A stretch of 64,000 bases of DNA. Source: Yoonia sp. R2331 (lineage in GTDB: Bacteria; Pseudomonadota; Alphaproteobacteria; Rhodobacterales; Rhodobacteraceae). Every line of letters begins with the position of its first letter. The first letter of the stretch is position 1. Made by a program: the position numbers and the translations under genes. Below the pieces are notes generated by a model. That model searched no databases. It had not been told where the DNA came from and worked only from the letters and a program-made list of their open reading frames with translations. This document shows positions 1 to 64,000 of this stretch, in pieces. The DNA lies in assembly GCF_041103235.1 (NCBI RefSeq), contig NZ_JBGCUN010000002.1:1-64000 (forward strand), written 5' to 3'.

Positions 1-625
1 TGGCATCGGTTTCCAACATAAAGAACTTGCCCTCACCCCAGCCAGCATCCTGCGATCCGGCTTGAACCTTGTGCGAGCTCTCGAAAACTTCTGTCGAGCC
101 ATCCTTGAAAGTCACCTCGTAGCGATAGGCGATGTCGTTGGTCGAATCCGAAGTCGTCAGAACAACCGCAAGCGTGTTGTCTGGATTGACGGTGACATTT
201 CCTTCGACCGGCGGGTCGATGATCTGGATGCTTGCGATATCATCATGATCATCTGGCGTGACCTTCAGCACACGCCCTGCGGTCGCATCGGGGCCAACGA
301 TCTTGGTTAGATCACCTGTATACTCCGGCAAAGTCTCGGTTGGTGGAGGTGTTGTGTCCTCCTCCTCTTCATCGGCTGGTGGTTTGGGCTTTGGCTTTGT
401 CGGATAGCCATCGGTCTCTTCGTCCGATTGCTTTGGCGCGTCCGGCGCATTGGGATCTTGTCGTCCACCGCCTTCAAGCGCACGCGTATCGCCGCCTTCC
501 CCACCAGACTCGCGCTCGTTATCAGATTGGTTTGCAGTTTGCGAATTGCTGCTGTCGCCAGACGAGCGGCCCAAACCCATGACAGCGAAAAGCGACATAA
601 GCGCAGTTAAGAGTGCGGCGATCAT
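1..625 (-). CDS. N-terminal part of a surface-type protein, function unknown
   Basis: The frame is open from an ATG at 625 to the window edge, so the C-terminus is missing. A near-perfect Shine-Dalgarno (GGAGGTGATC directly before the ATG) fixes the start. Residues 1-19 form a hydrophobic segment, either a signal anchor or a signal peptide. They are followed by about 75 residues rich in Ser, Gly, Asp, Glu, Lys and Pro, including a KPKPKPP run and an EEEED run, which looks like a disordered stalk. From about residue 100 the sequence turns into a regular beta-type pattern with several Asp-rich loops. Many roseobacter surface proteins of the RTX or cadherin-like type start this way, but no repeat is inside the window, so the family stays open. 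Confidence 0.75.
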   Translation of the reverse strand, partial: MIAALLTALMSLFAVMGLGRSSGDSSNSQTANQSDNERESGGEGGDTRALEGGGRQDPNAPDAPKQSDEETDGYPTKPKPKPPADEEEEDTTPPPTETLPEYTGDLTKIVGPDATAGRVLKVTPDDHDDIASIQIIDPPVEGNVTVNPDNTLAVVLTTSDSTNDIAYRYEVTFKDGSTEVFESSHKVQAGSQDAGWGEGKFFMLETDA

Positions 626-1026
626 GATCACCTCCAAAATGAGCGCTGTGCAATGTTGGTCGCGAGCAGCAGGTTACCGGCCCCAATCGACCGGCGAAAA
701 TGGCAGCTAACCCCAAAACCCCAGGTCAGCGAGGTTAACAACTCGTTAGGAAATGCGGCTGAACTGCGGCTGCATTTATGTTGATTTTTAGGCAAAGGCC
801 CAAAAACACAGGCGCTCGCGAAGTCCGTTAGCAATTTTTAAGGGATGCGAAACTGTGCAGTGTTCTGCGCGGGCGACTGTCAGCAGGTGTCCGCCAGACG
901 GCGCAATCGGATCAGTCGATTTCCGCCGGTTCACCAAAGGTCAGCCGTCTGCCGCCCGCAGAATTTTGCGGATTCCCGTCGATTCTCATGTTGGCGAAAG
1001 GAATGCCCGGACCTATCGTTGCGTCA
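626..1026. other. Divergent intergenic region
   Basis: About 400 bases separate the minus-strand surface-protein gene from the plus-strand phytase-like gene, so promoters for both should lie here. The only structure seen is a direct repeat TGCGGCTG-AAC-TGCGGCTG at 754-772, beside an AT-richer stretch at 735-840. No convincing sigma-70 boxes, terminator or small ORF with a good ribosome site was found. Confidence 0.5.
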
Positions 1027-1938
1027 ATGAACCCTATCCCGCCCATTCGCCAAACTACTCGCCGCTTGATGCCGCTTCACCTTTTGCTCGGTCTTGGCCT
1101 TGCGTCATCTGCGGCGGCAGACACCCTGGACGTCTTGGGCACATTCATCTGGAAACAGGACGGTGCGATCGGCTTGTCGGGCCTTGAGGTTGCTTCCGAT
1201 GGCACGTCCTTTTCTACAATCAGCGACCGGGGCTGGTACATCACGGGGCGATTTGAACGTCAGGATGGGGTCCTGACGGATGTGACGCTGCATAGCCTTC
1301 AGCCAATTCTCGGCAATGACGGCCTGCCTGTTGCCGCAAGGCGGGTCGGCGATTGGTCCGATGCGGAAGGCCTTGCGATTGGTGAGAATGGCGCGGTTTG
1401 GATCTCCTACGAACGGTGGGCGCGGGTCGCACGACACCCTACACTAACGACAGCCAGCACCTGGATCGCGGATCACCCTACATTTGCAAGCTATCGCGAC
1501 AACCGCCAGCTGGAAGCGCTCGCGATCCACCCCAACGGTGATCTTTATACCTTTGCAGAAGAACCGTTGGACGGCACCTTCGCAATCTACCGGCTTTCTC
1601 CGAACGGCTGGACGATTGACGGTGCGATCGCGCCGTCTGATGGTTTTGCGATCGTCGGCGCGGACTTTCACACCGACGGAGCGTTGTTCCTGCTAGAGCG
1701 TAAGCTGGTCCTTGGACTGTGGTGGCAAAGTCGCGTGCGTCGCATCAGCAACATCACCGCACCTGTCGAAATTGAAACGCTTTGGACATCCGCACGGGGG
1801 GCGTTTGGCAACCTTGAAGGCATCGCCGTTTGGCAAGCCACCGATGGCATTCGGTTGACCATGGTGTCAGACAACAACGCGGATGCGGATGAACAGACAA
1901 CTTTTGTCGAGGCGCGTGTTGGTCCATCCGAAGACTGA
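1027..1938 (+). CDS. Secreted esterase-like/phytase-like beta-propeller protein
   Basis: The protein belongs to the family annotated as esterase-like activity of phytase. The pattern is visible as GLSGLEVASDG and ISDRGW near the N-terminus, DAEGLAI, WISYERWARV, LEALAIHPNGDLYTFAEE, and a C-terminal GNLEGIAV/SDNNAD stretch. These are the acidic loops of a propeller. A signal peptide fits the start (RQTTRR, then a hydrophobic core, then SSAAA before DT). In-frame ATGs lie at 988, 1003, 1027 and 1069; 1027 is chosen because it gives a signal peptide of normal length, but no strong ribosome site decides. Substrate is unknown. The gene ends directly against the convergent ugd gene with no base between the stop codons. 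Confidence 0.8.
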   Translation: MNPIPPIRQTTRRLMPLHLLLGLGLASSAAADTLDVLGTFIWKQDGAIGLSGLEVASDGTSFSTISDRGWYITGRFERQDGVLTDVTLHSLQPILGNDGLPVAARRVGDWSDAEGLAIGENGAVWISYERWARVARHPTLTTASTWIADHPTFASYRDNRQLEALAIHPNGDLYTFAEEPLDGTFAIYRLSPNGWTIDGAIAPSDGFAIVGADFHTDGALFLLERKLVLGLWWQSRVRRISNITAPVEIETLWTSARGAFGNLEGIAVWQATDGIRLTMVSDNNADADEQTTFVEARVGPSED

Positions 1939-3105
1939 TTAGTCTTCTCCCGAAAGGTCGCGGGTGAAGACCTTGTCGGCCACATCTTCCAGCGCCGCCT
2001 CTTTGCGGTTCGCCACAATGACATCTGACATCGCCTTGAAGGCCGCCAGATCGGTCATGACGTCAGAGTTAAAAAACGTGTCTTCATCAAGATGCGGCTC
2101 GTAAACCACCACTTCGATTCCCTTTGCCTTGATCCGTTTCATGATCCCCTGGATCGAACTGTCGCGGAAATTGTCAGACCCGGCCTTCATGGTCAGACGG
2201 TAGATGCCGACGACTTTGGGCGCCATCTGAACGATCTGATCTGCCAGAAAGTCCTTGCGGGTCGAATTGGCGTCGACGATGGCCCGGATCATGTTTTGCG
2301 GCACGTTGGCATAGTTGGCCAAAAGCTGTTTGCTGTCTTTGGGCAGGCAATAGCCGCCATACCCAAATGACGGGTTGTTGTAGTAATCTCCAACACGCGG
2401 ATCTGCACTGACACCGTTAATGATTTCGCGGCTATCCAAGCCAAGGCTGAGTGCATAGCTGTCCAACTCGTTGAAATATGCAACGCGCATCGCAAGGAAC
2501 GTGTTTGCGAAGAGCTTGATCGCTTCCGCCTCTGCGGGGCCGGTCAGCAGCACAGGTACATCGTCCTTCTTAGCCGCTGCAAGCAGCATGTCGGCGAAGA
2601 CCTTGGCCCGCTCTGACCGTTCGCCCACGACGATACGGCTCGGGTACAGGTTATCGTGCAGGGCATGGCCTTCGCGTAGGAATTCGGGGCTAAAGATCAC
2701 CTGATCGGTCCCGATATCTGCACGCACCTTTTCGGTGAAACCGACCGGGATCGTTGACTTGATAACGATGGTCGCTGCCTGATTGACCGCGATCACATCA
2801 CGGATCACGGCCTCGACCGACGATGTATCAAAATAGGCGGTATGCGGATCGTAATTTGTCGGGGTCGCCACGATCACGAAATCCGCACCGCTGTAGGCAT
2901 CAGTTTTGTCCGTGGTTGCACGCAAAGACAGCCCACCCTGCCCCAGCCGCACCTCGATATCAGGATCCATGATCGGGGCTTTGCCAGCATTCAGGGCCGC
3001 AACGCGCCCCTCATCAAGATCAACGGCAACGACGTCGTGCTGAGAGGCCAACAAAACAGCATTCGACAGCCCAACATAGCCGATACCAGCAATCGCAATC
3101 TTCAT
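1939..3105 (-). CDS. ugd: UDP-glucose 6-dehydrogenase
   Basis: Oxidises UDP-glucose to UDP-glucuronate with NAD, giving the uronic acid precursor for exopolysaccharide. The 388-residue protein has the same length as E. coli Ugd and follows it closely along its length. It starts with the Rossmann motif [10 protein letters not shown], carries [17 protein letters not shown] and AIKLFANT, and has the catalytic Cys253 in [10 protein letters not shown], then the [17 protein letters not shown] stretch. The start is the ATG at 3105, preceded by AAGGCGAAG; an upstream in-frame start at 3150 would add 15 residues not found in the family. A cytoplasmic homodimer is expected. It lies downstream of the LTA-synthase-like gene on the same strand, 77 bases apart. 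Confidence 0.96.
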
Positions 3106-3182
3106 AACTTCGCCTTTGCGCAATTCCAAAGGCGTCTTAGCACCCATCACCGAACCTGCGCCAGCCGCGCGGGGTTAATGGT

Positions 3183-5009
3183 TTATGGGCTGTGCTGAAC
3201 GGGCACACGATCGTGCGCGCGGATCAACTGCGAAAACGCAGGCATATGAACCCGCTCTGGGATATCAGATGTCGGACCAAAAAGCGTCGCCTGATCCTCC
3301 CATACTTGGCAGTCAAAGCTACGCGTCCGGCAACCGGCAAGTGACTTCTCGACCGCATCGTACCAAAAGATCTTTCCGGTAATGAAATTGCCAAAAACGA
3401 TGTCTTCATGCAAAGGCAGCGATTTGACGAAGGTGTCTGCGTCGATCTGATGCGACAGCAAAAGCGTGATATCACGCAGATCGGTGTTCAGCAGATTGTG
3501 CGTTATGACCGCACCCTCCATATCCGGGTGCAACACGATCAACGGCAATCTGTTCAGCGCCATGTCGCCCAGGAACCCGTCACGACCAGTGCTTTCGCGC
3601 CCCTCGTCCGAGGTGATGATCACAACCGTATTGTCCAATTGATCGCGCGCGCGCAGTCCTTCGATCAGCACCGAAACAGCACGGTCAGCAGCCTGCAAGG
3701 CATCATAGCGCGTCGGATTGTCCAACCCCGGAACGTTATATGGACTATGCGTGCCGGTGGTCAGTGTGCTGACAAACCACGGACCGTTGACCGATAGGTT
3801 GTCAATTTCCGCCAACGAATTTTCGATCAGGGTCAGGTCATCCACGCCCCAGCCGTTGCGACTGTGTGCGGTGTCCCACGCAGCATCGCCACGAATGTCG
3901 TCAAACCCCATATGCTGCAACTTGGCGTCCTTGGCCATAAAGCCAAGCTGCGCAGACTGCAGATAGCTAGTCTGATAGCCCTCCTCTGCAAAGACCCGCG
4001 GAAGAGACTGCGCGGCCACCTGCGAATCTGCTTCCATCTCCTCCCACTTGATGAACCGGCGCAAAAATGACGGCGTGTCACCCGTCATTGCCGCGTAAAG
4101 GCCGTTTGCAGTGATTATCTGGCGGCTGACATAGTTCTCGAACTGCACGCCTTGTTCCGCCAATGAAGAAAGCGTCCGCATATCGCCCCGTTCCAGGCTG
4201 GCATGCGACAACCCCTCCAGATACACCGTTAGGACGTTGTACTGCCCCACGGCGCGCACCGGCTGTGCCGTCCATGCGACTGCTTGGTCAGGTGGCTTTG
4301 CGGCGAGTGTTGGCAGATTCTGCTGTGGGGCAATGGGCAACAAAGGGGTCGTTTGCATCCAATCAGGCGCGTCAGGGAAAGTCTTGAACCCATAGCCAAA
4401 GGCCGCAAGCACAATCGCTATTGCCAGGTATCCTGCGCCGGGACGCAGCACGCGTTGCATCCCAAACACCAACCCGAATACGCCCGCCCCCGCAATGACC
4501 ACGGCATATTTGATGACATCCCGGGTCAGTGAGCCACGGATAAAAGTCTGGTCGAACCCCAGCCCGATTGTCGAAAGCTGGATATGATCAAAGTTGTATT
4601 TGATGTGCTCTATGTTCGCGGCCAAGAAGGCCACAAGTAAAATGACAGCAATTTGGAACAACGTTCTGCCGAACACACATAGGATACCGGCAACTAACGC
4701 TACAAATAAGATATCATGTGCAATCCCGCGAAAGATCACGTCGGATTGCTGGACGACCCAATCAAACGCCAGATCATCGTACGTCAAATCAGCAACGACC
4801 GTGTCCGTGCCCTTTAAGGATTCTCGTTCAAACCAATTCCGCGCAAAGTCAAAACCGGCAACGCGCAGCGCCATGAGACGAAACACCAGCGTAATCGGCA
4901 CAAGAATCCAAAAAAAGGTGATGAACCGGGAATGACTCCAGTGTCGATGGGCCACCCCAAAGGTGGAGGAGAGCGGATAGACAGGATGGTCGAGACTATC
5001 TGACATCAT
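3183..5009 (-). CDS. LTA synthase/sulfatase-superfamily membrane protein
   Basis: The N-terminal third has about five hydrophobic segments (residues 30-50, 95-115, 115-135, 170-190, 195-215). A periplasmic alkaline-phosphatase-fold domain follows from about residue 255. Features shared with LtaS and OpgB-type transferases are YLEGLSH (metal Glu), ITANGL (nucleophile Thr position), TGTHSPY (metal His) and TSDEG near the C-terminus. In the family the last motif normally reads DH, so a metal ligand His is replaced by Glu here. A role in adding a phosphoglycerol or phosphoethanolamine-like group to glycan is inferred from family and context only. ATGs occur at 5009 and 5006; a TAAGG element is better spaced for the second. 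Confidence 0.8.
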   Translation of the reverse strand: MMSDSLDHPVYPLSSTFGVAHRHWSHSRFITFFWILVPITLVFRLMALRVAGFDFARNWFERESLKGTDTVVADLTYDDLAFDWVVQQSDVIFRGIAHDILFVALVAGILCVFGRTLFQIAVILLVAFLAANIEHIKYNFDHIQLSTIGLGFDQTFIRGSLTRDVIKYAVVIAGAGVFGLVFGMQRVLRPGAGYLAIAIVLAAFGYGFKTFPDAPDWMQTTPLLPIAPQQNLPTLAAKPPDQAVAWTAQPVRAVGQYNVLTVYLEGLSHASLERGDMRTLSSLAEQGVQFENYVSRQIITANGLYAAMTGDTPSFLRRFIKWEEMEADSQVAAQSLPRVFAEEGYQTSYLQSAQLGFMAKDAKLQHMGFDDIRGDAAWDTAHSRNGWGVDDLTLIENSLAEIDNLSVNGPWFVSTLTTGTHSPYNVPGLDNPTRYDALQAADRAVSVLIEGLRARDQLDNTVVIITSDEGRESTGRDGFLGDMALNRLPLIVLHPDMEGAVITHNLLNTDLRDITLLLSHQIDADTFVKSLPLHEDIVFGNFITGKIFWYDAVEKSLAGCRTRSFDCQVWEDQATLFGPTSDIPERVHMPAFSQLIRAHDRVPVQHSP

Positions 5010-5029
5010 CAGCCTTAACGACTAGAACA

Positions 5030-5078
5030 GTCTCATTCGGTCTCATTTACCTTAATTTTATGTTAATTCCGGTCTCAT
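5030..5078. repeat. Three copies of GTCTCAT upstream of manC
   Basis: The heptamer GTCTCAT occurs at 5030-5036, 5040-5046 and 5072-5078 on the plus strand, the last two preceded by an extra G. They lie in the AT-rich part of the 216-base gap between the minus-strand LTA-synthase-like gene and plus-strand manC. Spacing of the first two is 10 bases, about one helical turn, which would suit a protein binding site. The regulator is unknown. Confidence 0.35.
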
Positions 5079-5225
5079 CAGGTGCCTCCGACCACCAAAT
5101 ACCCGGAGGCTGACATCGTTTCGTCCCAATCGGCGACCATGCGAGAGTCTGGCGAAGTTCGCCCAATTGCAGTAATTCTGACGAAATCCGCAGCAATAAG
5201 CGGAACGCACCACAAGAGGTCAAAC

Positions 5226-6650
5226 GTGAAGAGCATCATTCCAGTTTTGCTATGTGGCGGGTCGGGGACCCGTCTTTGGCCGCTGTCTCGCAAAAGCTAT
5301 CCAAAGCAATTCGCACCGCTAATCGGTGACGAAAGCCTGTTCCAAGCCTCGACCCGACGCCTGTCTGGCGTGACCTACAGCGCACCGATAGTCGTCACTG
5401 CGGACCCATTTCGCTTTATCGTGACCGAGCAGCTGGCCGCGATAGAGGTCGCGCCCGCTGCCGTTCTTATTGAGCCTGAAGGCCGCGACACAGGGCCCGC
5501 CGTTTTGGCAGCAGCCCTTCATGTGCGCAGCAATGACCCCAATGCGCTGATGCTCGTAGCACCGTCAGATCACGTCATCCCAGATGCGGAGGCGTTTTCC
5601 AACGCCGTTGAGGCCGCGCGCCCCGCCGCTGAAAACGGTGCGTTGGTGACCTTTGGCATCACCCCGGACCGGGCAGAGACGGGCTATGGCTATCTGGAAC
5701 TTGAGGCAGCACCAGATGAGACAGGCGCGCCGTCGCCCATGCCGCTGCGTGCCTTTATTGAAAAACCCGATGCTGATCGCGCAGCCCAGATGGTCGCGTC
5801 AGGCAATTATCTGTGGAATGCGGGCATCTTCCTGTTTCGTGCCGATACCATCTGTGCTGCGTTCGAAACACATGCGCCCGCGATGTTTGACGCCGTCAGC
5901 GCCGCAACCTCTGCCGCCAAACGCGACCTTGGGTTTACCCGGCTGGACCCTACGGCATGGTCAGACGCTCCCGCCACATCAGTGGACTACGCGGTGATGG
6001 AAAAGGCCGAAAACCTGTCCGTTGTCCCTTTCGCATCCGGCTGGTCCGATCTGGGCGATTGGGCGGCGGTATGGCGTGAGACCGAAAAAGATGGGCTTTC
6101 GCTGACAGGCCCCGCGACACAGATCGATTGCGACAACAGCCTGTTGCGGTCCGAAAACGAAGGGCAGGAGATTGTCGGCATCGGCTTGTCTGACGTCATC
6201 GCCGTTGCCATGCCGGACGCCGTTTTGGTGGCCCACAAGGACCGTGCCCAAGAGGTGAAACAAGCTGTCGCCGCGCTCAAATCCAAAGACGCCCCGCAAG
6301 CCGAAGCCTTCCCGAAGGATCACCGTCCCTGGGGCTGGTTCGAAAGCCTCGTCATCGGCGATCGCTTTCAAGTCAAACGCATCGTTGTCCATCCGGGCGC
6401 CGCGCTAAGCCTGCAGTCCCACCATCACCGTTCCGAACATTGGATCGTCGTGCAGGGCACCGCCAAGGTCACTGTCGACGAAGACGTGAAACTGGTCAGC
6501 GAGAATGAGTCTGTCTACATCCCGCTTGGCGCTGTTCACCGGATGGAAAACCCCGGCAAGCTGCCGATGGTTCTGATCGAAGTACAGACCGGCGCCTACC
6601 TCGGCGAGGACGACATCATCCGGTATGAAGACGTCTACGCCCGCGAATGA
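5226..6650 (+). CDS. manC: Mannose-1-phosphate guanylyltransferase / mannose-6-phosphate isomerase
   Basis: Bifunctional cytoplasmic enzyme making GDP-mannose. Of its 474 residues, the N-terminal two thirds are the nucleotidyltransferase, with the signature LLCGGSGTRLWPLSRKSYPKQF near the start, EPEGRDTGPA, VAPSDHVI and FIEKPD. The C-terminal third is the cupin isomerase domain (RPWGWFE, then SLQSHHHRSEHW, then PLGAVHRMENPG). The start is a GTG at 5226 with AAGAGGT seven bases ahead; the frame is open upstream to 5082, but that extension has no family counterpart. The acyltransferase gene follows immediately, so the two are probably one transcript. Confidence 0.95.
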   Translation: MKSIIPVLLCGGSGTRLWPLSRKSYPKQFAPLIGDESLFQASTRRLSGVTYSAPIVVTADPFRFIVTEQLAAIEVAPAAVLIEPEGRDTGPAVLAAALHVRSNDPNALMLVAPSDHVIPDAEAFSNAVEAARPAAENGALVTFGITPDRAETGYGYLELEAAPDETGAPSPMPLRAFIEKPDADRAAQMVASGNYLWNAGIFLFRADTICAAFETHAPAMFDAVSAATSAAKRDLGFTRLDPTAWSDAPATSVDYAVMEKAENLSVVPFASGWSDLGDWAAVWRETEKDGLSLTGPATQIDCDNSLLRSENEGQEIVGIGLSDVIAVAMPDAVLVAHKDRAQEVKQAVAALKSKDAPQAEAFPKDHRPWGWFESLVIGDRFQVKRIVVHPGAALSLQSHHHRSEHWIVVQGTAKVTVDEDVKLVSENESVYIPLGAVHRMENPGKLPMVLIEVQTGAYLGEDDIIRYEDVYARE

Positions 6651-6654
6651 TCAA

Positions 6655-7707
6655 ATGGCCCCGTTTGTGACTTCTCATCCCCAGCAAACAATCCGATCAC
6701 ACGCCGGCCTGCGCGGCATCGCAGCTCTGGCCGTCGTGCTGTTGCACTATCGGCAAAATCTGACGCCTGCCTTTGATATCGATCAGTACACACAATTCCT
6801 GGCGGGCGCGGGGGCGTTTGTCGATTTGTTCTTTGTCCTCAGCGGGTTCATTCTTGCTGCGAACTACACACATTGGTTCAGCGACGGCGTCGGCCTTACG
6901 CAGGTCAAAGGCTTTCTGCAGCGGCGCGTCGCACGTATTTATCCTTTGCACCTTGCCACCATCATCGCCTTCATCGGCCTTTTGGCCGTTGCTGGCAAAC
7001 CGATGCCTGCCGCCAGCGACGTGATCGAAAACCTACTGATGATCCACGCCTGGGGTATGAACGATGTCTATATCCTGAACTTTCCCTCTTGGTCGATCAG
7101 CGCTGAATGGATGCTGTACCTGTTGTTCCCGTTTTTCGCTTTTGCTTGCGCACGGCCTACAATCTGGACCTCGCTGGTTGCGGCAGCGACGATTGCCTAT
7201 GCCGCTTTATTTGCATTCGGTGATGGGTTCGACATCAACGAACGGCTCAGCCTATGGCGAGCGATACCGGCATTCATCTTTGGCATGTCATTGTTTGTCT
7301 ATCGTGATGCTGACACAGGCCTGTCCGCCACGGCCCGCAATGTGCTTCAGGTCCTTTCGCTCTTTGGCATCGTCGCAATCCTGCATTCCGGCTCCTTGTC
7401 AATCTTGCTAATCCCGCTCTTTTCCCTGTTGGTTCTGATCACGCGCAAAGATACCGGCAGCGTCGCGGCCGGCCTTGGGGTCCGACCATTAGTTTGGCTT
7501 GGCGACATTTCCTATTCGATCTACATGCTGCACGTTCCCATCCGGGCTGCCATGTATCTGGTCTTCGGCAAGCTTGGCCTTGATCTGGCCACCCCGCAGA
7601 ATGCCACAGTGTTTGTGGTCGTCTGCCTGGCTGCGACTTTGCTCTGCGGTGCATTGTCATTTCGCCTTTTTGAAACGCCCGCGCGGCGTTGGGTCGGGGG
7701 GCGCTAG
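6655..7707 (+). CDS. Acyltransferase family 3 (OafA-type) membrane protein
   Basis: An integral membrane O-acyltransferase with about ten hydrophobic segments. The family motifs are visible: HAGLRGIAALAVVLLHY in the first segment (the conserved His), FFVLSGF, and RRVARIYPLH. The C-terminal ISYSIYMLHVPI and FETPARRW are also typical. Members transfer acetyl or succinyl groups to sugars of surface polysaccharides, so decoration of the local EPS is the likely role. The ATG at 6655 lies four bases after the manC stop; an alternative ATG at 6625 overlaps manC by 26 bases. Neither has a strong ribosome site. Confidence 0.88.
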   Translation: MAPFVTSHPQQTIRSHAGLRGIAALAVVLLHYRQNLTPAFDIDQYTQFLAGAGAFVDLFFVLSGFILAANYTHWFSDGVGLTQVKGFLQRRVARIYPLHLATIIAFIGLLAVAGKPMPAASDVIENLLMIHAWGMNDVYILNFPSWSISAEWMLYLLFPFFAFACARPTIWTSLVAAATIAYAALFAFGDGFDINERLSLWRAIPAFIFGMSLFVYRDADTGLSATARNVLQVLSLFGIVAILHSGSLSILLIPLFSLLVLITRKDTGSVAAGLGVRPLVWLGDISYSIYMLHVPIRAAMYLVFGKLGLDLATPQNATVFVVVCLAATLLCGALSFRLFETPARRWVGGR

Positions 7708-7709
7708 AC

Positions 7710-8828
7710 ATGGCCAAACCATCACTGACGAACCTCCCAGCACGCAGGCTTGAACGCGGATTTCGCGGGCTGGCCGCGCGCCACATGAAACGACCGTTCT
7801 CGCGCCATGCCAAGGTGCGGTTGATGTTCTACCATGATCCGAACCGGATCAGCTATGCGCAGGTCTATCCATTCTTTCACTACGCCGATGCCTTGTTCGA
7901 ACGCTATGGCGTCGAGGTCCGGGCAGAACCTTTCGATGCCATTCTGGATGGCACTGCGAATGCGCAGAACACCGCGGATATCGTGATCTTGCAGCCGTGG
8001 TTCACCATTGCGCCGAACGACCTGACACGGGCCATTGAACAGATCACAAAGCAACATACCGGCGCTTCGGTGTCGTTCTTGGATTCCTACGCCCACAACG
8101 ACCTGCGATTGGCGCGATACCTACCCGAAGATCTGGCATTTTATATCAAAAAGTCGCTCTTCGAGACTCCATCGGACTATCTGAACACTTATCGCGGCGA
8201 TACGCAGATGATGCAGTATTACGCGGACCAGTATGGCATCACTGCAGAGGCACCCGACTTTCAGACACCGCCCACGATCATCGACAAACTCCGGCTTTCT
8301 CCGAATTTCTTGACCGCGCCGCATTTTGTCTTTGGCTTCGACCAACAGCCACCACCGATCACTGGCAGACCTCTGGATATGCAGCTTCGGCTTGGCAAAA
8401 AGGGGGGGCCAATCTACGCCGCTATGCGCAATGCCGCGCTTGGCGCGGTAGATCGGATTGCGCACCTCAAGACCTCGCCGCAGGGTGCGATGCCCTATGA
8501 TGCCTATATGGCCGAGATGCGCAGCGCCAAACTTTGCTTTAGCCCGTTCGGTTTCGGTGAATTGTGCTGGCGCGATATTGAAGCGATCCAAACAGGCGCT
8601 GTGATGATCAAACCCGACATGTCGCATCTGCAAACGCTGCCCGATCTTTATGAGCCAGGGGTGACCTATCTTCCCGTGAAGTGGGATTTCAGCGACCTCG
8701 ACGATGTCGTTGCACACGCGTTGGCGAACCCCGTGCAATGTCAGACGATTGCAAATACGGCTTGGAACCGGGCCAAGCAATATCTGGACAGCGGGCAGTT
8801 CGTCGACGACGTCAGCTATCTATTTTAG
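7710..8828 (+). CDS. Putative glycosyltransferase, exostosin/GT4-like C-terminus
   Basis: 372 residues, cytoplasmic, no membrane segment. The C-terminal part has the pattern of a nucleotide-sugar binding half: LCFSPFGFGELCWRDIEAIQTGAVMI, where GFGE and the following acidic residue resemble the E-x7-E region of GT-B enzymes and exostosin-like proteins. The N-terminal half is not recognised. The gene starts two bases after the acyltransferase stop, so manC, the acyltransferase and this gene form one operon. Its stop lies inside the convergent GT61 gene, overlapping it by nine bases. Assignment as glycosyltransferase is by the C-terminal pattern and context. Confidence 0.65.
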   Translation: MAKPSLTNLPARRLERGFRGLAARHMKRPFSRHAKVRLMFYHDPNRISYAQVYPFFHYADALFERYGVEVRAEPFDAILDGTANAQNTADIVILQPWFTIAPNDLTRAIEQITKQHTGASVSFLDSYAHNDLRLARYLPEDLAFYIKKSLFETPSDYLNTYRGDTQMMQYYADQYGITAEAPDFQTPPTIIDKLRLSPNFLTAPHFVFGFDQQPPPITGRPLDMQLRLGKKGGPIYAAMRNAALGAVDRIAHLKTSPQGAMPYDAYMAEMRSAKLCFSPFGFGELCWRDIEAIQTGAVMIKPDMSHLQTLPDLYEPGVTYLPVKWDFSDLDDVVAHALANPVQCQTIANTAWNRAKQYLDSGQFVDDVSYLF

Positions 8829-9866
8829 GATTAGGTCATAGGTGTCCTGCAATCGCGCCAGATCAACGCGATATGCCGCATCCCCATCCTCGGTGATAAT
8901 ATTGCAGGCCGCGCGATTTCCCATCGACAGGGCCACCCCGAATTGGCTGGTGTTGAAATGGTTGGACGGGTTCAACACCCAAAGCGTTCCGCCAGGTTTG
9001 ATCAGCCAATGCAGGTGGTCGGTATGGCTGCCTTCGATGGTCAATGCCACCTCTGCCCCGACGCAGCGCGCGATCATCTCTTGGATGGGTGTGGTGGCGA
9101 GGTCGATGACGTCAAACCCCATGACGTCTAGCGCCTTTTCCAACGCATCTTCGTTCGAAATTAGCCGCGCCGCACCCGTCGCACCGCGCTTCAGATAGAC
9201 CTTTTTGCCGTCACGTACCGACGCTGCGCCATGTTCGAACATCCGGCGGCGCAATTCCTTGTACCGTTCTGCTTTGTGCGGCGACTGCGCAAAATCCTGA
9301 AACAGCGCCATCCGGGCGACGTGGTACTGGCCATTGGTTAACGAAGGCAGGTCAAAAATGCGTTCATACGCGCCTGCATGCCCCCATGATGTTGCCGCAA
9401 AGTGTATGCGTTGTGTATCCTTTGCAGGCAGCAGACATTGCGCAAAACTGCGCAACCAATGCCCGAAGAAAAAGTATGATCGGTCTTCCAGACAATAGGC
9501 AGCTTCGTCCAATTCATGGATCGGATCTGTCAGCAACGCTCGGTGGTCCAAACCTTTGGCCCGATTGAACGATCCGCCCCGCGCAAATACTCCGTTGAAC
9601 AGGACAAGCACGTCCCGCAGGTTATACTGCAACACTGGTGCATGCGTGATCTCTTGCGGTTCAAAATAACGCAGGTGCATCGCAAGATTATGATTTGCAA
9701 TGGTTTTTGTGATCTTTTCACTCTCACCCGGCAAGGCGATCAATGGGGCGAAATGGCTTTGTGTTGCCGGTGCGATTTCAACTACGCTGGTGCTTGCCTC
9801 GGACAAGGAATGCGCAGGCACAAACCGACGAAAAAGTGCGTTTTTGTATGGCCTTAGCCGGATCAC
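8820..9866 (-). CDS. Glycosyltransferase family 61 protein
   Basis: The C-terminal half has the GT61 (formerly DUF563) pattern: KVYLKRG, then RLISNEDALEKALDVMGF, EVALTIEGSHTDHLHWLIKPGGTLW, and NPSNHFN. An EDRSYFFFGHWL stretch precedes it. Bacterial members act in capsule and LPS synthesis. The start is uncertain: the frame begins with TTG at 9932, three bases after the wzx stop, but a GTG at 9866 has GGAAG ahead of it and leads straight into IRLRPYKNALFRRF, so that start is preferred. It is the last gene of the minus-strand operon that begins at 15,543. Confidence 0.82.
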   Translation of the reverse strand: MIRLRPYKNALFRRFVPAHSLSEASTSVVEIAPATQSHFAPLIALPGESEKITKTIANHNLAMHLRYFEPQEITHAPVLQYNLRDVLVLFNGVFARGGSFNRAKGLDHRALLTDPIHELDEAAYCLEDRSYFFFGHWLRSFAQCLLPAKDTQRIHFAATSWGHAGAYERIFDLPSLTNGQYHVARMALFQDFAQSPHKAERYKELRRRMFEHGAASVRDGKKVYLKRGATGAARLISNEDALEKALDVMGFDVIDLATTPIQEMIARCVGAEVALTIEGSHTDHLHWLIKPGGTLWVLNPSNHFNTSQFGVALSMGNRAACNIITEDGDAAYRVDLARLQDTYDLILK

Positions 9867-9935
9867 GTCAGATTGCTTCCGGTGCGTTCGGAAGCGACCC
9901 GCACCGCCTTTTGATTGCTCGCTTCGCCGCAAAGC

Positions 9936-11294
9936 TTACGTCGACAATATGCCAATGAACATATCCTGATTGAAGGCCAATGCCGTCGCACTTAGGCCCA
10001 CAAAAACGACGAAAAAGACGAAGTCTGCAATAGGGTCCCACGCATTGAAACGATTGGCGAAATAGGCCCGCAGGGGGTACGTGACGATTGCCGTGACCCC
10101 CGGTGCAAGGACTGCACCTACAATACCCAGCATGTTGATCCCAACAATCAAGGTTCCCATCTGGATCACCGCAGACAACAACGTCACAAGCAAAAGGTTT
10201 TTTGAGTCTCGGTTTGCCAGCAGAACATTGCCGTAGTCTTCGGAAATGATCATTGGCCCGGTTGAAATGGCATAAAGAACCACAATCGCCCCTGCCTGCA
10301 CGTAACGCGGATCATACAGCGCTTCAACCAGCCACAATCCCCCAAACATCAGCGGCGCGATCATCGCAAGCAGGCACCCGATCAGCATCCGCCTGGCACG
10401 GCGCATATTCCTGCGATTCTGTTCACTTTCTGCAGGCGGTCGCATGCGATAGAGCGGGACCAAAAGCGACGAAAACAGACGCTGGCCAAGCAACAAAGGC
10501 GCGGACCCCAGAAACATCCCGATGTTATAAATCCCCAGCAGCCCCAAAGAGATGTAAGCACCCAGAACTGCTCGGTCGCCTTGTTTCACAAAGAACCCGG
10601 CGATCGTATTCAGGAACAGGTATTTGCCAAAGTGGAAGATCTCCCAAAAATCATCGGTATTCCAATGAAGACGGTTGCGCTGCCCCGGCAGAAAGACATG
10701 GGACATGATCGTGTGGGACAGCCCACCAAGAAGCGTCCCAATCGCCAGCGCCCAAATCGATTGATAGATATAGGCGAGAACAATCATACAGACCGTCCCC
10801 ACAGCCTGCGATGCAATCTCGATAATGGTCACGCGCCCATATGCCAGATGTCGGCCGGCGGTCATGCCCTTGGTCGAAAAGAACCCCCTGATGACCATAG
10901 AAAACCCGACAACCTGCAAGAGCGGCACAAGGTCCGGTTCTTCGTAAAAATGAGCCAGCGGATATGATATCGCGCAGGCCAAAAGCCATAGCCCAAAGCC
11001 ACGAATGATCTGAAGCGTCCAGGCAGTATTCAGGTAGTTCCTCTCATCGCCACGGGAACTGGTGATAACCGAGGTTGTGATCCCGATGTCGGAAAACGTG
11101 GTTAGGCCAACGATAAAGACCTGCACCAGGGCCATCAGTCCAAATGCTTCCGGGAACAGCAGGCGCGTCAGGATAAGGTTGGAGGCAAGGCGCAGCATAT
11201 TTTGCCCACCAAAGCCAAACAGCAAGCTGCCAGAGCTTCGCAAGGCTCTGGTCTTCAGACTTTCGGTGCTCGCGGCTGGATCAGGATGCGCCAT
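9936..11294 (-). CDS. wzx: Oligosaccharide flippase (Wzx type)
   Basis: A 452-residue polytopic protein of the polysaccharide transporter branch of the MOP superfamily, with about 12-14 hydrophobic segments. The N-terminal helix pattern (ALRSSGSLLFGFGGQNMLRLASNLILTRLLFPEAFGLMALV in outline) is typical of LPS/EPS flippases. It should move lipid-linked repeat units across the inner membrane to the Wzy-like polymerase encoded in the same operon. A second flippase is encoded at 36,646-37,980, so two substrates or two polymers are possible. The 63-base gap before the next upstream gene (GT2, stop at 11,358) contains no obvious terminator. Confidence 0.9.
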   Translation of the reverse strand: MAHPDPAASTESLKTRALRSSGSLLFGFGGQNMLRLASNLILTRLLFPEAFGLMALVQVFIVGLTTFSDIGITTSVITSSRGDERNYLNTAWTLQIIRGFGLWLLACAISYPLAHFYEEPDLVPLLQVVGFSMVIRGFFSTKGMTAGRHLAYGRVTIIEIASQAVGTVCMIVLAYIYQSIWALAIGTLLGGLSHTIMSHVFLPGQRNRLHWNTDDFWEIFHFGKYLFLNTIAGFFVKQGDRAVLGAYISLGLLGIYNIGMFLGSAPLLLGQRLFSSLLVPLYRMRPPAESEQNRRNMRRARRMLIGCLLAMIAPLMFGGLWLVEALYDPRYVQAGAIVVLYAISTGPMIISEDYGNVLLANRDSKNLLLVTLLSAVIQMGTLIVGINMLGIVGAVLAPGVTAIVTYPLRAYFANRFNAWDPIADFVFFVVFVGLSATALAFNQDMFIGILST

Positions 11295-11357
11295 GTTCTC
11301 GCCCGTGACATTCTCTGGCTTCCGAACCCCATAGTCCGACCTCGGTACTGAGGAAAG

Positions 11358-12320
11358 TCATTTGTACTCAATCAGTTCAGGCTGACGGCCACGAATGCGA
11401 CGCCATAGATAGTCCAGAACTCCCAAACCTTCGGGTATTTTTCCAAGGGTCAAAAAGAATGCGCGCGTCCAATCCATCCCGCGCATGTTGAGGCGGGTAA
11501 CCTGCAGCGGCCAAATCACAAGTAGCAAGAGCGCCCAGCCACCGAGAAGTACCGCTATCAGCGAGAGAATGGGCAGTACGACCCCCCAGGCGACAGCGCG
11601 CCGGGTTTCTGTCACATTGTGCTGCTCAGGCGGTGCGCCATGCAATGCCGCGCCTTCGGCATAGGCGTGCCCCGCCCGACGATTGCGGCGCCACCACTGC
11701 CCGAAACGCTTGAGTGCCGCGTCATGAATGGTCATCGGATGAGCAATCCGGTAGATTTCTCCACCTGCAGCGCGCAATCGGACACACAATTCCGGTTCTT
11801 CGCCAGCGATCAGGTTAGGATTGAACCCGCCAACCTCTCTCAATGAGGTGACCCGCATCAATGCGTCGCCACCGCAGGCGCGCGCCTTACCTATCGGAGT
11901 ATCCCATTCTGCATCGATCAGTCGATTGTATATCGTCGCGTCAGGATAGCGTTCTTTGCGGCGCCCGCAGACAACAACTGCTGCCGGATGAGCATCCAAA
12001 AAAGCGCGAGCTGCAGTGATCCAGGCAGGTTCAACTTCACAATCGCCATCCACGAATTGCACAAATGCAAAGTCACCAGCGTCCAGAAGGGCGTCCAGTC
12101 CCGCATTTCTTGCACGCGCCGCCGTGAAGGGTGTGTTGGGATCCAATGCAACCACAGTTGCGCCCAGCGCGGTGGCCTTGTCGACGCTGTCATCTGTCGA
12201 CCCACTATCGACATAAATCACCGTCTTGAGCTGCAAAAGAAGCGATTGGATACAGGTGATCAGCCTGTCACCTTCGTTGCGACCGATCACGACCGCGCCG
12301 ATATCATCAAAGGTCGTCAT
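11358..12320 (-). CDS. Glycosyltransferase family 2
   Basis: A GT-A fold enzyme: AVVIGRNEGDRL at the N-terminus, VDSGSTDDS for nucleotide binding, FVDGDCEV for the metal site, and EEPELCVRLRAAGGEIYRI further on. About residues 235-290 are hydrophobic, so it is probably anchored in the inner membrane with a cytoplasmic active site. The start is the ATG at 12,320 whose ATGA overlaps the stop of the sulfotransferase gene, showing translational coupling. Its pairing with a sulfotransferase suggests that the sugar added here, or its neighbour, becomes sulfated. Confidence 0.92.
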   Translation of the reverse strand: MTTFDDIGAVVIGRNEGDRLITCIQSLLLQLKTVIYVDSGSTDDSVDKATALGATVVALDPNTPFTAARARNAGLDALLDAGDFAFVQFVDGDCEVEPAWITAARAFLDAHPAAVVVCGRRKERYPDATIYNRLIDAEWDTPIGKARACGGDALMRVTSLREVGGFNPNLIAGEEPELCVRLRAAGGEIYRIAHPMTIHDAALKRFGQWWRRNRRAGHAYAEGAALHGAPPEQHNVTETRRAVAWGVVLPILSLIAVLLGGWALLLLVIWPLQVTRLNMRGMDWTRAFFLTLGKIPEGLGVLDYLWRRIRGRQPELIEYK

Positions 12321-13159
12321 TTGACAGCAAACGGATAGCAAAGGTCCAACGCAGGGTGCCCCGGAAACATCGTTGCAAGATGTGCGCGGTCCGCCCGATA
12401 GACATGCTCAAGTCGCCCCACATCTTCTGTGGTCAGCTTTGGGCGTTCCTGCATCGTCCGGGACTTGCGAATGCGATCACGCAGCGCCTTGGGCACAAGC
12501 ACACGGCGCAAGCCGCGCGCGACTGGGTTGTCAATAATCAGCCCTTGCAGCGGGAAGGGGCGCATGCGGTCCGCCGACACATTTTGGCTTTCCATCTCAT
12601 GCTGCCAGGCAACTTGCCCTTCCAGCCCCAGAAAAATTGCGATCTTACCCAATTCTCCGTCTGGATCAGCTTTCACCTGCTCCAAGCTGGTCAGGTGGAT
12701 ATTTTCGACACCAAACGTATCGCAATACGGTTGAATTTGCATCGCATAACGCCCGTATTCGACAATCTCGGGCAGCACAGCAAGCGCCGTTGTCGGGTCT
12801 TGATCGACCTCTCCCATGCTCCATGCATGAATAAAATGCGAGACAGCACGCTCTACCGGGTTGCGCACCATGTATATCAGCTTTGGCCGCAATTGGGCCG
12901 CGCGCATCCGCGCAATCGTATGCGGATGGGTTGGTAGTTTTGTATAGTGCGTGCTCGCTTCTCCGGTCAGTTGACCAGATGTTGCATCCGCAAAAAGCGC
13001 CGCATACCAGTCCAAGCCGTTCTGAAAGACGTCATCATCCGAAAAGAAGTTTGGTTCTTTCGGTGTGGTCATGAATACCTGCGGCTGCGCTGCAAGCTGT
13101 GCTTGCAAGGTAGATGTCCCGCACTTCATCGCACCAATGATCATAAAGTCCGGTGACAT
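12317..13159 (-). CDS. Sulfotransferase (PAPS-dependent)
   Basis: The 5'-phosphosulfate loop is visible at the N-terminus as GAMKCGTSTLQ, preceded by a hydrophobic beta strand (DFMII). The 3'-phosphate site follows in the middle as MVRNPVERAVSHF. Length (280 residues) fits bacterial heparan-sulfate-type sulfotransferases. The ATG at 13,159 is one base after the stop of the upstream GT2; the longer frame to 13,312 would overlap it heavily. Lying between two GT2 genes in a Wzx/Wzy operon, it probably sulfates a sugar of the repeat unit. It is the first of four sulfotransferase genes in the window. Confidence 0.92.
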   Translation of the reverse strand: MSPDFMIIGAMKCGTSTLQAQLAAQPQVFMTTPKEPNFFSDDDVFQNGLDWYAALFADATSGQLTGEASTHYTKLPTHPHTIARMRAAQLRPKLIYMVRNPVERAVSHFIHAWSMGEVDQDPTTALAVLPEIVEYGRYAMQIQPYCDTFGVENIHLTSLEQVKADPDGELGKIAIFLGLEGQVAWQHEMESQNVSADRMRPFPLQGLIIDNPVARGLRRVLVPKALRDRIRKSRTMQERPKLTTEDVGRLEHVYRADRAHLATMFPGHPALDLCYPFAVK

Positions 13160-13160
13160 C

Positions 13161-14120
13161 CTATTGATTCGCCTGCCGATAGGGTTTGAGCGGGGCCCGC
13201 GCACCAATCCAGATATCACGCGCTTCATTTTCAACGGCGGGATAAACCTCTTTCCCTGCCAAACGCTTGAGGTGTGCGATTGCCCGACCAAGGTGCCAGC
13301 ACAAATTGGCAAGGATCAGGCCTGAATAACCATGCGCCTGACGCAAGAAACGAGAGCGCGATGCGTAGAAGTATGTCGGCATCCGCTTGCGGGCCTTTTC
13401 CAGCGCCTTGACCGGCCCGCTTCCACCCCGAAAGTGGATTGCGGTCGCCAGATCAGTCACGACTATTCGCCACCCCGCCCGCTGCGCACGCAGGCAATAC
13501 TCTGCATCCTCGAAGTAAAGAAAATAGTCGTCATCCATCAAACCGATCTGATTGATCATGTCCCGGTTCAGCAAGATGCAGGCAAAACTGGCCCAGTCGA
13601 TCTTATCTTCTGGCGCGCCTTTGGGCAGCGCCACCAATGAGCGTCGTAGCAACTTTGTTATGGGGCCAGTTGCCGCTGCCCTTTCAAGCTCGCTCAGCGG
13701 TGAAGCAAAGCGAAATCGGCTGATCTGCTCAGTCCCGTCATCACCTACCAACCTTGGCGCAATCATACCGGCATTAGGCGCAGAATTCGCCCTATCCATG
13801 ATAGCCTTCAGGAAACCCTTCTTAAGCAAAGCATCGGAATTCAGCACAAGCACATAGGCACCATCGCTATTTGTGATGCCCAGATTGTGGCCCCCTGAAA
13901 AGCCCGTATTCTCATCCGATCTTACCAATTTTACGGGCATGTTCGGATGGGCCGCGATCCATTCGGCAATCTGTTCAGCCGATCCATCGCCCGACGCGTT
14001 GTCCACCACCACAATATCCACGGCGAGGTCGCCAATGTCGTCTAGAACTGACTGCACGCACGACAAGGTCATGTCGCCGGTCTTGTAGTTGATAATCGAG
14101 ACAGAGATTTCACTGGGCAT
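13161..14120 (-). CDS. Glycosyltransferase family 2 (rhamnosyltransferase-like)
   Basis: A GT-A domain with VSIINYKTGD, VVDNASGDGS, NTGFSGGHNLGI and VLNSDALL; the last is the metal-binding region. A later FLYFEDAEYCLRAQRAGW is the acidic acceptor-side motif seen in WbbL/RfbF-type rhamnosyltransferases. dTDP-rhamnose genes occur at the right end of the window, so a rhamnosyl donor is plausible but not shown. The ATG at 14,120 starts seven bases after the stop of the Wzy-like gene. A run of basic residues and a weak hydrophobic helix near residue 275 suggest membrane contact. Confidence 0.9.
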   Translation of the reverse strand: MPSEISVSIINYKTGDMTLSCVQSVLDDIGDLAVDIVVVDNASGDGSAEQIAEWIAAHPNMPVKLVRSDENTGFSGGHNLGITNSDGAYVLVLNSDALLKKGFLKAIMDRANSAPNAGMIAPRLVGDDGTEQISRFRFASPLSELERAAATGPITKLLRRSLVALPKGAPEDKIDWASFACILLNRDMINQIGLMDDDYFLYFEDAEYCLRAQRAGWRIVVTDLATAIHFRGGSGPVKALEKARKRMPTYFYASRSRFLRQAHGYSGLILANLCWHLGRAIAHLKRLAGKEVYPAVENEARDIWIGARAPLKPYRQANQ

Positions 14121-14127
14121 GGAAAAT

Positions 14128-15543
14128 TCAGATCGCCTGACGTCGTTTGATCCGTTTGGTTTGGCGGGTATAGGGGCTAACTGCAACCGGGACTAGCTCT
14201 TCGGGGTCGTGTTGATCAGAACCATCGTTACCTTTCCAGTCCATGCGGCCCCAAAGCGCACCGGCGATTAACCACGTCAATGGCGTCATCGTCGCATTGG
14301 GGAGAAGATCAATCAGATTGGCACACAATACGATCGTCAGCGTCGTTGTCTCTGGTCCGACATTGTAGCGTTTTCGGCGAACATAGAAGAAAACAAGCGG
14401 TGCGATCATCAGTCCGAATTCGGACAGGTATCTTGTCCACCCACCAACACCAAAAATGATCACCCAATAGCCGTCGGTCACACTGATGTCGGTCCCCAAT
14501 TCGTCGTAGACCCGCGCGCGTCCCCAGCCACCCCATCCAAACAACGGGCGTTGGTTGGCCTTTTGCAAAAGGATATCTTCGTTCTCCAACCGGAATTGAA
14601 GTGATCCAGCACGATCAGCATTGATTGAAGCCGCAATTGAGACCGCCGTATCACCAGTCACCCATCCGCGTTCACGCAAGATGGGATAGGTCAACACAAT
14701 GGTACCGATGATCAGCGCCAACAGCATCTGGGTCCGTTGCGGTAGAAAAAACACGATAGGAACCAGCACGAACGCAATCGCCGCAGCCCCGAGAGAACTT
14801 GACAAAAGCAGTGTCAAAAAGATCCAGCCTGCAACCAGCCGTAGCTTTGTCCTTTGCTTCGGGAAGGCAGCAGACGCACCGACCGCTGCGATTGCCGCCA
14901 TTGCAAAGAATATCGCAAGCCAAAGACCATGTTCAAGAAACACCAAAGGCCGGAAATTGCCGCCCCTCACATGCTGAATCCAGTCGTGTGGAAAGAACCC
15001 ATAGACCATCCGATTAAGCTGTGGAGACATGCGAATTTCGTAGAGAGCTAGCAGGGAGTAACCCAAACCAGCCAGTGCAAGCACCATAAGCAATGTGCGA
15101 TGCTGCGAAGGACTGGCCAGAAAACGGTACGCCAAGATGAACGGAATCAACTGGATCATGACCCCCAGAACTGAAGAAAATCCGTCATAGACCCTCAACC
15201 CTGGCAAATAACCAACACGGTCATCATTGGTAAGGACTGTCAGAAACGCACCCGCGACAAGGCCCACCAACATGACCCAGGCGGCAAGACTTTTCGGGAT
15301 CCAACGCTGCAATGCATCAATGTTGGGTCGTTTCAGCGCAAAGAACGCGAGGAACAACGCCGTCAGCGCTGGGATCGAATCCTTGTCCAGCACCGGCAAT
15401 ACAGGAAGGTCCAATCCCGCAATGGAAGGCAGGATCAGATATCCGGCAATGATCGCGACAGAGATTGCGATCGGCATCCGGTACTTTTGGAACAGCACCA
15501 GCACCACTACAGGCCAACTGTAAAGAACCAACGACGCGAACAT
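14128..15543 (-). CDS. wzy: O-antigen ligase/polymerase-like membrane protein (Wzy)
   Basis: 471 residues with about a dozen hydrophobic segments and one long periplasmic loop (about residues 290-370) that holds REN/GWG-type residues: RLENEDILLQKANQRPLFGWGGWGRAR in outline. This layout matches the WaaL/Wzy family, which joins lipid-linked repeats in the periplasm. It is the first gene of the minus-strand operon and starts 213 bases from the divergent spike cassette. Within the window it is the only polymerase candidate. Ligase function cannot be excluded from sequence, but no lipid A-core genes are nearby, so polymerisation is favoured. Confidence 0.85.
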   Translation of the reverse strand: MFASLVLYSWPVVVLVLFQKYRMPIAISVAIIAGYLILPSIAGLDLPVLPVLDKDSIPALTALFLAFFALKRPNIDALQRWIPKSLAAWVMLVGLVAGAFLTVLTNDDRVGYLPGLRVYDGFSSVLGVMIQLIPFILAYRFLASPSQHRTLLMVLALAGLGYSLLALYEIRMSPQLNRMVYGFFPHDWIQHVRGGNFRPLVFLEHGLWLAIFFAMAAIAAVGASAAFPKQRTKLRLVAGWIFLTLLLSSSLGAAAIAFVLVPIVFFLPQRTQMLLALIIGTIVLTYPILRERGWVTGDTAVSIAASINADRAGSLQFRLENEDILLQKANQRPLFGWGGWGRARVYDELGTDISVTDGYWVIIFGVGGWTRYLSEFGLMIAPLVFFYVRRKRYNVGPETTTLTIVLCANLIDLLPNATMTPLTWLIAGALWGRMDWKGNDGSDQHDPEELVPVAVSPYTRQTKRIKRRQAI

Positions 15544-15756
15544 GTACTTTCGGCCCCTTTCCTAGCTGTTGAACCTGATGGCTTTGTAGCGGATTTCGGT
15601 GCGAGCTATCTCAACTTTTTGGCATTGCGAGGGCGGAAATCTGGTCCGTCACGGTGGCATCTGGGCAAATTAACCTTTGCCAGCGACCTTTGCCCTAACG
15701 ATTGCAGGTCATCCTCGTCGTCTCTCCACAACAATTTTATCGAGCAGGATCACAAC

Positions 15757-16020
15757 ATGCCACAGGACAAATTTGCTGACCATTCATCTGGCCTTGAAAG
15801 CCCTGCAACCTCTGTCATCGAGGTCACACCAAGCGATACGGCGGACCTCGCGACCGTAAGCCGGGCCATTAACGTCGCCGCCAATGGCAGCGTGCGCCTA
15901 ACGACGATTGATGGTGCAGTCGCCACGGTCAACATTGCCGCAGGGATCGCCTTTCCAATTCGTGCCGCCCGCATTTGGGCCACTGGCACGACTGCAACCG
16001 GCATTGTGGTCATGTCCTAA
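15757..16020 (+). CDS. GTA/phage-type spike base protein (Rcc01079-like)
   Basis: 87 residues without signal peptide. The layout matches, from memory, the spike base protein family named after R. capsulatus Rcc01079: a short polar start, GLESPA, then VTPSDTADL, a beta-rich middle, and a near-invariant end RIWATGTTATGIV. In R. capsulatus that protein (GhsA) with Rcc01080 (GhsB) forms the GTA head spikes that attach to recipient capsule. The ATG at 15,757 follows an AGGAT element; the frame is open further upstream, but the family starts here. Its stop overlaps the next gene's start (TAATG), so the cassette is translationally coupled. No capsid, terminase or tail gene is in the window. Confidence 0.8.
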   Translation: MPQDKFADHSSGLESPATSVIEVTPSDTADLATVSRAINVAANGSVRLTTIDGAVATVNIAAGIAFPIRAARIWATGTTATGIVVMS

Positions 16021-18131
16021 TGAGCGGCATCGGATTGGGGCTTGGCCTTGGCCCAGCGCAGGGCATGTTTTCGGGCGTGTTTGATGTGCCGGGCGGCGTT
16101 CTTTCAGTTGCAACAACATCGAGCGGGACGTTAGAAATCACGGCTGAGGCGGGCGCTCTCACGATCACTGTGCTGCCGCCTTCGCCCTTTGCCGGAACTT
16201 ACGAGACCACAACCGATGCATTGGCGCTGGGTCCGGTGAACCTTGTGCCGCCGGTCATTTCCGGTGCTGCAAACGTTGGCGAAGTTCTGACCGCGACGCT
16301 CGGCTTTTGGATATTTGATGCAAGTCTCGCACCACCGGTATCGACGATCCAATGGCGCAGCAATGGAACCGCCATCCCGGGTGAGACTGCGACCACGCTG
16401 ACCCTGCAAAACGCGGGCGTCGATGTATCGTTGACCGAAACGCTCGATCAGCCAGGCCTTACAGCCGTCAATGCAGACAGCAACGTCGTTGTTTTGCCGT
16501 TCCCATCGCAGTTGGTCACGATCCCAACGGGCACAGTTGGTGTCGATCAAACCAATTTCCCCGTGCGTTTCGACCTGGCCGATCTGTCACCCGTCATGTG
16601 GCAAGCTCTGCGCGCCGACGGGGGTAACCTACGCGCGACAAACGCAGCGGACGATCAGTCTTATCCACTGGACATCATCTGGATCGACCCGATCCTGCAG
16701 CGCGGGACAGCCTTTGTAAGACAAGACATTCTTGCAACAGCAGATGCCGATTTCACATTGCGCGCCCGCAGCTTGTCCACACCGCTGGCCCCAACAGACG
16801 ACCCGATCGGACGCAATGCGGTTTGGGCGGACTATTTGTCAGTCATTGCTTTCCCGGAACGGATCGACCGCACCGGCCAAAATGCCGTGTTCGAAACGGG
16901 CGGTTTCCCGGATAGTTATGTGCTTGAAAGGGTCAGTCCAGACATCCAGATGCATCAAGGCGTAACATGGGATGGCACGCATTGGTTTGTCGTTGATACC
17001 AACCAGATCAAAAAGTTTGATGTCGATTGGAACCTTGTTCAAACCGAAGACGACCCAATTGGACTTAGCGGCCTTTCGGCGGTCAACCACCTTGGTGACC
17101 CCTGCATTCACAACGGCGAATTGCTGATCCCGCTTGAGGTCTGGCCTTCCGGACCATTCACCAATCAACACATTGCCGTCTTTGATCCAGCAGACCTGAG
17201 CTTTGTGCGCAGTCATGACATTTCAGCAGCCGGTCGGGAGGCGTCAGCAATTGCCATCAACCCGGCTGATGGAAACCTTTATTGCACGGACTACACTGAT
17301 GGTTCGAACATTCCATACTTCACGCCGACTGGCACATATCTCGGTAACTTGGCGCTGTCGCAGACCATCAATCAGCTTCAAGGGATCGTTTTCCACGACG
17401 GGAAAATGTACCTCAGCTCTGATGCAGGCGATCACTTGTACGAGGCTTTGCCGGACGGCACCGTCACACCGACCCCAGTCTTCACCTCAATGCTGGGTGG
17501 CTCATTTGAAGGGATCACGTCCGATGGCAGCGATCTTTTCGTCTTGATCGACAGCGATCCATCGTCGATCTACCGCCTCTGCCCATCTGACAAATGTGAT
17601 CTACTACAGTTCGAAACCAATGCTTTGCGCGTGCAAGACCTGCCGTCGCAGGACGTTTGGACGGCCAGTGTGAGCGTGATGCCGCTGGACTTACCGCATA
17701 ATGGCGCGGTGATCTCTTTGGTGCGACAAGGCGGCGAGGCGAACCGCGCGACGGCAGCGATCCGCGAATCCTCAAACCCAGACAGCTACAATGCTTGGTC
17801 AAACGCGAACGGCTGGATGGTACCTGGGGCAACGCGTCGCCCCGAAATCGCCGAAACTGTTCGCTTTTCGTATGGGTACAACGGTGCGACCGAACGAAAG
17901 TTGCTACTCGATGGCACCCCCTATGCTGTCGATCCCGGTGTGACACCGCGTCCCGGCGGCGGCCAGATGATCTGGTTCACTGGCGCTGAGGACACGAACC
18001 CAACCGAACACGTTAAGGCAGTCATGTCTTTTGCATTTCTCTATGATGGCTATGCTTCGGATGCACGGCTGGCTGCGGAGTTTGCAACGCTGCATGACAC
18101 GAGCAACTTCTACAACACCAACTCTGGATAG
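16020..18131 (+). CDS. Large multidomain spike/fibre-like protein: Ig-like, propeller and lectin-like parts
   Basis: 703 residues, starting in the TAATG overlap with the spike base gene. It begins with MSGIGLGLGLG, a start often seen in GTA and phage structural proteins, and has no signal peptide. Residues about 80-155 form a bacterial Ig-like repeat (PPVISGAANVGEVLTAT, then IQWRSNG). Residues about 165-260 resemble DUF2341-type beta domains (NFPVRFDLADL and IWIDPIL). About 300-520 is a propeller-like region with repeated Asp-Gly turns (WDGTHWFVVD, ITSDGSDLFVLID). The last 150 residues look like a concanavalin/LamG domain. All parts are sugar- or protein-binding folds, in keeping with a receptor-binding fibre. 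The exact role is inference. Confidence 0.7.
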   Translation: MSGIGLGLGLGPAQGMFSGVFDVPGGVLSVATTSSGTLEITAEAGALTITVLPPSPFAGTYETTTDALALGPVNLVPPVISGAANVGEVLTATLGFWIFDASLAPPVSTIQWRSNGTAIPGETATTLTLQNAGVDVSLTETLDQPGLTAVNADSNVVVLPFPSQLVTIPTGTVGVDQTNFPVRFDLADLSPVMWQALRADGGNLRATNAADDQSYPLDIIWIDPILQRGTAFVRQDILATADADFTLRARSLSTPLAPTDDPIGRNAVWADYLSVIAFPERIDRTGQNAVFETGGFPDSYVLERVSPDIQMHQGVTWDGTHWFVVDTNQIKKFDVDWNLVQTEDDPIGLSGLSAVNHLGDPCIHNGELLIPLEVWPSGPFTNQHIAVFDPADLSFVRSHDISAAGREASAIAINPADGNLYCTDYTDGSNIPYFTPTGTYLGNLALSQTINQLQGIVFHDGKMYLSSDAGDHLYEALPDGTVTPTPVFTSMLGGSFEGITSDGSDLFVLIDSDPSSIYRLCPSDKCDLLQFETNALRVQDLPSQDVWTASVSVMPLDLPHNGAVISLVRQGGEANRATAAIRESSNPDSYNAWSNANGWMVPGATRRPEIAETVRFSYGYNGATERKLLLDGTPYAVDPGVTPRPGGGQMIWFTGAEDTNPTEHVKAVMSFAFLYDGYASDARLAAEFATLHDTSNFYNTNSG

Positions 18132-18142
18132 AGGCAGCGCGC

Positions 18143-20425
18143 ATGAGCAGGAAAATTGGCCTAACAGGCATACCACAGACAAGTTCCTTTGCCATCCAAG
18201 TGGCACAGCAAGGCCGAACCGCAGCGGGGTCGACCGACAACTGGGGCGGCGGGGACAATCCATGGGGCGATCCCTCTCCCGGTGTGTCCGCGTCAATCCG
18301 GCTTGTGAAACGGTCTAACCTGCAGGTCGCGCCGGAAGGTATGTTCTTTGAGGTCGATCTTGTCGGCTTCGACACGCCGGGGCCTGTCGACCCTGATGCC
18401 TATGACCCGCAGCATCATGATGTCTACTATTTCTGGAATTTCGGCGACCCCGGCAGCACCTTCACGGCCACTGAAAATGTTATGGACCATCAGCGCGACG
18501 CCAATGTGGCCTATGGCCCGACGGCAGCTCATGTCTACAGCACCCATGGCGACTATCAGGTCAGCGTACTTGTGGTCGAACCATCAAGCGGCAAGACCAC
18601 GACGGCCACGTTCGAAATTGGCGGCCCTGACGAAGACACACCGACGATCCAGAACCCTGACGATGTGTTCGCCAATGGTCTTACGATCATCGTCGATCAG
18701 ACCGGGGCAGGATTACCCCAATATCCGAATGCCCACGTGCGCACGACGATCGAGGCCGCCTTTAGCTTCACCGACAATAAGGCCGGACCGTATCGCGTCA
18801 TGCTGATGGATGATCAGGAATGGGACACCGCCGGTGTCGCGATGACGTCGCTCAGCCCGTCGTTGCACGTCGTCGGGTCTGGCACTGGATCGCTCCGCCC
18901 CAAGCTCAACCACGTTGGCGGATCCAGGATGATCTACTTCGTCGGCTGGGACACAAGCAATGTCAAAGACGCTGTTATCAGCGGAATCAGCTTCGAAGGC
19001 GGTTGGGACAGTACGACCGAAACCGGAACCGCAAACAACAGTTGCTTTAGCCAGTCGACGGATCAGGGCAGCTACCTCTTGGTCACCGAAACTGATGTCA
19101 TGAACTTTGGCGCCCATGCCTATGTCGCGATCAGCTTTACGAACGAACTTGGCGTGCGCATCTTCCACAACCTCGTCAGTGAAGGCAGCCGGTCATACCA
19201 TTTCTATGAAGAAATCAATGCACCTTGCGCCTATTTGGGGGTGCGGGCGATGTCCAACATCAATGCACTTTCTGGCGGACCGCGTCTTAATGGGCCGAGC
19301 TACCACAACGATGCTGCGATCCTGCGCTTTCAAAGTGCCAAAAACGTTGTAATCGACGGTTGCGACATCTTTGTCCGTACCGGCTGGTTCGAAAACATGT
19401 TCGGCATTCGCACACAACAGGCCGCTGTTCGCTTCGATCAACGGGGCAATCGCGGAACCCGGTTCAACGTGCAGCGTTGTAGCATCGAAGGCAGCCTTTC
19501 GATTGCTCGCATGAACAATAATGTTCAAGTGAACGTGCAAAACAACCTGATCGAACGGTGCGTGCTGGCAGGTACCGCCTTCGATCGCAGAGTGATCGTT
19601 CTGACCTATGGTGGCGCAACAATTCGCAATAACCTGATGTCCGTTCCAAACGCGCCACGGATCGATTTCTACGGCCTCTTCAATCCCAGCGGCTTTGTCC
19701 AAACAGAGCTTTATGAAGACCCAGGCGCGCAAACGGGAAACGTCGCTGAATGCGCCGCAGGGCCAATCAAGGTCTACAACAATACCTGTGTGTCCCTCAT
19801 GGACGCGGCACATCAGATAAATCCGCCTGTCATCGTCTTTGAGGCGACAAACTTGGGCACATTCACAAATATCGTTGAGAGCAACAACATCCTTCACGCA
19901 CCGGCAACCGGAACGCCAAGCATCGCGGCGGCGCCGCTTGTTGCCACGCCGATTTGGACGCCACGGCACAACGGCTACCGGTCCAAATTTGAACGGATCG
20001 AAGTGATCATCCCAAGCGACGTGACAGACGGCGCCAGCATCACGCTGGGGTACCCCACGGGTCGCGGACAATCGGATTATGCCGTCGTCCCTGATCTTCC
20101 ACATCGCATCGGGTTGAACAGTCACAAGAACGCCAACCCCAAACATGATGTGCCGGTCACCTTTGGTTCAAGTTCGCTGACGGTCGTTAATGACACCGGA
20201 ACAACCTGGCCTGCCGGTGAGGCGGTGATCGTGCTTTATTGCCCTGATAGCCCTGCCACCCACGGCAACCATGCCACCAATAACGTGCCGGTCGCGATCT
20301 ACCGCCCGGACATCGGGTCTCCGGCATTGGGAAGCGCTGACGACAGCTTGCGCACCGTCGGAGATTTCTTTGGCAACTTCCGCCCCGTCCACCAATCCAT
20401 GGGTGCCTTCGAGGCTGATCTGTAA
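18143..20425 (+). CDS. PKD-domain and right-handed beta-helix protein, tailspike-like
   Basis: 760 residues beginning MSRKIGLTGIPQ, again without a signal peptide. Residues about 55-155 form a PKD domain (YYFWNFGDPGSTF, then AAHVYSTHGDYQVSVLV). Residues about 165-600 show the spaced N- and V-rich pattern of a right-handed parallel beta-helix (KNVVIDGCDI, NVQVNVQNNLIERC, ATIRNNLMS, IKVYNNTCVS). The end carries an ALGSADDSLRTVGDFFGNFRP stretch typical of helix-family enzymes. Tailspikes that cut or bind capsule, and secreted polysaccharide lyases or epimerases, share this fold. No catalytic residues could be assigned. It starts 11 bases after the preceding gene, completing a three-gene cassette. 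Confidence 0.75.
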   Translation: MSRKIGLTGIPQTSSFAIQVAQQGRTAAGSTDNWGGGDNPWGDPSPGVSASIRLVKRSNLQVAPEGMFFEVDLVGFDTPGPVDPDAYDPQHHDVYYFWNFGDPGSTFTATENVMDHQRDANVAYGPTAAHVYSTHGDYQVSVLVVEPSSGKTTTATFEIGGPDEDTPTIQNPDDVFANGLTIIVDQTGAGLPQYPNAHVRTTIEAAFSFTDNKAGPYRVMLMDDQEWDTAGVAMTSLSPSLHVVGSGTGSLRPKLNHVGGSRMIYFVGWDTSNVKDAVISGISFEGGWDSTTETGTANNSCFSQSTDQGSYLLVTETDVMNFGAHAYVAISFTNELGVRIFHNLVSEGSRSYHFYEEINAPCAYLGVRAMSNINALSGGPRLNGPSYHNDAAILRFQSAKNVVIDGCDIFVRTGWFENMFGIRTQQAAVRFDQRGNRGTRFNVQRCSIEGSLSIARMNNNVQVNVQNNLIERCVLAGTAFDRRVIVLTYGGATIRNNLMSVPNAPRIDFYGLFNPSGFVQTELYEDPGAQTGNVAECAAGPIKVYNNTCVSLMDAAHQINPPVIVFEATNLGTFTNIVESNNILHAPATGTPSIAAAPLVATPIWTPRHNGYRSKFERIEVIIPSDVTDGASITLGYPTGRGQSDYAVVPDLPHRIGLNSHKNANPKHDVPVTFGSSSLTVVNDTGTTWPAGEAVIVLYCPDSPATHGNHATNNVPVAIYRPDIGSPALGSADDSLRTVGDFFGNFRPVHQSMGAFEADL

Positions 20426-20458
20426 CCCTGCGCAAACCTGTTTGCCCGCGACGCGTCT

Positions 20459-20477
20459 CCCGGCATAGAGTGCCGGG
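20459..20477 (+). terminator. Stem-loop after the spike cassette
   Basis: A perfect inverted repeat CCCGGCA-TAGAG-TGCCGGG (7-base stem, 5-base loop) lies 34 bases after the beta-helix gene and 25 bases before the GT4 start. No T-run follows, so it is either a weak terminator or an attenuating/processing hairpin between the spike cassette and the EPS genes behind it. Confidence 0.5.
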
Positions 20478-20501
20478 AAAGCCAAACGTTTGCGGGGTTG
20501 C

Positions 20502-21767
20502 ATGGCCAAGACGAGTGATGGGGTGCGGGTTGCCTATCTGACCGGACACTACCCGGCAGTTTCGCACACCTTCATCTTGCGAGAGGTCGAAGCGCTGCGA
20601 TCCTTGGGCGCAAAGGTCCGCACCTATGCGATCCGCCGCCCCTCGGCGGATCACTTGCGTGGCACTGCAGAACAAGAGGCGGCAAGAGACACCTTCTATG
20701 TGCTGGCCACCGCAAAGCGAATAATCCCGTTGCTGGCGGCGCAGGCATTGTTGTTCCGGCAGCCTCGCACCTATTTCGCAACCCTTTTGTTGGCGCTTTC
20801 GATGCGCGCACCAGGATTGCGCGCGCTGATCTACCAGCTGATCTATTTCGCCGAAGCGACGATCATTGCTGATGACCTTAGACGCCACAACGTCACGCAT
20901 CTGCACAACCACTTTGCTGACGTCAGTGCAAATGTCGCCGTTTTGGCCGCGAAGCTCTCTGATATTCCATTCAGTTTCACTCTGCATGGCCCGGCAGAAT
21001 TATTTGCGCCGGAGCGTTGGAAAATTCGCGAAAAGGTGCGCCACGCGCGGTTCGTCGCCTGCATCAGCCACTTTGCCCGCAGTCAGGCGATGTATTTCTC
21101 GGACCCTGACGACTGGCCCAAACTGCGGATCATCCACTGCGGCGTGACCCCAGAGATGTACCAACATCCCAAAACACCAATGCCCGGCAAAACGCATCTG
21201 GTCTATGTCGGACGTCTGACAGCGATCAAAGGGGTTCGGGTGCTGCTCCAGGCGTTTTCCGAAGCGCTCAAAACCAACCCCGATCTGCACTTGACCATCG
21301 TCGGTGACGGTGACGACCGCGCAAAGCTGGAAACACTGTCGGCACCCGACGCAGAGAAAGTAACATTTACCGGATATCTGTCACAGGAAGACGTCGCGGC
21401 GACACTCGCAACCGCCGACGCATTTGTTTTGCCCAGTTTTGCCGAAGGCCTTCCCGTGGTCCTGATGGAGGCTCTGGCCGCAAGTATTCCCGTCATCTGC
21501 ACGCAAGTCGCGGGCGTTTCAGAACTCGTCGAAGATGGCAAAAGCGGCTTCATCGTTCCGCCGGGCGATGTCGACACGCTGCGCGACCGCATCCTGAAGC
21601 TCGCTGCGGATCCTGATCTGCGGGCCAACATGGGGCAAACCGGACAAGCCCGCGTCGCGTCGGAATTTGATGTCAGAACCGAAGCGGCCCGCCTGCTGAT
21701 GCTTTTTGAAGGTGACCCCGCAGGCTCTGCGCGTCCAACGCTTCCAACCGAAACTGGTGACAGCTGA
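20502..21767 (+). CDS. Glycosyltransferase family 4
   Basis: A GT-B retaining glycosyltransferase of 421 residues. The N-terminal domain has YLTGHYPAVSHTFILREVEAL, the start typical of colanic-acid WcaL-like and exosortase-locus GT4 enzymes, and HLHNHFAD. The C-terminal half has LVYVGRLTAIKGV, the GFTGYL-type strand, and the donor motif SFAEGLPVVLMEALAA with the E-x7-E pair, followed by GVSELVEDGKSGFIVPPGD. The ATG at 20,502 is used; a TTG four codons earlier is unlikely. Its stop TGATG overlaps the ATG of the amidotransferase gene, a coupled pair found in PEP-CTERM-type EPS loci. Confidence 0.93.
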   Translation: MAKTSDGVRVAYLTGHYPAVSHTFILREVEALRSLGAKVRTYAIRRPSADHLRGTAEQEAARDTFYVLATAKRIIPLLAAQALLFRQPRTYFATLLLALSMRAPGLRALIYQLIYFAEATIIADDLRRHNVTHLHNHFADVSANVAVLAAKLSDIPFSFTLHGPAELFAPERWKIREKVRHARFVACISHFARSQAMYFSDPDDWPKLRIIHCGVTPEMYQHPKTPMPGKTHLVYVGRLTAIKGVRVLLQAFSEALKTNPDLHLTIVGDGDDRAKLETLSAPDAEKVTFTGYLSQEDVAATLATADAFVLPSFAEGLPVVLMEALAASIPVICTQVAGVSELVEDGKSGFIVPPGDVDTLRDRILKLAADPDLRANMGQTGQARVASEFDVRTEAARLLMLFEGDPAGSARPTLPTETGDS

Positions 21768-23719
21768 TGTGCGGAATTACCGGCTACTTGCAGGCACCTG
21801 GGGCGCTTTCCAGTGATCAGCGTGATGCCACCATTACCGCGATGATGGATGCGATTGCGCATCGTGGCCCGGATTCAAACGGCAGTTGGGGAGACCTTGA
21901 AACGGGCATCTGTTTTGGCCATCTGCGCCTAGCCATTGTTGATCTGACGGCTGCCGGGCATCAGCCTATGGCGGCAGCCTCTGGGCGCTATACGATCACG
22001 TTCAATGGCGAAATCTACAACCACCAACACATCCGCAAAAGCCTTTCAGACGGCGGTCATAGCCCGGAATGGCGCGGGACATCTGACACTGAAACGCTGC
22101 TTGCCGCGATTGACGTCTGGGGCATCGAAGAGACGCTCAAGCGTTGTATCGGCATGTTTGGGCTTGCGATTTGGGATCACGAAAGTCGCCACTTGACCCT
22201 TGCACGGGATCGCATGGGTGAAAAACCACTGTTCTATGGCTGGCAAGGTCAGGGGCCACAGGCGGCGTTCCTCTTTGGTTCAGAATTGCATGCGCTCAAG
22301 CAGCATCCGTCATTTGAAGGCACGATCAACCGCGATGCGCTGCCGCAATATCTGCGACACGGCAACATAGGCGAGGATCATGCGATCTTTGCCGGCATCC
22401 ACAAACTGCGACCCGGCGAGATGGTCACCGTATCGCTGGCCGACCCGCTGCCAAAAACCGAGCGCTATTGGTCGATTGACGACGTCACCACACAGCCGCA
22501 GCAACACGGGCTGTCGCCGCAGACGGCGACCGACCAACTCGAAGCCCTCTTGCTGGATGCCGTCGGTCAGCAAATGATGTCTGACGTGCCATTGGGCGCC
22601 TTTCTGTCGGGCGGCATCGACTCCTCGACCATCGTCGGGCTGATGCAGCACCTCTCTGACCGTCCGGTGCACACGTTTTCGATCGGGTTTCACGAAAAAC
22701 GCTACAACGAAGCTGAATTTGCAGCCGAAATTGCCGCGCACCTCGGCACCCACCATACAGAGCTTTACGTCGGCAAACAGGAGTTGCTGGACGTGGTTCC
22801 ACGCCTGTCCGCGATCTATGACGAACCCTTTGCGGACAGCTCTCAGATACCGACTTATTTGGTGGCCGCTATGGCGCGGGAACATGTGACGGTCGCCCTG
22901 TCGGGGGATGGCGGGGATGAATTGTTCTGCGGCTACGACCGTTACCTGCAAGGCGCACAGCTTTGGAACAAGACCGCTAAGATGCCTGGCGTTTTGCGCA
23001 ACATGGGGGCCGCTGCACTTCGCAGCATACCCGCCACCATGCTCAACCGGTTCATGGAACCGCTGCGCGCGACGCCGCAGGGCAAGGAACCCAATGGGCA
23101 ACGCCTGCACCGCTTGGCGGACTATGGTGCCAGCGCCACGGTCGAAGAGCTTCATCGCAAAATGGTTGCCGTTTGGCGCTTCCCGGATCAGGCCGTGATG
23201 GGGGCAAATGCGGTCCCAAGTCTGTTGGCTGAAGACCTTCCCGACCGCGGCGATCTGGGGGTCAGCGAGCGGATGATGCAGCTGGATATGATGACCTATC
23301 TGCCCGACGACATCCTCACCAAAGTCGATCGCGCCACGATGGCTGTCGCCTTGGAATCGCGGGCACCGCTGCTGGATCACCGCGTCGTTGAATTCGCCTG
23401 TAAGCTTCCATTTGATCTTAAGGTCCGGGATGGACAGTCAAAATGGCTCTTGCGGCAAGTCCTTTATCGCCACGTCCCACGCCATCTGATTGAACGCCCC
23501 AAAATGGGGTTCGAAGTGCCGATTGGCCTTTGGCTGCGCGGCGACCTGCGCGATTGGGCAGAGGATTTGCTGGCGCCTGACCGTCTTGCGCGCGAGGGCT
23601 ACTTCGACACCAACCTCATCCGCCAGAAATGGGATCAACACCAAAAAGCCAGCCACAACTGGGGTCGCCAACTTTGGGCCGTCCTGATGTTTCAGGACTG
23701 GCTCGCCGCGCAGGGCTAA
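21767..23719 (+). CDS. asnB: Asparagine synthase-type amidotransferase (EPS locus type)
   Basis: 650 residues with two domains. The N-terminal class II glutaminase begins MCGITGY, so Cys2 is the nucleophile, and contains RGPDSNG and FNGEIYN. The C-terminal synthetase carries the pyrophosphate loop LSGGIDSS at about residue 283 and SGDGGDELFCGYDRY. Some AsnB homologues in exosortase EPS clusters are thought to amidate sugar carboxylates instead of making asparagine. Because UDP-glucuronate is made nearby (ugd), a uronamide in the EPS is possible; that is inference. The stop codon abuts the stop of the convergent GT2 gene. Confidence 0.92.
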   Translation: MCGITGYLQAPGALSSDQRDATITAMMDAIAHRGPDSNGSWGDLETGICFGHLRLAIVDLTAAGHQPMAAASGRYTITFNGEIYNHQHIRKSLSDGGHSPEWRGTSDTETLLAAIDVWGIEETLKRCIGMFGLAIWDHESRHLTLARDRMGEKPLFYGWQGQGPQAAFLFGSELHALKQHPSFEGTINRDALPQYLRHGNIGEDHAIFAGIHKLRPGEMVTVSLADPLPKTERYWSIDDVTTQPQQHGLSPQTATDQLEALLLDAVGQQMMSDVPLGAFLSGGIDSSTIVGLMQHLSDRPVHTFSIGFHEKRYNEAEFAAEIAAHLGTHHTELYVGKQELLDVVPRLSAIYDEPFADSSQIPTYLVAAMAREHVTVALSGDGGDELFCGYDRYLQGAQLWNKTAKMPGVLRNMGAAALRSIPATMLNRFMEPLRATPQGKEPNGQRLHRLADYGASATVEELHRKMVAVWRFPDQAVMGANAVPSLLAEDLPDRGDLGVSERMMQLDMMTYLPDDILTKVDRATMAVALESRAPLLDHRVVEFACKLPFDLKVRDGQSKWLLRQVLYRHVPRHLIERPKMGFEVPIGLWLRGDLRDWAEDLLAPDRLAREGYFDTNLIRQKWDQHQKASHNWGRQLWAVLMFQDWLAAQG

Positions 23720-24685
23720 TCAGCCTGCCCGCGCTTTTGCGGCAAAAATCGGTGCGCGCTCTTTCTCGATCTGGGCGATGGCCTTGGCCTTGCCCATACG
23801 CAAGGCGCGCCTTTGATAACTGCGAATAAAGGCCCGCAACTGGGGATCATCATGTTGTCGGTTGCCACGCAACATCGCGCCAAAATAACCCTGCAGCATC
23901 GCCAGCCCACCCAACACAACCGGCGGGTGCCGCATCTTGTTGATCGCGGTGGCGATGAAATAGAGCGGGTCGGATCCCATGTAATGCTGCCCAAACCCGT
24001 GTCTGCGCCGCCCGGTGTAGATGCTTTGCTGGCTCGACCCCATCGGGCGCAAATGTTCGAACCGCAGACCTTCTTCGTCCCAGCTTTTCGGCGTCCAGCC
24101 CTTCATCCGCGCGGTATGGCAATCAATCCCGTCCCACATCACCTCGTGGACAAAGCCTCCGATGTCCTCAAAACAGGCGGTTGAGAAGAACTTTGTCATC
24201 CCAACCGACATCTCATCACCAGCCGTTTCCGCAACCAACGCGCCTCGGCTATTGCGCGCATAGGGCTTGCCCGAACAGGTCCCGATCCGGGGATTGTCCT
24301 GCATCCGTGCGATCAATGTCGCGAAGTAGCCAGGCGGCAAATCCAGGTCGAGGTCCAGTTTACACAAATAGGCATAGTCACTCAGCGTGACCTGATCCAA
24401 ACCGAAATAGAACGCCTCAATCACTCCCGGCCCCACGGCACGATGCCCGCGGTCGGGTTTGGGTGCGACCTTGATCCAGTCGTGCTGCGCTGCGTATTCG
24501 GCCAAAATCTCTGGTGTTTCATCGGTCGACCCATCGTCGACAATCAACCACAGCGACGGCTGCACCGTCTGCGCCACCATACTATCCAGCGTGCGGCGCA
24601 TATACGCCGCCTCATTCCGGCAGGGTGAAATCACGACGTAACTTGCAGGATCAGGCATCGGTGCGGTCTTCTTTTCTTCAGTCAT
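23720..24685 (-). CDS. Glycosyltransferase family 2
   Basis: GT-A domain with YVVISPCRNEAAYM, LIVDDGSTDET, and the metal site in LCKLDLDLDLPPGYF. Residues about 150-230 include GDEMSVGMTKFF and EDIGGFVHEVMWDGIDCH, a pattern seen in EPS biogenesis enzymes that act on undecaprenyl-linked sugars. A single hydrophobic segment near residue 255 (VVLGGLAMLQGYFGAML) may bind the membrane. It follows the preceding minus-strand gene by six bases, so the two GT2-like genes form an operon. Donor and acceptor cannot be told. Confidence 0.88.
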   Translation of the reverse strand: MTEEKKTAPMPDPASYVVISPCRNEAAYMRRTLDSMVAQTVQPSLWLIVDDGSTDETPEILAEYAAQHDWIKVAPKPDRGHRAVGPGVIEAFYFGLDQVTLSDYAYLCKLDLDLDLPPGYFATLIARMQDNPRIGTCSGKPYARNSRGALVAETAGDEMSVGMTKFFSTACFEDIGGFVHEVMWDGIDCHTARMKGWTPKSWDEEGLRFEHLRPMGSSQQSIYTGRRRHGFGQHYMGSDPLYFIATAINKMRHPPVVLGGLAMLQGYFGAMLRGNRQHDDPQLRAFIRSYQRRALRMGKAKAIAQIEKERAPIFAAKARAG

Positions 24686-24691
24686 CTGGGC

Positions 24692-25780
24692 CTACCAGAA
24701 ACCGGCACTGGGCCGGAACATCATCCGCAAGCTCGCCAGCACATAAACAACAAAGTCAAAGCCGAAACCAAGCAAAAGCAGCGCAAACCTGCGCAGGCTC
24801 TTTTGCGACCCAGCAAAAAACGCTTTCACCCGCCAGGTCAGAAAGTGCAGCGGCACGTAGCCATAGGGCCACTTTGGCAGCTCGGCCTTGATCACATCGG
24901 GCAGCCAGTTTTCATCCACTGCGGCCCGCATCAACAACGCATGGGCTGCGTCCAGATCACCTGCCTCGCGCCGTATCTTGGCAAACAGAACCGCATTGAT
25001 CGCACTGCCAATGACAATCCGAACCTGATGCCGGATCAGCTCTGGGATCGTGCGGATTGACTCATAGACGTGGTAAATCGCCTCATCCCCGTCGATCCGG
25101 TCAAAATTTTCTGGCGCGCTCAAAAGATCAGTCAGCATCATCGCACGCATGAACCCGTCTTCGACCGGCAAGCCAGCGGGCAATCCAATCTGACGCGCCA
25201 TCGCACTGCGCATCACGAACAACTGCCCGCAGATGGCTGTTTTGAAATCTGCCAAGCCGCCCCCGCTGGCCCCGATGATCCGCCCAACAAGGCCGGTCGG
25301 AAGTTGATCGTGCACAACGTCCTTGATCGGGCAACTGGTGAAGGCTTGCAGCTTTGGGCGGTCTTGCAGCGCTGCAATCATGCGCCGGATGGTATCGGCC
25401 TGCGGCAGAACAATATCCGCGTCCATGAAACCCAGGATCGTCGCATCCCGGCGCGCGATATCATGAATGAAACGATGCACAGTCCGGGACTTGCCGCCTA
25501 ATTCTAAATCAAGCACGGCAATCCGGTTGCCGACCGTTGCGGGCAGTTCTGCAATCGCCCCATTTGCACGACCCACAGTCGCATCGGTGCATCCGTTGGC
25601 CAGAATGTGAACGCGCAGATCCAGTATGGGATCATCGAACAGGTCCTGCCGTGCAAGTTCGCCCAATAGTGCCGCGATCCCGTCTTGCTCATTATGAGCA
25701 AAGACGCCGATGTCACATGTGGTCTTTGTGGCTGAATTCACCAAAATCGCTTTCAACGGGCCGCCTGAAATCTCGGACAT
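24692..25780 (-). CDS. Glycosyltransferase family 2-like protein
   Basis: 362 residues from the ATG at 25,780. The GT-A pattern is present: IGVFAHNEQDGI, HILANGCTD, LELGGKSRTVHRF and the metal-binding LGFMDADIVLP. A hydrophobic C-terminal segment (LRRFALLLLGFGFDFVVYVLA in outline) should anchor it in the inner membrane. The frame is open upstream to 25,813, but that would add only 11 residues without a better ribosome site. It is the first gene of a two-gene operon and diverges from the exosortase gene across 257 bases that carry a palindrome. Confidence 0.82.
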   Translation of the reverse strand: MSEISGGPLKAILVNSATKTTCDIGVFAHNEQDGIAALLGELARQDLFDDPILDLRVHILANGCTDATVGRANGAIAELPATVGNRIAVLDLELGGKSRTVHRFIHDIARRDATILGFMDADIVLPQADTIRRMIAALQDRPKLQAFTSCPIKDVVHDQLPTGLVGRIIGASGGGLADFKTAICGQLFVMRSAMARQIGLPAGLPVEDGFMRAMMLTDLLSAPENFDRIDGDEAIYHVYESIRTIPELIRHQVRIVIGSAINAVLFAKIRREAGDLDAAHALLMRAAVDENWLPDVIKAELPKWPYGYVPLHFLTWRVKAFFAGSQKSLRRFALLLLGFGFDFVVYVLASLRMMFRPSAGFW

Positions 25781-25834
25781 TCTTGACCCAGAAACCGGCC
25801 ATTGGGGAAGCACAAAGCGCTTCTATTCCATTGT

Positions 25835-25853
25835 TGTGCAAATTTGTTGCACA
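25835..25853. promoter_or_regulatory. Palindromic operator candidate between GT2 operon and exosortase
   Basis: A perfect inverted repeat TGTGCAA-ATTTG-TTGCACA sits in the divergent region 25,781-26,037, 55 bases upstream of the GT2-like start. Its centre holds CAAATTTG. The same octamer occurs in the divergent region of the other exosortase-type EPS genes (58,352-58,359). A second, looser dyad (TTGCCAATTTGG) lies at 25,873-25,884. Regulator unknown. Confidence 0.45.
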
Positions 25854-26037
25854 CAAGTGGACAACCCACTGTTGCCAATTTGGTGAGTGATAACAGCTTT
25901 GTGCCTATCGCCGGGCTTTGGAATTCGCGTGTCTCGTGCTATCAGGCGTTTTGATCTTATTTTTGAAGGTCAATCGCCATGATGTTGCCGTTTCCCGCCG
26001 TTAAGGCCCAGTGTAGTTGACCGAATAGAGTGTATTG

Positions 26038-27642
26038 ATGTCCAGCAGCAGCGAAATTTCCCAAAGATCTACAGCACTTGACGCATTCGCGCACAAGGGA
26101 ACCTTTTGGTTGATCGTTGTTTGCGCAGCCGCAGGCGTGTTCTTTTGGGATGGTATCGGCGCGCTGCTGGAAGCGTGGCAATTGCCCGAATACAGCCACG
26201 GCCCACTGATTCCCGTGCTGTCGGGTCTGTTGTTCCTGCGCCAGCTCAAGGAATTTCCCGAACGTCCCGGCCCGATCCGCGACCGCTGGATCGGCGTCAC
26301 GGTCATTCTTGCCGCCATTGCGATGGGATCGCTGGGCAAACTGTCGAATATCAACGATATCGTCGCTTATGCGCTGATCCTGTGGATCGGTGGCCTACTT
26401 CTGGTCAGCTTTGGCTGGAAGACAGGCAAACATTTCTGGCCCCCGGTCCTACACCTTGTCTACATGCTGCCGCTGCCGGGCGTGATCTACTACAAGACCA
26501 CTACATGGCTGCAGTTCATTTCCTCCGAACTGGGTGTCTGGTTCCTGAAATTGATGAGCGTACCAGTCTTCTTGGACGGTAATATCATCGACCTTGGCGT
26601 CACCAAACTACACGTGGCAGAGGCATGTTCGGGCCTGCGCTACCTGTTCCCGATCCTCAGCTTTTCCTACATCTTTGCGGTGCTCTACCGCGGTCAGATG
26701 TGGCACAAGGCCGTTTTGCTGATCTCTGCCGTTCCGATCACCATCCTGATGAACTCTGTCCGGATCGCCGTGGCGGGCTATATCGTCAACAACTGGGGTC
26801 TGGCCTGGGTCGAGGGCTTTTCGCACTTCTTCGAAGGTTGGGTGATCTTTGTTGCCTGTATCCTGATCCTGTTCCTGCTGGCGCGCATTCTTCTGTACTT
26901 CAATCCGGTCAAGATGAGCCTGATCGAGGCGCTTGACCTCGACACTGACGGTCTTGGCACACAGGCCATGCGGCTGCGCCACGTCATGCCCTCTGCGGCG
27001 ATGATTACATCTGCCGGCGCAATCCTCGCGGCTGTCGCCGTCTTTGCAGCACTGCCCGAACGTGGTGCTATCCGCGTCGATCGGGAATCCTTCTCAACTT
27101 TCCCCCGCACATTGGGTAGCTGGGAACAAACTGGCCCACGCCGTGTTCTGGATGCCAGCGTTGCCACTGTGCTGGGCGCGGACGACTACCATCAGGTTCA
27201 ATTCACGTCACCTAATGCGGCTGCATCGGTCAACTTCTTCTCCGCCTGGTATTATGACCAAAGCAGCGGCGGCGTGCACTCGCCAGAGATTTGCCTCCCC
27301 GGTGGCGGTTGGGAAATTGCATGGCTGGAACGCACGGATGTGACCGAACAGCTTGGCAGTGCAGAGCCCTACAACATCAACCGCGCGATCATCCAAAAGG
27401 GTGAGACACGGATGATGGTCTATTATTGGTTCGAACAAAAAGGGCGCCACATCGCCTGGGACTTCTCTGCCAAACTGTGGCTGATGATCGACGGGGTTCG
27501 CACAGGCCGTACCGATGGCGCACTGGTGCGCCTGACAACGCCGATCCTGCCGAACGAAACAGACGCAGATGCCGAGGCCCGCTTGAATGACGTGTTAGTA
27601 CAGGTCCAAGCCCCACTAGGGCGTTTCATTCCAGCCCAATAA
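26038..27642 (+). CDS. xrtD: Exosortase (XrtD type) fused to EpsI domain
   Basis: 534 residues. The first 290 form an eight-segment membrane exosortase with the three hallmark residues: Cys197 in AEACSGLR, Arg242 in ILMNSVRIAV and His263 in GFSHFFEGW. Exosortases cut the C-terminal sorting signal of exported proteins and so place them on the surface with EPS. Residues about 330-534 are an EpsI (DUF3485) domain (FPRTLGSWEQTG, VHSPEICLPGGGW, YYWFEQKGRHIAWD). This fusion is the layout of the VPLPA-CTERM-specific XrtD of Rhodobacteraceae. The ATG at 26,038 is preferred to the TTG before it. No protein with a VPLPA-type C-terminus was seen in this window, so its substrates are elsewhere. Confidence 0.93.
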   Translation: MSSSSEISQRSTALDAFAHKGTFWLIVVCAAAGVFFWDGIGALLEAWQLPEYSHGPLIPVLSGLLFLRQLKEFPERPGPIRDRWIGVTVILAAIAMGSLGKLSNINDIVAYALILWIGGLLLVSFGWKTGKHFWPPVLHLVYMLPLPGVIYYKTTTWLQFISSELGVWFLKLMSVPVFLDGNIIDLGVTKLHVAEACSGLRYLFPILSFSYIFAVLYRGQMWHKAVLLISAVPITILMNSVRIAVAGYIVNNWGLAWVEGFSHFFEGWVIFVACILILFLLARILLYFNPVKMSLIEALDLDTDGLGTQAMRLRHVMPSAAMITSAGAILAAVAVFAALPERGAIRVDRESFSTFPRTLGSWEQTGPRRVLDASVATVLGADDYHQVQFTSPNAAASVNFFSAWYYDQSSGGVHSPEICLPGGGWEIAWLERTDVTEQLGSAEPYNINRAIIQKGETRMMVYYWFEQKGRHIAWDFSAKLWLMIDGVRTGRTDGALVRLTTPILPNETDADAEARLNDVLVQVQAPLGRFIPAQ

Positions 27643-27652
27643 GGCAGTCATA

Positions 27653-28114
27653 TCAGTCGTTCTGTGCGCCTTTTACCTGCGCCGGGACACCGACAGCTGT
27701 GGCATTTGCGGGCACGTCCTGCAGCACAACCGCGTTGGCCCCGATGCGCGCACCTGCACCGACTGTGATCGGCCCAAGAATTTTTGCACCGGCGCCCGCA
27801 TAGGCGCCCGCCTTGACATGAGGGGCGCCACCTTCCGCCAATTGTCCCAACGTCACTTGCTGCATGATCAGGCAATTGTCGTCCACAATCGCGTCACGAT
27901 GGATCACAACACCGGTCAAATGCGGAAACCGGGCCGTGGCTGCGATTCTGGCGTCTCTGTCGATGTCCGACCCGCTGATAACCGTCCAGAACATGAATCG
28001 TAGCTTTCCCCAATTGCAGGCCAACCGCGCGAAAGGCCCCGATCCATCCCGCCCACGTTGATAGGCATGCATGGCCGCGATCAGCTTTCGGTCCTGATGG
28101 TTCAGCAGAAACAT
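27653..28114 (-). CDS. Serine acetyltransferase-like hexapeptide protein
   Basis: 153 residues with a left-handed beta-helix built of hexapeptide repeats in the second half (VVIHRDAIV, GAYAGAGAKILGPITVGAGARIGANAVVLQDVPANATAVGVPA in outline). The start of the helix, ARFPHLTGVVIH, resembles CysE. The N-terminal domain is much shorter than in housekeeping CysE (about 270 residues), as in the small CysE-like proteins of EPS clusters. A sugar O- or N-acetylation role is more likely than cysteine synthesis. It is the last gene of the WecB-DUF535-acetyltransferase operon; six bases separate it from the gene before. Confidence 0.85.
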   Translation of the reverse strand: MFLLNHQDRKLIAAMHAYQRGRDGSGPFARLACNWGKLRFMFWTVISGSDIDRDARIAATARFPHLTGVVIHRDAIVDDNCLIMQQVTLGQLAEGGAPHVKAGAYAGAGAKILGPITVGAGARIGANAVVLQDVPANATAVGVPAQVKGAQND

Positions 28115-28120
28115 GTGTGA

Positions 28121-29035
28121 CTATAGGTCCACAAAGGTTGTTGGCGAAAGATGCGGCAGGTCTTTCGCAATCTGGGCATCAAGCCGATCCATAAACGCAT
28201 AGCGCTTGCGGTAAAGCGACCGCTTGTTGGCCTTGATCGCTTCAATCTCGCGCCGCGCTTGCGTGACCTGCAAAGAGTAAAACATCTCGTCCTGTTTGAT
28301 CCCGCCGCGTTCTTCCCAAATCGTATCATAGTCCGGTGTCAGGTCCTTTTTGCCAAAGAACGGATGTTGATGATGCCGGTGGGCCTGCGTGACGGCCGCA
28401 ATCTGGTCAACTTCAATCGCGCGGCATATCATCCGCAGCACATCAATCAGAAAGTCCCGTGGACGCAGCCCATAAAGCGCCTTTGTCAGGTCCCGGTAAA
28501 GGCCGAGCGATTCATTCGTCTTGCGCCCCTGCAAGCCGCCAATCACCGCCTGCAGCGGCCCCTCGCCGGTGCGAAACAGCGAAAACGCCAGCGAATAGGC
28601 GCGGAAATCGTCTACAAACAGGTTCACCGCCAACCCGCCTTCGCGCATCAGCCACTTGGGCTGGTCAATCACCAGTCGCAGCCCTGCAAACTCATCCGCC
28701 AGATCGCTCAGGATCAGCTTTTCGTGCAACCCAAACCGCCACGGTGGGCCAAGCGCTGCCGCAGCATCGTAATGCGCCACAAACCGCGCGATCCGCGCGT
28801 CCGGTCCCCAGCCCGCGCATTGGTACGGCCAAAGCAGAATACCGGCCATCTGCGGACGCTCCCGCATGGCGTCCGCCAAAATCGACCCCGGTGTCGGGTC
28901 CAGCAACGAAACAGCACTGGCACGATGCGCAAAGGCCGCCTGCACAAATCGCGCCTTGAGGCGCAGATCACCAAATCCCAAACCTGGAAAACTGGCGTTT
29001 GCGGCGCGGATCGTGCTGGCAAGAAATCCCGCCAC
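28121..29035 (-). CDS. DUF535 (VirK/YbjX) family protein
   Basis: About 304 residues. The family pattern is seen as PLQAVIGGLQGRK, then LTKALYGLRPRDFLIDVLR, and HHQHPFFGKKDLTPDYDTIWEERGG in outline, which is the C-terminal block of VirK/YbjX proteins. Members affect surface polysaccharide or virulence-factor export in enterobacteria, but the biochemical activity is unknown. The frame is open from a TTG at 29,050; a GTG at 29,035, one base after the stop of the WecB-type gene and preceded by GGGAACGG, is preferred. Cytoplasmic location is expected. Confidence 0.82.
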   Translation of the reverse strand: MAGFLASTIRAANASFPGLGFGDLRLKARFVQAAFAHRASAVSLLDPTPGSILADAMRERPQMAGILLWPYQCAGWGPDARIARFVAHYDAAAALGPPWRFGLHEKLILSDLADEFAGLRLVIDQPKWLMREGGLAVNLFVDDFRAYSLAFSLFRTGEGPLQAVIGGLQGRKTNESLGLYRDLTKALYGLRPRDFLIDVLRMICRAIEVDQIAAVTQAHRHHQHPFFGKKDLTPDYDTIWEERGGIKQDEMFYSLQVTQARREIEAIKANKRSLYRKRYAFMDRLDAQIAKDLPHLSPTTFVDL

Positions 29036-29036
29036 G

Positions 29037-29855
29037 CTAACCGTTCCCAAACGGGTTTGAATAGCGCCCCAGCTTTTGCTTGATCAGCAACCAGATCACC
29101 GGCGGTTGCTCGACGAAATACCGTCGCCAGCGCTGGCGCGGCTCTTTGATCACGCGATAAAACCATTCCAGCCCAACGTTCGTCACCCAAGGTGCCGGGC
29201 GTTTCAACGTTTCGGCCTCATAGTCGATGGTCCCGCCCAGTGGCAAAAACAGCTTCACCTTTGGAAACCGGTCACGATATGCCACGATGAACTTTTCCTG
29301 ACGCCCGCCGCCCAGCCCCACCAGCAACGCTGTCGCGCCAGACGCGTTGACCGCCTCGGCGATCCTGTCGATTTCCTCGGGCTTGCCATCAAAATCAAAT
29401 GGCGGCGCATAGGTGCCCGCGATGATCTCGCGCCCGACCTTGCCATTGATCCGCGCCGCCGCCTTGTCAGCCACCCCCGGCAACCCACCCAGCAGGAACA
29501 CCGTCACATCCGGGTTGTCCTTGTGGTGCATATAAAACCGCGGAAAGTAGTCCGATCCCGACACACGTTCGCGCACAGGCGTTCCCATCAGTTTCAACGC
29601 GGCATACAGGATCTGACTGTCGCAGGTGATCAGATCAAACTGCTGAAACGCATCATAAAACGACCGATCACGCTGTAGCTTGATCAGCATATCGCTGTGA
29701 AGGGTCAGCATCAGACCCTCATCAAAATCGGCTACAACCTCGTCCATCGTCAGGTCGTGAACAAAGACGTTCAGCAGCTGCCGCTTTTCGGCATTGGTCA
29801 CACCGGCGGCGCGGTTCGTCTTGGGCTCGGCGTTGGTCAAATCGCTATCCGTCAC
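29037..29855 (-). CDS. WecB/TagA/CpsF family glycosyltransferase
   Basis: 272 residues of the GT26 family, which adds N-acetylmannosaminuronic acid, N-acetylmannosamine or related sugars to lipid-linked intermediates. Visible family features are NVFVHDLTMDEVV, LITCDSQILYAALKLMG (the conserved Asp), VSGSDYFPRF, VFLLGG, LLVGLGGGRQEKFI, and the C-terminal APWVTNVGLEWFYRVIKEPRQRWRR in outline. The last Arg-rich stretch is thought to touch the membrane. The start codon is a GTG at 29,855. It heads the operon with DUF535 and CysE-like genes. Confidence 0.93.
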   Translation of the reverse strand: MTDSDLTNAEPKTNRAAGVTNAEKRQLLNVFVHDLTMDEVVADFDEGLMLTLHSDMLIKLQRDRSFYDAFQQFDLITCDSQILYAALKLMGTPVRERVSGSDYFPRFYMHHKDNPDVTVFLLGGLPGVADKAAARINGKVGREIIAGTYAPPFDFDGKPEEIDRIAEAVNASGATALLVGLGGGRQEKFIVAYRDRFPKVKLFLPLGGTIDYEAETLKRPAPWVTNVGLEWFYRVIKEPRQRWRRYFVEQPPVIWLLIKQKLGRYSNPFGNG

Positions 29856-29920
29856 TACTGCTTTACCCGCCTGTAAGCATGAAATTGGGGGTCACAACAA
29901 CCCATCGCCTCTGCAGGTCG

Positions 29921-31273
29921 TTAATTCGTTGCCGCCGAAACCGTGGTGTTCAGTAATGAGGGTGTGATTTGCTGGATGACGCGGTTCCACCGGGTCACAG
30001 GTTGCTCGGCCACAAAAATCACATCGTCAGGGCGCAACTCGAACCGGGTCGCAAGCGTGAAATTCGCCGCATTACGCGCATCCAACTGCCAAGCCGTTAC
30101 CGCGCCAAACTCACGCGGATCGGGCGAGGCGCGCAACACGTAAATCTGGCTGACATCGCCGGTTTTTAGCGGAATCCCTTCGCCGCCATCAAACAGCGCA
30201 TCAGCCAAGGTCGCCTGCTGCTCGTAAGGTAGGGCATAGCGCGTCTGCTGCCCCACTTCGCCAGACAGATAGACATAGTCGCGGTCAACTGCCCCCAAAT
30301 CGGTGCGGGTGCGGAAATTATCGCGCGCTTCATTCAGATTGGCGCGTCGCAAAGCCACCTCTTGCGTCAACTCGTTCAGCGCTGACACCCGTGACTGCTG
30401 GCGCAATTGGGCCAAGGTGATCTGTTGCTCAAAATAGGCCTGCGCCTGTGACAGCTCGAACGCCGTATCAACAAAGACCGCATCCCCGGCCACCAGCCGG
30501 ATATTGCGCAGGCGCGGATCACTGAACAGGTTGTTCAATGGAATCTGATATAGCGTCCCATCCCGATACAGCCGGACAGAGGCGAAATCCTGATCCTCGA
30601 CCGTGATGCCGCCCGCAAGTGACAGCACTTGATCCAACAGAACCGGCGTCAGCGCAATCGGCACCACCGTCGGGTTCGACACTGCGCCGCCAACAGACAC
30701 TTTGCGTGAATTGAATTCCGCAATCTCAAGGCTAAAAGTTGGGTCGATCTGGTTTTCGACCAAACGCTGGAACAACTCCGCCTCGGCCTCGTCAATGGTC
30801 AGACCGGACAGGCGCACCCGCCCGACATCAGGGATGTTGATCGACCCGTCGTCCTGAACAGTATAGCCCTGACGCGCGTTTTGCGCGGCCAGCAGGCCGG
30901 ACAATTCCTCAACAGTATTGCCGACACGCGGAACAGCCAGCAGCACAACGTCACCGACGCCAATCTGGTAAGGCCCCGGATCAACCGCAGGCGGTACCCG
31001 CAGTTCCAACGCGCCGGGTCGTGCAGGATCATCCAGCACCGGCGCCGGTAACGCACCAGCACCGCGCAGACCCGAACCGCCTCCGGCAGTGCCCGAAAAG
31101 ATCGCAGGCAATGTGCGGGGCCGGTAAGGCGCGCTGTTCGCAATCAGCACGCTTTCACCCGTCAATAGGGCGACCCGCACCTGCGCATCCCCCGCATTAA
31201 TCGCAGGGCTGTTATAGGCCACACCGCAACTTGCCAGTGCCGCGACACAGCAGATCATCATCAGTTTACGCAC
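29921..31273 (-). CDS. wza: Wza-type polysaccharide export lipoprotein
   Basis: 450 residues. The signal peptide ends in a lipobox (ALASCG), so the mature protein is a lipoprotein starting at Cys16. Residues about 100-190 are the Poly_export domain (PYQIGVGDVVLLAVP, then DDGSINIPDVGRVRLSGLTIDEAEAEL in outline). SLBB-like repeats follow (KVSVGGAVSNPTVVPI). A coiled-coil-like stretch at about 290-330 and a C-terminal ELRPDDVIFVAEQPVTRWNRVIQQITP in outline complete it. It should form the outer-membrane export channel. With YjbF and YjbH upstream it forms a group-4-capsule-like set. A second export protein of different type lies at 54,229. Confidence 0.92.
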   Translation of the reverse strand: MRKLMMICCVAALASCGVAYNSPAINAGDAQVRVALLTGESVLIANSAPYRPRTLPAIFSGTAGGGSGLRGAGALPAPVLDDPARPGALELRVPPAVDPGPYQIGVGDVVLLAVPRVGNTVEELSGLLAAQNARQGYTVQDDGSINIPDVGRVRLSGLTIDEAEAELFQRLVENQIDPTFSLEIAEFNSRKVSVGGAVSNPTVVPIALTPVLLDQVLSLAGGITVEDQDFASVRLYRDGTLYQIPLNNLFSDPRLRNIRLVAGDAVFVDTAFELSQAQAYFEQQITLAQLRQQSRVSALNELTQEVALRRANLNEARDNFRTRTDLGAVDRDYVYLSGEVGQQTRYALPYEQQATLADALFDGGEGIPLKTGDVSQIYVLRASPDPREFGAVTAWQLDARNAANFTLATRFELRPDDVIFVAEQPVTRWNRVIQQITPSLLNTTVSAATN

Positions 31274-31297
31274 GCGTCGTCTCCTTCGGGTGTGGTC

Positions 31298-31897
31298 TCA
31301 TGGCACAATACGGAATGTCAGGATACCTGCAAAGTCACCAGCCCATTGGCGGGACTGCACGATCTGGCCTGTGCCATCAATCCAGTAGAGGTTCAAAAAG
31401 GTCTGGTCCTGGCTCGCACAGTCCTCGCCGATCAACCGAGTTTGAAGCGTCGCTGCGCCAAAAGTCAGCGCGCGTGGGCCGCGATCTTCAATGTCACAGA
31501 TATAGGCGCGGCGTACGGGCCGGTTCTCGCCATCCAGAAACGTGTGAAAGCGGGTCACCCGTCCGGTGCTGCGCTGCAATACAATCGCCAGAGGCTCGGA
31601 CACATCAGACCCCAGCATATCGCCGCCCAAACCGCGTGTTGCCACCAGCATCCCGCGGTTCAGGGTCAGACTGGCACCATCTTGCGACACCCATGTTGCA
31701 TAGCCGTCCCGCACAGTGTCGCGCACCACAACGGTACCTGCGCGCTGCGACAACAGTCCAACCTGCAAACGTGGCGCACCCGCTTGGGCCAACGCCGCAA
31801 AGCCGGGATCAACCGCCGGCGCCCGTCCCGGCAGCGGCAGCGCGCCGCAGGCCGTCAAAGCGGAAAGACCAATCCAGAGTAGGGTTCTCCTGATCAT
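31298..31897 (-). CDS. yjbF: YjbF/GfcB family lipoprotein
   Basis: 199 residues with a lipobox (ALTACG) after a short hydrophobic signal. The body is beta-rich with YATWVSQDGASLTLNRGMLVATRGLGGDML in outline, which is the core motif of the YjbF/GfcB family, and a WAGDF near the end. These periplasm-facing lipoproteins are required for export of E. coli group 4 capsule and the Yjb polymer, though the mechanism is unknown. The ATG at 31,897 overlaps the stop of yjbH (ATGA). The wza gene follows after 24 bases. Confidence 0.9.
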   Translation of the reverse strand: MIRRTLLWIGLSALTACGALPLPGRAPAVDPGFAALAQAGAPRLQVGLLSQRAGTVVVRDTVRDGYATWVSQDGASLTLNRGMLVATRGLGGDMLGSDVSEPLAIVLQRSTGRVTRFHTFLDGENRPVRRAYICDIEDRGPRALTFGAATLQTRLIGEDCASQDQTFLNLYWIDGTGQIVQSRQWAGDFAGILTFRIVP

Positions 31898-33966
31898 CGC
31901 CAGAATAACCCCCAACTGTCTGACAGCTCTGCACCGCGCGATGCGCGCGTCGCGTCATATAGCCGGGTGCCCACATCCAACCGCGCGCCACCATCGCGCA
32001 AAACAGGCCGGATCGTCTGCGAGATGCTGCGCTGGGTCGGCTGCCCGGTAAACCAGCTTACCGGCACGGTGACCCGAATGCCCTTGTCAAATGACCCTTC
32101 GCCGAACTCTTCGAACGACACATCGGTCAACGTAAAAAACGCCCCAATCCGCACGCCGTTGTTGAACGCGCGGTCAAGCGTAACGGTCGCACCCCAATCA
32201 CCGGCAAGGTATCGCCCGGCATCGACCTGCCCATAATACCCGTTGCCAAAGTCATAATAGGCAGAGGCATGGCCGGTCAGAACGTCATAATCCTGAAACC
32301 CAAATCCACCGTCAAAGTCACGCTGGCGGGCATAGTTGACCTCGCCCCCCAGCGCCAAACGGCTGTCGATCGGATACCACAGCACCTCGGCTGAGACGCC
32401 GCCAAACATCTGCTCCAGATAGCCTGCTGTTATCCGGGCAAACACGTCCTTTTGCGGATGCGCCAGATAGGTTCCGGTCAACCGCGTCAAACGCGCATTG
32501 TCACCGCTGAAGTATCGGACTGCATCTGACCTGACTTTGGGCAAAACGGAATCGGACTGCCGGGTCGACTCGTCAATCGTGCTGTAAAGCGGCTGACGCA
32601 CCTCGCCAGCCAACACTAGGCCCGGACGCGGCGCGTAGAACCCTGTCAGCTTAAGCCCGGTTTCAAACCGAAACGGGTTATCAGGATCAAAAAGCGATGG
32701 TGTAAAATAGACCCCCCAGCCCAGATTGCGCCCCGGATAAAGCCCGGCAAGCTCTCCGGCGCGGTCCATTGCGTAAGCATCGGTGATCTGCGCGCGGGCC
32801 AGTGACCGCCAACTGCTGTCAGGGCTGAATTCAAGCTCTTCCAGATCGCTGCGCTGCAAGGTGACGGTGCTGATCGGCAGGCCACTGTTGACGAAAGTAA
32901 CCTCAAACTGCGCAACCTCCGGGTCAACCCGGTTTGCCAGAACCCGCGCTGTACGACCCAGCGCCTGCGCCGCCGCGCCGTAGCGAGTATTGACCACACG
33001 TACCTGAGCCGTGTTTCCAACAATCGCAAAATTTTCCAGCGTCACTCCCTGCGCCGCCAACGCAGACCGCAATGTCGGCACTCCATCGGCCATCCCTGTA
33101 GCGCGCGGGGCCAAGGCCGGTGGCGCATCCCCACGCCCGCCGGGAATCGCGGGCTTGGCGGGGTCAAACACATAGCTCAGCGACAGGCCAACATCGCGGC
33201 CATAAAGCGAATAGGCCCCAATCGTTACCCCATTGTCGAACGCGTATTGCGCGCCGAAGTTCAAAGGCGATGCCACGCGGCCCAATCCGCGCTCTTCTTC
33301 CTTGGTGTAAAGGTCCGGCGAATACTCAGCCACAAACGTCAACTGATCCGTCACATCCCAGCTGATGCCCGCAAAGGGTGATACATCACCGCGAAACCAC
33401 GCGCCGAAATCCACCTGGCCGGTTGTTGCAATCCCGCCTGCGGCGGCGTCAGGACGGGTCTCAAACCGCGCATCAATCCCGCCAAAGGGCGATGCAAAGC
33501 TGTTACGCCCCGCAAGCCGCCCCCAGCCCAGACCGCCGGTGACCGTGATGTCGGGCGAGATCGCCTTGGTCGCCACAAGGTATTCGCTGCTGAAAACGCC
33601 CGTCCCGCCAAAGTCCCGCAACCCTACTGCAATCGCAGGCCAGCGCGCGGTTTCGCGGCTGATCTGATAGCTCAGATCGAAACTCCGGTCGAACCGGTCC
33701 TCACCGCCAAAGTTGAATCCACGGATATAGCTATAGCGGAAAACACCCTGCAGGCGCGGCGTGATCTGAAACGCCAGTGTATTGCGCAGCGTGTCCCCAA
33801 ACCCCGCAGTGGTGAGTGCCACCTCTCCGTCGTTCAACACATAGGCGTTTGGCATGTCGATCAGGCCGGGCGTGCCATAAAACGACAAGGTGTCAGCCGC
33901 CACAGGCGAAGCCGCACCAAGCACTGCCAAAACAGGCCAAATCCGATGTGTCGCTTGCGCGATCAT
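31894..33966 (-). CDS. yjbH: YjbH-type outer-membrane protein
   Basis: 690 residues with a cleavable signal peptide (cut after VAADT region). The mature start TLSFYGTPGLIDMPNAYVLNDGEVALT in outline is the hallmark of YjbH/GfcD proteins. The body alternates amphipathic beta strands (RYSYIRGFNFGG, VAEYSPDLYTKEEE, ARQRDFDGGFGFQDYDV), as in a large barrel. Family members form the outer-membrane part of the Yjb/group 4 polymer export path. First gene of the yjbH-yjbF-wza operon; it diverges from the phosphatase gene over 134 bases. Confidence 0.9.
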   Translation of the reverse strand: MIAQATHRIWPVLAVLGAASPVAADTLSFYGTPGLIDMPNAYVLNDGEVALTTAGFGDTLRNTLAFQITPRLQGVFRYSYIRGFNFGGEDRFDRSFDLSYQISRETARWPAIAVGLRDFGGTGVFSSEYLVATKAISPDITVTGGLGWGRLAGRNSFASPFGGIDARFETRPDAAAGGIATTGQVDFGAWFRGDVSPFAGISWDVTDQLTFVAEYSPDLYTKEEERGLGRVASPLNFGAQYAFDNGVTIGAYSLYGRDVGLSLSYVFDPAKPAIPGGRGDAPPALAPRATGMADGVPTLRSALAAQGVTLENFAIVGNTAQVRVVNTRYGAAAQALGRTARVLANRVDPEVAQFEVTFVNSGLPISTVTLQRSDLEELEFSPDSSWRSLARAQITDAYAMDRAGELAGLYPGRNLGWGVYFTPSLFDPDNPFRFETGLKLTGFYAPRPGLVLAGEVRQPLYSTIDESTRQSDSVLPKVRSDAVRYFSGDNARLTRLTGTYLAHPQKDVFARITAGYLEQMFGGVSAEVLWYPIDSRLALGGEVNYARQRDFDGGFGFQDYDVLTGHASAYYDFGNGYYGQVDAGRYLAGDWGATVTLDRAFNNGVRIGAFFTLTDVSFEEFGEGSFDKGIRVTVPVSWFTGQPTQRSISQTIRPVLRDGGARLDVGTRLYDATRASRGAELSDSWGLFWR

Positions 33967-34100
33967 ACTGCCCCCACGTCGCTGCCTGCACTGCTTACCA
34001 CGCCTGTCAGACAGGTCTGCCCATTTCTGCCGCCACCCGTTTCACTCGGCTGGAAATTGCGCCACAATGGCAACAAGTTCAATTTTCGTGCGGACCCCAC

Positions 34101-34844
34101 ATGCGCCTAATGAAACGTCTATGGCCGGCCCGCCAGTCCAACCGAACAGTCCCGATTTCCGTGGACCCGCCCTGCTTTGTGATCGGGGATGTGCATGGCT
34201 GCGCGGATCTGCTGGCAAAGATCCTTGATCGCGCGCCCCCTGACGCTGACCTGATCTGCGTCGGCGACTACGTGGATCGCGGCGACCACTCTGCCGACGT
34301 CCTTGGAATTTTGCAGGCACGCCCTGACATCACTTGCCTGATGGGCAACCACGAGGCGATGATGCTCAAGTTTCTGGATAATCCCATTGGGCCGGCAAAC
34401 CGCTGGCTGCGTTTTGGCGGTCTGCAAACCCTTGCCAGCTTTGGCGTCACAGGTGGCGCGGAAACCGACGACCCCGATCAGCTGACGCGGCTATCAGAGG
34501 CATTGCGCACCGCCATGGGCACCGCTCTGATTGACTGGCTGCGCGATCTGCCGTGCCAGACCTTGCGCGGCAACGTCATGATCACCCATGCAGGCGCGGA
34601 CCCCGCCCTTGCCCCCGCCGATCAGGACGACAAGGTACTGATCTGGGGCCACCCAGACTTTGCCAAACGCAAACGTGACGATGGCCTGTGGGTTCTGCAC
34701 GGCCACACGATCGTCAACATGCCTGAGGCGCGCAACGGGCGCATCGCCATTGACACCGGCGCCTATGCCACCGGACGTTTGACCGCGGCACATCTGACGC
34801 CCCAAGGCTGTACCTTTGTCGAGGTTGATCGCCACGATGACTGA
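34101..34844 (+). CDS. PPP-family metallophosphoesterase (serine/threonine phosphatase-like)
   Basis: 247 residues with the complete set of metal ligands of the PPP family: GDVHG (Asp30, His32), GDYVDRGDH, GNHEAMM, the later VMITHAG, and HGHTI. Bacterial members include protein phosphatases PrpA/PrpB and diadenosine-tetraphosphate hydrolase. Its last eight bases overlap the start of a sulfotransferase gene, so the two are translationally coupled. That link suggests a function in the EPS pathway; dephosphorylation of the CpsD-like kinase or of a nucleotide by-product are possibilities, neither shown. Starts at 34,101 and 34,110 are both possible; the frame upstream to 33,816 is antisense to yjbH. 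Confidence 0.85.
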   Translation: MRLMKRLWPARQSNRTVPISVDPPCFVIGDVHGCADLLAKILDRAPPDADLICVGDYVDRGDHSADVLGILQARPDITCLMGNHEAMMLKFLDNPIGPANRWLRFGGLQTLASFGVTGGAETDDPDQLTRLSEALRTAMGTALIDWLRDLPCQTLRGNVMITHAGADPALAPADQDDKVLIWGHPDFAKRKRDDGLWVLHGHTIVNMPEARNGRIAIDTGAYATGRLTAAHLTPQGCTFVEVDRHDD

Positions 34845-35742
34845 CCCGCAGGCTATTCTCCCGAACTTCCTGATCGCCGGGGTCCCCAAGGCCGGCACCA
34901 GTTCTGTCCACGGCTGGCTTGCCGATCATCCCGACTGCGTCGGCTCAATCGAGAAAGAAACCTATTTTCTTGTCGACCCCGGCACGCATATGCACCGTCC
35001 CGACAGCCACATTAGCGGCGGGCTTGCAGGTTATGCCGCACATTTTCCGCCCGTTGATCAGGCCCGGATCGTCATGGAATCCACCCCCGGCTACATCTGC
35101 AGCGACACCGCCCGCAGAACCTTGGCAGACATGCCCGGCGCGCCCAAAGTGCTGTTCATACTGCGCGAACCGGCCGACCAGATTTACTCGCTCTTTCGCT
35201 ACTTCCAGAACAATTGGGACTGGATCCCAAGCGACATGACCTTCTCCGCGTTCCTCGCAGCCTGCCGCGCTGGTACGCATGACTTCAAAGGCAATGAACT
35301 GGCCCGCGACTGCCTGATCAACGCCGCCTACGTGGACCACCTCAGGGCATGGCAAACGGCAATCGGGTCAGGGCGGATGAAGGTCATGCTGTTTGATGAT
35401 CTGTTGGCCGATCAATCGGCGTTCCTGAAATCAATCTGCGCATGGCTTGAAATCGAACCGTCATTTTTTGACGACTACGCATTCCCGCGTGCCAATGAAA
35501 CTTACGCGCCTCGCTCGCGCGGGCTGCAATCTCTTAACATCGCCATCCGCAACCGCCTGCCCAAAGGTGCGGCCTACAACGCCTTGCGCGGCCTTTATCG
35601 GCGGCTGAACACCCGCGCTCCAGATGCGGCATCCGATGCGGATGATCACGCATTGGCCCAGCTGCGCCGCGACTTTGAAGCCGCCAACGCACAGTTGGCC
35701 AAGGCCTTTGATCTTGACTTGTCCCGCTGGTCTGATCGCTAG
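34837..35742 (+). CDS. Sulfotransferase
   Basis: 301 residues. The PAPS-binding loop is FLIAGVPKAGTSSVHGWL near the N-terminus, and the second site is VLFILREPADQIYSLFRYFQNNW in outline. Between them lies IVMESTPGYI. This matches bacterial sulfotransferases acting on carbohydrate. The ATG at 34,837 overlaps the phosphatase gene by eight bases. The stop overlaps by four bases (CTAG) the stop of the next, convergent sulfotransferase. Likely role: adding sulfate to EPS sugars in the cytoplasm. Confidence 0.9.
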   Translation: MTDPQAILPNFLIAGVPKAGTSSVHGWLADHPDCVGSIEKETYFLVDPGTHMHRPDSHISGGLAGYAAHFPPVDQARIVMESTPGYICSDTARRTLADMPGAPKVLFILREPADQIYSLFRYFQNNWDWIPSDMTFSAFLAACRAGTHDFKGNELARDCLINAAYVDHLRAWQTAIGSGRMKVMLFDDLLADQSAFLKSICAWLEIEPSFFDDYAFPRANETYAPRSRGLQSLNIAIRNRLPKGAAYNALRGLYRRLNTRAPDAASDADDHALAQLRRDFEAANAQLAKAFDLDLSRWSDR

Positions 35743-36665
35743 CGATTATCGCACGGCAGCAGGTCCCAAAGATCACCCGTGATCGTTTTAACGATGCCGA
35801 TCTCTTCTTCGGTCAGCATGCCCTTCCATGCGACATTTGTCGCCTTGGCACTGCGTTCAAAGTCATGAACCTGTCCTGCCCGCGCATCTTGCTGCGCGGA
35901 CCCCTGCGCGCGTTTCGCAATCAACGCCCGCGCGCGCGCTGGCATCTTGACGCCCAGCCAATCGAATACCTCATCGTATCCGCTGACCTCGTCCGCACCC
36001 AAAGCCTCCATATCCAGCAAGTAGAGGGCCTGCCGGTCCGCCTTTGGCATCTTGGCAAAGCGGTCATGGATCAGCCGCCACATCAAAGCACCTGAACCAA
36101 GCGGGCTTGCTCCGTAGGTTGCGACCTGCTCCTCAAACCCGGGCAATGGGCCGAAATGCTTAGCGTAACGCAGATATACCTCTGCCACGCGCGACGTCCA
36201 CCCTATCCGTTTAAAGCTCGCAGCATGGGCCAATGGTGGGCGGATCGTCATCACCGTCTGGTAGTTGTGCGCCGCACCATGCTCAGCGCAAAAGGTCGCA
36301 AACGGGTCCTTCCAGATCAGCGTTCGCACAAACGGATCGTATCGGAACAGCCGATAGCTATGCTGCGCTTGCGTCCCCAGTAGCCTGTAGACGAGCGCCA
36401 TCTTCGCGCTATTGGACGCGCGCCGTTTTGCTTGCCCCATCCGCAATTTGCGCCCCATCAATCTGTCGACAAACGCGCCAAGCTCAAACTCCGGTTCTTG
36501 GGGAAATGCAAAGCTATGCGGCACGGACAGATCGCCGTTTGGTCCCATCGGCTCGTACACCATCCGTGCGCGCGGCAGCCGGGACAACAGATCACCCACT
36601 GGTGTGGTACCCCCGCGCGGCGCGCCCGTCACCAGGATCATCCGCTCAGGGCGTTGCATCTGCAT
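35739..36665 (-). CDS. Sulfotransferase family protein
   Basis: 308 residues. The phosphosulfate loop reads ILVTGAPRGGTTPVGDLLS, and RYDPFVRTLIWKDPFATF and VMTIRPPLAHAASFKRIGW follow, the Arg and Ser of the latter fitting the 3'-phosphate site. It differs strongly from the convergent neighbour, so the pair is not a recent duplication. It starts inside the end of the wzx gene: ATGs at 36,665 and 36,659 and a GTG at 36,668 overlap it by 14-23 bases; the ATG at 36,665 is used. The gene belongs to a minus operon with wzx and another sulfotransferase. Confidence 0.85.
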   Translation of the reverse strand: MQMQRPERMILVTGAPRGGTTPVGDLLSRLPRARMVYEPMGPNGDLSVPHSFAFPQEPEFELGAFVDRLMGRKLRMGQAKRRASNSAKMALVYRLLGTQAQHSYRLFRYDPFVRTLIWKDPFATFCAEHGAAHNYQTVMTIRPPLAHAASFKRIGWTSRVAEVYLRYAKHFGPLPGFEEQVATYGASPLGSGALMWRLIHDRFAKMPKADRQALYLLDMEALGADEVSGYDEVFDWLGVKMPARARALIAKRAQGSAQQDARAGQVHDFERSAKATNVAWKGMLTEEEIGIVKTITGDLWDLLPCDNR

Positions 36666-37980
36666 CACCTGATTGCGGTGTTGAAGGACGGGTCATCGAC
36701 CATCCCAGAACCGCCAGCCCCAGCACCAGCCGGATGACGGACACCCAAAGGATCACCCAAGCGGCACCTGTCACGCCACTCGCCGGGATGAACAAAAAGG
36801 ACAACCCAATCGCCGCAACAAGGCAAATGCCATTGACCCACATCCGCAGCCAAAAGTGATGGCTGGCAAGCATCGTGTATTGCGTCACACCCATGATCAG
36901 CTGCAACGCTGCGGTAACGGCCACCATCAGGATCAGGAACAGATCGACATAAGCGGCCCCATAGACCGCCGCGACAACCCATTCCCCGACAGCATAAGCC
37001 CCGGCAATGATGAATAGCCCCAGCACCGCGTTTGCCGCCAAAACGATCCCGGTGATCCGCCAAAAGCGCGACCGGTTGCCAGACGCCTCGGCCTTGGCCA
37101 TCCGCGACACCGAGGCCTGAGAGATGCTGCGGATCACCGTCTGAATGGCGGTCAGGAAATAGTAAATGGCCCCGAACAAGCCCAGCGCCTCGAACGACAC
37201 ATATTCGGCCAGCACCAACCGCGGCACATAAAGCGAAACCACCTGCAAGACGCCCGCAATCGCCAACGGCAACATCCAAACCATCAGCGCCAGCGCGCGC
37301 CGGACCTTCGGCAAGTCGATCCGCCCCAACCCAAAGGCGACCCCGTCGCGGGCAAGCGGCCTCCGCTCGGCCAAAATCAGGACAACCGCCCAACAGATGG
37401 ACTGCGCAACAAACCCGGCACCGACGCTGCCAGTGAATGCAAAAACGACGCCAAAGCACATCACCCCAAGCAGCCCGCGCAAGACCTGACTGGTGACAAT
37501 TACATCGAACCTCCCCCGCGTCTGCGCGATGCCATAATGCAAAAGCGATTGCGTATGCGGCACTTTGGTCAGCACCAAACCCAGAGCGGCAAAAACGACC
37601 GCACCGGGCCGGTCGCCATAAAAGCCAAGGATCACAACGCCCGACAATAAGACGGCGGTGGTGTTCATCATGATCCGCAACAGCATATAGTCATGATCAC
37701 TGTGCCCACCACGCACATCGACGGACCGGGCATCCCGCAGCGACAATCCCGTCAGCGCAAAAATGGGTGTAACAATGGCAGCGGCCAACGTCACATAGCC
37801 CACCTGCTCGGGCGATCCCAGACGCGCCACCACAATGATGATGAACCACTGCGCCGCTGCAAAAACCAGATTGCCCGTCAGGGTTCTGCTGATATCGCCA
37901 AGCAGCCCCTTCTCTTTGCGTTCAGCCGTCAAGACTCGGCACCCGTGACGCTCTTCCAAATGGAAATGTCCGGTGCACAA
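36646..37980 (-). CDS. Second oligosaccharide flippase (Wzx type)
   Basis: A 444-residue polytopic protein of the polysaccharide transporter family with about 12-14 hydrophobic segments. N-terminal LLGDISRTLTGNLVFAAAQWF and ARLGSPEQVGYVTLA follow the flippase pattern. It is only distantly similar to the flippase at 9,936. The start is unclear: the frame from ATG 37,980 overlaps the upstream sulfotransferase by 52 bases, while a TTG at 37,932 overlaps its stop by one or two bases but lacks a clear ribosome site. Being between two sulfotransferase genes, it probably moves a sulfated unit. Confidence 0.85.
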   Translation of the reverse strand: MCTGHFHLEERHGCRVLTAERKEKGLLGDISRTLTGNLVFAAAQWFIIIVVARLGSPEQVGYVTLAAAIVTPIFALTGLSLRDARSVDVRGGHSDHDYMLLRIMMNTTAVLLSGVVILGFYGDRPGAVVFAALGLVLTKVPHTQSLLHYGIAQTRGRFDVIVTSQVLRGLLGVMCFGVVFAFTGSVGAGFVAQSICWAVVLILAERRPLARDGVAFGLGRIDLPKVRRALALMVWMLPLAIAGVLQVVSLYVPRLVLAEYVSFEALGLFGAIYYFLTAIQTVIRSISQASVSRMAKAEASGNRSRFWRITGIVLAANAVLGLFIIAGAYAVGEWVVAAVYGAAYVDLFLILMVAVTAALQLIMGVTQYTMLASHHFWLRMWVNGICLVAAIGLSFLFIPASGVTGAAWVILWVSVIRLVLGLAVLGWSMTRPSTPQSGDADATP

Positions 37981-38717
37981 AGTGTGGCGATCCTTGCGCG
38001 CAGTTCGGGTGTGATTGTCGTGTCATGCGCAGGTCTGGCGGCACCTTTGCGGTTCTCGTGGCCCAGCTTGATCCGGACACCCAAGGCCCCCCTCAACTGC
38101 GCCTCAAAACCGGGCAAATCATCAAGCCGCCCGACCACATCCATCTTCTTCAAATTTGCAACAGCCGCCGCGACCGATGCATCGCTGGCGAAATCGGACC
38201 CAACTGGCTGCGCGCTGAAATACTCGCCATAGGTCGCGCCCATTTGACGCGCGCGGGGTGTATCCAGAAACGCCTCCAACGGTTCATCAATCCGGCCAAA
38301 GGCCCCGTCCCGCTGATACGACCAATTGTAATGCGAAATGAACCGCGCGACCGGCTCGCGCAGCAAGGTGACGAACTTGTAGCGATCCGCGAAATGATCG
38401 TGTGCGGTCTTGCTGAACCGCACATGCAGCGACACGCACCGCACATCCTCGGCCATCAGGTACAGCATCATCTGCTCGCGCAGATCCAACACATCGACCA
38501 GCATCGCCTCTCGGTCCGTGCGGCCCGTGAACATCTCAAACGCGCGAAAGCTCTCTTCGGGTTTCACCGTGGCCTGGCTCAGCAGATACCGCTTGCGCAG
38601 CGCCCGCCCGGCAGAGGTTCCACCGCATTTGGGCACATGATGAAACACCACGCGCTGCGGGATCGTGCGATCCTGCAGCGCTTTCAGTTGGCGTTTCGCG
38701 GTGTCAACAATGCCCAT
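37929..38717 (-). CDS. Sulfotransferase family 2 protein
   Basis: 262 residues. The motif VVFHHVPKCGGTSAGRALRKRY in outline is the phosphosulfate loop of the Sulfotransfer_2 (HS2ST/carbohydrate) family, and KFVTLLREPVARFISHYNW is the 3'-phosphate site. It belongs to a different Pfam branch from the other three sulfotransferases. The ATG at 38,717 has GAGGG five bases ahead; longer starts at 38,741 and 38,783 lack one. First gene of the sulfotransferase-wzx-sulfotransferase operon, 72 bases downstream of the xylA stop. Confidence 0.9.
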   Translation of the reverse strand: MGIVDTAKRQLKALQDRTIPQRVVFHHVPKCGGTSAGRALRKRYLLSQATVKPEESFRAFEMFTGRTDREAMLVDVLDLREQMMLYLMAEDVRCVSLHVRFSKTAHDHFADRYKFVTLLREPVARFISHYNWSYQRDGAFGRIDEPLEAFLDTPRARQMGATYGEYFSAQPVGSDFASDASVAAAVANLKKMDVVGRLDDLPGFEAQLRGALGVRIKLGHENRKGAARPAHDTTITPELRARIATLCAPDISIWKSVTGAES

Positions 38718-38789
38718 TCCGGCCCTCTGCGCTTGCCCCATGCTGCATAAGCAAAATGGACGCGCGGGCAAAGGGTCAATCAACGCAAG

Positions 38790-40088
38790 TTAGACATAGC
38801 GATTGACGATGTTTTCCAGCTTTTCCTGCGCGCCCGACACCGGTTGCGGGTTCAAATTGGCCGCTTCAGCTTGTGCTGCGATCCCATCCAAGGTCTGGCC
38901 TTGCGCCAAATGCCCGGCTGTTTCCCAACCGGCGTAGCGCGCGCGGCGCGGCGCTTCCAGCGCGTCATCCTCGATCATGCGGGCCGCTGCTTTCAGGCCG
39001 CGGGCGCAAATGTCCATGCCACCCGCATGTGCGGCAATCAGGTCTTCTGCATCAAGGCTCTGCCGACGCAGCTTGGCGTCAAAGTTGGTGCCACCGGTGG
39101 TGAACCCACCTGCTTGCAAAACCTCGTAATAGGCCAGCGCCGCCTCGGGCGTGCTGTTCGGGAACTGATCCGTGTCCCAGCCAGACTGATAATCATTCCG
39201 GTTCATATCAATGGACCCGAAAATGCCCAGCGCCCGCGCCATTGCCAATTCATGCTCGAACGAATGACCTGCCAGAATGGCGTGACCTTGTTCGATATTG
39301 ACCTTGACCTCATCTTCCAGCCCGAACCGCTTGAGGAACCCGTAAACCGTGGCCACGTCAAAGTCATACTGATGCTTTGTCGGCTCTTGCGGCTTGGGTT
39401 CGATCAGGATCGCGCCTTTGAAGCCGATCTTGTGCTTGTATTCCACAACCATCTGCAAAAAGCGGCCCATCTGTTCCAACTCGCGGGACAGATCGGTGTT
39501 CAACAGGGTCTCATACCCTTCGCGACCACCCCACAGCACGTAATTCTCACCCCCCAGCCGGTGGGTTACGTCCATGCAGGATTTCACCGTGCTGGCACAA
39601 TAGGCAAAGACATCCGGGTCCGGGTTGGTGCTGGCACCGGACATATAGCGCCGGTTGGAAAACATATTTGCGGTGCCCCACAACAGCTTTGGCCCGCCCG
39701 CTTCCATCTTGGCGGCCATGTAATCTGCCATCTCGTTCAGCCGGTCATGACTTTCCTTCAGACTGCCACCTTCTGGCCGCACATCATGGTCGTGAAAACA
39801 ATAAAATGGCACACCCAGAATGCGGAACATGTCAAAGGCCGCATCGGCCTTCAGTTTCGCCAGTTCCATCGTGTCCGCCGGAAACCACGGGCGTTCAAAC
39901 GTCTGTCCGCCAAAGGGATCGTTCCCTTCCCAGACAAAGTTGTGCCAATAGCAGACCGCAAACCGCAGGTGCTCTTCCATCCGCTTGCCCATGACAATCT
40001 CGTCAGGGTTATAGTGGCGAAACGCCAATGGGTTGGTGCTGTCTTCGCCTTCAAACGTTACTGCGGGGATGCCGTCAAAATAGCTCAT
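38790..40088 (-). CDS. xylA: Xylose isomerase
   Basis: Converts D-xylose to D-xylulose in the cytoplasm. The 432-residue length is that of class II enzymes. Family residues are plain: [14 protein letters not shown] with the catalytic His, [31 protein letters not shown], and the metal-site stretch [17 protein letters not shown], then [13 protein letters not shown]. Its ATG overlaps the stop of the LacI-type regulator by four bases. No xylulokinase or xylose transporter lies in the window, so the pathway needs genes from elsewhere. Confidence 0.97.
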
Positions 40089-41104
40089 GGTGTGTTCTCT
40101 TTGATAAAGATGTTCAGGGGGATGTCGCCATCGGTCACGGCCACAGGGCGGCCTGCGGACAGGTCGCGCATCAGGGTTATCGCGCGGCGGGCCGCGCGGG
40201 CGGGGTCTTGATCAATCACCAGATCAAACAGGTCGTCATGCAGACCGTTGCGGGTCTGCGGGGTAAGCTCATGTACGATCACAGTGGGGCGCGGACCGTC
40301 GTGCGCCCGCAAGGCGTCGGCCAGACCCCGGTTTCCGGCGCCGGTGTGATAGATACCGGTTAACGGGTCCGTTAACGCGCGGCGGGTAATTTCATTGATC
40401 CGATCCGGTTCATCATATCCTTCGACCACCGGAAGAACCTCGATCTGCGGATAGTAATCCCGCATGATCTGCTGAAACCCCATCAGACGCTCCATATGGT
40501 CACGTGCGGCCATCGACCCGACAATGACTTTCACAAGCCCCTGATCCTGCTTCATAAATCGGCCCATAAAGCGGGCGGCGGCGCGACCTGCCGCAAGATT
40601 GTCAATTCCGACAAACGCGCGTCGCTCGCTGCCCGGCAGATCAGACACCAGGGTAATCACCTTGACCCCGGCCTCTGTCAGGCGCGTCACCTCGGCGCGC
40701 ACCGCAGGGCCGTCAGGCGCCATGACGGCCACGCACCCATATGGGTTGTGCATAAGATGTTGCAGGGTTGTGGCTGTTGCATCCGTATCAAAGGAATTTG
40801 AGGTGCGTTCCTCAAAATCAATGCGATCGGCCTGCAATCGCTCCGCTTCTTGTTGCAACGAAAAGCGTAGCCGCTCCAGAAACGCGGTCGGTGCGCCAGG
40901 CAGGACGAATGTGAACTTTTCCGCCCGCTTGCGTGACAGGTTGGCCGCTGTCTGATCCCGGACATATCCGGTCTTATCAACGGCATTCAGCACTTTTTCG
41001 ACAGATTTCGCAGCCACGCCGCCACGATCGTTCAGAACGCGGTCAACGGTCGCAAGACTGACTTTGGCTGCGGCGGCAACATCATGAATGGTCGGGCGGG
41101 GCAT
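40085..41104 (-). CDS. LacI-family transcriptional regulator
   Basis: 339 residues: an N-terminal LacI helix-turn-helix ([22 protein letters not shown], then [16 protein letters not shown]) and a periplasmic-binding-protein-like ligand domain. The ligand domain resembles the RbsR/XylR subset ([26 protein letters not shown] in outline). It is cotranscribed with and translationally coupled to xylA, so it probably controls xylose use and itself. The start has GAGGAG six bases ahead. A palindrome that overlaps a possible promoter lies 31-56 bases upstream. Confidence 0.93.
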
Positions 41105-41134
41105 GGAATCTCCTCGCCGACCGCCCTATCATTC

Positions 41135-41160
41135 AAAAATGAGGAACGTCAATCATTTTT
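41135..41160. promoter_or_regulatory. Palindrome overlapping a possible lacI-xylA promoter
   Basis: Inverted repeat AAAAATGA-N10-TCATTTTT. Read on the minus strand, TTGACG (41,152-41,147) inside the spacer could be a -35 box with a weak ATAGGG 17 bases on, giving a start just ahead of the regulator's ribosome site. The repeat also covers the stop codon of the aldo/keto reductase gene that is read towards it, so a terminator for that gene is an alternative. Operator for the LacI-type regulator is the favoured reading. Confidence 0.4.
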
Positions 41161-42208
41161 AAGAATTCGGCGCATTGTCCGAATTTGATGACGCCGCCCA
41201 CAGATTGATTGCTTGATCGGAGGCGATCCGGTCAATTTCATCCAATTCTTCTTGTGAAAACAACAAGCTATTCACCGCACCAGCACAATCCTCAATCTGG
41301 CTTGGTTTGCTCGCACCAATCAACGCCGTGGTGATCCCTTCGTCCCGCAAGACCCATGCAATCGCCATCTGCGCCAAAGTCTGACCTCGGCTTTTTGCCA
41401 ATGAATCCAAACTTTTAATCGCTTCAATCGCCTGATCCGTAATCAGCCCCGGTGCCAATGACTTGTCCTGCGCGGCGCGGCTGTCTTCTGGAATGCCATT
41501 CAGGTATTTCTTGGTGAGCATCCCTTGCGCCAAAGGCGTAAACGCGATCGACCCAACCCCCAAGTCCTGCAACGCGTCCTTTAGCCCATCGGTTTCGACC
41601 CACCGGTTGAACATGTTGTAGCTGGGCTGGTGGATCAGACAGGGCGTACCTAAGTCGTTGAGAATGCTCACAGCTTCGCGCGTTTTTTCGGTGTTGTAGG
41701 AACTGATCCCGGCATAAAGTGCGCGTCCTGAGCGCACGATATGGTCCAATGCGCCCATCGTTTCTTCGAGCGGTGTATTGGGATCAAACCGATGGGAATA
41801 GAAAATGTCGACGTAATCCAGCCCCATGCGCTTGAGCGATTGATCACAACTCGCAATCAGATACTTGCGGCTACCCAACTCGCCATAGGGCCCCGGCCAC
41901 ATATAATACCCGGCCTTGGAAGAGATGATCATCTCATCCCGTAACCCTTTGAAATCCTCAGCCAAAATCGAACCAAACGCATGTTCAGCGCTGCCCGGTG
42001 GCGGCCCGTAGTTGTTGGCAAGGTCGAAATGGGTGATCCCATGGTCAAACGCCGTGCGGCACATGGCACGCTTGACCTCGTGCGGCGTATCGCCACCGAA
42101 ATTATGCCAAAGCCCAAGGGATACGGCGGGCAGTTGAACCCCCGATCGTCCGCATCTGCGATAGGCCATGCGATCATAGCGATCAGCGGCAGGTTGATAG
42201 GTAGACAT
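41159..42208 (-). CDS. Aldo/keto reductase, L-glyceraldehyde 3-phosphate reductase-like
   Basis: 349 residues of the AKR superfamily, closest in pattern to E. coli YghZ (Gpr). Key features are MAYRRCGRSGVQLPAVSLGLWHNFG in outline, THFDLANNYGPPPGSAE with the catalytic Asp and Tyr, ISSKAGY with the Lys, and YSHRFDPNTPLEE. YghZ reduces L-glyceraldehyde 3-phosphate and methylglyoxal with NADPH; the related role here is inferred. The gene lies upstream of the xylA regulator on the same strand and 62 bases downstream of the IclR gene. Confidence 0.9.
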   Translation of the reverse strand: MSTYQPAADRYDRMAYRRCGRSGVQLPAVSLGLWHNFGGDTPHEVKRAMCRTAFDHGITHFDLANNYGPPPGSAEHAFGSILAEDFKGLRDEMIISSKAGYYMWPGPYGELGSRKYLIASCDQSLKRMGLDYVDIFYSHRFDPNTPLEETMGALDHIVRSGRALYAGISSYNTEKTREAVSILNDLGTPCLIHQPSYNMFNRWVETDGLKDALQDLGVGSIAFTPLAQGMLTKKYLNGIPEDSRAAQDKSLAPGLITDQAIEAIKSLDSLAKSRGQTLAQMAIAWVLRDEGITTALIGASKPSQIEDCAGAVNSLLFSQEELDEIDRIASDQAINLWAASSNSDNAPNS

Positions 42209-42270
42209 ACGGCAAACTCCGGTTCGGGATCAGACCCCAATCATCGCGCCACAGCAGTCAGTTTCAAGCA

Positions 42271-43050
42271 CTATTCCGCAGCGATGTCGCTCAGCTCTGC
42301 TGCTGCGTCAATAAGGGTGTCCAGATGCCCCTTCAGTGACGCCAATGTGTGTCGCTGCACAGGCGCGTGGACCGAAAGCGTCGCCAGCAATCGACCGCGC
42401 CGATCCTTCACAGGCACCGCAATTGCAGACATACCTTCCATGAATTCTTCATTGTCGGTGGCATATCCGTTCTCGCGAGACGCTGCCAATTCCTGACGCA
42501 AAATCCCGGTGTCGGTGATGGTCTTTTTGGTCATTTGCCGTAAGGCCAGACTGTTCAGCAACCGATCCAGATAGTCGCTGCGCAAACAGGACAAATGCAT
42601 CTTGCCACTGGCCGTGCAATGAAACGGCACCTGACTTCCGACAGGCAGGTTGATCCGCAACGGCCAATGCGTTTCAACCCGGTCCAGATAGAACATGCCG
42701 TCCCGGTCCGGTATCGCCAGATTACAGGTCTCGCCCACTTTTTCAGCCACACGCTGCAGCACGGCCAGGCGCAAGGCCCGCACCCGTTCGGATGTCATCG
42801 TGTCTACCGCCAGCCGCCGCAATCGTGGCCCCGGCCCATAGGACCGGCCGTCAATGTCGCGTTGCAGAAAACCCTGCTGCTCAGCTGTGGCAAACAGGCG
42901 GTGAACCGTGGGTTTTGGTAAGCCCAGCACGTCGTTCACCGCCGAAGGTGTGACCGGCACACCTGCGCGGACCACCTCTTCGATGACTGCCAAAAGTCGC
43001 AAGTTCGTGGGAATTTGCCCTCGTTCTGTTACGCTTTGGTCATCTGGCAT
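42271..43050 (-). CDS. IclR-family transcriptional regulator
   Basis: 259 residues. The N-terminal winged helix reads LRLLAVIEEVVRAGVPVTPSAVNDVLGLPKPTVHRLFATAEQQGFL in outline. The C-terminal effector domain contains PFHCTASGKMHLSCL and GYATDNEEFMEGMSAIAVPV, the usual IclR core. It sits nine bases downstream of the dctM stop on the same strand, so it is probably the regulator of the TRAP transporter and perhaps of the divergent GMC oxidoreductase. A palindrome between those two operons is its possible operator. Confidence 0.93.
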   Translation of the reverse strand: MPDDQSVTERGQIPTNLRLLAVIEEVVRAGVPVTPSAVNDVLGLPKPTVHRLFATAEQQGFLQRDIDGRSYGPGPRLRRLAVDTMTSERVRALRLAVLQRVAEKVGETCNLAIPDRDGMFYLDRVETHWPLRINLPVGSQVPFHCTASGKMHLSCLRSDYLDRLLNSLALRQMTKKTITDTGILRQELAASRENGYATDNEEFMEGMSAIAVPVKDRRGRLLATLSVHAPVQRHTLASLKGHLDTLIDAAAELSDIAAE

Positions 43051-43059
43051 CTTTATTCC

Positions 43060-44421
43060 CTAGCGGGCCGGAAGCAGCGACAGCGCCAATGACGGTGTCA
43101 GTGCGACGATAATCCACACACTGATCAATGAAATCAGGTAAAGTGAGCTAAATGGCAAGAGCCTAAAGTACGGCACACCCGTCACACCCGACGCCACATA
43201 GAGGTTCAAGCCATACGGCGGCGTGATAAAGCCGATGGATGCACCCACCAGGAAAATCACCGAAAAGTGGACCGGATCCACCCCAACAGAGGCTGCAATC
43301 GGCGCAAGAATCGGTGCCAGAATGATCGTCACCGGCAGTGATTCAAGTATCATGCCCGCCACAAAGACCATCGCCATCGCCGTGAACAACACCGGATAAT
43401 AGCCGCCCATGCTGGTCACAAAACCACCTATGGTTTCCTGTGCACCCATCGAGGACAGCACCTGCTGCATCACAACCGACACCGCGATCAGCGGGGCCAG
43501 AATACCCGTGATCTGCGCGGAACGTACCACGATGGACGGGATTTCTGGCAAGGTGAAGCCTTCTACCACGAACATCGATGTCACCGACCGCTCTGATACA
43601 GGCGTGTCGGAATCTGTACCCATGATCTTGTTCAACGGATAGCTGATCAAACCCACGATTACACAGAAGCCAACGGTCACACCTGCCGCCTCTGTAGGTG
43701 AGAATTTGCCAGTATAGATGCCCCAAAGCACCAGGCCGATGGCAAAGAATCCCAGCCACGCGCCAATGGCGGTTTTGATCACCCGCATCGGGCTGAGTGC
43801 GATCAGATAGCCCCAGCCACGGATCGTGCAGATCACAAAGCACATCACCATCATCGCCAGCACCATCAGCGTGCCGGGGATGATCCCTGCAACGAACAGA
43901 TCAGAAATCGGCAAGTTCAGCAAAAAACCATAAACGATAAAGATGATCGACGGCGGGATGATGATCCCCACCGTACCACCGGCGGCTGCCGTCGCGGCAG
44001 AGAACCGCTCGTCATAGCCACCCTTGACCATCTCTGGGTGCAACATAGAGCCGATTGTCGCCGTCGTGGCAGAGTTCGAACCCGAGATCGCAGCAAACAG
44101 ACCACAGGCCCCGATGGACGCCATCGCCAGTCCGCCGCGCAACCAGCCCAAACAGGAATAGGCAAAATCCGAAAGCCTTCGCGCAATGCCAGACTTGTTG
44201 ATCAAGTCACCTGTCAGGATGAAGAGCGGCATTGCCAACAGGGCAAAGCCCTTGCTGAACACGTTCAGCAATTCGTTCCCGATGTTGTCGACCGGCAGTC
44301 CAATAACAAACGAACAGCCCAGCACCCAATAGAAGATGACCAGCAACACAGGCGTGCCCAGCATGAACAGCAGCGTAACTGCCAACGAGATTATCGTGAT
44401 CCAGGTTCCGTCAGTCATCAC
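43060..44421 (-). CDS. dctM: TRAP transporter large permease subunit
   Basis: 453 residues, about 12-14 hydrophobic segments. Family pattern: FVIGLPVDNIGN, AMPLFILTGDLINKSGIARRL in outline, GCGLFAAISGSNSATTATIGS in outline, and TPPYGLNLYVASGV near the end. This is the ion-coupled channel part of a tripartite ATP-independent periplasmic transporter. Its start overlaps the end of dctQ by four bases. The substrate is probably an organic acid or amine-derived compound, judging from the neighbouring dehydrogenases, but this is inference. Confidence 0.95.
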   Translation of the reverse strand: MMTDGTWITIISLAVTLLFMLGTPVLLVIFYWVLGCSFVIGLPVDNIGNELLNVFSKGFALLAMPLFILTGDLINKSGIARRLSDFAYSCLGWLRGGLAMASIGACGLFAAISGSNSATTATIGSMLHPEMVKGGYDERFSAATAAAGGTVGIIIPPSIIFIVYGFLLNLPISDLFVAGIIPGTLMVLAMMVMCFVICTIRGWGYLIALSPMRVIKTAIGAWLGFFAIGLVLWGIYTGKFSPTEAAGVTVGFCVIVGLISYPLNKIMGTDSDTPVSERSVTSMFVVEGFTLPEIPSIVVRSAQITGILAPLIAVSVVMQQVLSSMGAQETIGGFVTSMGGYYPVLFTAMAMVFVAGMILESLPVTIILAPILAPIAASVGVDPVHFSVIFLVGASIGFITPPYGLNLYVASGVTGVPYFRLLPFSSLYLISLISVWIIVALTPSLALSLLPAR

Positions 44422-45095
44422 ACATCTCCTCCGATCACGGATTGTTCGATCAGCGGGTCACCCCGGCGATACTTGCCGATATCCTCGACAAAGTTCTGCA
44501 GTACGCGCGCGGCCATCAGCGAGAAAGCAATCGGCACGGTGACAACAAACCACCACAACATCAGATTGTTGGTCCCGGGCACGATCATGAAGTTGGAAAT
44601 CGCATTGACCGTCACGCGCGCGGTCGTGACCACGACAATCAGGCAGAAAATGAACCACAGAACCGCGTCAAGCGACAGCATCGTCATTTGCATGCGTGGC
44701 TGCATCTTTGACCGGAATTCACTGAACGACAGATGCGTGCGCAGTCGGACGTTAAAGGAACACCCGAACCAAGCCATGACCATGAACAAGAGCGGCGGCA
44801 CGGTCGTGGACCAGGGTGGCTGTCCGGGCAGAAACGGCAGAAAGCGCTGCAGCACGCCAACAAAGATGATCCCTGCGATCACGATATAGGTCCAGACCAC
44901 GATGGTCCGTTCCAGATGCCGATCCAGGAACGGAACCGCCTTGTAGATGTAATAGACGATGACCGCTGCCAAAGCAGTCATCGGTCCAAAAACAAGCCAA
45001 GCGGCGTTTGACCTGAATGCATTGACCGTTTGAAAGTCAATGTCCCCGGTAAATGTCGCCGCCAGAATTGTTCCTGCGTCTGACCATATCGACAT
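44418..45095 (-). CDS. dctQ: TRAP transporter small permease subunit
   Basis: 225 residues with four hydrophobic segments and the DctQ pattern around VVWTYIVIAGIIFVGVLQRFL in outline and the long loop with HLSFSEFRSKMQPRMQ. It is longer than the common 160-190-residue DctQ, with about 30 extra residues at the N-terminus. The ATG has GGGGAGGG ahead. It is coupled to dctM by a four-base overlap and separated from dctP by a terminator-like hairpin. Confidence 0.92.
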   Translation of the reverse strand: MSIWSDAGTILAATFTGDIDFQTVNAFRSNAAWLVFGPMTALAAVIVYYIYKAVPFLDRHLERTIVVWTYIVIAGIIFVGVLQRFLPFLPGQPPWSTTVPPLLFMVMAWFGCSFNVRLRTHLSFSEFRSKMQPRMQMTMLSLDAVLWFIFCLIVVVTTARVTVNAISNFMIVPGTNNLMLWWFVVTVPIAFSLMAARVLQNFVEDIGKYRRGDPLIEQSVIGGDV

Positions 45096-45155
45096 GGCGC
45101 GCCCTCCCCAATGTGTCGCTTTATTCTGGCACGGTATTTGTGCGTTTCGTCAGAA

Positions 45156-45191
45156 GAAAAAGGACCGGCCACTCTCCCGCCCGGCCGGCCC
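45156..45191 (-). terminator. Rho-independent terminator between dctP and dctQ
   Basis: On the minus strand, GGGCCGGCC and GGCCGGTCC pair over nine bases (one G-T pair) around a 12-base loop and are followed at once by TTTTTCTTC. It begins 19 bases after the dctP stop. Such a hairpin between the binding-protein gene and the permease genes would let most transcripts end after dctP, giving more binding protein than permease. Confidence 0.85.
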
Positions 45192-45209
45192 TTCTTCATG
45201 TCGTGGCGT

Positions 45210-46442
45210 TTATGCCTTCCACCAGCGGCGGGGCTCAACGTTCTCTGGCAATGTGTCACCAGGAAGCTGACGCACCGTGTCATAAATCTCCTGATAGGTG
45301 TCTGCGCCACCCTGCCAACCGTTGATACGCTCGCGCCATTCTTCCCAAAGCTGGGGCTGGAACTCGGGCGAGCACATTTCTTCTGCCTTTTTGATCTCTG
45401 CATCAGACAAGAACGCGTTGCGTACGTTGTTCTCTGCGAAGATGGTGCCGGGCAGCTGTGGATCGGACTGACCCACGGTCTTGACCAGCGCCGCTTCGTT
45501 GGCGGCTTGCACGTGGACCTGTGCCAGATAGGCCGATTCCATCACCGCATCCTGCAATTCGCCACCAAGGCTGTCGAAGACAGATGCGGACATCGCGGTG
45601 TGCTCTGTTCCGCAGAAGAAGTTCAGGTGAACTGACTGCGACACAACAGGCGACATGTTGGCATAGGCCACGGCAGACGCCCAGGTTTCAGCACCGTCGA
45701 TCAGACCCTGCTTGAGACCATCAAGCGTTTCTTCCCAAGCCACCGGAACCGGGTTCAGGTTCAGCGCGGTCATCGCGATCCGACCCAACTGCGTGCCTGT
45801 CACACGGTTCTTTGTGCCAAACAGTTGCTCAACGCTGGTGACGGTGTCCTTGTCTTCCCATGCCAGACCCAGCTGGATGCCGCGCAGTTCTGCGTGGCTG
45901 AACAGGAATTTCAGGCCGTGGTTACGCTCATAGGGCTCGCGCAGCAGCGCCTGCGATTCCGGGCTGTACATGAAATAGTACTGATCGGCGCGGTTACGGA
46001 ACATGTAGGCATAGTCCAACACGTTCAGATAGGGCGCACCACCGGCAGAGTTTTGGGTGGATGCTGCATAGATATCGGTGATGCCCTGCTGCGTCTTTTC
46101 AACACAGGATGTCTGACCACAGATCTGGTTGTCGCCGATGAACTCGACCCGGATTTCGCCGTCTGTGCGGCTTTCAAGGTCACGTGCGAATTCCAAGCAC
46201 CCGGCCCGCTCGATCAGCAGGTTGCGCTGGTTGAAGCCGGCTGCGCCAAACTTCAGCGTGAATTTCGCTTCTTTGGCAAAACGTTTCTCGTAGGTCGATT
46301 CCGCAGCATTCGCCAGGTTTGCCAAGCTCATCGCACCGCCAAAGCTACCGGCAGCAAGCAGCGTCGAACTCATCCCGTATTGACCAGCCAGCTTAAACAG
46401 GTCGCGGCGCGAGATGCCGCTAAGGTTTTTCTGCAACTTCAT
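45210..46442 (-). CDS. dctP: TRAP transporter substrate-binding protein (DctP family)
   Basis: 410 residues. The N-terminus has a twin-arginine signal (SRRDLFK, then a hydrophobic stretch ending ANLANAA), so export by the Tat system in folded form is expected. The body follows the DctP family: LKFGAAGFNQRN, IRVEFIGDNQICGQ, GRIAMTALNLNPVPVAWEETLDGLKQGLIDGAETW in outline. The Arg expected to bind a carboxylate lies in the FGTKNRVTGTQLGRIAM segment. Conserved order P-Q-M with the IclR gene behind. It diverges from the GMC oxidoreductase gene. Confidence 0.93.
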   Translation of the reverse strand: MKLQKNLSGISRRDLFKLAGQYGMSSTLLAAGSFGGAMSLANLANAAESTYEKRFAKEAKFTLKFGAAGFNQRNLLIERAGCLEFARDLESRTDGEIRVEFIGDNQICGQTSCVEKTQQGITDIYAASTQNSAGGAPYLNVLDYAYMFRNRADQYYFMYSPESQALLREPYERNHGLKFLFSHAELRGIQLGLAWEDKDTVTSVEQLFGTKNRVTGTQLGRIAMTALNLNPVPVAWEETLDGLKQGLIDGAETWASAVAYANMSPVVSQSVHLNFFCGTEHTAMSASVFDSLGGELQDAVMESAYLAQVHVQAANEAALVKTVGQSDPQLPGTIFAENNVRNAFLSDAEIKKAEEMCSPEFQPQLWEEWRERINGWQGGADTYQEIYDTVRQLPGDTLPENVEPRRWWKA

Positions 46443-46466
46443 TGTGTCCTCCCAGACTGTCGATTA

Positions 46467-46485
46467 TTGAGACTCTTATTCTCAA
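46467..46485. promoter_or_regulatory. Palindrome between TRAP operon and GMC oxidoreductase gene
   Basis: Inverted repeat TTGAGA-N7-TCTCAA in the 108-base divergent region. It lies 25 bases upstream of dctP and 65 bases upstream of the GMC gene, placed to block or activate both promoters. The IclR-family regulator encoded at the end of the TRAP operon is the natural candidate to bind it. Confidence 0.5.
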
Positions 46486-46550
46486 AAAAAGACTAGTATG
46501 GTTCTCGTAATCTGCCTAGGGTTTTTTTCGAAAACGGAAGGATCGACGCT

Positions 46551-48149
46551 GTGGAGGCTGATTTTATTGTAGTTGGGGCGGGTTCTGCGGGCTGTGTCGT
46601 TGCGAATCGGCTTAGCGCGAACCCAAAACACCGGGTGATTCTCGTCGAGGCGGGGGGCAAAGATTGGAATCCGTGGATCCATATTCCGGTCGGATATTTC
46701 AAATCCATCCACAATCCGTCCGTCGATTGGTGCTACAAGACAGAGCCTGATCCAGGACTGAACGGGCGTTCTATTGAATGGCCACGCGGCAAGGTGCTGG
46801 GCGGCTCGTCCTCGTTGAACGGTCTACTTTATGTGCGCGGCCAGCCAGAAGATTACGACCGCTGGCGGCAAATGGGCAACGCAGGCTGGGGCTGGGATGA
46901 CGTTCTGCCGCTCTTCAAGCGGGCCGAAAAGAACGAACGCGGCGCAGATGAATTCCACGGTGATCAGGGGCCACTTTCCGTCAGCAACATGCGCATTCAG
47001 CGTCCGATCACCGATGCCTGGGTGGCGGCAGCACAAGCCGAAGGTTACCCGTTTAATCCCGACTACAACGGCGCAACCCAGGAAGGCGTTGGCTTCTTTC
47101 AACTAACCGCGCGAAACGGGCGGCGGTGCAGCTCTGCTGTGGCCTATCTTAACCCGGTCAAGGAGCGCGATAATCTTACCATCGTTACTCACGCCCTTGT
47201 CCAAAAGATCGAACTCGACGGCACCCGCGCCACCGGGATCAGCTATCGCGATCGCAGCGGCAATACTCAGACAATCAAAGCCGCAAAAGAAGTGATCCTG
47301 TGTGGTGGTGCGATCAATTCTCCTCAGGTTTTGATGCTGTCTGGAATAGGAGAGGCCGAACAGCTTTCCGCGCATGGTATCACGGTGCAAAAAGACCTGC
47401 CGGGCGTTGGCAAAGACCTGCAAGATCACCTGCAGGCGCGGCTTGTCTACAAGTGCAACGAACCGACATTGAATGACGAGGTTCGCAGCCTCTTTGGGCA
47501 AGCCAAGATCGCCCTGAAATATGCGATGTTCCGCGCAGGTCCGATGACCATGGCGGCCAGCCTCGCCACCGGGTTCCTTAAAACCCGCGCCGATCTTGAA
47601 ACCCCGGACATCCAGTTTCACGTCCAACCACTGTCCGCCGAAAACCCGGGCAAAGGGGCTGATCCCTTCTCGGCGTTCACCATGTCGGTCTGCCAGCTGC
47701 GCCCCGAAAGCAAAGGCGAAATCCGCCTTGCCGGTGCAGACCCGACGACATACCCAAAGATCATTCCCAACTATCTGTCGACCGAAACCGACTGCCGCAC
47801 AATTGTCGAAGGCGTCAACATCGCCCGCCGGATTGCGCGACGCGCGCCGCTGACCTCGAAGATCAGTCAGGAATTCCGCCCGCACGAAACGCTGGACATG
47901 AATGACTATGACGCCACGCTCGACTGGGCGCGCAACAATACCGCTTCGATTTACCACCCCACCGGCACCTGCAAAATGGGCAACGGCCGCGACGCGGTTG
48001 TGGACGAACGCCTGCGCGTACACGGCATCACCGGTCTGCGCGTGGCAGATTGTTCGATCATGCCCGAGATCGTGTCGGGCAATACCAACGCGCCCGCGAT
48101 CATGATTGGTGAAAAAGTTAGTGATCTGGTCCGCGAAGATCACCCCTAA
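46551..48149 (+). CDS. GMC-family oxidoreductase (choline dehydrogenase-like)
   Basis: 532 residues, FAD-dependent. Signatures: FIVVGAGSAGCVVANRLS at the N-terminus, GKVLGGSSSLNGLLYVRGQPEDYDRW in outline (GMC signature 1), GAINSPQVLMLSGIG (signature 2), and the C-terminal active site IYHPTGTCKMG with GNTNAPAIMIGEK. The start is a GTG at 46,551 with GGAAGG upstream. Related enzymes oxidise choline, polyethylene glycol and other alcohols. Divergent from the TRAP operon, it may oxidise the imported substrate. BetA identity is not assured, since no BetB or BetI is adjacent. Confidence 0.9.
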   Translation: MEADFIVVGAGSAGCVVANRLSANPKHRVILVEAGGKDWNPWIHIPVGYFKSIHNPSVDWCYKTEPDPGLNGRSIEWPRGKVLGGSSSLNGLLYVRGQPEDYDRWRQMGNAGWGWDDVLPLFKRAEKNERGADEFHGDQGPLSVSNMRIQRPITDAWVAAAQAEGYPFNPDYNGATQEGVGFFQLTARNGRRCSSAVAYLNPVKERDNLTIVTHALVQKIELDGTRATGISYRDRSGNTQTIKAAKEVILCGGAINSPQVLMLSGIGEAEQLSAHGITVQKDLPGVGKDLQDHLQARLVYKCNEPTLNDEVRSLFGQAKIALKYAMFRAGPMTMAASLATGFLKTRADLETPDIQFHVQPLSAENPGKGADPFSAFTMSVCQLRPESKGEIRLAGADPTTYPKIIPNYLSTETDCRTIVEGVNIARRIARRAPLTSKISQEFRPHETLDMNDYDATLDWARNNTASIYHPTGTCKMGNGRDAVVDERLRVHGITGLRVADCSIMPEIVSGNTNAPAIMIGEKVSDLVREDHP

Positions 48150-48189
48150 CGATACCGTCACGACCCAACCGGTTGACCCGAACAAACCA

Positions 48190-48219
48190 CTAGACAGAAG
48201 TGTCTAGACACAAGTGTCC
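48190..48219. promoter_or_regulatory. Tandem palindromic operator upstream of the DMGDH-like operon
   Basis: Two 14-base direct repeats stand head to tail: TAGACAGAAGTGTC at 48,191-48,204 and TAGACACAAGTGTC at 48,205-48,218. Each is itself a dyad (GACA-N4-TGTC), and the first lies in a perfect CTAGACA-GAAG-TGTCTAG. It lies 55-83 bases before the operon start, in a gap of about 120 bases. The TetR-family regulator encoded as the last gene of the same operon is the likely ligand-responsive binder. Confidence 0.7.
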
Positions 48220-48272
48220 AACGTCGATTAGCGTTCACAAAACGACTCGCTTTTTGACGAATGGAGACCTGG

Positions 48273-50678
48273 ATGAAATCTCATTACCGCGTTGTGGTGA
48301 TCGGCGGCGGCGTTGTTGGCGCGTCCGTGCTCTATCACCTTGCCAAACTGGGCTGGACAGATGTCGCCCTTGTCGAACGCTCAGTGCTGACAGCCGGGTC
48401 TAGCTGGCACGCCGCTGGCGGTATTCATGCCCTAAATGCAGACCCTAACATCGCGGGCCTTCAGGCATACACCATCGACCTGTTGTCCGAGATCGAAGAG
48501 GAATCAGGCCAGAACATTGGCCTGCACATGACCGGCGGCCTGACGATGGCGGGCACGCCCGACCGCTGGGAATGGCTGCAATCGGCCTATCGCACCTTCC
48601 AATCCATCGGCATCGAAGATTGCCGTCTTGTGACTGTGGAAGAAGCGGTCGAACTTAACCCGATCATGTCAGGCGATGGCCTTTTGGGTGGTATGTGGGC
48701 CGACCGCGAAGGTTATGTCGACACAACCGGGACCGTTCATGCCTACGCCGGTGCCGCCAAGAAACGCGGCGCAGAGGTGATCGAACACAACCGCGTGCTG
48801 GAACTCCGCCAGACCCTGCAAGGCTGGGACGTGGTGACCGAAAAGGGCACGATTTCATGCGAACACGTGGTCAACGCCGGTGGCCTATGGGCCAAACAAG
48901 TGGGCCGTATGGCGGGTATCGAACTGCCCGTTTCACCGCTGAACCACCACTACCTGATCTCTGACACGATCCCAGCGCTCGAGGAGCTTGATTTCGAAGT
49001 ACCGATGACCGTCGATCTCGAAGGCTTCACCTATCTGCGGCAGGACCAAAAGGGCGTTCTGCTGGGCATTTACGAGGTCGATCACCAGCACTGGATGATG
49101 GACGGCGCGCCTTGGGAATACGGGTTCGAACTGCAACAGGAAGACCCCGATCGCATCGAGAAAGAACTGATCATGGGGTTTGAACGTTACCCCGCCCTGC
49201 AGGACGTGGGTGTCAAAACCTGGGTCAACGGCGCCTTCACCTTCTCGCCTGATGGCAACCCGCTGGTCGGCCCGGTGCCGGGACTGCGCGGCTATTGGTC
49301 GGCCTGTGCCGTCATGGCTGGTTTCTTGCAGGGCGGCGGCGTTGGCAAATCCTTGGCCGAATGGATGATCCACGGCGCGCCAGAGGCGGACGTCTATGGC
49401 ATGGACGTCGCCCGCTACGGCATCTGGGCCGAGAACAAGCAATACATCAAGGAAACCACCGGCCAGTTCTACTCGCGCCGTTTTGTGATGACCTACCCCA
49501 ACGAGCAGCTGCCTGCTGGCCGCCCGCTCAAGACCGCCCCGGCCTACAGCGACATGACCGCCGCGGGCTGCCAATGGGGCCAAAGCTGGGATCTGGAAGT
49601 GCCGCTCTATTTTGCAGAACCGGGCTTTGAAGAAACCCCCTCGCTCAAGCGCTCGAACGCCTTCGACATCGTCGCCCGCGAATGCAAGGCGGTCCGCGAA
49701 GATGTCGGCCTCTTGGACATCTCCGGCTTTTCCCGGTTCGAGGTCTCTGGCCCCAATTCCGAAAGCTGGCTCAACTCCATCATGGCCACCGCCCTGCCGA
49801 AACCCGGCCGGGCGCGATTGGCCGTGATGCTGGCAGAAGACGGCCGCCTCAAGGGGGACCTTACGCTCTTCAACTGGGGCGATGGCACATGGTGGATCAT
49901 GGGCAGCTATTACCTGCGCCGCTGGCACATGCGCTGGTTTGACGATCACATGGCCGAAGGCGTCATCGTCCGCGACCTGGGCGAGGAAATGGCGGGCTTC
50001 TCGCTGTCCGGCCCCAAATCCCGCGACGTCATCGAAAAGCTCACAGATGCCCCCATCGGCGAACTGCCGCTGTTTGGCTGCGGAACTTATGACATCGGCA
50101 TGATCCGCGCGCACGTGGCCCGCATGTCTGTGACCGGTGAAATGGGGTTTGAGATCAACTGCCGCATGGGCGACCACATCACCCTGCGCAAGACACTGCT
50201 CGCCGCCGGTGCCGACGAAGGCATGATCGAATATGGCTTCAATGCGCTGCTCTCGCTGCGGCTTGAAAAGTCCTTTGGCATCTGGAACGCCGAATTCACC
50301 CAAGGTTATACACCCGGCATGACCGCGATGGACCGCTGGATCAAATGGGACAAGGGTGACTTTGTTGGGCGCGACGCGGCCATTGCCGAACGCGATGGCA
50401 ATGGCCCGGCACAGGTGCAGGTGACGCTTGAAATCGACGCCACCAACGCCGACGCCAGCGGCTATGAACCGATCTGGGCGAACGGCGAAAAGGTCGGTTT
50501 TATCACCTCGGGCGGATACGGCCACACCACCGGAAAATCGCTGGCAATGGCGCTGGTCAACGCTGAACATGCCCACGAAGGCACCGACCTTGCGGTGCAT
50601 GTCGTCGGGGTAGAGCGCCCCGCCAAGGTCATCGCACCGTCGCCTTATGACCCATCGGGCAAGGCAATGCGCGGATGA
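48273..50678 (+). CDS. Dimethylglycine/sarcosine dehydrogenase-like FAD and folate enzyme
   Basis: 801 residues with three parts: an N-terminal DAO-type FAD domain (VVIGGGVVGASVLYHLAKLG), a central FAO_M domain, and a C-terminal GcvT/aminomethyltransferase domain (about residues 430-801, with SGPKSRDVIEKL and MSVTGEMGFEINCRMGDH). His46 in SSWHAAGG is at the place of the covalent FAD-linked His of rat DMGDH. Such enzymes demethylate N-methyl groups and pass the C1 unit to tetrahydrofolate. The ATG at 48,273 has GGAGA well spaced ahead; the upstream ATG at 48,261 contains that element. The stop overlaps the MttB-type gene start by four bases. Confidence 0.93.
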   Translation: MKSHYRVVVIGGGVVGASVLYHLAKLGWTDVALVERSVLTAGSSWHAAGGIHALNADPNIAGLQAYTIDLLSEIEEESGQNIGLHMTGGLTMAGTPDRWEWLQSAYRTFQSIGIEDCRLVTVEEAVELNPIMSGDGLLGGMWADREGYVDTTGTVHAYAGAAKKRGAEVIEHNRVLELRQTLQGWDVVTEKGTISCEHVVNAGGLWAKQVGRMAGIELPVSPLNHHYLISDTIPALEELDFEVPMTVDLEGFTYLRQDQKGVLLGIYEVDHQHWMMDGAPWEYGFELQQEDPDRIEKELIMGFERYPALQDVGVKTWVNGAFTFSPDGNPLVGPVPGLRGYWSACAVMAGFLQGGGVGKSLAEWMIHGAPEADVYGMDVARYGIWAENKQYIKETTGQFYSRRFVMTYPNEQLPAGRPLKTAPAYSDMTAAGCQWGQSWDLEVPLYFAEPGFEETPSLKRSNAFDIVARECKAVREDVGLLDISGFSRFEVSGPNSESWLNSIMATALPKPGRARLAVMLAEDGRLKGDLTLFNWGDGTWWIMGSYYLRRWHMRWFDDHMAEGVIVRDLGEEMAGFSLSGPKSRDVIEKLTDAPIGELPLFGCGTYDIGMIRAHVARMSVTGEMGFEINCRMGDHITLRKTLLAAGADEGMIEYGFNALLSLRLEKSFGIWNAEFTQGYTPGMTAMDRWIKWDKGDFVGRDAAIAERDGNGPAQVQVTLEIDATNADASGYEPIWANGEKVGFITSGGYGHTTGKSLAMALVNAEHAHEGTDLAVHVVGVERPAKVIAPSPYDPSGKAMRG

Positions 50679-52213
50679 CCCTTGGGCCAACACGGCGGGG
50701 CGGAAGGCGGCGCAGCGCAACCGAAGCGCCTGCCGCCCGTAACGTGGATTACCGCAATCTGCGCAACCCCTTCCCGCCGATGAAGGCCTTCACCGATGAC
50801 CACATCGCCGCGATGCACAATGCAGCACTCGACACGCTGGAAACCCTTGGCATCAGGGTGCTGCTGCCCGAAGCGCGCACGATGTTGGCCGCAGGCGGCG
50901 CACTGGTGGACGAAGACACCGAAATGGTGCGCATTGGACGTGACATCGTCACGTCCGCCCTCACCTCCGCGCCGAAATCCATTCCCGTTGCAGGCGGCGC
51001 GCGGCACCGCGACATCGTGCTGGAGCTTGGCAACCTTGTCTTTCAGCCCGGTGCAGGCGCGCCTCATGCCACTGACCTGACTAGGGGTCGCCGCCCCGGC
51101 ACCCGTCATGACTATGACGAGCTGACACGGCTAACCCAACATTTCGATGTGCTGCACATGATTCCGCCGCTTATTGAACCGCAGGACGTGCCGATCCACT
51201 TGCGCCACTACGCCACGATGGAATCGCAGCTGACGCTGACGGACAAAGTGCCCTTCATCTTCTCGCGCGGCACCGGACAGGTTGAACAATCATTCGAGAT
51301 GCTGCGCGATTTTCGCGGCCTGTCCGACGCGGACTTTGCCGCGCAGTCGCATTGCTACACGATCATCAACACCAACTCACCCCGCACCATCGACGTGCCC
51401 ATGGCGCAGGGCCTGATGGACTTTGCCAAGGCAGGTCAGGTCAGCATCGTGACGCCCTTCACCCTGATGGGGGCAATGGCCCCGATCACCGTGGCGGGGG
51501 CGATCACCCTTTCCCATGCAGAGGCACTAGCCGCCATCACACTTGTCCAGCTCACCAACCCGGGCGCGCCGGTCTGCTATGGCACCTTCACCAGCAACGT
51601 TGACATGAAATCCGGCGCGCCGGTCTTTGGAACGCCCGAACACTTTCGCGCCTCGCTCGCCGCCGGGCAGCTTGCGCGGTTGATTGGCCTGCCTTGGCGC
51701 AGCGCCTCTGGCTCTGCGGCGAACCTGTCAGACGTTCAGGCCGCCAACGAAACCCAGTTCGGCACTTGGGGCTGCCTGATGGCCGGTGCGACCGTGATCA
51801 TCCACGCCGCAGGCTGGCTCGAAGGCGGGCTATCTGTGTCCTACGAAAAGCTGATTACCGATATCGAGGTGCTCAACATGGTGGCAGAGCTTTGCGCTGC
51901 TGGCACCGAAGCGGGCAGCGACATCGGCCTTGATGCGCTGGCAGAGGTGCAACCGGGTGGCCACTTCTTTGGCGCGAACCACACGATGGCGCGCTACCAA
52001 ACCGAATTCTATGAACCCGTTGTCGCCACCTACGACAACTTCGGCACTTGGACAGAACGGGGTGCCGTTGATGCAACCACACGCGCGACCGGGATCTGGC
52101 AATCCATCCTTGCTGAACCCTCCAGCGTCGCCGTCGACCCCACCCGCCTTGGCGCGTTGCAAGACTACATCGCCAAAGGCACCGCCGCGGGCGGCGAGCC
52201 TCCGGTCAGCTGA
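50675..52213 (+). CDS. Trimethylamine methyltransferase (MttB) family protein, non-pyrrolysine
   Basis: 512 residues of the MttB superfamily (FAFGTGAG-type barrel): DALDTLETLGIRV-like start, IPPLIEPQDVPIHLRHY, PFIFSRGTGQVEQ, VTPFTLMGAMAPITVAGAI, and ATVIIHAAGWLEGGLSVSYEKLI in outline. No in-frame amber codon interrupts it, so it belongs to the non-pyrrolysine group, which in anaerobes demethylates glycine betaine, proline betaine or carnitine onto a corrinoid protein. No corrinoid protein gene is beside it. Coupled by ATGA to the DMGDH-like gene, it probably acts on a quaternary amine before that enzyme. Substrate unknown. Confidence 0.9.
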   Translation: MTLGPTRRGGRRRSATEAPAARNVDYRNLRNPFPPMKAFTDDHIAAMHNAALDTLETLGIRVLLPEARTMLAAGGALVDEDTEMVRIGRDIVTSALTSAPKSIPVAGGARHRDIVLELGNLVFQPGAGAPHATDLTRGRRPGTRHDYDELTRLTQHFDVLHMIPPLIEPQDVPIHLRHYATMESQLTLTDKVPFIFSRGTGQVEQSFEMLRDFRGLSDADFAAQSHCYTIINTNSPRTIDVPMAQGLMDFAKAGQVSIVTPFTLMGAMAPITVAGAITLSHAEALAAITLVQLTNPGAPVCYGTFTSNVDMKSGAPVFGTPEHFRASLAAGQLARLIGLPWRSASGSAANLSDVQAANETQFGTWGCLMAGATVIIHAAGWLEGGLSVSYEKLITDIEVLNMVAELCAAGTEAGSDIGLDALAEVQPGGHFFGANHTMARYQTEFYEPVVATYDNFGTWTERGAVDATTRATGIWQSILAEPSSVAVDPTRLGALQDYIAKGTAAGGEPPVS

Positions 52214-52848
52214 TGACAGATCAGGACACCCTTCCCGGCAATACCAAAGTCACCCGGCAGGACTGGCTTGATGCGGCGCAAGCGATCCTCGTCTCTGACG
52301 GGGTTGAACGGGTCAAAGTGCTGACACTCGCCCAACGTCTGGATGTCTCACGCTCCAGCTTTTACTGGTATTTCCAAAGCCGCAAGGAACTGCTGACCGC
52401 CCTGCTGGACCACTGGATTGCGACAAATACCAAGGCGCTGGTCAGTCACTCCCACGCGGACCAACCCACCATCACCGCCGCAATCTGCAACGTCTTTATC
52501 TGCTTCATAGATGAGGCGCGGTTCAACAACAGGCTCGACTTTGCAGTGCGCGACTGGGCGCGTCGGTCACCGGATGTGCGCAAGGTTCTGCGTCAGTCCG
52601 ATGATCAACGTCTCGACGCGCTGGCAACGATGTTTTCACGTCACGGCTACACACCCGAAGACTCCCGTATTCGGGCGCGTGTGCTTTATTACATGCAAAT
52701 CGGCTATACCGATGCCGACCTCCAGGAAACCACCCAGGAACGGCTGGATCAGGTCGCGCAATACATCATTGCGTTCACAGGAAAACACGCCTCACAGGGC
52801 GAAATGGCGCAGTTTCGCGACACCGTGCTGAAGCTGGACCAGTCTTAG
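52213..52848 (+). CDS. TetR/AcrR-family transcriptional regulator
   Basis: 211 residues. The N-terminal helix-turn-helix is LDAAQAILVSDGVERVKVLTLAQRLDVSRSSFYWYFQSRKELLTALLDHW in outline, a standard TetR domain with the SFYWYF recognition helix. The C-terminal ligand domain is helical without recognised family. It begins at the last base of the MttB-type gene (TGATG), so it is the third gene of the operon and should control it through the tandem dyads at 48,190. Its stop overlaps the convergent outer-membrane protein gene by four bases. Confidence 0.93.
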   Translation: MTDQDTLPGNTKVTRQDWLDAAQAILVSDGVERVKVLTLAQRLDVSRSSFYWYFQSRKELLTALLDHWIATNTKALVSHSHADQPTITAAICNVFICFIDEARFNNRLDFAVRDWARRSPDVRKVLRQSDDQRLDALATMFSRHGYTPEDSRIRARVLYYMQIGYTDADLQETTQERLDQVAQYIIAFTGKHASQGEMAQFRDTVLKLDQS

Positions 52849-54209
52849 CGGAACAGCTCAAAATCACGGTTCAGACTGACCGACAGGCTGGTGTCGCCGT
52901 CTTCAGCGTCGCCTTCTTTGGTGACCGAATGCGAAACGGTCGCTGACACGTCCCAGTCGCGGGTCAGTTCGTGGCGATAGGTCACCGAAGCGCCTGCACT
53001 GCTGCCGTCGTCGACGGCTGCATCATTATAGTCAAGGCTCGCCAAAGATGCTGCAAAGGTCACACTGCTCGTCGATGTCAGTTCTGTAGAATAGCTGGCC
53101 CGCAACTGCCGCGCGATGGCCCGCGTGCCTTCATTGGTGACAAACCCATCCTGCGACCCGCGGACAGAAATTTGGCCGTTACGCAGCTGCTGCGCGAAAT
53201 TCACATTCCCCAGAAAGGAAACATCATCGCCCTGTTTGATCGCCCCGATCGTATAGCTCAGCGATTGCGTCTTGGTCAGCTCGCTGGTGCGGGAATAGGT
53301 CAGACGATCATCGGCACCGCCAATATCCACCGACCGACTATAGGCAAACCGGCTTTCACCGCCGCGCTGCGCAATCGTGAGCCCCAGATCAAAGCCAAAG
53401 CCGTCATCAGTGACGCTCGACCGCCCGCCGGTGCCATCATCAATCTCGGTCTCAATCTCCGAAAAACTGACCGTGGCTTCGGCTGTCGTGACGCGGTTGA
53501 CGTTTGCACCTACCCCGATCGAGGCATCGCGACGTACCTGGTAAGTGCTCAGCGTATCCTGGCGATCATCGACGCTGTAACCAAGCGTTGCATTGACGCT
53601 AAAGACCCGCGTGACATCAAACCGCAAGGCAAGATCGGTGGTCCGCACCGTGTTGTCAAAAAGCGCGGCACTGCCGATGTCGTCATAGGACAGGTCCGTA
53701 AATCCCAGATCAATCCGCACGCCAAACGGCCCGCTTTCTCCATATTCGGCACCCAACGATCCCGTGTGTTGCGTGCGGGTGCCACGTGTGGTGACGAAAC
53801 TATCCTCGTCCAGCAACAGATCCGGGTCATCCAAGACGGCTAAACCGTCGATGTCGTCGCTGGCATAGCTGTAGCCGACGTTGAACGAAACCGGCCCGCT
53901 TTGCTGGGCATAGCTCAGCCGGACGCGGGGGCTGATGATCCCAAAGTTGCTGTCGGCTTCGCTGATCTCTGCGATCTTGGCGTCCGCAGAGAACCGAAAC
54001 TGCTGTGTGCGGGTGGCGCGGTTGATCTGCAAATTAGCGCGCGAGAACAACAAGTTGTCGTCCCCGAACTCGGCCCCGGCAGACAAACGCAAAAGCGACG
54101 GATTGCTATCCGTCGCCTGCGCCAAAGCACCAATGCCGACACTACACAACATAACGGTCAGGACCCCGCGTTTCCGAAGGTGTCCAAAACGGGCAAACCG
54201 TAGTGTCAT
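52845..54209 (-). CDS. Outer-membrane beta-barrel protein of exosortase-type EPS loci
   Basis: 454 residues. After an N-terminal signal (about 30 residues, ending in ALAQA) the protein is built of alternating strands with Ser/Thr/Asp-rich turns and ends in Phe-Arg (DFELFR) close to a barrel terminus. Its length and place behind the Wza-like gene match the PEP-CTERM-associated outer-membrane proteins of the TIGR03016 type; this is by pattern and neighbours, not by alignment. Probable role: outer-membrane export or anchoring of the polymer. Last gene of the operon from 58,205. Confidence 0.78.
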   Translation of the reverse strand: MTLRFARFGHLRKRGVLTVMLCSVGIGALAQATDSNPSLLRLSAGAEFGDDNLLFSRANLQINRATRTQQFRFSADAKIAEISEADSNFGIISPRVRLSYAQQSGPVSFNVGYSYASDDIDGLAVLDDPDLLLDEDSFVTTRGTRTQHTGSLGAEYGESGPFGVRIDLGFTDLSYDDIGSAALFDNTVRTTDLALRFDVTRVFSVNATLGYSVDDRQDTLSTYQVRRDASIGVGANVNRVTTAEATVSFSEIETEIDDGTGGRSSVTDDGFGFDLGLTIAQRGGESRFAYSRSVDIGGADDRLTYSRTSELTKTQSLSYTIGAIKQGDDVSFLGNVNFAQQLRNGQISVRGSQDGFVTNEGTRAIARQLRASYSTELTSTSSVTFAASLASLDYNDAAVDDGSSAGASVTYRHELTRDWDVSATVSHSVTKEGDAEDGDTSLSVSLNRDFELFR

Positions 54210-54228
54210 GTTGTCAGTTCCAGTTCAG

Positions 54229-54837
54229 TTACTCGAATAGCCGGCGCTCTGGCGCAACAAGAACATCACCATCCTGCAGAACGATATCCCGAAGAACCTC
54301 GGACCCATCTGCGATAGCCTGATAGTTGATGATGACTGTGCTGACCGCACCTGTTTGTGTGTTTGTACGGCGCAATTGGATGCGCTTCTGGGCGGCGAAA
54401 TTTGTGAACCCGCCACCGGCGGCCATCGCCTGCAACATGGTCACGCCTTCATCCAGCTCTTTTGGACCGGGCGACGCCCATTCGCCCAAGAAGAAGATAT
54501 CGACGGTTGGGTCCGGTGCCGGGCCTGATGAACTTGGAATGCGCGGACGCAGCTGCTGAACCGAGACAAAGACATTGGGCGTTTGCGCGAACTGCGCGGC
54601 GATACCCGATGCGATGATCGATCCGATCTGGCCAGGTGTCTTACCGCGCACAGGCAGAGAACCGGCAAAGGGGAATGTGATCGACCCGTTCGGCAACACC
54701 AGAACGCTCCGGTTCAAACCGGGATCTTCCAGCACCTCGATCGACAGCGTGTCGCCGGGGCCAACGCGGTATCCATCCTGCGCGGCTGCAGCATTCGCGA
54801 AAAGCAGCGCAAAAAGTAGAACGAGAATCTTTTTCAT
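54229..54837 (-). CDS. Polysaccharide export protein (EpsE/Wza-like), short form
   Basis: 202 residues from the ATG at 54,837. A signal peptide (MKKILVLLFALLFANAAAA) is followed at once by the Poly_export domain YRVGPGDTLSIEVLEDPGLN and by VLPNGSITFPFAGSLPVRGKTPGQI in outline, then an SLBB-like domain (FFLGEWASPGP, ending LQDGDVLVAP). There is no lipobox. This short type is the export protein of exosortase-linked EPS loci, unlike the long lipoprotein at 29,921. The frame to 54,885 is open but lacks a better start. Confidence 0.9.
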   Translation of the reverse strand: MKKILVLLFALLFANAAAAQDGYRVGPGDTLSIEVLEDPGLNRSVLVLPNGSITFPFAGSLPVRGKTPGQIGSIIASGIAAQFAQTPNVFVSVQQLRPRIPSSSGPAPDPTVDIFFLGEWASPGPKELDEGVTMLQAMAAGGGFTNFAAQKRIQLRRTNTQTGAVSTVIINYQAIADGSEVLRDIVLQDGDVLVAPERRLFE

Positions 54838-54902
54838 CAGGTGACCTTTGTCAGTTAACGCACCCATCCAAAGAGCGTTATTCACCTGTTACGCATCCGG
54901 GG

Positions 54903-54937
54903 GAACCATTTTCTGGTTCAATCCCCGAAATTTCGGG
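54903..54937. other. Two adjacent hairpins between prsT and the export gene
   Basis: GAACCA-TTTTC-TGGTTC (54,903-54,919) and the perfect dyad CCCGAAATTTCGGG (54,924-54,937) lie in the 160-base gap between the TPR gene and the export gene, both on the minus strand. Neither is followed by a T-run in the direction of transcription. They may process or stabilise the mRNA, or bind a regulator. Confidence 0.45.
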
Positions 54938-54997
54938 ATTTTGTTTCCTTCCCGTCACAGAACCCCCTTGAAATAAGGCGCTTTTGTGACTTTCGGC

Positions 54998-57457
54998 CTA
55001 CTCCGTCGGTGTCACCCCAGCAGCAATCAGCTTGTCTGCTTCGGCCTGAGCAAGGGCAATTTCCGGGAATTGAGCCAGGCTCCCCTCGGTCTGGGTCGCA
55101 TCATTGAACGCCCTCAAAGCGTCCGCCTCGCGTTCCAGCGCCTGATAGACGACGCCAAGGTGGTACAGCACCGATGGATCATCGGGCAGGCCCTTGGCTG
55201 CGTCTTCCAGATACGGCAAAGCCTCTTCTGGGTCGCCGCGGCGATAGGCGATCCAGCCATAAGTATCCTGAAACGCCGGAATTTCGGACCCGCGCAAACG
55301 GCGCGCCACGGTATAGGCCCGCTCAAGACTTTCGGGGTCTTCCCGGAAATTAGCCAGCAAAGTCGCAAGGTTGTTGGCGATCAACAGCGACCCCGATGCC
55401 CGGTCATAGACCCGTTCGTAGATTTCAATCGCGCCTTCGGGATCACCCTCTTCGGTCAAAACACTGGCCTGCGCCCAGGCGAGCGCCACCGAATTGGGCA
55501 TAGCACTTGTGGCCCGTTCCATCAGCGCATCGCGCTGTTCTTTGTCGCCTTGCAGCGATGCAATACGGATCAACGTGGTCCACGCGGCTTCCAACTGGTC
55601 ATTTTCTGCCAACATGTCTTCCATCATCGCCCGGCCTTCTTCGACTTGCCCGATGCCAACCTTGGTCGAGGCGACAATCATCTGCAGGCCTACATTGTCC
55701 GGATCAGCGCTCAGACTTTCTTCGGCGAACTCCAGCGCGGTGTCCGCCTCGCCGTTCGCAAGACGGGCGCGCACCAATGCCGCGACCGACTGGATCGACC
55801 CATCACTGGCGGCCAATCCTTCGAGGATACCAATGGCATCTTCCACCTGCGACTGCGCCGCAAGACGCGCTACCTCAAAACCGGACGCCACGCGCAGTGC
55901 CTGATCCCCACCGATCCGGCGCAGGGTGTCTTCGATCTGTTCGACACGCGGCCAATCTTCGCGCGCGACTTGCACCCGGCCCAACGCCACCAGCAATTCC
56001 ACATCATCAGGACGTGCCCGCAACGCATCCACCAGCGTTTCCTCGGCCAGGATCAGACGATCCTCTTGGACCAAAAGGCTCGCGAACCGCAGGCTTGGCC
56101 CCGGTGCATTGTTCGACGTATCAACTGCCAGCGATACAAAATCGCGTGCCAATTCGTGGCTGCCGCTGCGACTAAAGGCGTCAGCCATCAGCAACATGGC
56201 TTCCCAATCGTCAGGATTATTGTCGATCGCCGCACGCAGCATTGTCACCGCGTCATCGGGGTTGTCCTCTGCAATCAACCACGTGGCTTGCATTTTGGTC
56301 GCCGCTGCATTGGACGTGTCCGAGGCAAGCACCTCTTCCACCAATCGCCGTGCGCCGACTTCGTTGCCAGTGCCCAACAACATACGCGCCAGCACAACCT
56401 TTGCTGTATTGATATCTTCCAACGTGCCGGGGTCTTCAGTCTCTGTGCCGACCTCTGCCAGAACCGCCTCTATCGCTGCGATTGCACCTTCGCGATCACC
56501 ACCTTCGAACTGGATACGTGCACGTTGTGTGGCCAGAATTGTGACGTTCTCACCAGCTTCCAGCAACCGGTCGATCTCCGCCATCGCGGCCTCTGATCCT
56601 TCGGCACCTGCGACCAATTCGATCAGGGTGTTCATCGGGGCCAACTCGCCTGGATTGGCATCAACATATCCGCGCAGGTAGGTAACCGCATCGTTCATCC
56701 TGCCTTCGCCAGCATAGAATTGCAGCAATGCGGGCAAGAATTCTTCGCGCTCTGGGAATTGTTCGATCAGCCCGATCAGGCTGGATTCGATTTCTTCGCG
56801 TCGATTCAACGCACCAAGCATCTGCAGGCGCATGATCTGCAGCTCGACCTCGTCGCCGCGCCCTTCAATCAAAGCATCCATCTGGGCTAAAGCCGAATCG
56901 ACGTTTTCTTCATTCATCGCCTGCTGGATCAGAATGAACCGCAGCATCGAAACGTCGGGAAATTCGTCCAACAACGCTTCGGCGGCTTCTGAAGCTTGAC
57001 GCTGCGCCGCCAGATCTTCGGCATCGCTCGCCGCGCGATAACTTAGCGCTACCTCGGCAACCTCTGTAACCGGATCGTCCGGCAGCAGTTCCGCCAGCTT
57101 GGTGCCGTGGCGCTCAAGCTGATCCCAATTCTGGGACTCCAGCGCCAGCAAGGTAAGAGCGCGGCGCGGGTCGGGATCTTCGGGCAGCAGTTCTGCCAAA
57201 CGCAAGTATTGCGCGTTCGCTGCCCCACCGCGGTTCATGTCCAGCAGCATCTGCGCATAAGCTGTGCGCGCTTCGATGTGCTGCGGAACCAATTCAAATA
57301 CGTTTCGGAATTCGATTTCTGCGCGGTTGAAGTCACCGTCTTCGATCAGCGCCATCGCGCTTTCGAAATGCTTCTCTGCGCGATCCTCGACGCTATCGCA
57401 TGCAACAAGAAAAATGCACAGCAACAGCGCTGCGAACGGACGCATCAAATTCGTCAT
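54998..57457 (-). CDS. prsT: TPR-repeat lipoprotein, PrsT-like
   Basis: 819 residues. A signal peptide with lipobox (FLVACDS) makes it a lipoprotein. The rest is almost entirely tetratricopeptide repeats, with recurring A/L/G/Y spacing such as GDFNRAEIEFRNVFELVPQHIEARTAYAQML in outline at the start and DTYGWIAYRRGDPEEALPYLEDAAKGLPDDPSVLYHLGVVYQAL in outline at the end. PrsT-type proteins accompany exosortases and EPS genes and may organise the export complex at the outer membrane. The ATG has GAGGT ahead. Very acidic composition is notable. An intergenic hairpin separates it from the sugar transferase gene. Confidence 0.88.
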   Translation of the reverse strand: MTNLMRPFAALLLCIFLVACDSVEDRAEKHFESAMALIEDGDFNRAEIEFRNVFELVPQHIEARTAYAQMLLDMNRGGAANAQYLRLAELLPEDPDPRRALTLLALESQNWDQLERHGTKLAELLPDDPVTEVAEVALSYRAASDAEDLAAQRQASEAAEALLDEFPDVSMLRFILIQQAMNEENVDSALAQMDALIEGRGDEVELQIMRLQMLGALNRREEIESSLIGLIEQFPEREEFLPALLQFYAGEGRMNDAVTYLRGYVDANPGELAPMNTLIELVAGAEGSEAAMAEIDRLLEAGENVTILATQRARIQFEGGDREGAIAAIEAVLAEVGTETEDPGTLEDINTAKVVLARMLLGTGNEVGARRLVEEVLASDTSNAAATKMQATWLIAEDNPDDAVTMLRAAIDNNPDDWEAMLLMADAFSRSGSHELARDFVSLAVDTSNNAPGPSLRFASLLVQEDRLILAEETLVDALRARPDDVELLVALGRVQVAREDWPRVEQIEDTLRRIGGDQALRVASGFEVARLAAQSQVEDAIGILEGLAASDGSIQSVAALVRARLANGEADTALEFAEESLSADPDNVGLQMIVASTKVGIGQVEEGRAMMEDMLAENDQLEAAWTTLIRIASLQGDKEQRDALMERATSAMPNSVALAWAQASVLTEEGDPEGAIEIYERVYDRASGSLLIANNLATLLANFREDPESLERAYTVARRLRGSEIPAFQDTYGWIAYRRGDPEEALPYLEDAAKGLPDDPSVLYHLGVVYQALEREADALRAFNDATQTEGSLAQFPEIALAQAEADKLIAAGVTPTE

Positions 57458-57477
57458 TATATGACCTCATGTTCGGT

Positions 57478-57496
57478 GCGGGGCGTCTTGCCCCGC
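57478..57496. other. Hairpin between sugar transferase and prsT
   Basis: A perfect repeat GCGGGGC-GTCTT-GCCCCGC begins five bases after the sugar transferase stop on the minus strand. Read in the direction of transcription it has an A-rich side before it and no T-run behind, so it is not a classical terminator. It could slow transcription or protect the upstream message. Confidence 0.5.
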
Positions 57497-57500
57497 TTTC

Positions 57501-58205
57501 TTAGCAGCCAGTCCCGCGGGCGATGGCAACCAGTGTCCGAAGCATAATGCGAATGTCGCCCGCAAAGGACAAGCTTCTCGCGTAGAGATCATCAAATTGT
57601 GCACGTGCGACAAACTCGCTGTCGTGACGGGTCGAAATCTGCCAAAGGCCCGACAGACCCGGCCGCATGTCGAAGTAGCGCACTCCTGTATACTGCGACC
57701 GCTGATCAACGGTAAACGGACGCGGCCCAACAAGGGACATGTCACCCAGCAGCACGTTCAGAAACTGCGGCATTTCGTCAATCGAAGTCTTGCGGATCAG
57801 GCGACCAAAACGGGTGATACGTGGATCATCCCGAAGCTTTTGGTTCAATTCCCACTCCAGACGCGCATCAGGGTTGGTGGCAAGGTGTGCCTCCAGCAGC
57901 GCATCAGCGTTCGGAACCATTGAACGCAACTTAAACAGGCGGAATACACGACCGCCCTGCCCCACGCGTTCTTGCGCGTAAAACGGATTATGCCCATCAA
58001 GCGCAACGATCAGGGCGCTCAGGCCAACGATTGTCAGGATGATAGGTGCGAACAGCAATACGATCAGAAAATCGAAGGTGGGCTTCACAAAACGCGCGTA
58101 GGCACCGTCGGTTGCACTGGCAGTAGTGACTGATTTGATGGCCGAAAGAATGACCGGTTTGTGGGACGATCGGAAACTCGAAAGATCGTCATCATGAAAC
58201 GACAT
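57501..58205 (-). CDS. Initiating sugar transferase (polyprenyl-phosphate hexose-1-phosphate transferase)
   Basis: 234 residues of the WcaJ/ExoY/PssY type. One hydrophobic segment (residues about 45-70) is followed by the catalytic domain: NPFYAQERVGQGGRVFRLFKLRSM in outline, DPRITRFGRLIRKTSIDEMPQFLNVLLGDMSLVGPRP in outline, and RPGLSGLWQIS. These contain the conserved Asp-Glu pair. It loads the first sugar phosphate on undecaprenyl phosphate and so starts EPS synthesis. It lacks the extra N-terminal segments of full-length WcaJ. The ATG has AAGGAT ahead. It is the only initiating enzyme seen in the window. Confidence 0.93.
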   Translation of the reverse strand: MSFHDDDLSSFRSSHKPVILSAIKSVTTASATDGAYARFVKPTFDFLIVLLFAPIILTIVGLSALIVALDGHNPFYAQERVGQGGRVFRLFKLRSMVPNADALLEAHLATNPDARLEWELNQKLRDDPRITRFGRLIRKTSIDEMPQFLNVLLGDMSLVGPRPFTVDQRSQYTGVRYFDMRPGLSGLWQISTRHDSEFVARAQFDDLYARSLSFAGDIRIMLRTLVAIARGTGC

Positions 58206-58539
58206 AAACTGTTATCCTTAAACACGCCCAAAAATTGGGCTACCTATAACGAACGATCAGGAACGATGTTTCATCAACACCACAAACGGTCGCTTACCAT
58301 CATCCCCCGCAGCCATTTTATGACCACATACCTTTATAGGCAAATTTTCGCCAAATTTGCAAACAATGCCCTCGGGAAATTCACCTTTTGTTAGCCAGAA
58401 CTGCAAAATTTCAGCCTTCTGCGCAGAAAATCATGAATTTATGCGCGTTTATGCCATGAAGCAGCCCTAGTTTTTTGTTTCAAGTTACCAGAACAAAGCA
58501 CTGATTCAGGGAAACTGTGGCAGATTAGGCAACGATCAA
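58206..58539. promoter_or_regulatory. Divergent promoter region of the two exosortase-type EPS operons
   Basis: This 334-base AT-rich region should hold promoters for the sugar transferase operon (minus) and the ATPase-Wzz-kinase operon (plus). It contains GGCAAATTTTC followed by GCCAAATTTGC at 58,340-58,360, the second with the octamer CAAATTTG also seen near the exosortase gene, and a perfect palindrome TTCTGCGCAGAA at 58,417-58,428. No small ORF with a good ribosome site was found. Regulator and exact promoters are unknown. Confidence 0.45.
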
Positions 58540-59634
58540 ATGGTGTTCTGCGAATCGGAACGCTATCTATCAAGCCTGCCACCGGGATTTATGGCAGATA
58601 TTGCGCAACCAGAACGAGGCATGATCGGCTTGGCCAAGACCGACGACACCGAAAACGCGACCATCTGGTCCAAGCTGTTTGGGCGCAAAGGCAACAGTTT
58701 ACTGGCGCCACAGCCAGACCCACCCGCGTTTCGGAGCGCGCGTGCGCCCGATGACGATGACGGCAACGCAGCCGATGACACCGAACCTGTAGGCGACTTC
58801 TTTTCCACAGGCTTTGGGCTGAAGCGTCGTGCCTTCACGCTCTTGCCCGATCCAGATTTTCTCTATTGGAGCCCGGGACACAAACGCGCCTATTCTGTAC
58901 TTGAATATGGGATCATGACCCGTGCGCCGATCACCGTGATCACCGGTGATGTGGGCGCGGGCAAAACCACATTATTGCAGGCCCTGCTGGAACGGGTCTC
59001 TGACGACACGATTGTGGGCCTCATCTCGAATGCCCATGGCAACCGTGGTGATTTGCTGCGCTGGGCGCTATCTGCCCTCGACGTGCCCAGCCCGCGCGAA
59101 GCCAACTACGTGGAAACCTTCCAGATTCTGCAGAATTTTCTGGTCGAGAACTACGCCTCAGGCAAATACGCAATCCTCGTGATCGACGAAGCCCAACAGC
59201 TTAGCCCAGAGGGCCTGGAAGAATTGCGGATGCTGACCAACATCAACACCCGCACCGACGAGTTGCTGCAACTCGTCCTGATTGGACAGCCAGAACTGCG
59301 CGAGGTGATCTCGCGCCCCGAAATGCGTCAGTTCGCACAGCGGATCATGGCGTCATTCCACCTTGGTCCGATGGATGCCGACACAACCTCAGCCTATATC
59401 CGGCACAGGTTGGAACACGCCGGCGGATCAGGTGATCAGATCACCGATAGCGCGGCGGCACTTGTGTACAAACATACCGGTGGCATCCCCCGTCTGATCA
59501 ACAAATTATGTGATTTTGCAATTGTTTATGCAGCAACGGCCGAACAAACGGTCATCGACAAAACCATCGTTCAAAGTGTGATGAACGATGGCTTGCTGCA
59601 AGGTGTAACGTCCGACAGTCCGGACGAGGGTTAG
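58540..59634 (+). CDS. ExeA/GspA-like AAA ATPase of exosortase-type EPS loci
   Basis: 364 residues from the ATG at 58,540. The core from about residue 85 has the family start FFSTGFGLKRRAFTLLPDPDFLYWSP in outline, Walker A GDVGAGKTT at 136-144, and Walker B AILVIDEAQ with Asp216 and Glu217. GQPELRE and ASFHLGPMD follow, typical of ExeA and of the PEP-CTERM-system ATPase (TIGR03015 type). There is an N-terminal extension of about 85 residues, rich in Asp near its end, not usual in the family. Starts at 58,591 and 58,621 are also possible. Five bases separate it from the Wzz-like gene. Confidence 0.88.
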   Translation: MVFCESERYLSSLPPGFMADIAQPERGMIGLAKTDDTENATIWSKLFGRKGNSLLAPQPDPPAFRSARAPDDDDGNAADDTEPVGDFFSTGFGLKRRAFTLLPDPDFLYWSPGHKRAYSVLEYGIMTRAPITVITGDVGAGKTTLLQALLERVSDDTIVGLISNAHGNRGDLLRWALSALDVPSPREANYVETFQILQNFLVENYASGKYAILVIDEAQQLSPEGLEELRMLTNINTRTDELLQLVLIGQPELREVISRPEMRQFAQRIMASFHLGPMDADTTSAYIRHRLEHAGGSGDQITDSAAALVYKHTGGIPRLINKLCDFAIVYAATAEQTVIDKTIVQSVMNDGLLQGVTSDSPDEG

Positions 59635-59638
59635 GGTT

Positions 59639-61186
59639 ATGGGTGCACTTGTTCGGTTCTATTGGTCGCTGTTTCTGCGCCGCTTGCCTGTCATGGCAGT
59701 CCTCTTCATCCTCTTCTCTGTCGCAGGCCTTGCTACCGCCTGGCGCCTCCCCCCCACTTACGAAGCCTCGGCCCGGCTGATCGTCGAAACCCCGCAAATC
59801 CCCGATGAACTCGCCGCTTCAACTGTCCGCATCTCGGCCACCGAAGAAATCGAATTCATCCGCCAGCGGCTTTTTACCCGCACCAACCTTCTGGAAATTC
59901 AGCAGCGGTTGAACGTGCTGGCCGACACCAGCAACATGTCCCCTGACCAGATCGTGTCAGAGATGCGCAGACGCACTGACATCCGCAGCTTTCAAAGCGG
60001 GTCAGGTGGCGGTCGCGGCAGCGCGCGCCCAACGCTAGTGACGGTCAAATTCGAAGCCCGCGATGGCCGGATTGCGGCCAACGTTGTAAATGAATTCGTA
60101 ACCCGCATCATTGACGAAAACGTTAGCCTGCGGACCGACACCGCCGAAGATACGCTCGACTTTTTCTCGCAAGAGGTCGAGCGCCTGACCAGAGAGCTGG
60201 ATGACCGTAGTTCCGCGATCTCCGAATTCCAACGCGAAAACAGCGATGCGCTTCCCAGCGATCTGTCGTTCCGCCAACAGCGCCTGTCCCTGCTCGAAGA
60301 ACGCATTGCGACCTCTGAACGCGAACGCACCAATCTGAACGAACAGAAAGAGCGTATTCAAACCGCATTCGAACGCACCGGCGGCCGCCCTGTTCAGCAG
60401 CAAAACTCCACCGAACAGCGCCAACTCGCCTCGTTGCGCACGCAGTTGCGTCAGGCGTTGACCGTCTATTCAGAGACCAACCCAAATGTTGTCTCGCTGC
60501 GCAATCAGATTGAATTGCTCGAGGCGCAGCTGGCCGCCGAGCAAGCGCAACCGGTGCAAACCAATAACGCCGCAGAACTGGTGTTCGAACTTCAACTGTC
60601 CGAAATCGACTCGCGTGTTGAACGCATCAATGAAGAAATCACGCGCACCCAGCTGCAGATTGCCGACCTGACCGAGAGCATTTCTCGCACCCCCGGAGTG
60701 GCCGTGACACTAGATGCGCTTCAACGTGACTACGAAAATGTTCGGTCCCAATATGACCGTTCAGTGGCCAGCTTGGCGCGTGCCAACATGGGTGAGCGGA
60801 TCGAGTTGACCTCGCGCGGCCAGCGCCTGCTGTTGATCGAAGCGGCGCGCGCGCCCGATGAACCCAGCAGCCCCAACAGACCACGTGTTGCGATGATGGG
60901 CATCGCACTTGGCCTGGGTTCCGCTGCGGCCTTCTTTGCACTGCTGGAACTGATCAATCGCACGATCCGTCGCCCGGTTGAACTGACGAATGCTTTGGGC
61001 ATCACACCAATCGCCACGATTCCCTTTATCGAAAGCCGGGGTGGCCGCATCGCGCGCCGCTCCTTCAAGCTTCTGGCGATATTGGTGCTGATCGTCGCCA
61101 TTCTCGCCAGTATCTATGTGGTCGACACTTACTACATGCCGATCGAACTAATCGTGCAAAAAATCATGCGCAGGGTTGGGTTGTGA
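59639..61186 (+). CDS. Chain-length determinant protein (Wzz/EpsF type)
   Basis: 515 residues with a membrane segment near each end (about 17-36 and 475-500) and a long periplasmic part. The N-terminal Wzz domain shows LPPTYEASARLIVETPQIPDELA in outline. The middle (residues about 180-400) is coiled coil, rich in Glu, Gln, Arg and Leu heptads. The RTPGVAVTLDALQRDYENVRSQYD stretch in outline before the second membrane helix is typical of the EPS type. It lacks a kinase domain of its own; the partner kinase is the next gene. Together they set EPS chain length. Confidence 0.92.
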   Translation: MGALVRFYWSLFLRRLPVMAVLFILFSVAGLATAWRLPPTYEASARLIVETPQIPDELAASTVRISATEEIEFIRQRLFTRTNLLEIQQRLNVLADTSNMSPDQIVSEMRRRTDIRSFQSGSGGGRGSARPTLVTVKFEARDGRIAANVVNEFVTRIIDENVSLRTDTAEDTLDFFSQEVERLTRELDDRSSAISEFQRENSDALPSDLSFRQQRLSLLEERIATSERERTNLNEQKERIQTAFERTGGRPVQQQNSTEQRQLASLRTQLRQALTVYSETNPNVVSLRNQIELLEAQLAAEQAQPVQTNNAAELVFELQLSEIDSRVERINEEITRTQLQIADLTESISRTPGVAVTLDALQRDYENVRSQYDRSVASLARANMGERIELTSRGQRLLLIEAARAPDEPSSPNRPRVAMMGIALGLGSAAAFFALLELINRTIRRPVELTNALGITPIATIPFIESRGGRIARRSFKLLAILVLIVAILASIYVVDTYYMPIELIVQKIMRRVGL

Positions 61187-61220
61187 GCACCCAAGCCCCG
61201 CACCAATAAAGAGGCCCGCG

Positions 61221-62054
61221 ATGGAAAAGCTGCAAAAAGCGATTGCCGAAGCGCGCAAATCCCGCGCTGGTGCCAGCACTGGCAAAACCGCCGGTGCGCC
61301 TGGACGGGGCAAACCGCAAGGCGCTACGTCAGAGCGTGGTGAAACGCTGTGGGACGACATCAAGCAGATGAACCCTGACGCGCGGCACATGACTCGCAAC
61401 CGGATCGTGTCGCACAAGGCCGATACTGCGTCGTCCTCCTTTGACGTGCTGCGCACCAAGGTGATGCAACAGATGCAGCAAAACGGCTGGAAACGCCTGA
61501 TGATCACCTCACCGATGCCCGGATGTGGCAAGACGACATTGGCCGCCAACCTCGCCTATGGTGTCTCTCGGCAAGGTGCGAAATCCGCGATTCTGATGGA
61601 ATTTGACCTGCGCAAACCAAACCTGTCCAACATTCTTGGGGTCAAACCCAATCACGACATCCGTGACGTATTGACAGGGCAAGTCTCGTTTCAGGATCAG
61701 GCCTTGCGGATCGGTCAAAACGTCGCTGTTTCAATGGCATCGCGCCGATCGGCGGACCCAACCCGCTATCTGACCAGTGATGAAACGCAACACCAGCTGC
61801 GCGCCATCGAAGAGGCATATGACCCCGACATGATGATCTTTGACATGCCGCCATTGCTGGTCAACGACGATGCCCGGTCATTCCTGCCCTATACCGATTG
61901 TGTGCTGCTGGTAGCTCGCGCCGAATCCTCGACCAGCAAACAAATCGACGTCTGCGAAAAAGAAGTGGCAGAGCAGACAAACGTGGTCGGTGTCGTGCTG
62001 AACCATTGCCGGTTCGTGGACGAGACCCAAGGCTACGGATACGGCGGCTACTGA
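61221..62054 (+). CDS. CpsD/CapB-type tyrosine autokinase
   Basis: 277 residues. A P-loop MRP/ParA-like domain holds Walker A SPMPGCGKTTLAANLA (Lys104), the second Walker motif ILMEFDLRKPNLSNIL, and IFDMPPLLVNDDAR. The C-terminus ends GYGYGGY, a short Tyr cluster that is the probable autophosphorylation site. The ATG at 61,221 has AAAGAGG six bases ahead and is 34 bases after the Wzz-like stop; the longer frame from 61,176 is rejected. It regulates polymerisation with the Wzz-like protein. Its stop overlaps the convergent rfbA by seven bases. Confidence 0.93.
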   Translation: MEKLQKAIAEARKSRAGASTGKTAGAPGRGKPQGATSERGETLWDDIKQMNPDARHMTRNRIVSHKADTASSSFDVLRTKVMQQMQQNGWKRLMITSPMPGCGKTTLAANLAYGVSRQGAKSAILMEFDLRKPNLSNILGVKPNHDIRDVLTGQVSFQDQALRIGQNVAVSMASRRSADPTRYLTSDETQHQLRAIEEAYDPDMMIFDMPPLLVNDDARSFLPYTDCVLLVARAESSTSKQIDVCEKEVAEQTNVVGVVLNHCRFVDETQGYGYGGY

Positions 62055-62920
62055 CGCAAAAGACCGCGCAGATAGGCACCATAGGTGTTCTTGCCGAACA
62101 TGTCTGCGCGCGCCTCCAGCGCTGCATCATCAATCCAGCCCGCCTCATAGGCGATCTCTTCAGGTGATCCAGTCTGCAGTCCCTGCCGATCCTGCAAAGT
62201 GCGCACAAAATTCCCTGCGTCCAGCAGTGACGCATGTGTGCCCGTATCCAGCCAAGCAAAGCCGCGACCCATCTTTTCGACCGTTAGCAGCCCGTCGTTT
62301 AGGTACATTTCCAGCAGCGTAACAATCTCCAGCTCGCCACGTGCCGACGGTTTGACCGCGCGCGCACGTTCCGGCGCACTGCCGTCCAGAAAGTACAAGC
62401 CCGTTACCGCATAGGGTGACGGCGCGACCTCGGGCTTTTCGATGATTGCCTTGACCGTATCGCCCTCAAAATCGACGACGCCATAACGTTCAGGATCAGA
62501 CACGCGGTAGCCAAAAACCGTGCCGCCTTCAGCCTGTAGATCGGCCTTTTGCAGGCTATCGGGCAATCCATGCCCAAAAAAGATATTGTCCCCCAGAACC
62601 ATCGCACTGGGCGCGCCATCCAGAAAGTCTTCGGCCAGTACATAGGCCTGTGCAAGCCCATCAGGGCTGGGCTGTACAATCCAGGTCAGGCTGATCCCCC
62701 ATTGCGATCCATCACCCATAAGTCTCTGAAATTGAGCCTGATCTTGTGGCGTTGTAATCATCGCAATCTCGCGTATCCCGGCCAGCATTAGGATGCTGAG
62801 CGGGTAAAAGATCATCGGCTTGTCATACACCGGCAAAAGCTGCTTCGACACCGCAAGCGTCATCGGATAAAGCCGCGTGCCGGACCCACCGGCGAGGATG
62901 ATCCCCTTGCGCTGCGTCAT
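62048..62920 (-). CDS. rfbA: Glucose-1-phosphate thymidylyltransferase
   Basis: First enzyme of dTDP-L-rhamnose synthesis. 290 residues: RKGIILAGGSGTRLYPMTLAVSKQLLPVYDKPMIFYPL in outline (nucleotide and Mg site), MGDGSQWGISLTW, LGDNIFFGHG, VFGYRVSDPERYGVV, and FAWLDTGTHASLLDA. All are as in RmlA. The ATG at 62,920 overlaps the rfbD stop by four bases. The order rfbB-rfbD-rfbA on the minus strand is partly visible; rfbC is not inside the window. Confidence 0.97.
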   Translation of the reverse strand: MTQRKGIILAGGSGTRLYPMTLAVSKQLLPVYDKPMIFYPLSILMLAGIREIAMITTPQDQAQFQRLMGDGSQWGISLTWIVQPSPDGLAQAYVLAEDFLDGAPSAMVLGDNIFFGHGLPDSLQKADLQAEGGTVFGYRVSDPERYGVVDFEGDTVKAIIEKPEVAPSPYAVTGLYFLDGSAPERARAVKPSARGELEIVTLLEMYLNDGLLTVEKMGRGFAWLDTGTHASLLDAGNFVRTLQDRQGLQTGSPEEIAYEAGWIDDAALEARADMFGKNTYGAYLRGLLRQ

Positions 62921-63765
62921 GCGTCTGCCTCCATTACCTCTGCCACAACCCGCGCCAACGCTGGTTTCCATGCAGGTGGTCTAATCCCGAAAGTGTCCGT
63001 CAACGTGGCGCAATCAAGCCTTGAATTGGACGGCCGCTTTGCCGGTGTCGGATAGGCACTGCTGGGAATATCCGTCACGGTCACCCGCTGGCCGCTTGCC
63101 GCAAACACCGCGCGGGCGAAATCCGCCCAAGAGGTGCTGGGCTGGCCGCTGAAATGATAGGTGCCCACTTTGCGCGCATCATCCAACTGCGCGGCAATCT
63201 CCAGACAGGCCGCCGCAATCGCATCTGCGGGCGTTGGACCAGTCACTTGATCAGCCACCACATTCAGCGCATCGCGCGTGGCCCCCAACCGCAGCATCGT
63301 CTTCACGAAATTCGCACCATCGGCGGAAAAGACAGCCGCCGTGCGCAAGATCACTGCCCGCCCGCCCGCCGCGCGCACAGCAACTTCGCCCGCCAGCTTG
63401 CTGCGGCCATAGGCACCCAGCGGGCCGGTCGCCGCATCCGGCGCCCAAGGCGCGTGACCACTGCCATCAAACACATAATCGGTCGAGATATGCAAAAACG
63501 GGACGTCGCGCGCCGCACAGGCTGCCGCCATATGGCCGGGTGCCGTTGCGTTGATCGCCGTCGCAAGCGCCTCGTCTTCTTCGGCCCGGTCCACAGCCGT
63601 GTAGGCCGCAGCATTGATCACCGCATTTGGCGCACGCGCAGCGATCAACTCTGCAATCGGGTCAGGCTCTGCCAGATCCAGCGTTTCGCGACCCACGCAA
63701 TCTGCGCCCAAACGCCCCAGCGCCAGCGCCACCTGACCGGAGCGTCCGAACACCAGCACACTCAT
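62917..63765 (-). CDS. rfbD: dTDP-4-dehydrorhamnose reductase
   Basis: Last step of dTDP-L-rhamnose synthesis. 282 residues with a Rossmann start MSVLVFGRSGQVALAL, AVINAAAYTAVDRAEED, the catalytic ISTDYVFDGSG and GAYGRSKLAGE (Tyr-x3-Lys), and FSGQPSTSWADFARAVF. The ATG at 63,765 overlaps the rfbB stop by four bases. The frame upstream to 63,840 is antisense-like extension inside rfbB and is not used. Confidence 0.96.
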   Translation of the reverse strand: MSVLVFGRSGQVALALGRLGADCVGRETLDLAEPDPIAELIAARAPNAVINAAAYTAVDRAEEDEALATAINATAPGHMAAACAARDVPFLHISTDYVFDGSGHAPWAPDAATGPLGAYGRSKLAGEVAVRAAGGRAVILRTAAVFSADGANFVKTMLRLGATRDALNVVADQVTGPTPADAIAAACLEIAAQLDDARKVGTYHFSGQPSTSWADFARAVFAASGQRVTVTDIPSSAYPTPAKRPSNSRLDCATLTDTFGIRPPAWKPALARVVAEVMEADA

Positions 63766-64000
63766 GCGGTGCCCAGCCGTTCGCCCACGCCCGCGCGGTC
63801 CATCAGCCCTTGGAGCCAATCGCCGTTTTCCAGATACCATTCAACCGTCAGCCGCAGCCCTTCGTCCACAGTCACGGACGGGGTCCAGCCCAGTTCCGCC
63901 TGAACACGGCTGGCATCAATGGCATAGCGCTGATCGTGGCCGGGCCTGTCGGTAACAAAGGTGATCTGGTCGGCGTAAGGGTGATTGGCCGGACGCAACT
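63762..64000 (-). CDS. rfbB: C-terminal end of dTDP-glucose 4,6-dehydratase
   Basis: Only the last 79 codons or so are in the window; the rest lies beyond 64,000. The pattern ITFVTDRPGHDQRYAIDASRVQAELGWTPSVTVDEGLRLTVEWYLENGDW in outline is the end of RmlB, where the RPGHDRRYAID element contacts the sugar nucleotide. It makes dTDP-4-keto-6-deoxyglucose, used for rhamnose. Coupled to rfbD by ATGA. Confidence 0.93.
   Translation of the reverse strand, partial: LRPANHPYADQITFVTDRPGHDQRYAIDASRVQAELGWTPSVTVDEGLRLTVEWYLENGDWLQGLMDRAGVGERLGTA

Follow-up and report, generated by a model that had tools for sequence, protein, structure and literature searches.

A probable GhsA/GhsB-type head-spike cassette inside an EPS locus of Yoonia sp. 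R2331

The DNA analysed here (the window: 64,000 nt of Yoonia sp. R2331, GCF_041103235.1, NZ_JBGCUN010000002.1, positions 1-64,000) carries three plus-strand genes at 15757-20425 that encode a head-spike base protein, a fibre coupled to it and a PKD/beta-helix protein, and all three stand inside a complete EPS locus. We consider it likely that they are the head spikes of the RcGTA-like GTA of this host, linked to the EPS genes as a matched pair. A first-pass annotation, made from the DNA letters only, had read them as a GTA (or phage-derived) spike module. That reading is supported by the base profile, by the docking peptide of the fibre, by a GTA cluster elsewhere in the genome and by the EPS link.

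The cassette and its spike proteins

The cassette begins after a 213-bp divergent gap and is flanked by EPS genes on either side. Its placement between a Wzy operon and GT4/AsnB genes, as first annotated, is confirmed by the features of the region, which are as follows.

1939..9932, unstranded: outer left EPS genes, namely UDP-glucose dehydrogenase, sulfatase, ManC, acyltransferase and GT61
9936..15543, minus strand: left EPS operon of Wzx, GT2, sulfotransferase, GT2 and Wzy-like genes (PF13440, PF00535, PF00685, PF00535 and a weak PF04932)
14128-15543, minus strand: Wzy-like gene, the immediate left neighbour of the cassette (weak PF04932)
15544..15756, unstranded: 213-bp gap between wzy and the spike cassette, which are divergent (sequence)
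15757..16020, plus strand: head-spike base protein of GhsA/Rcc01079 type, 87 aa (NF048002.1, PHROG 12296 and 6tb9 matches)
16020..18131, plus strand: head-spike fibre in the GhsB position, 703 aa, coupled to the base (sequence, syntenic homologues)
16029..16049, plus strand: docking peptide IGLGLGL at the fibre N-terminus (pattern as in the RcGTA fibre)
16227..16514, plus strand: Ig-like linker domain within the fibre, approximately residues 70-165 (tblastn, AlphaFold)
18143..20425, plus strand: protein with PKD domain and right-handed beta-helix (ORF3), 760 aa (PF00801, model, Foldseek, prophage homologue)
20490-21767, plus strand: GT4 (EpsE-like), right of the cassette (profile match)
21767-23719, plus strand: asparagine synthase-like AsnB, right of GT4 (profile match)
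23720..33966, unstranded: outer right EPS genes, namely two GT2, exosortase (EpsH/EpsI type), hexapeptide transferase, DUF535, WecG, Wza-type export and YjbH

The cassette does not differ in GC content (0.56-0.58) from its surroundings, and no further phage gene was found around it in the window. We refer to the window's own genome as G000 and to five other genomes of its genus as G001-G005, where G001 is of the same species and G003 of a further one. Base, fibre and ORF3 are collinear in G001 and, at 67-78% identity, in G003. The NF048002 base profile has no match in any of 14 control genomes, which, together with this collinearity in relatives, means that the cassette is not there by chance.

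The 87-residue protein is a spike base of the Rcc01079 type, as first proposed. It matches the spike_base RCAP_Rcc01079 family (NF048002.1) over profile positions 1-84 of 85 with an E-value of 9.4e-31 and 106 bits (cut-off 28); PHROG 12296 is matched with 92 bits, and the solved RcGTA head-spike base 6tb9 (Rcc01079) with 60 bits and an E-value of 1.6e-15 in phmmer. The RcGTA base is a pentameric jellyroll, attached to the capsid vertices via its N-terminus (PMC7296036). The family also occurs in 31 records of the phage collection, the nearest phage scoring 68 bits, and because the window base is about equally near to this phage and to RcGTA, sequence alone does not separate a GTA from a phage protein. 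The bases of the Rhodobacter phages RcapNL, RcapMu and RcWaterboi are homologous (42-46% identity) and are encoded in phage genomes rather than beside host EPS genes.

The base and the large protein behind it were said to be translationally coupled, and the fibre ATG does overlap the base TAA by one base (TAATG at 16018-16022). At other loci, too, the base is as a rule followed by a coupled fibre-like ORF. The window fibre starts MSGIGLGLGLG, in which SGIGLGLGLG has the same alternating pattern as IALGLGLGL, the residues 2-10 with which the RcGTA fibre plugs its base pentamer (PMC7296036); the peptide is conserved in the fibres of G003 and G004. Near their N-terminus, 49 of the 80 coupled ORFs found behind the base elsewhere show three or more alternating hydrophobic residues spaced by small ones, as against 6 of 348 control ORFs, and the strict alternating motif of at least four is present in 29/80 and 0/348 respectively. 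Typical signal peptides are absent, by eye, from all three N-termini of the cassette, as noted before. The first-pass annotation expected trimeric spikes; since RcGTA has one fibre per base pentamer (PMC7296036), trimers are not to be expected.

Behind the docking peptide the fibres diverge. The window fibre has no Pfam match, and its AlphaFold model is poor (mean pLDDT 49, with four close sequences), except that the Ig-like part (about residues 60-165) folds with fair confidence (pLDDT 75-87). The original "Ig/propeller/lectin" label is a reading from sequence. This Ig-like part is also more widespread than the remainder, with tblastn matches within residues 1-160 at about a dozen loci, and in the phage collection ORF2 finds matches in the Ig-like stretch only. 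The C-terminal parts of 65 fibres sort into 26 similarity groups, including 16 singletons. Some fibres have sialate-O-acetylesterase-like, fn3 or laminin-G domains. In three of them (L070, L074 and L060) the sialate-O-acetylesterase-like (SASA) domain follows the docking peptide, and such spikes may deacetylate their receptor polymer.

The arrangement resembles GhsA/GhsB (Rcc01079/Rcc01080) of RcGTA in its homologous base, its coupled fibre bearing a docking peptide of this type, and its position outside the main GTA cluster next to surface-polysaccharide genes (PMC7296036, PMC10218006). It differs in that the fibre has 703 aa rather than the 325 aa of GhsB and an apparently different receptor part, and in having a third, PKD/beta-helix gene and a Wzx/Wzy EPS system with exosortase. 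A profile of the window fibre gave no match at the R. capsulatus locus in our set (L106), where the fibre is broken off at 189 aa.

The third protein and the resident prophage

The description of the third gene as a PKD/beta-helix protein was correct: ORF3 has a PKD domain at residues 91-158 (PF00801, above cut-off), and its AlphaFold model is a right-handed beta-helix (mean pLDDT 76, pTM 0.83). The best Foldseek matches are a K1 capsule lyase and the Sf6 and Fri1 tailspikes (E-values 1e-6 to 1e-5), and matches to tailspikes as a whole extend to 1e-4. ORF3 shares a fold class with these proteins (the Sf6, Fri1 gp49 and Klebsiella K1 lyase tailspikes) at about 10% identity and TM-scores of 0.2-0.3, so that only the fold class is supported. 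Searched as a profile against PDB sequences, ORF3 matched only a ColH PKD domain, and it has no match in the phage collection. Homologues are rare, being found by profile search in 9 of 298 genera, and 7 of these 9 also have a spike base.

The host has a related module in a prophage of its own. A prophage-like element at about 1.298-1.332 Mb of contig C1 (L011, G000:C1; L213:9689-13113) carries its own divergent base together with terminase, portal and head genes, and near its end lies a docking-peptide fibre starting MQLGISMGL, followed directly by a homologue of ORF3 that is 60% identical over 745 residues and clearly more so in the central part. A virion role of ORF3 is supported by this use of a related module in the host's own prophage, and the prophage module and ORF3 would share their target polymer. 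The same-species genome G001 has no second base match. A further phage-like copy occurs on plasmid p5 of Tritonibacter mobilis (L246), where phage tail genes are accompanied by an unannotated spike base and then a hypothetical protein.

ORF3 is probably a polysaccharide-binding or polysaccharide-degrading component of the spike. Polysaccharide lyases and epimerases are commonly right-handed beta-helix folds, and ORF3 might instead belong to the EPS locus as a lyase or epimerase that processes EPS, with no part in the spike. We regard this as unlikely, while the best placed of the alternatives considered here. PL6 lyases and AlgG are indeed among the Foldseek matches, and the homologues in two uncultured Jannaschia begin with a possible signal peptide. 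However, the window ORF3 lacks such a start, phage tailspikes and capsule depolymerases head the list of its fold matches, the 60% homologue directly follows a prophage fibre gene, and most genera with ORF3 also have the base.

The proposed role of ORF3 as a spike component has a parallel in the RcGTA tailspike TspA (Rcc02623), a polysaccharide-active beta-helix protein serving a GTA (PMC13420450). Compared by description, TspA is attached to the baseplate, is encoded beside lysS and has an N-terminal beta-sandwich carbohydrate-binding module, whereas ORF3 has a PKD domain and sits in a head-spike cassette.

We note a second cassette in G004 (G004:C21, L015 / L051), made up of a base, a fibre of only 161 aa and a beta-helix protein that shares 39% identity with ORF3. 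The fibre is hardly more than the N-terminus and the Ig-like part, and its shortness beside a beta-helix protein suggests an adaptor with a separate receptor-binding protein.

The GTA and the EPS context across genera and within the genus

The genome contains an RcGTA-like structural cluster with terminase, portal, protease, capsid and tail genes on C1, away from the cassette (L010, G000:C1, about 1182.8-1196.5 kb), in which GTA_TIM scores 484 bits. Over 298 genera of the family, 97 have both the base and GTA_TIM, 5 the base only, 165 GTA_TIM only and 31 neither (Fisher p 0.005), where the GTA_TIM counts are upper bounds for GTAs because several genomes have more than one match, some perhaps from phages with GTA-like baseplates. 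The base-type spike is thus not needed by every GTA: 165 of the 262 GTA_TIM-positive genera lack a recognisable base match. Head spikes appear to be an accessory part of Rhodobacteraceae GTAs, or else unrelated bases are used in these genera.

The EPS context of the spike base is a family-wide rule. For this analysis, HMMs were built from the EPS proteins of the window and used in six-frame searches of 20-kb neighbourhoods. One or more core EPS genes stand no further than about 10 kb from the base at 29 of 39 one-per-genus loci, compared to 3 of 41 control windows from the same genome set and the window's genus (p 4e-10), and at 52 of the 80 loci from a GTDB scan. For at least two core EPS genes the corresponding figures are 25/39 genera, 44/80 GTDB loci and 1/41 controls. 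The 39 loci come from different other genera and were picked for long contigs, and the GTDB sample is biased to window-like bases. The R. capsulatus locus L106, which ends within 0.6 kb of the base gene end, provides no positive control for the EPS context. Plasmids show the same association by annotation: on p1 of Jannaschia sp. CCS1 the base has GT, Wzy-type and WecG genes to its left and a beta-helix protein to its right, and on pRSMBB of Rhodovulum sp. MB263 it lies amid EPS genes; on both, the genes to either side encode glycosyltransferase, polymerase or export functions.

Related genomes were compared for exchange of spike and wzy/GT genes as a block, as the first-pass annotation had envisaged, and in two of them the genes have been replaced together. 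Across the six genomes of the genus, all of which have a base, the GTA capsid is 88-100% identical to that of G000. The window-type fibre is found in G001 (99%), G003 (67%) and G004 (65%), and the window-type Wzy in the same three (100%, 70% and 70%). In G002, Wzy is only 43-46% identical, the base 34%, and the window-type fibre is absent, there being two quite different large fibre-like proteins; the flank is collinear with the window, with exosortase at 73%, Wza at 91%, YjbH at 75% and genes beyond at up to 95%. G005 has neither the window-type Wzy nor the fibre, and its base (36%) is accompanied by a 1201-aa fibre-like protein, in a rearranged island surrounded by flanking genes of up to 91% identity. 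The genus therefore has three spike types, each with its own set of Wzy and glycosyltransferases between conserved locus flanks. This suggests that the spike type changes along with polymerase and glycosyltransferases while the GTA itself stays unchanged, as seen in two independent changes within one genus of six genomes. A second genus (g256) gives a like picture, a hint only in view of its noisy gene calls. The relatives thus carry both the EPS link and a GTA cluster, which, with the base-profile match, agrees with the first-pass annotation.

EPS loci could simply be insertion hotspots in which spike genes are carried along without any matched specificity. Accessory genes do gather in EPS islands, for 10 of the 39 base loci no EPS gene turned up within 10 kb, and the evidence from within the genus amounts to two replacements; nevertheless, we think such passive carriage distinctly improbable. 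The EPS enrichment is about 37-fold in odds and extends over chromosomes and plasmids in dozens of genera, and in R. capsulatus the adjacent genes make the polymer that is bound (PMC10218006). In addition, loci alike in fibre are also alike in Wzy, with a partial correlation of 0.27 given base similarity (16 loci, permutation p 0.01), from which phylogeny is not fully removed. Least probable of all is that the cassette is a relic of a prophage in the EPS locus, of which the host GTA makes no use: the base family does occur in phage records and in the host's own prophage, which has a similar fibre and beta-helix pair, but no other phage genes surround the cassette, its EPS context recurs in most genera, and its three frames are uninterrupted and keep their order in a second species (67-78% identity), and are therefore probably under selection.

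Proposed function, significance and promoter regions

We therefore return to the reading of the cassette as head spikes of the host GTA. Five copies of the base would occupy capsid vertices, and one fibre would be plugged into each base pentamer through the N-terminal I-G-L-G-L-G-L peptide. The large C-terminal part of the fibre would hold the particle on the recipient polysaccharide, and ORF3 would bind or trim this polymer too, as part of the spike or as a factor released along with the particle. From the gene content, we infer that the spike of the window species is matched to the polymer made next to it. The cassette would lie inside the EPS locus because spike and EPS are useful only as a matched pair: a lineage that exchanges its EPS locus would gain the fitting spike too, and donor particle and recipient coat would stay matched.

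It is already published for R. capsulatus that spike genes lie beside capsule genes (PMC10218006). In the papers searched, in which subscription literature is thinly covered, we found neither an EPS-spike link outside R. capsulatus nor a joint replacement, and likewise neither the third gene nor the prophage copy, and the novelty of all these is provisional. Ectopic GTA loci can evolve faster (PMC13420450). A genetic link between spike and polymer would help to explain why the genes for head spikes are located apart from the vertically inherited GTA cluster.

More tentatively, and with slightly less than even confidence, we propose that the spike cassette and EPS locus of Rhodobacteraceae make up a single exchangeable "lock and key" island, present on chromosomes as well as EPS plasmids, that would confine transfer to cells of the same EPS type, with the homologous beta-helix modules of phages aimed at the same polymer. 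If this is true, gain of an island changes both the polymer displayed by a cell and the polymer sought by its own DNA-transfer particles, and the island is a recognition system for sharing DNA among its carriers. One proposed answer to why GTAs persist despite the death of the producer cells is that their DNA goes preferentially to relatives. A spike-polymer link would give kin-biased delivery of this kind a physical basis, and makes it testable whether the EPS type of a recipient predicts transfer and whether exchange of the island redirects it. It would also be a genomic way to predict the polymer recognised by a spike.

The genes ghsA/B are controlled by CtrA and GafA (PMC9638019). The gap between wzy and base contains TTAACC, similar to a CtrA half-site, at 15670-15675, which as a single site is weak evidence; upstream of base genes TTAAC occurs in 28 of 113 cases, compared to 11.2 +- 3.3 in shuffled sequences. 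In a motif comparison of upstream regions, no motif was clearly common to the window spike promoter and the host's own GTA promoter. Two candidates were rejected. A GTGTTGC match upstream of the own GTA cluster sits in an apparent terminator hairpin, and the palindrome CGTACG, as a motif shared with the GTA, is absent from the window promoter and rare among GTA promoter regions (3 of 21). Upstream of base genes themselves, CGTACG occurs in 18/113 cases against 3.3 in shuffles, and could be where an activator of head-spike genes binds. It is found for example at L063, L168 and L097, 70-170 bp before the base start, and often reads CGTACGGT.
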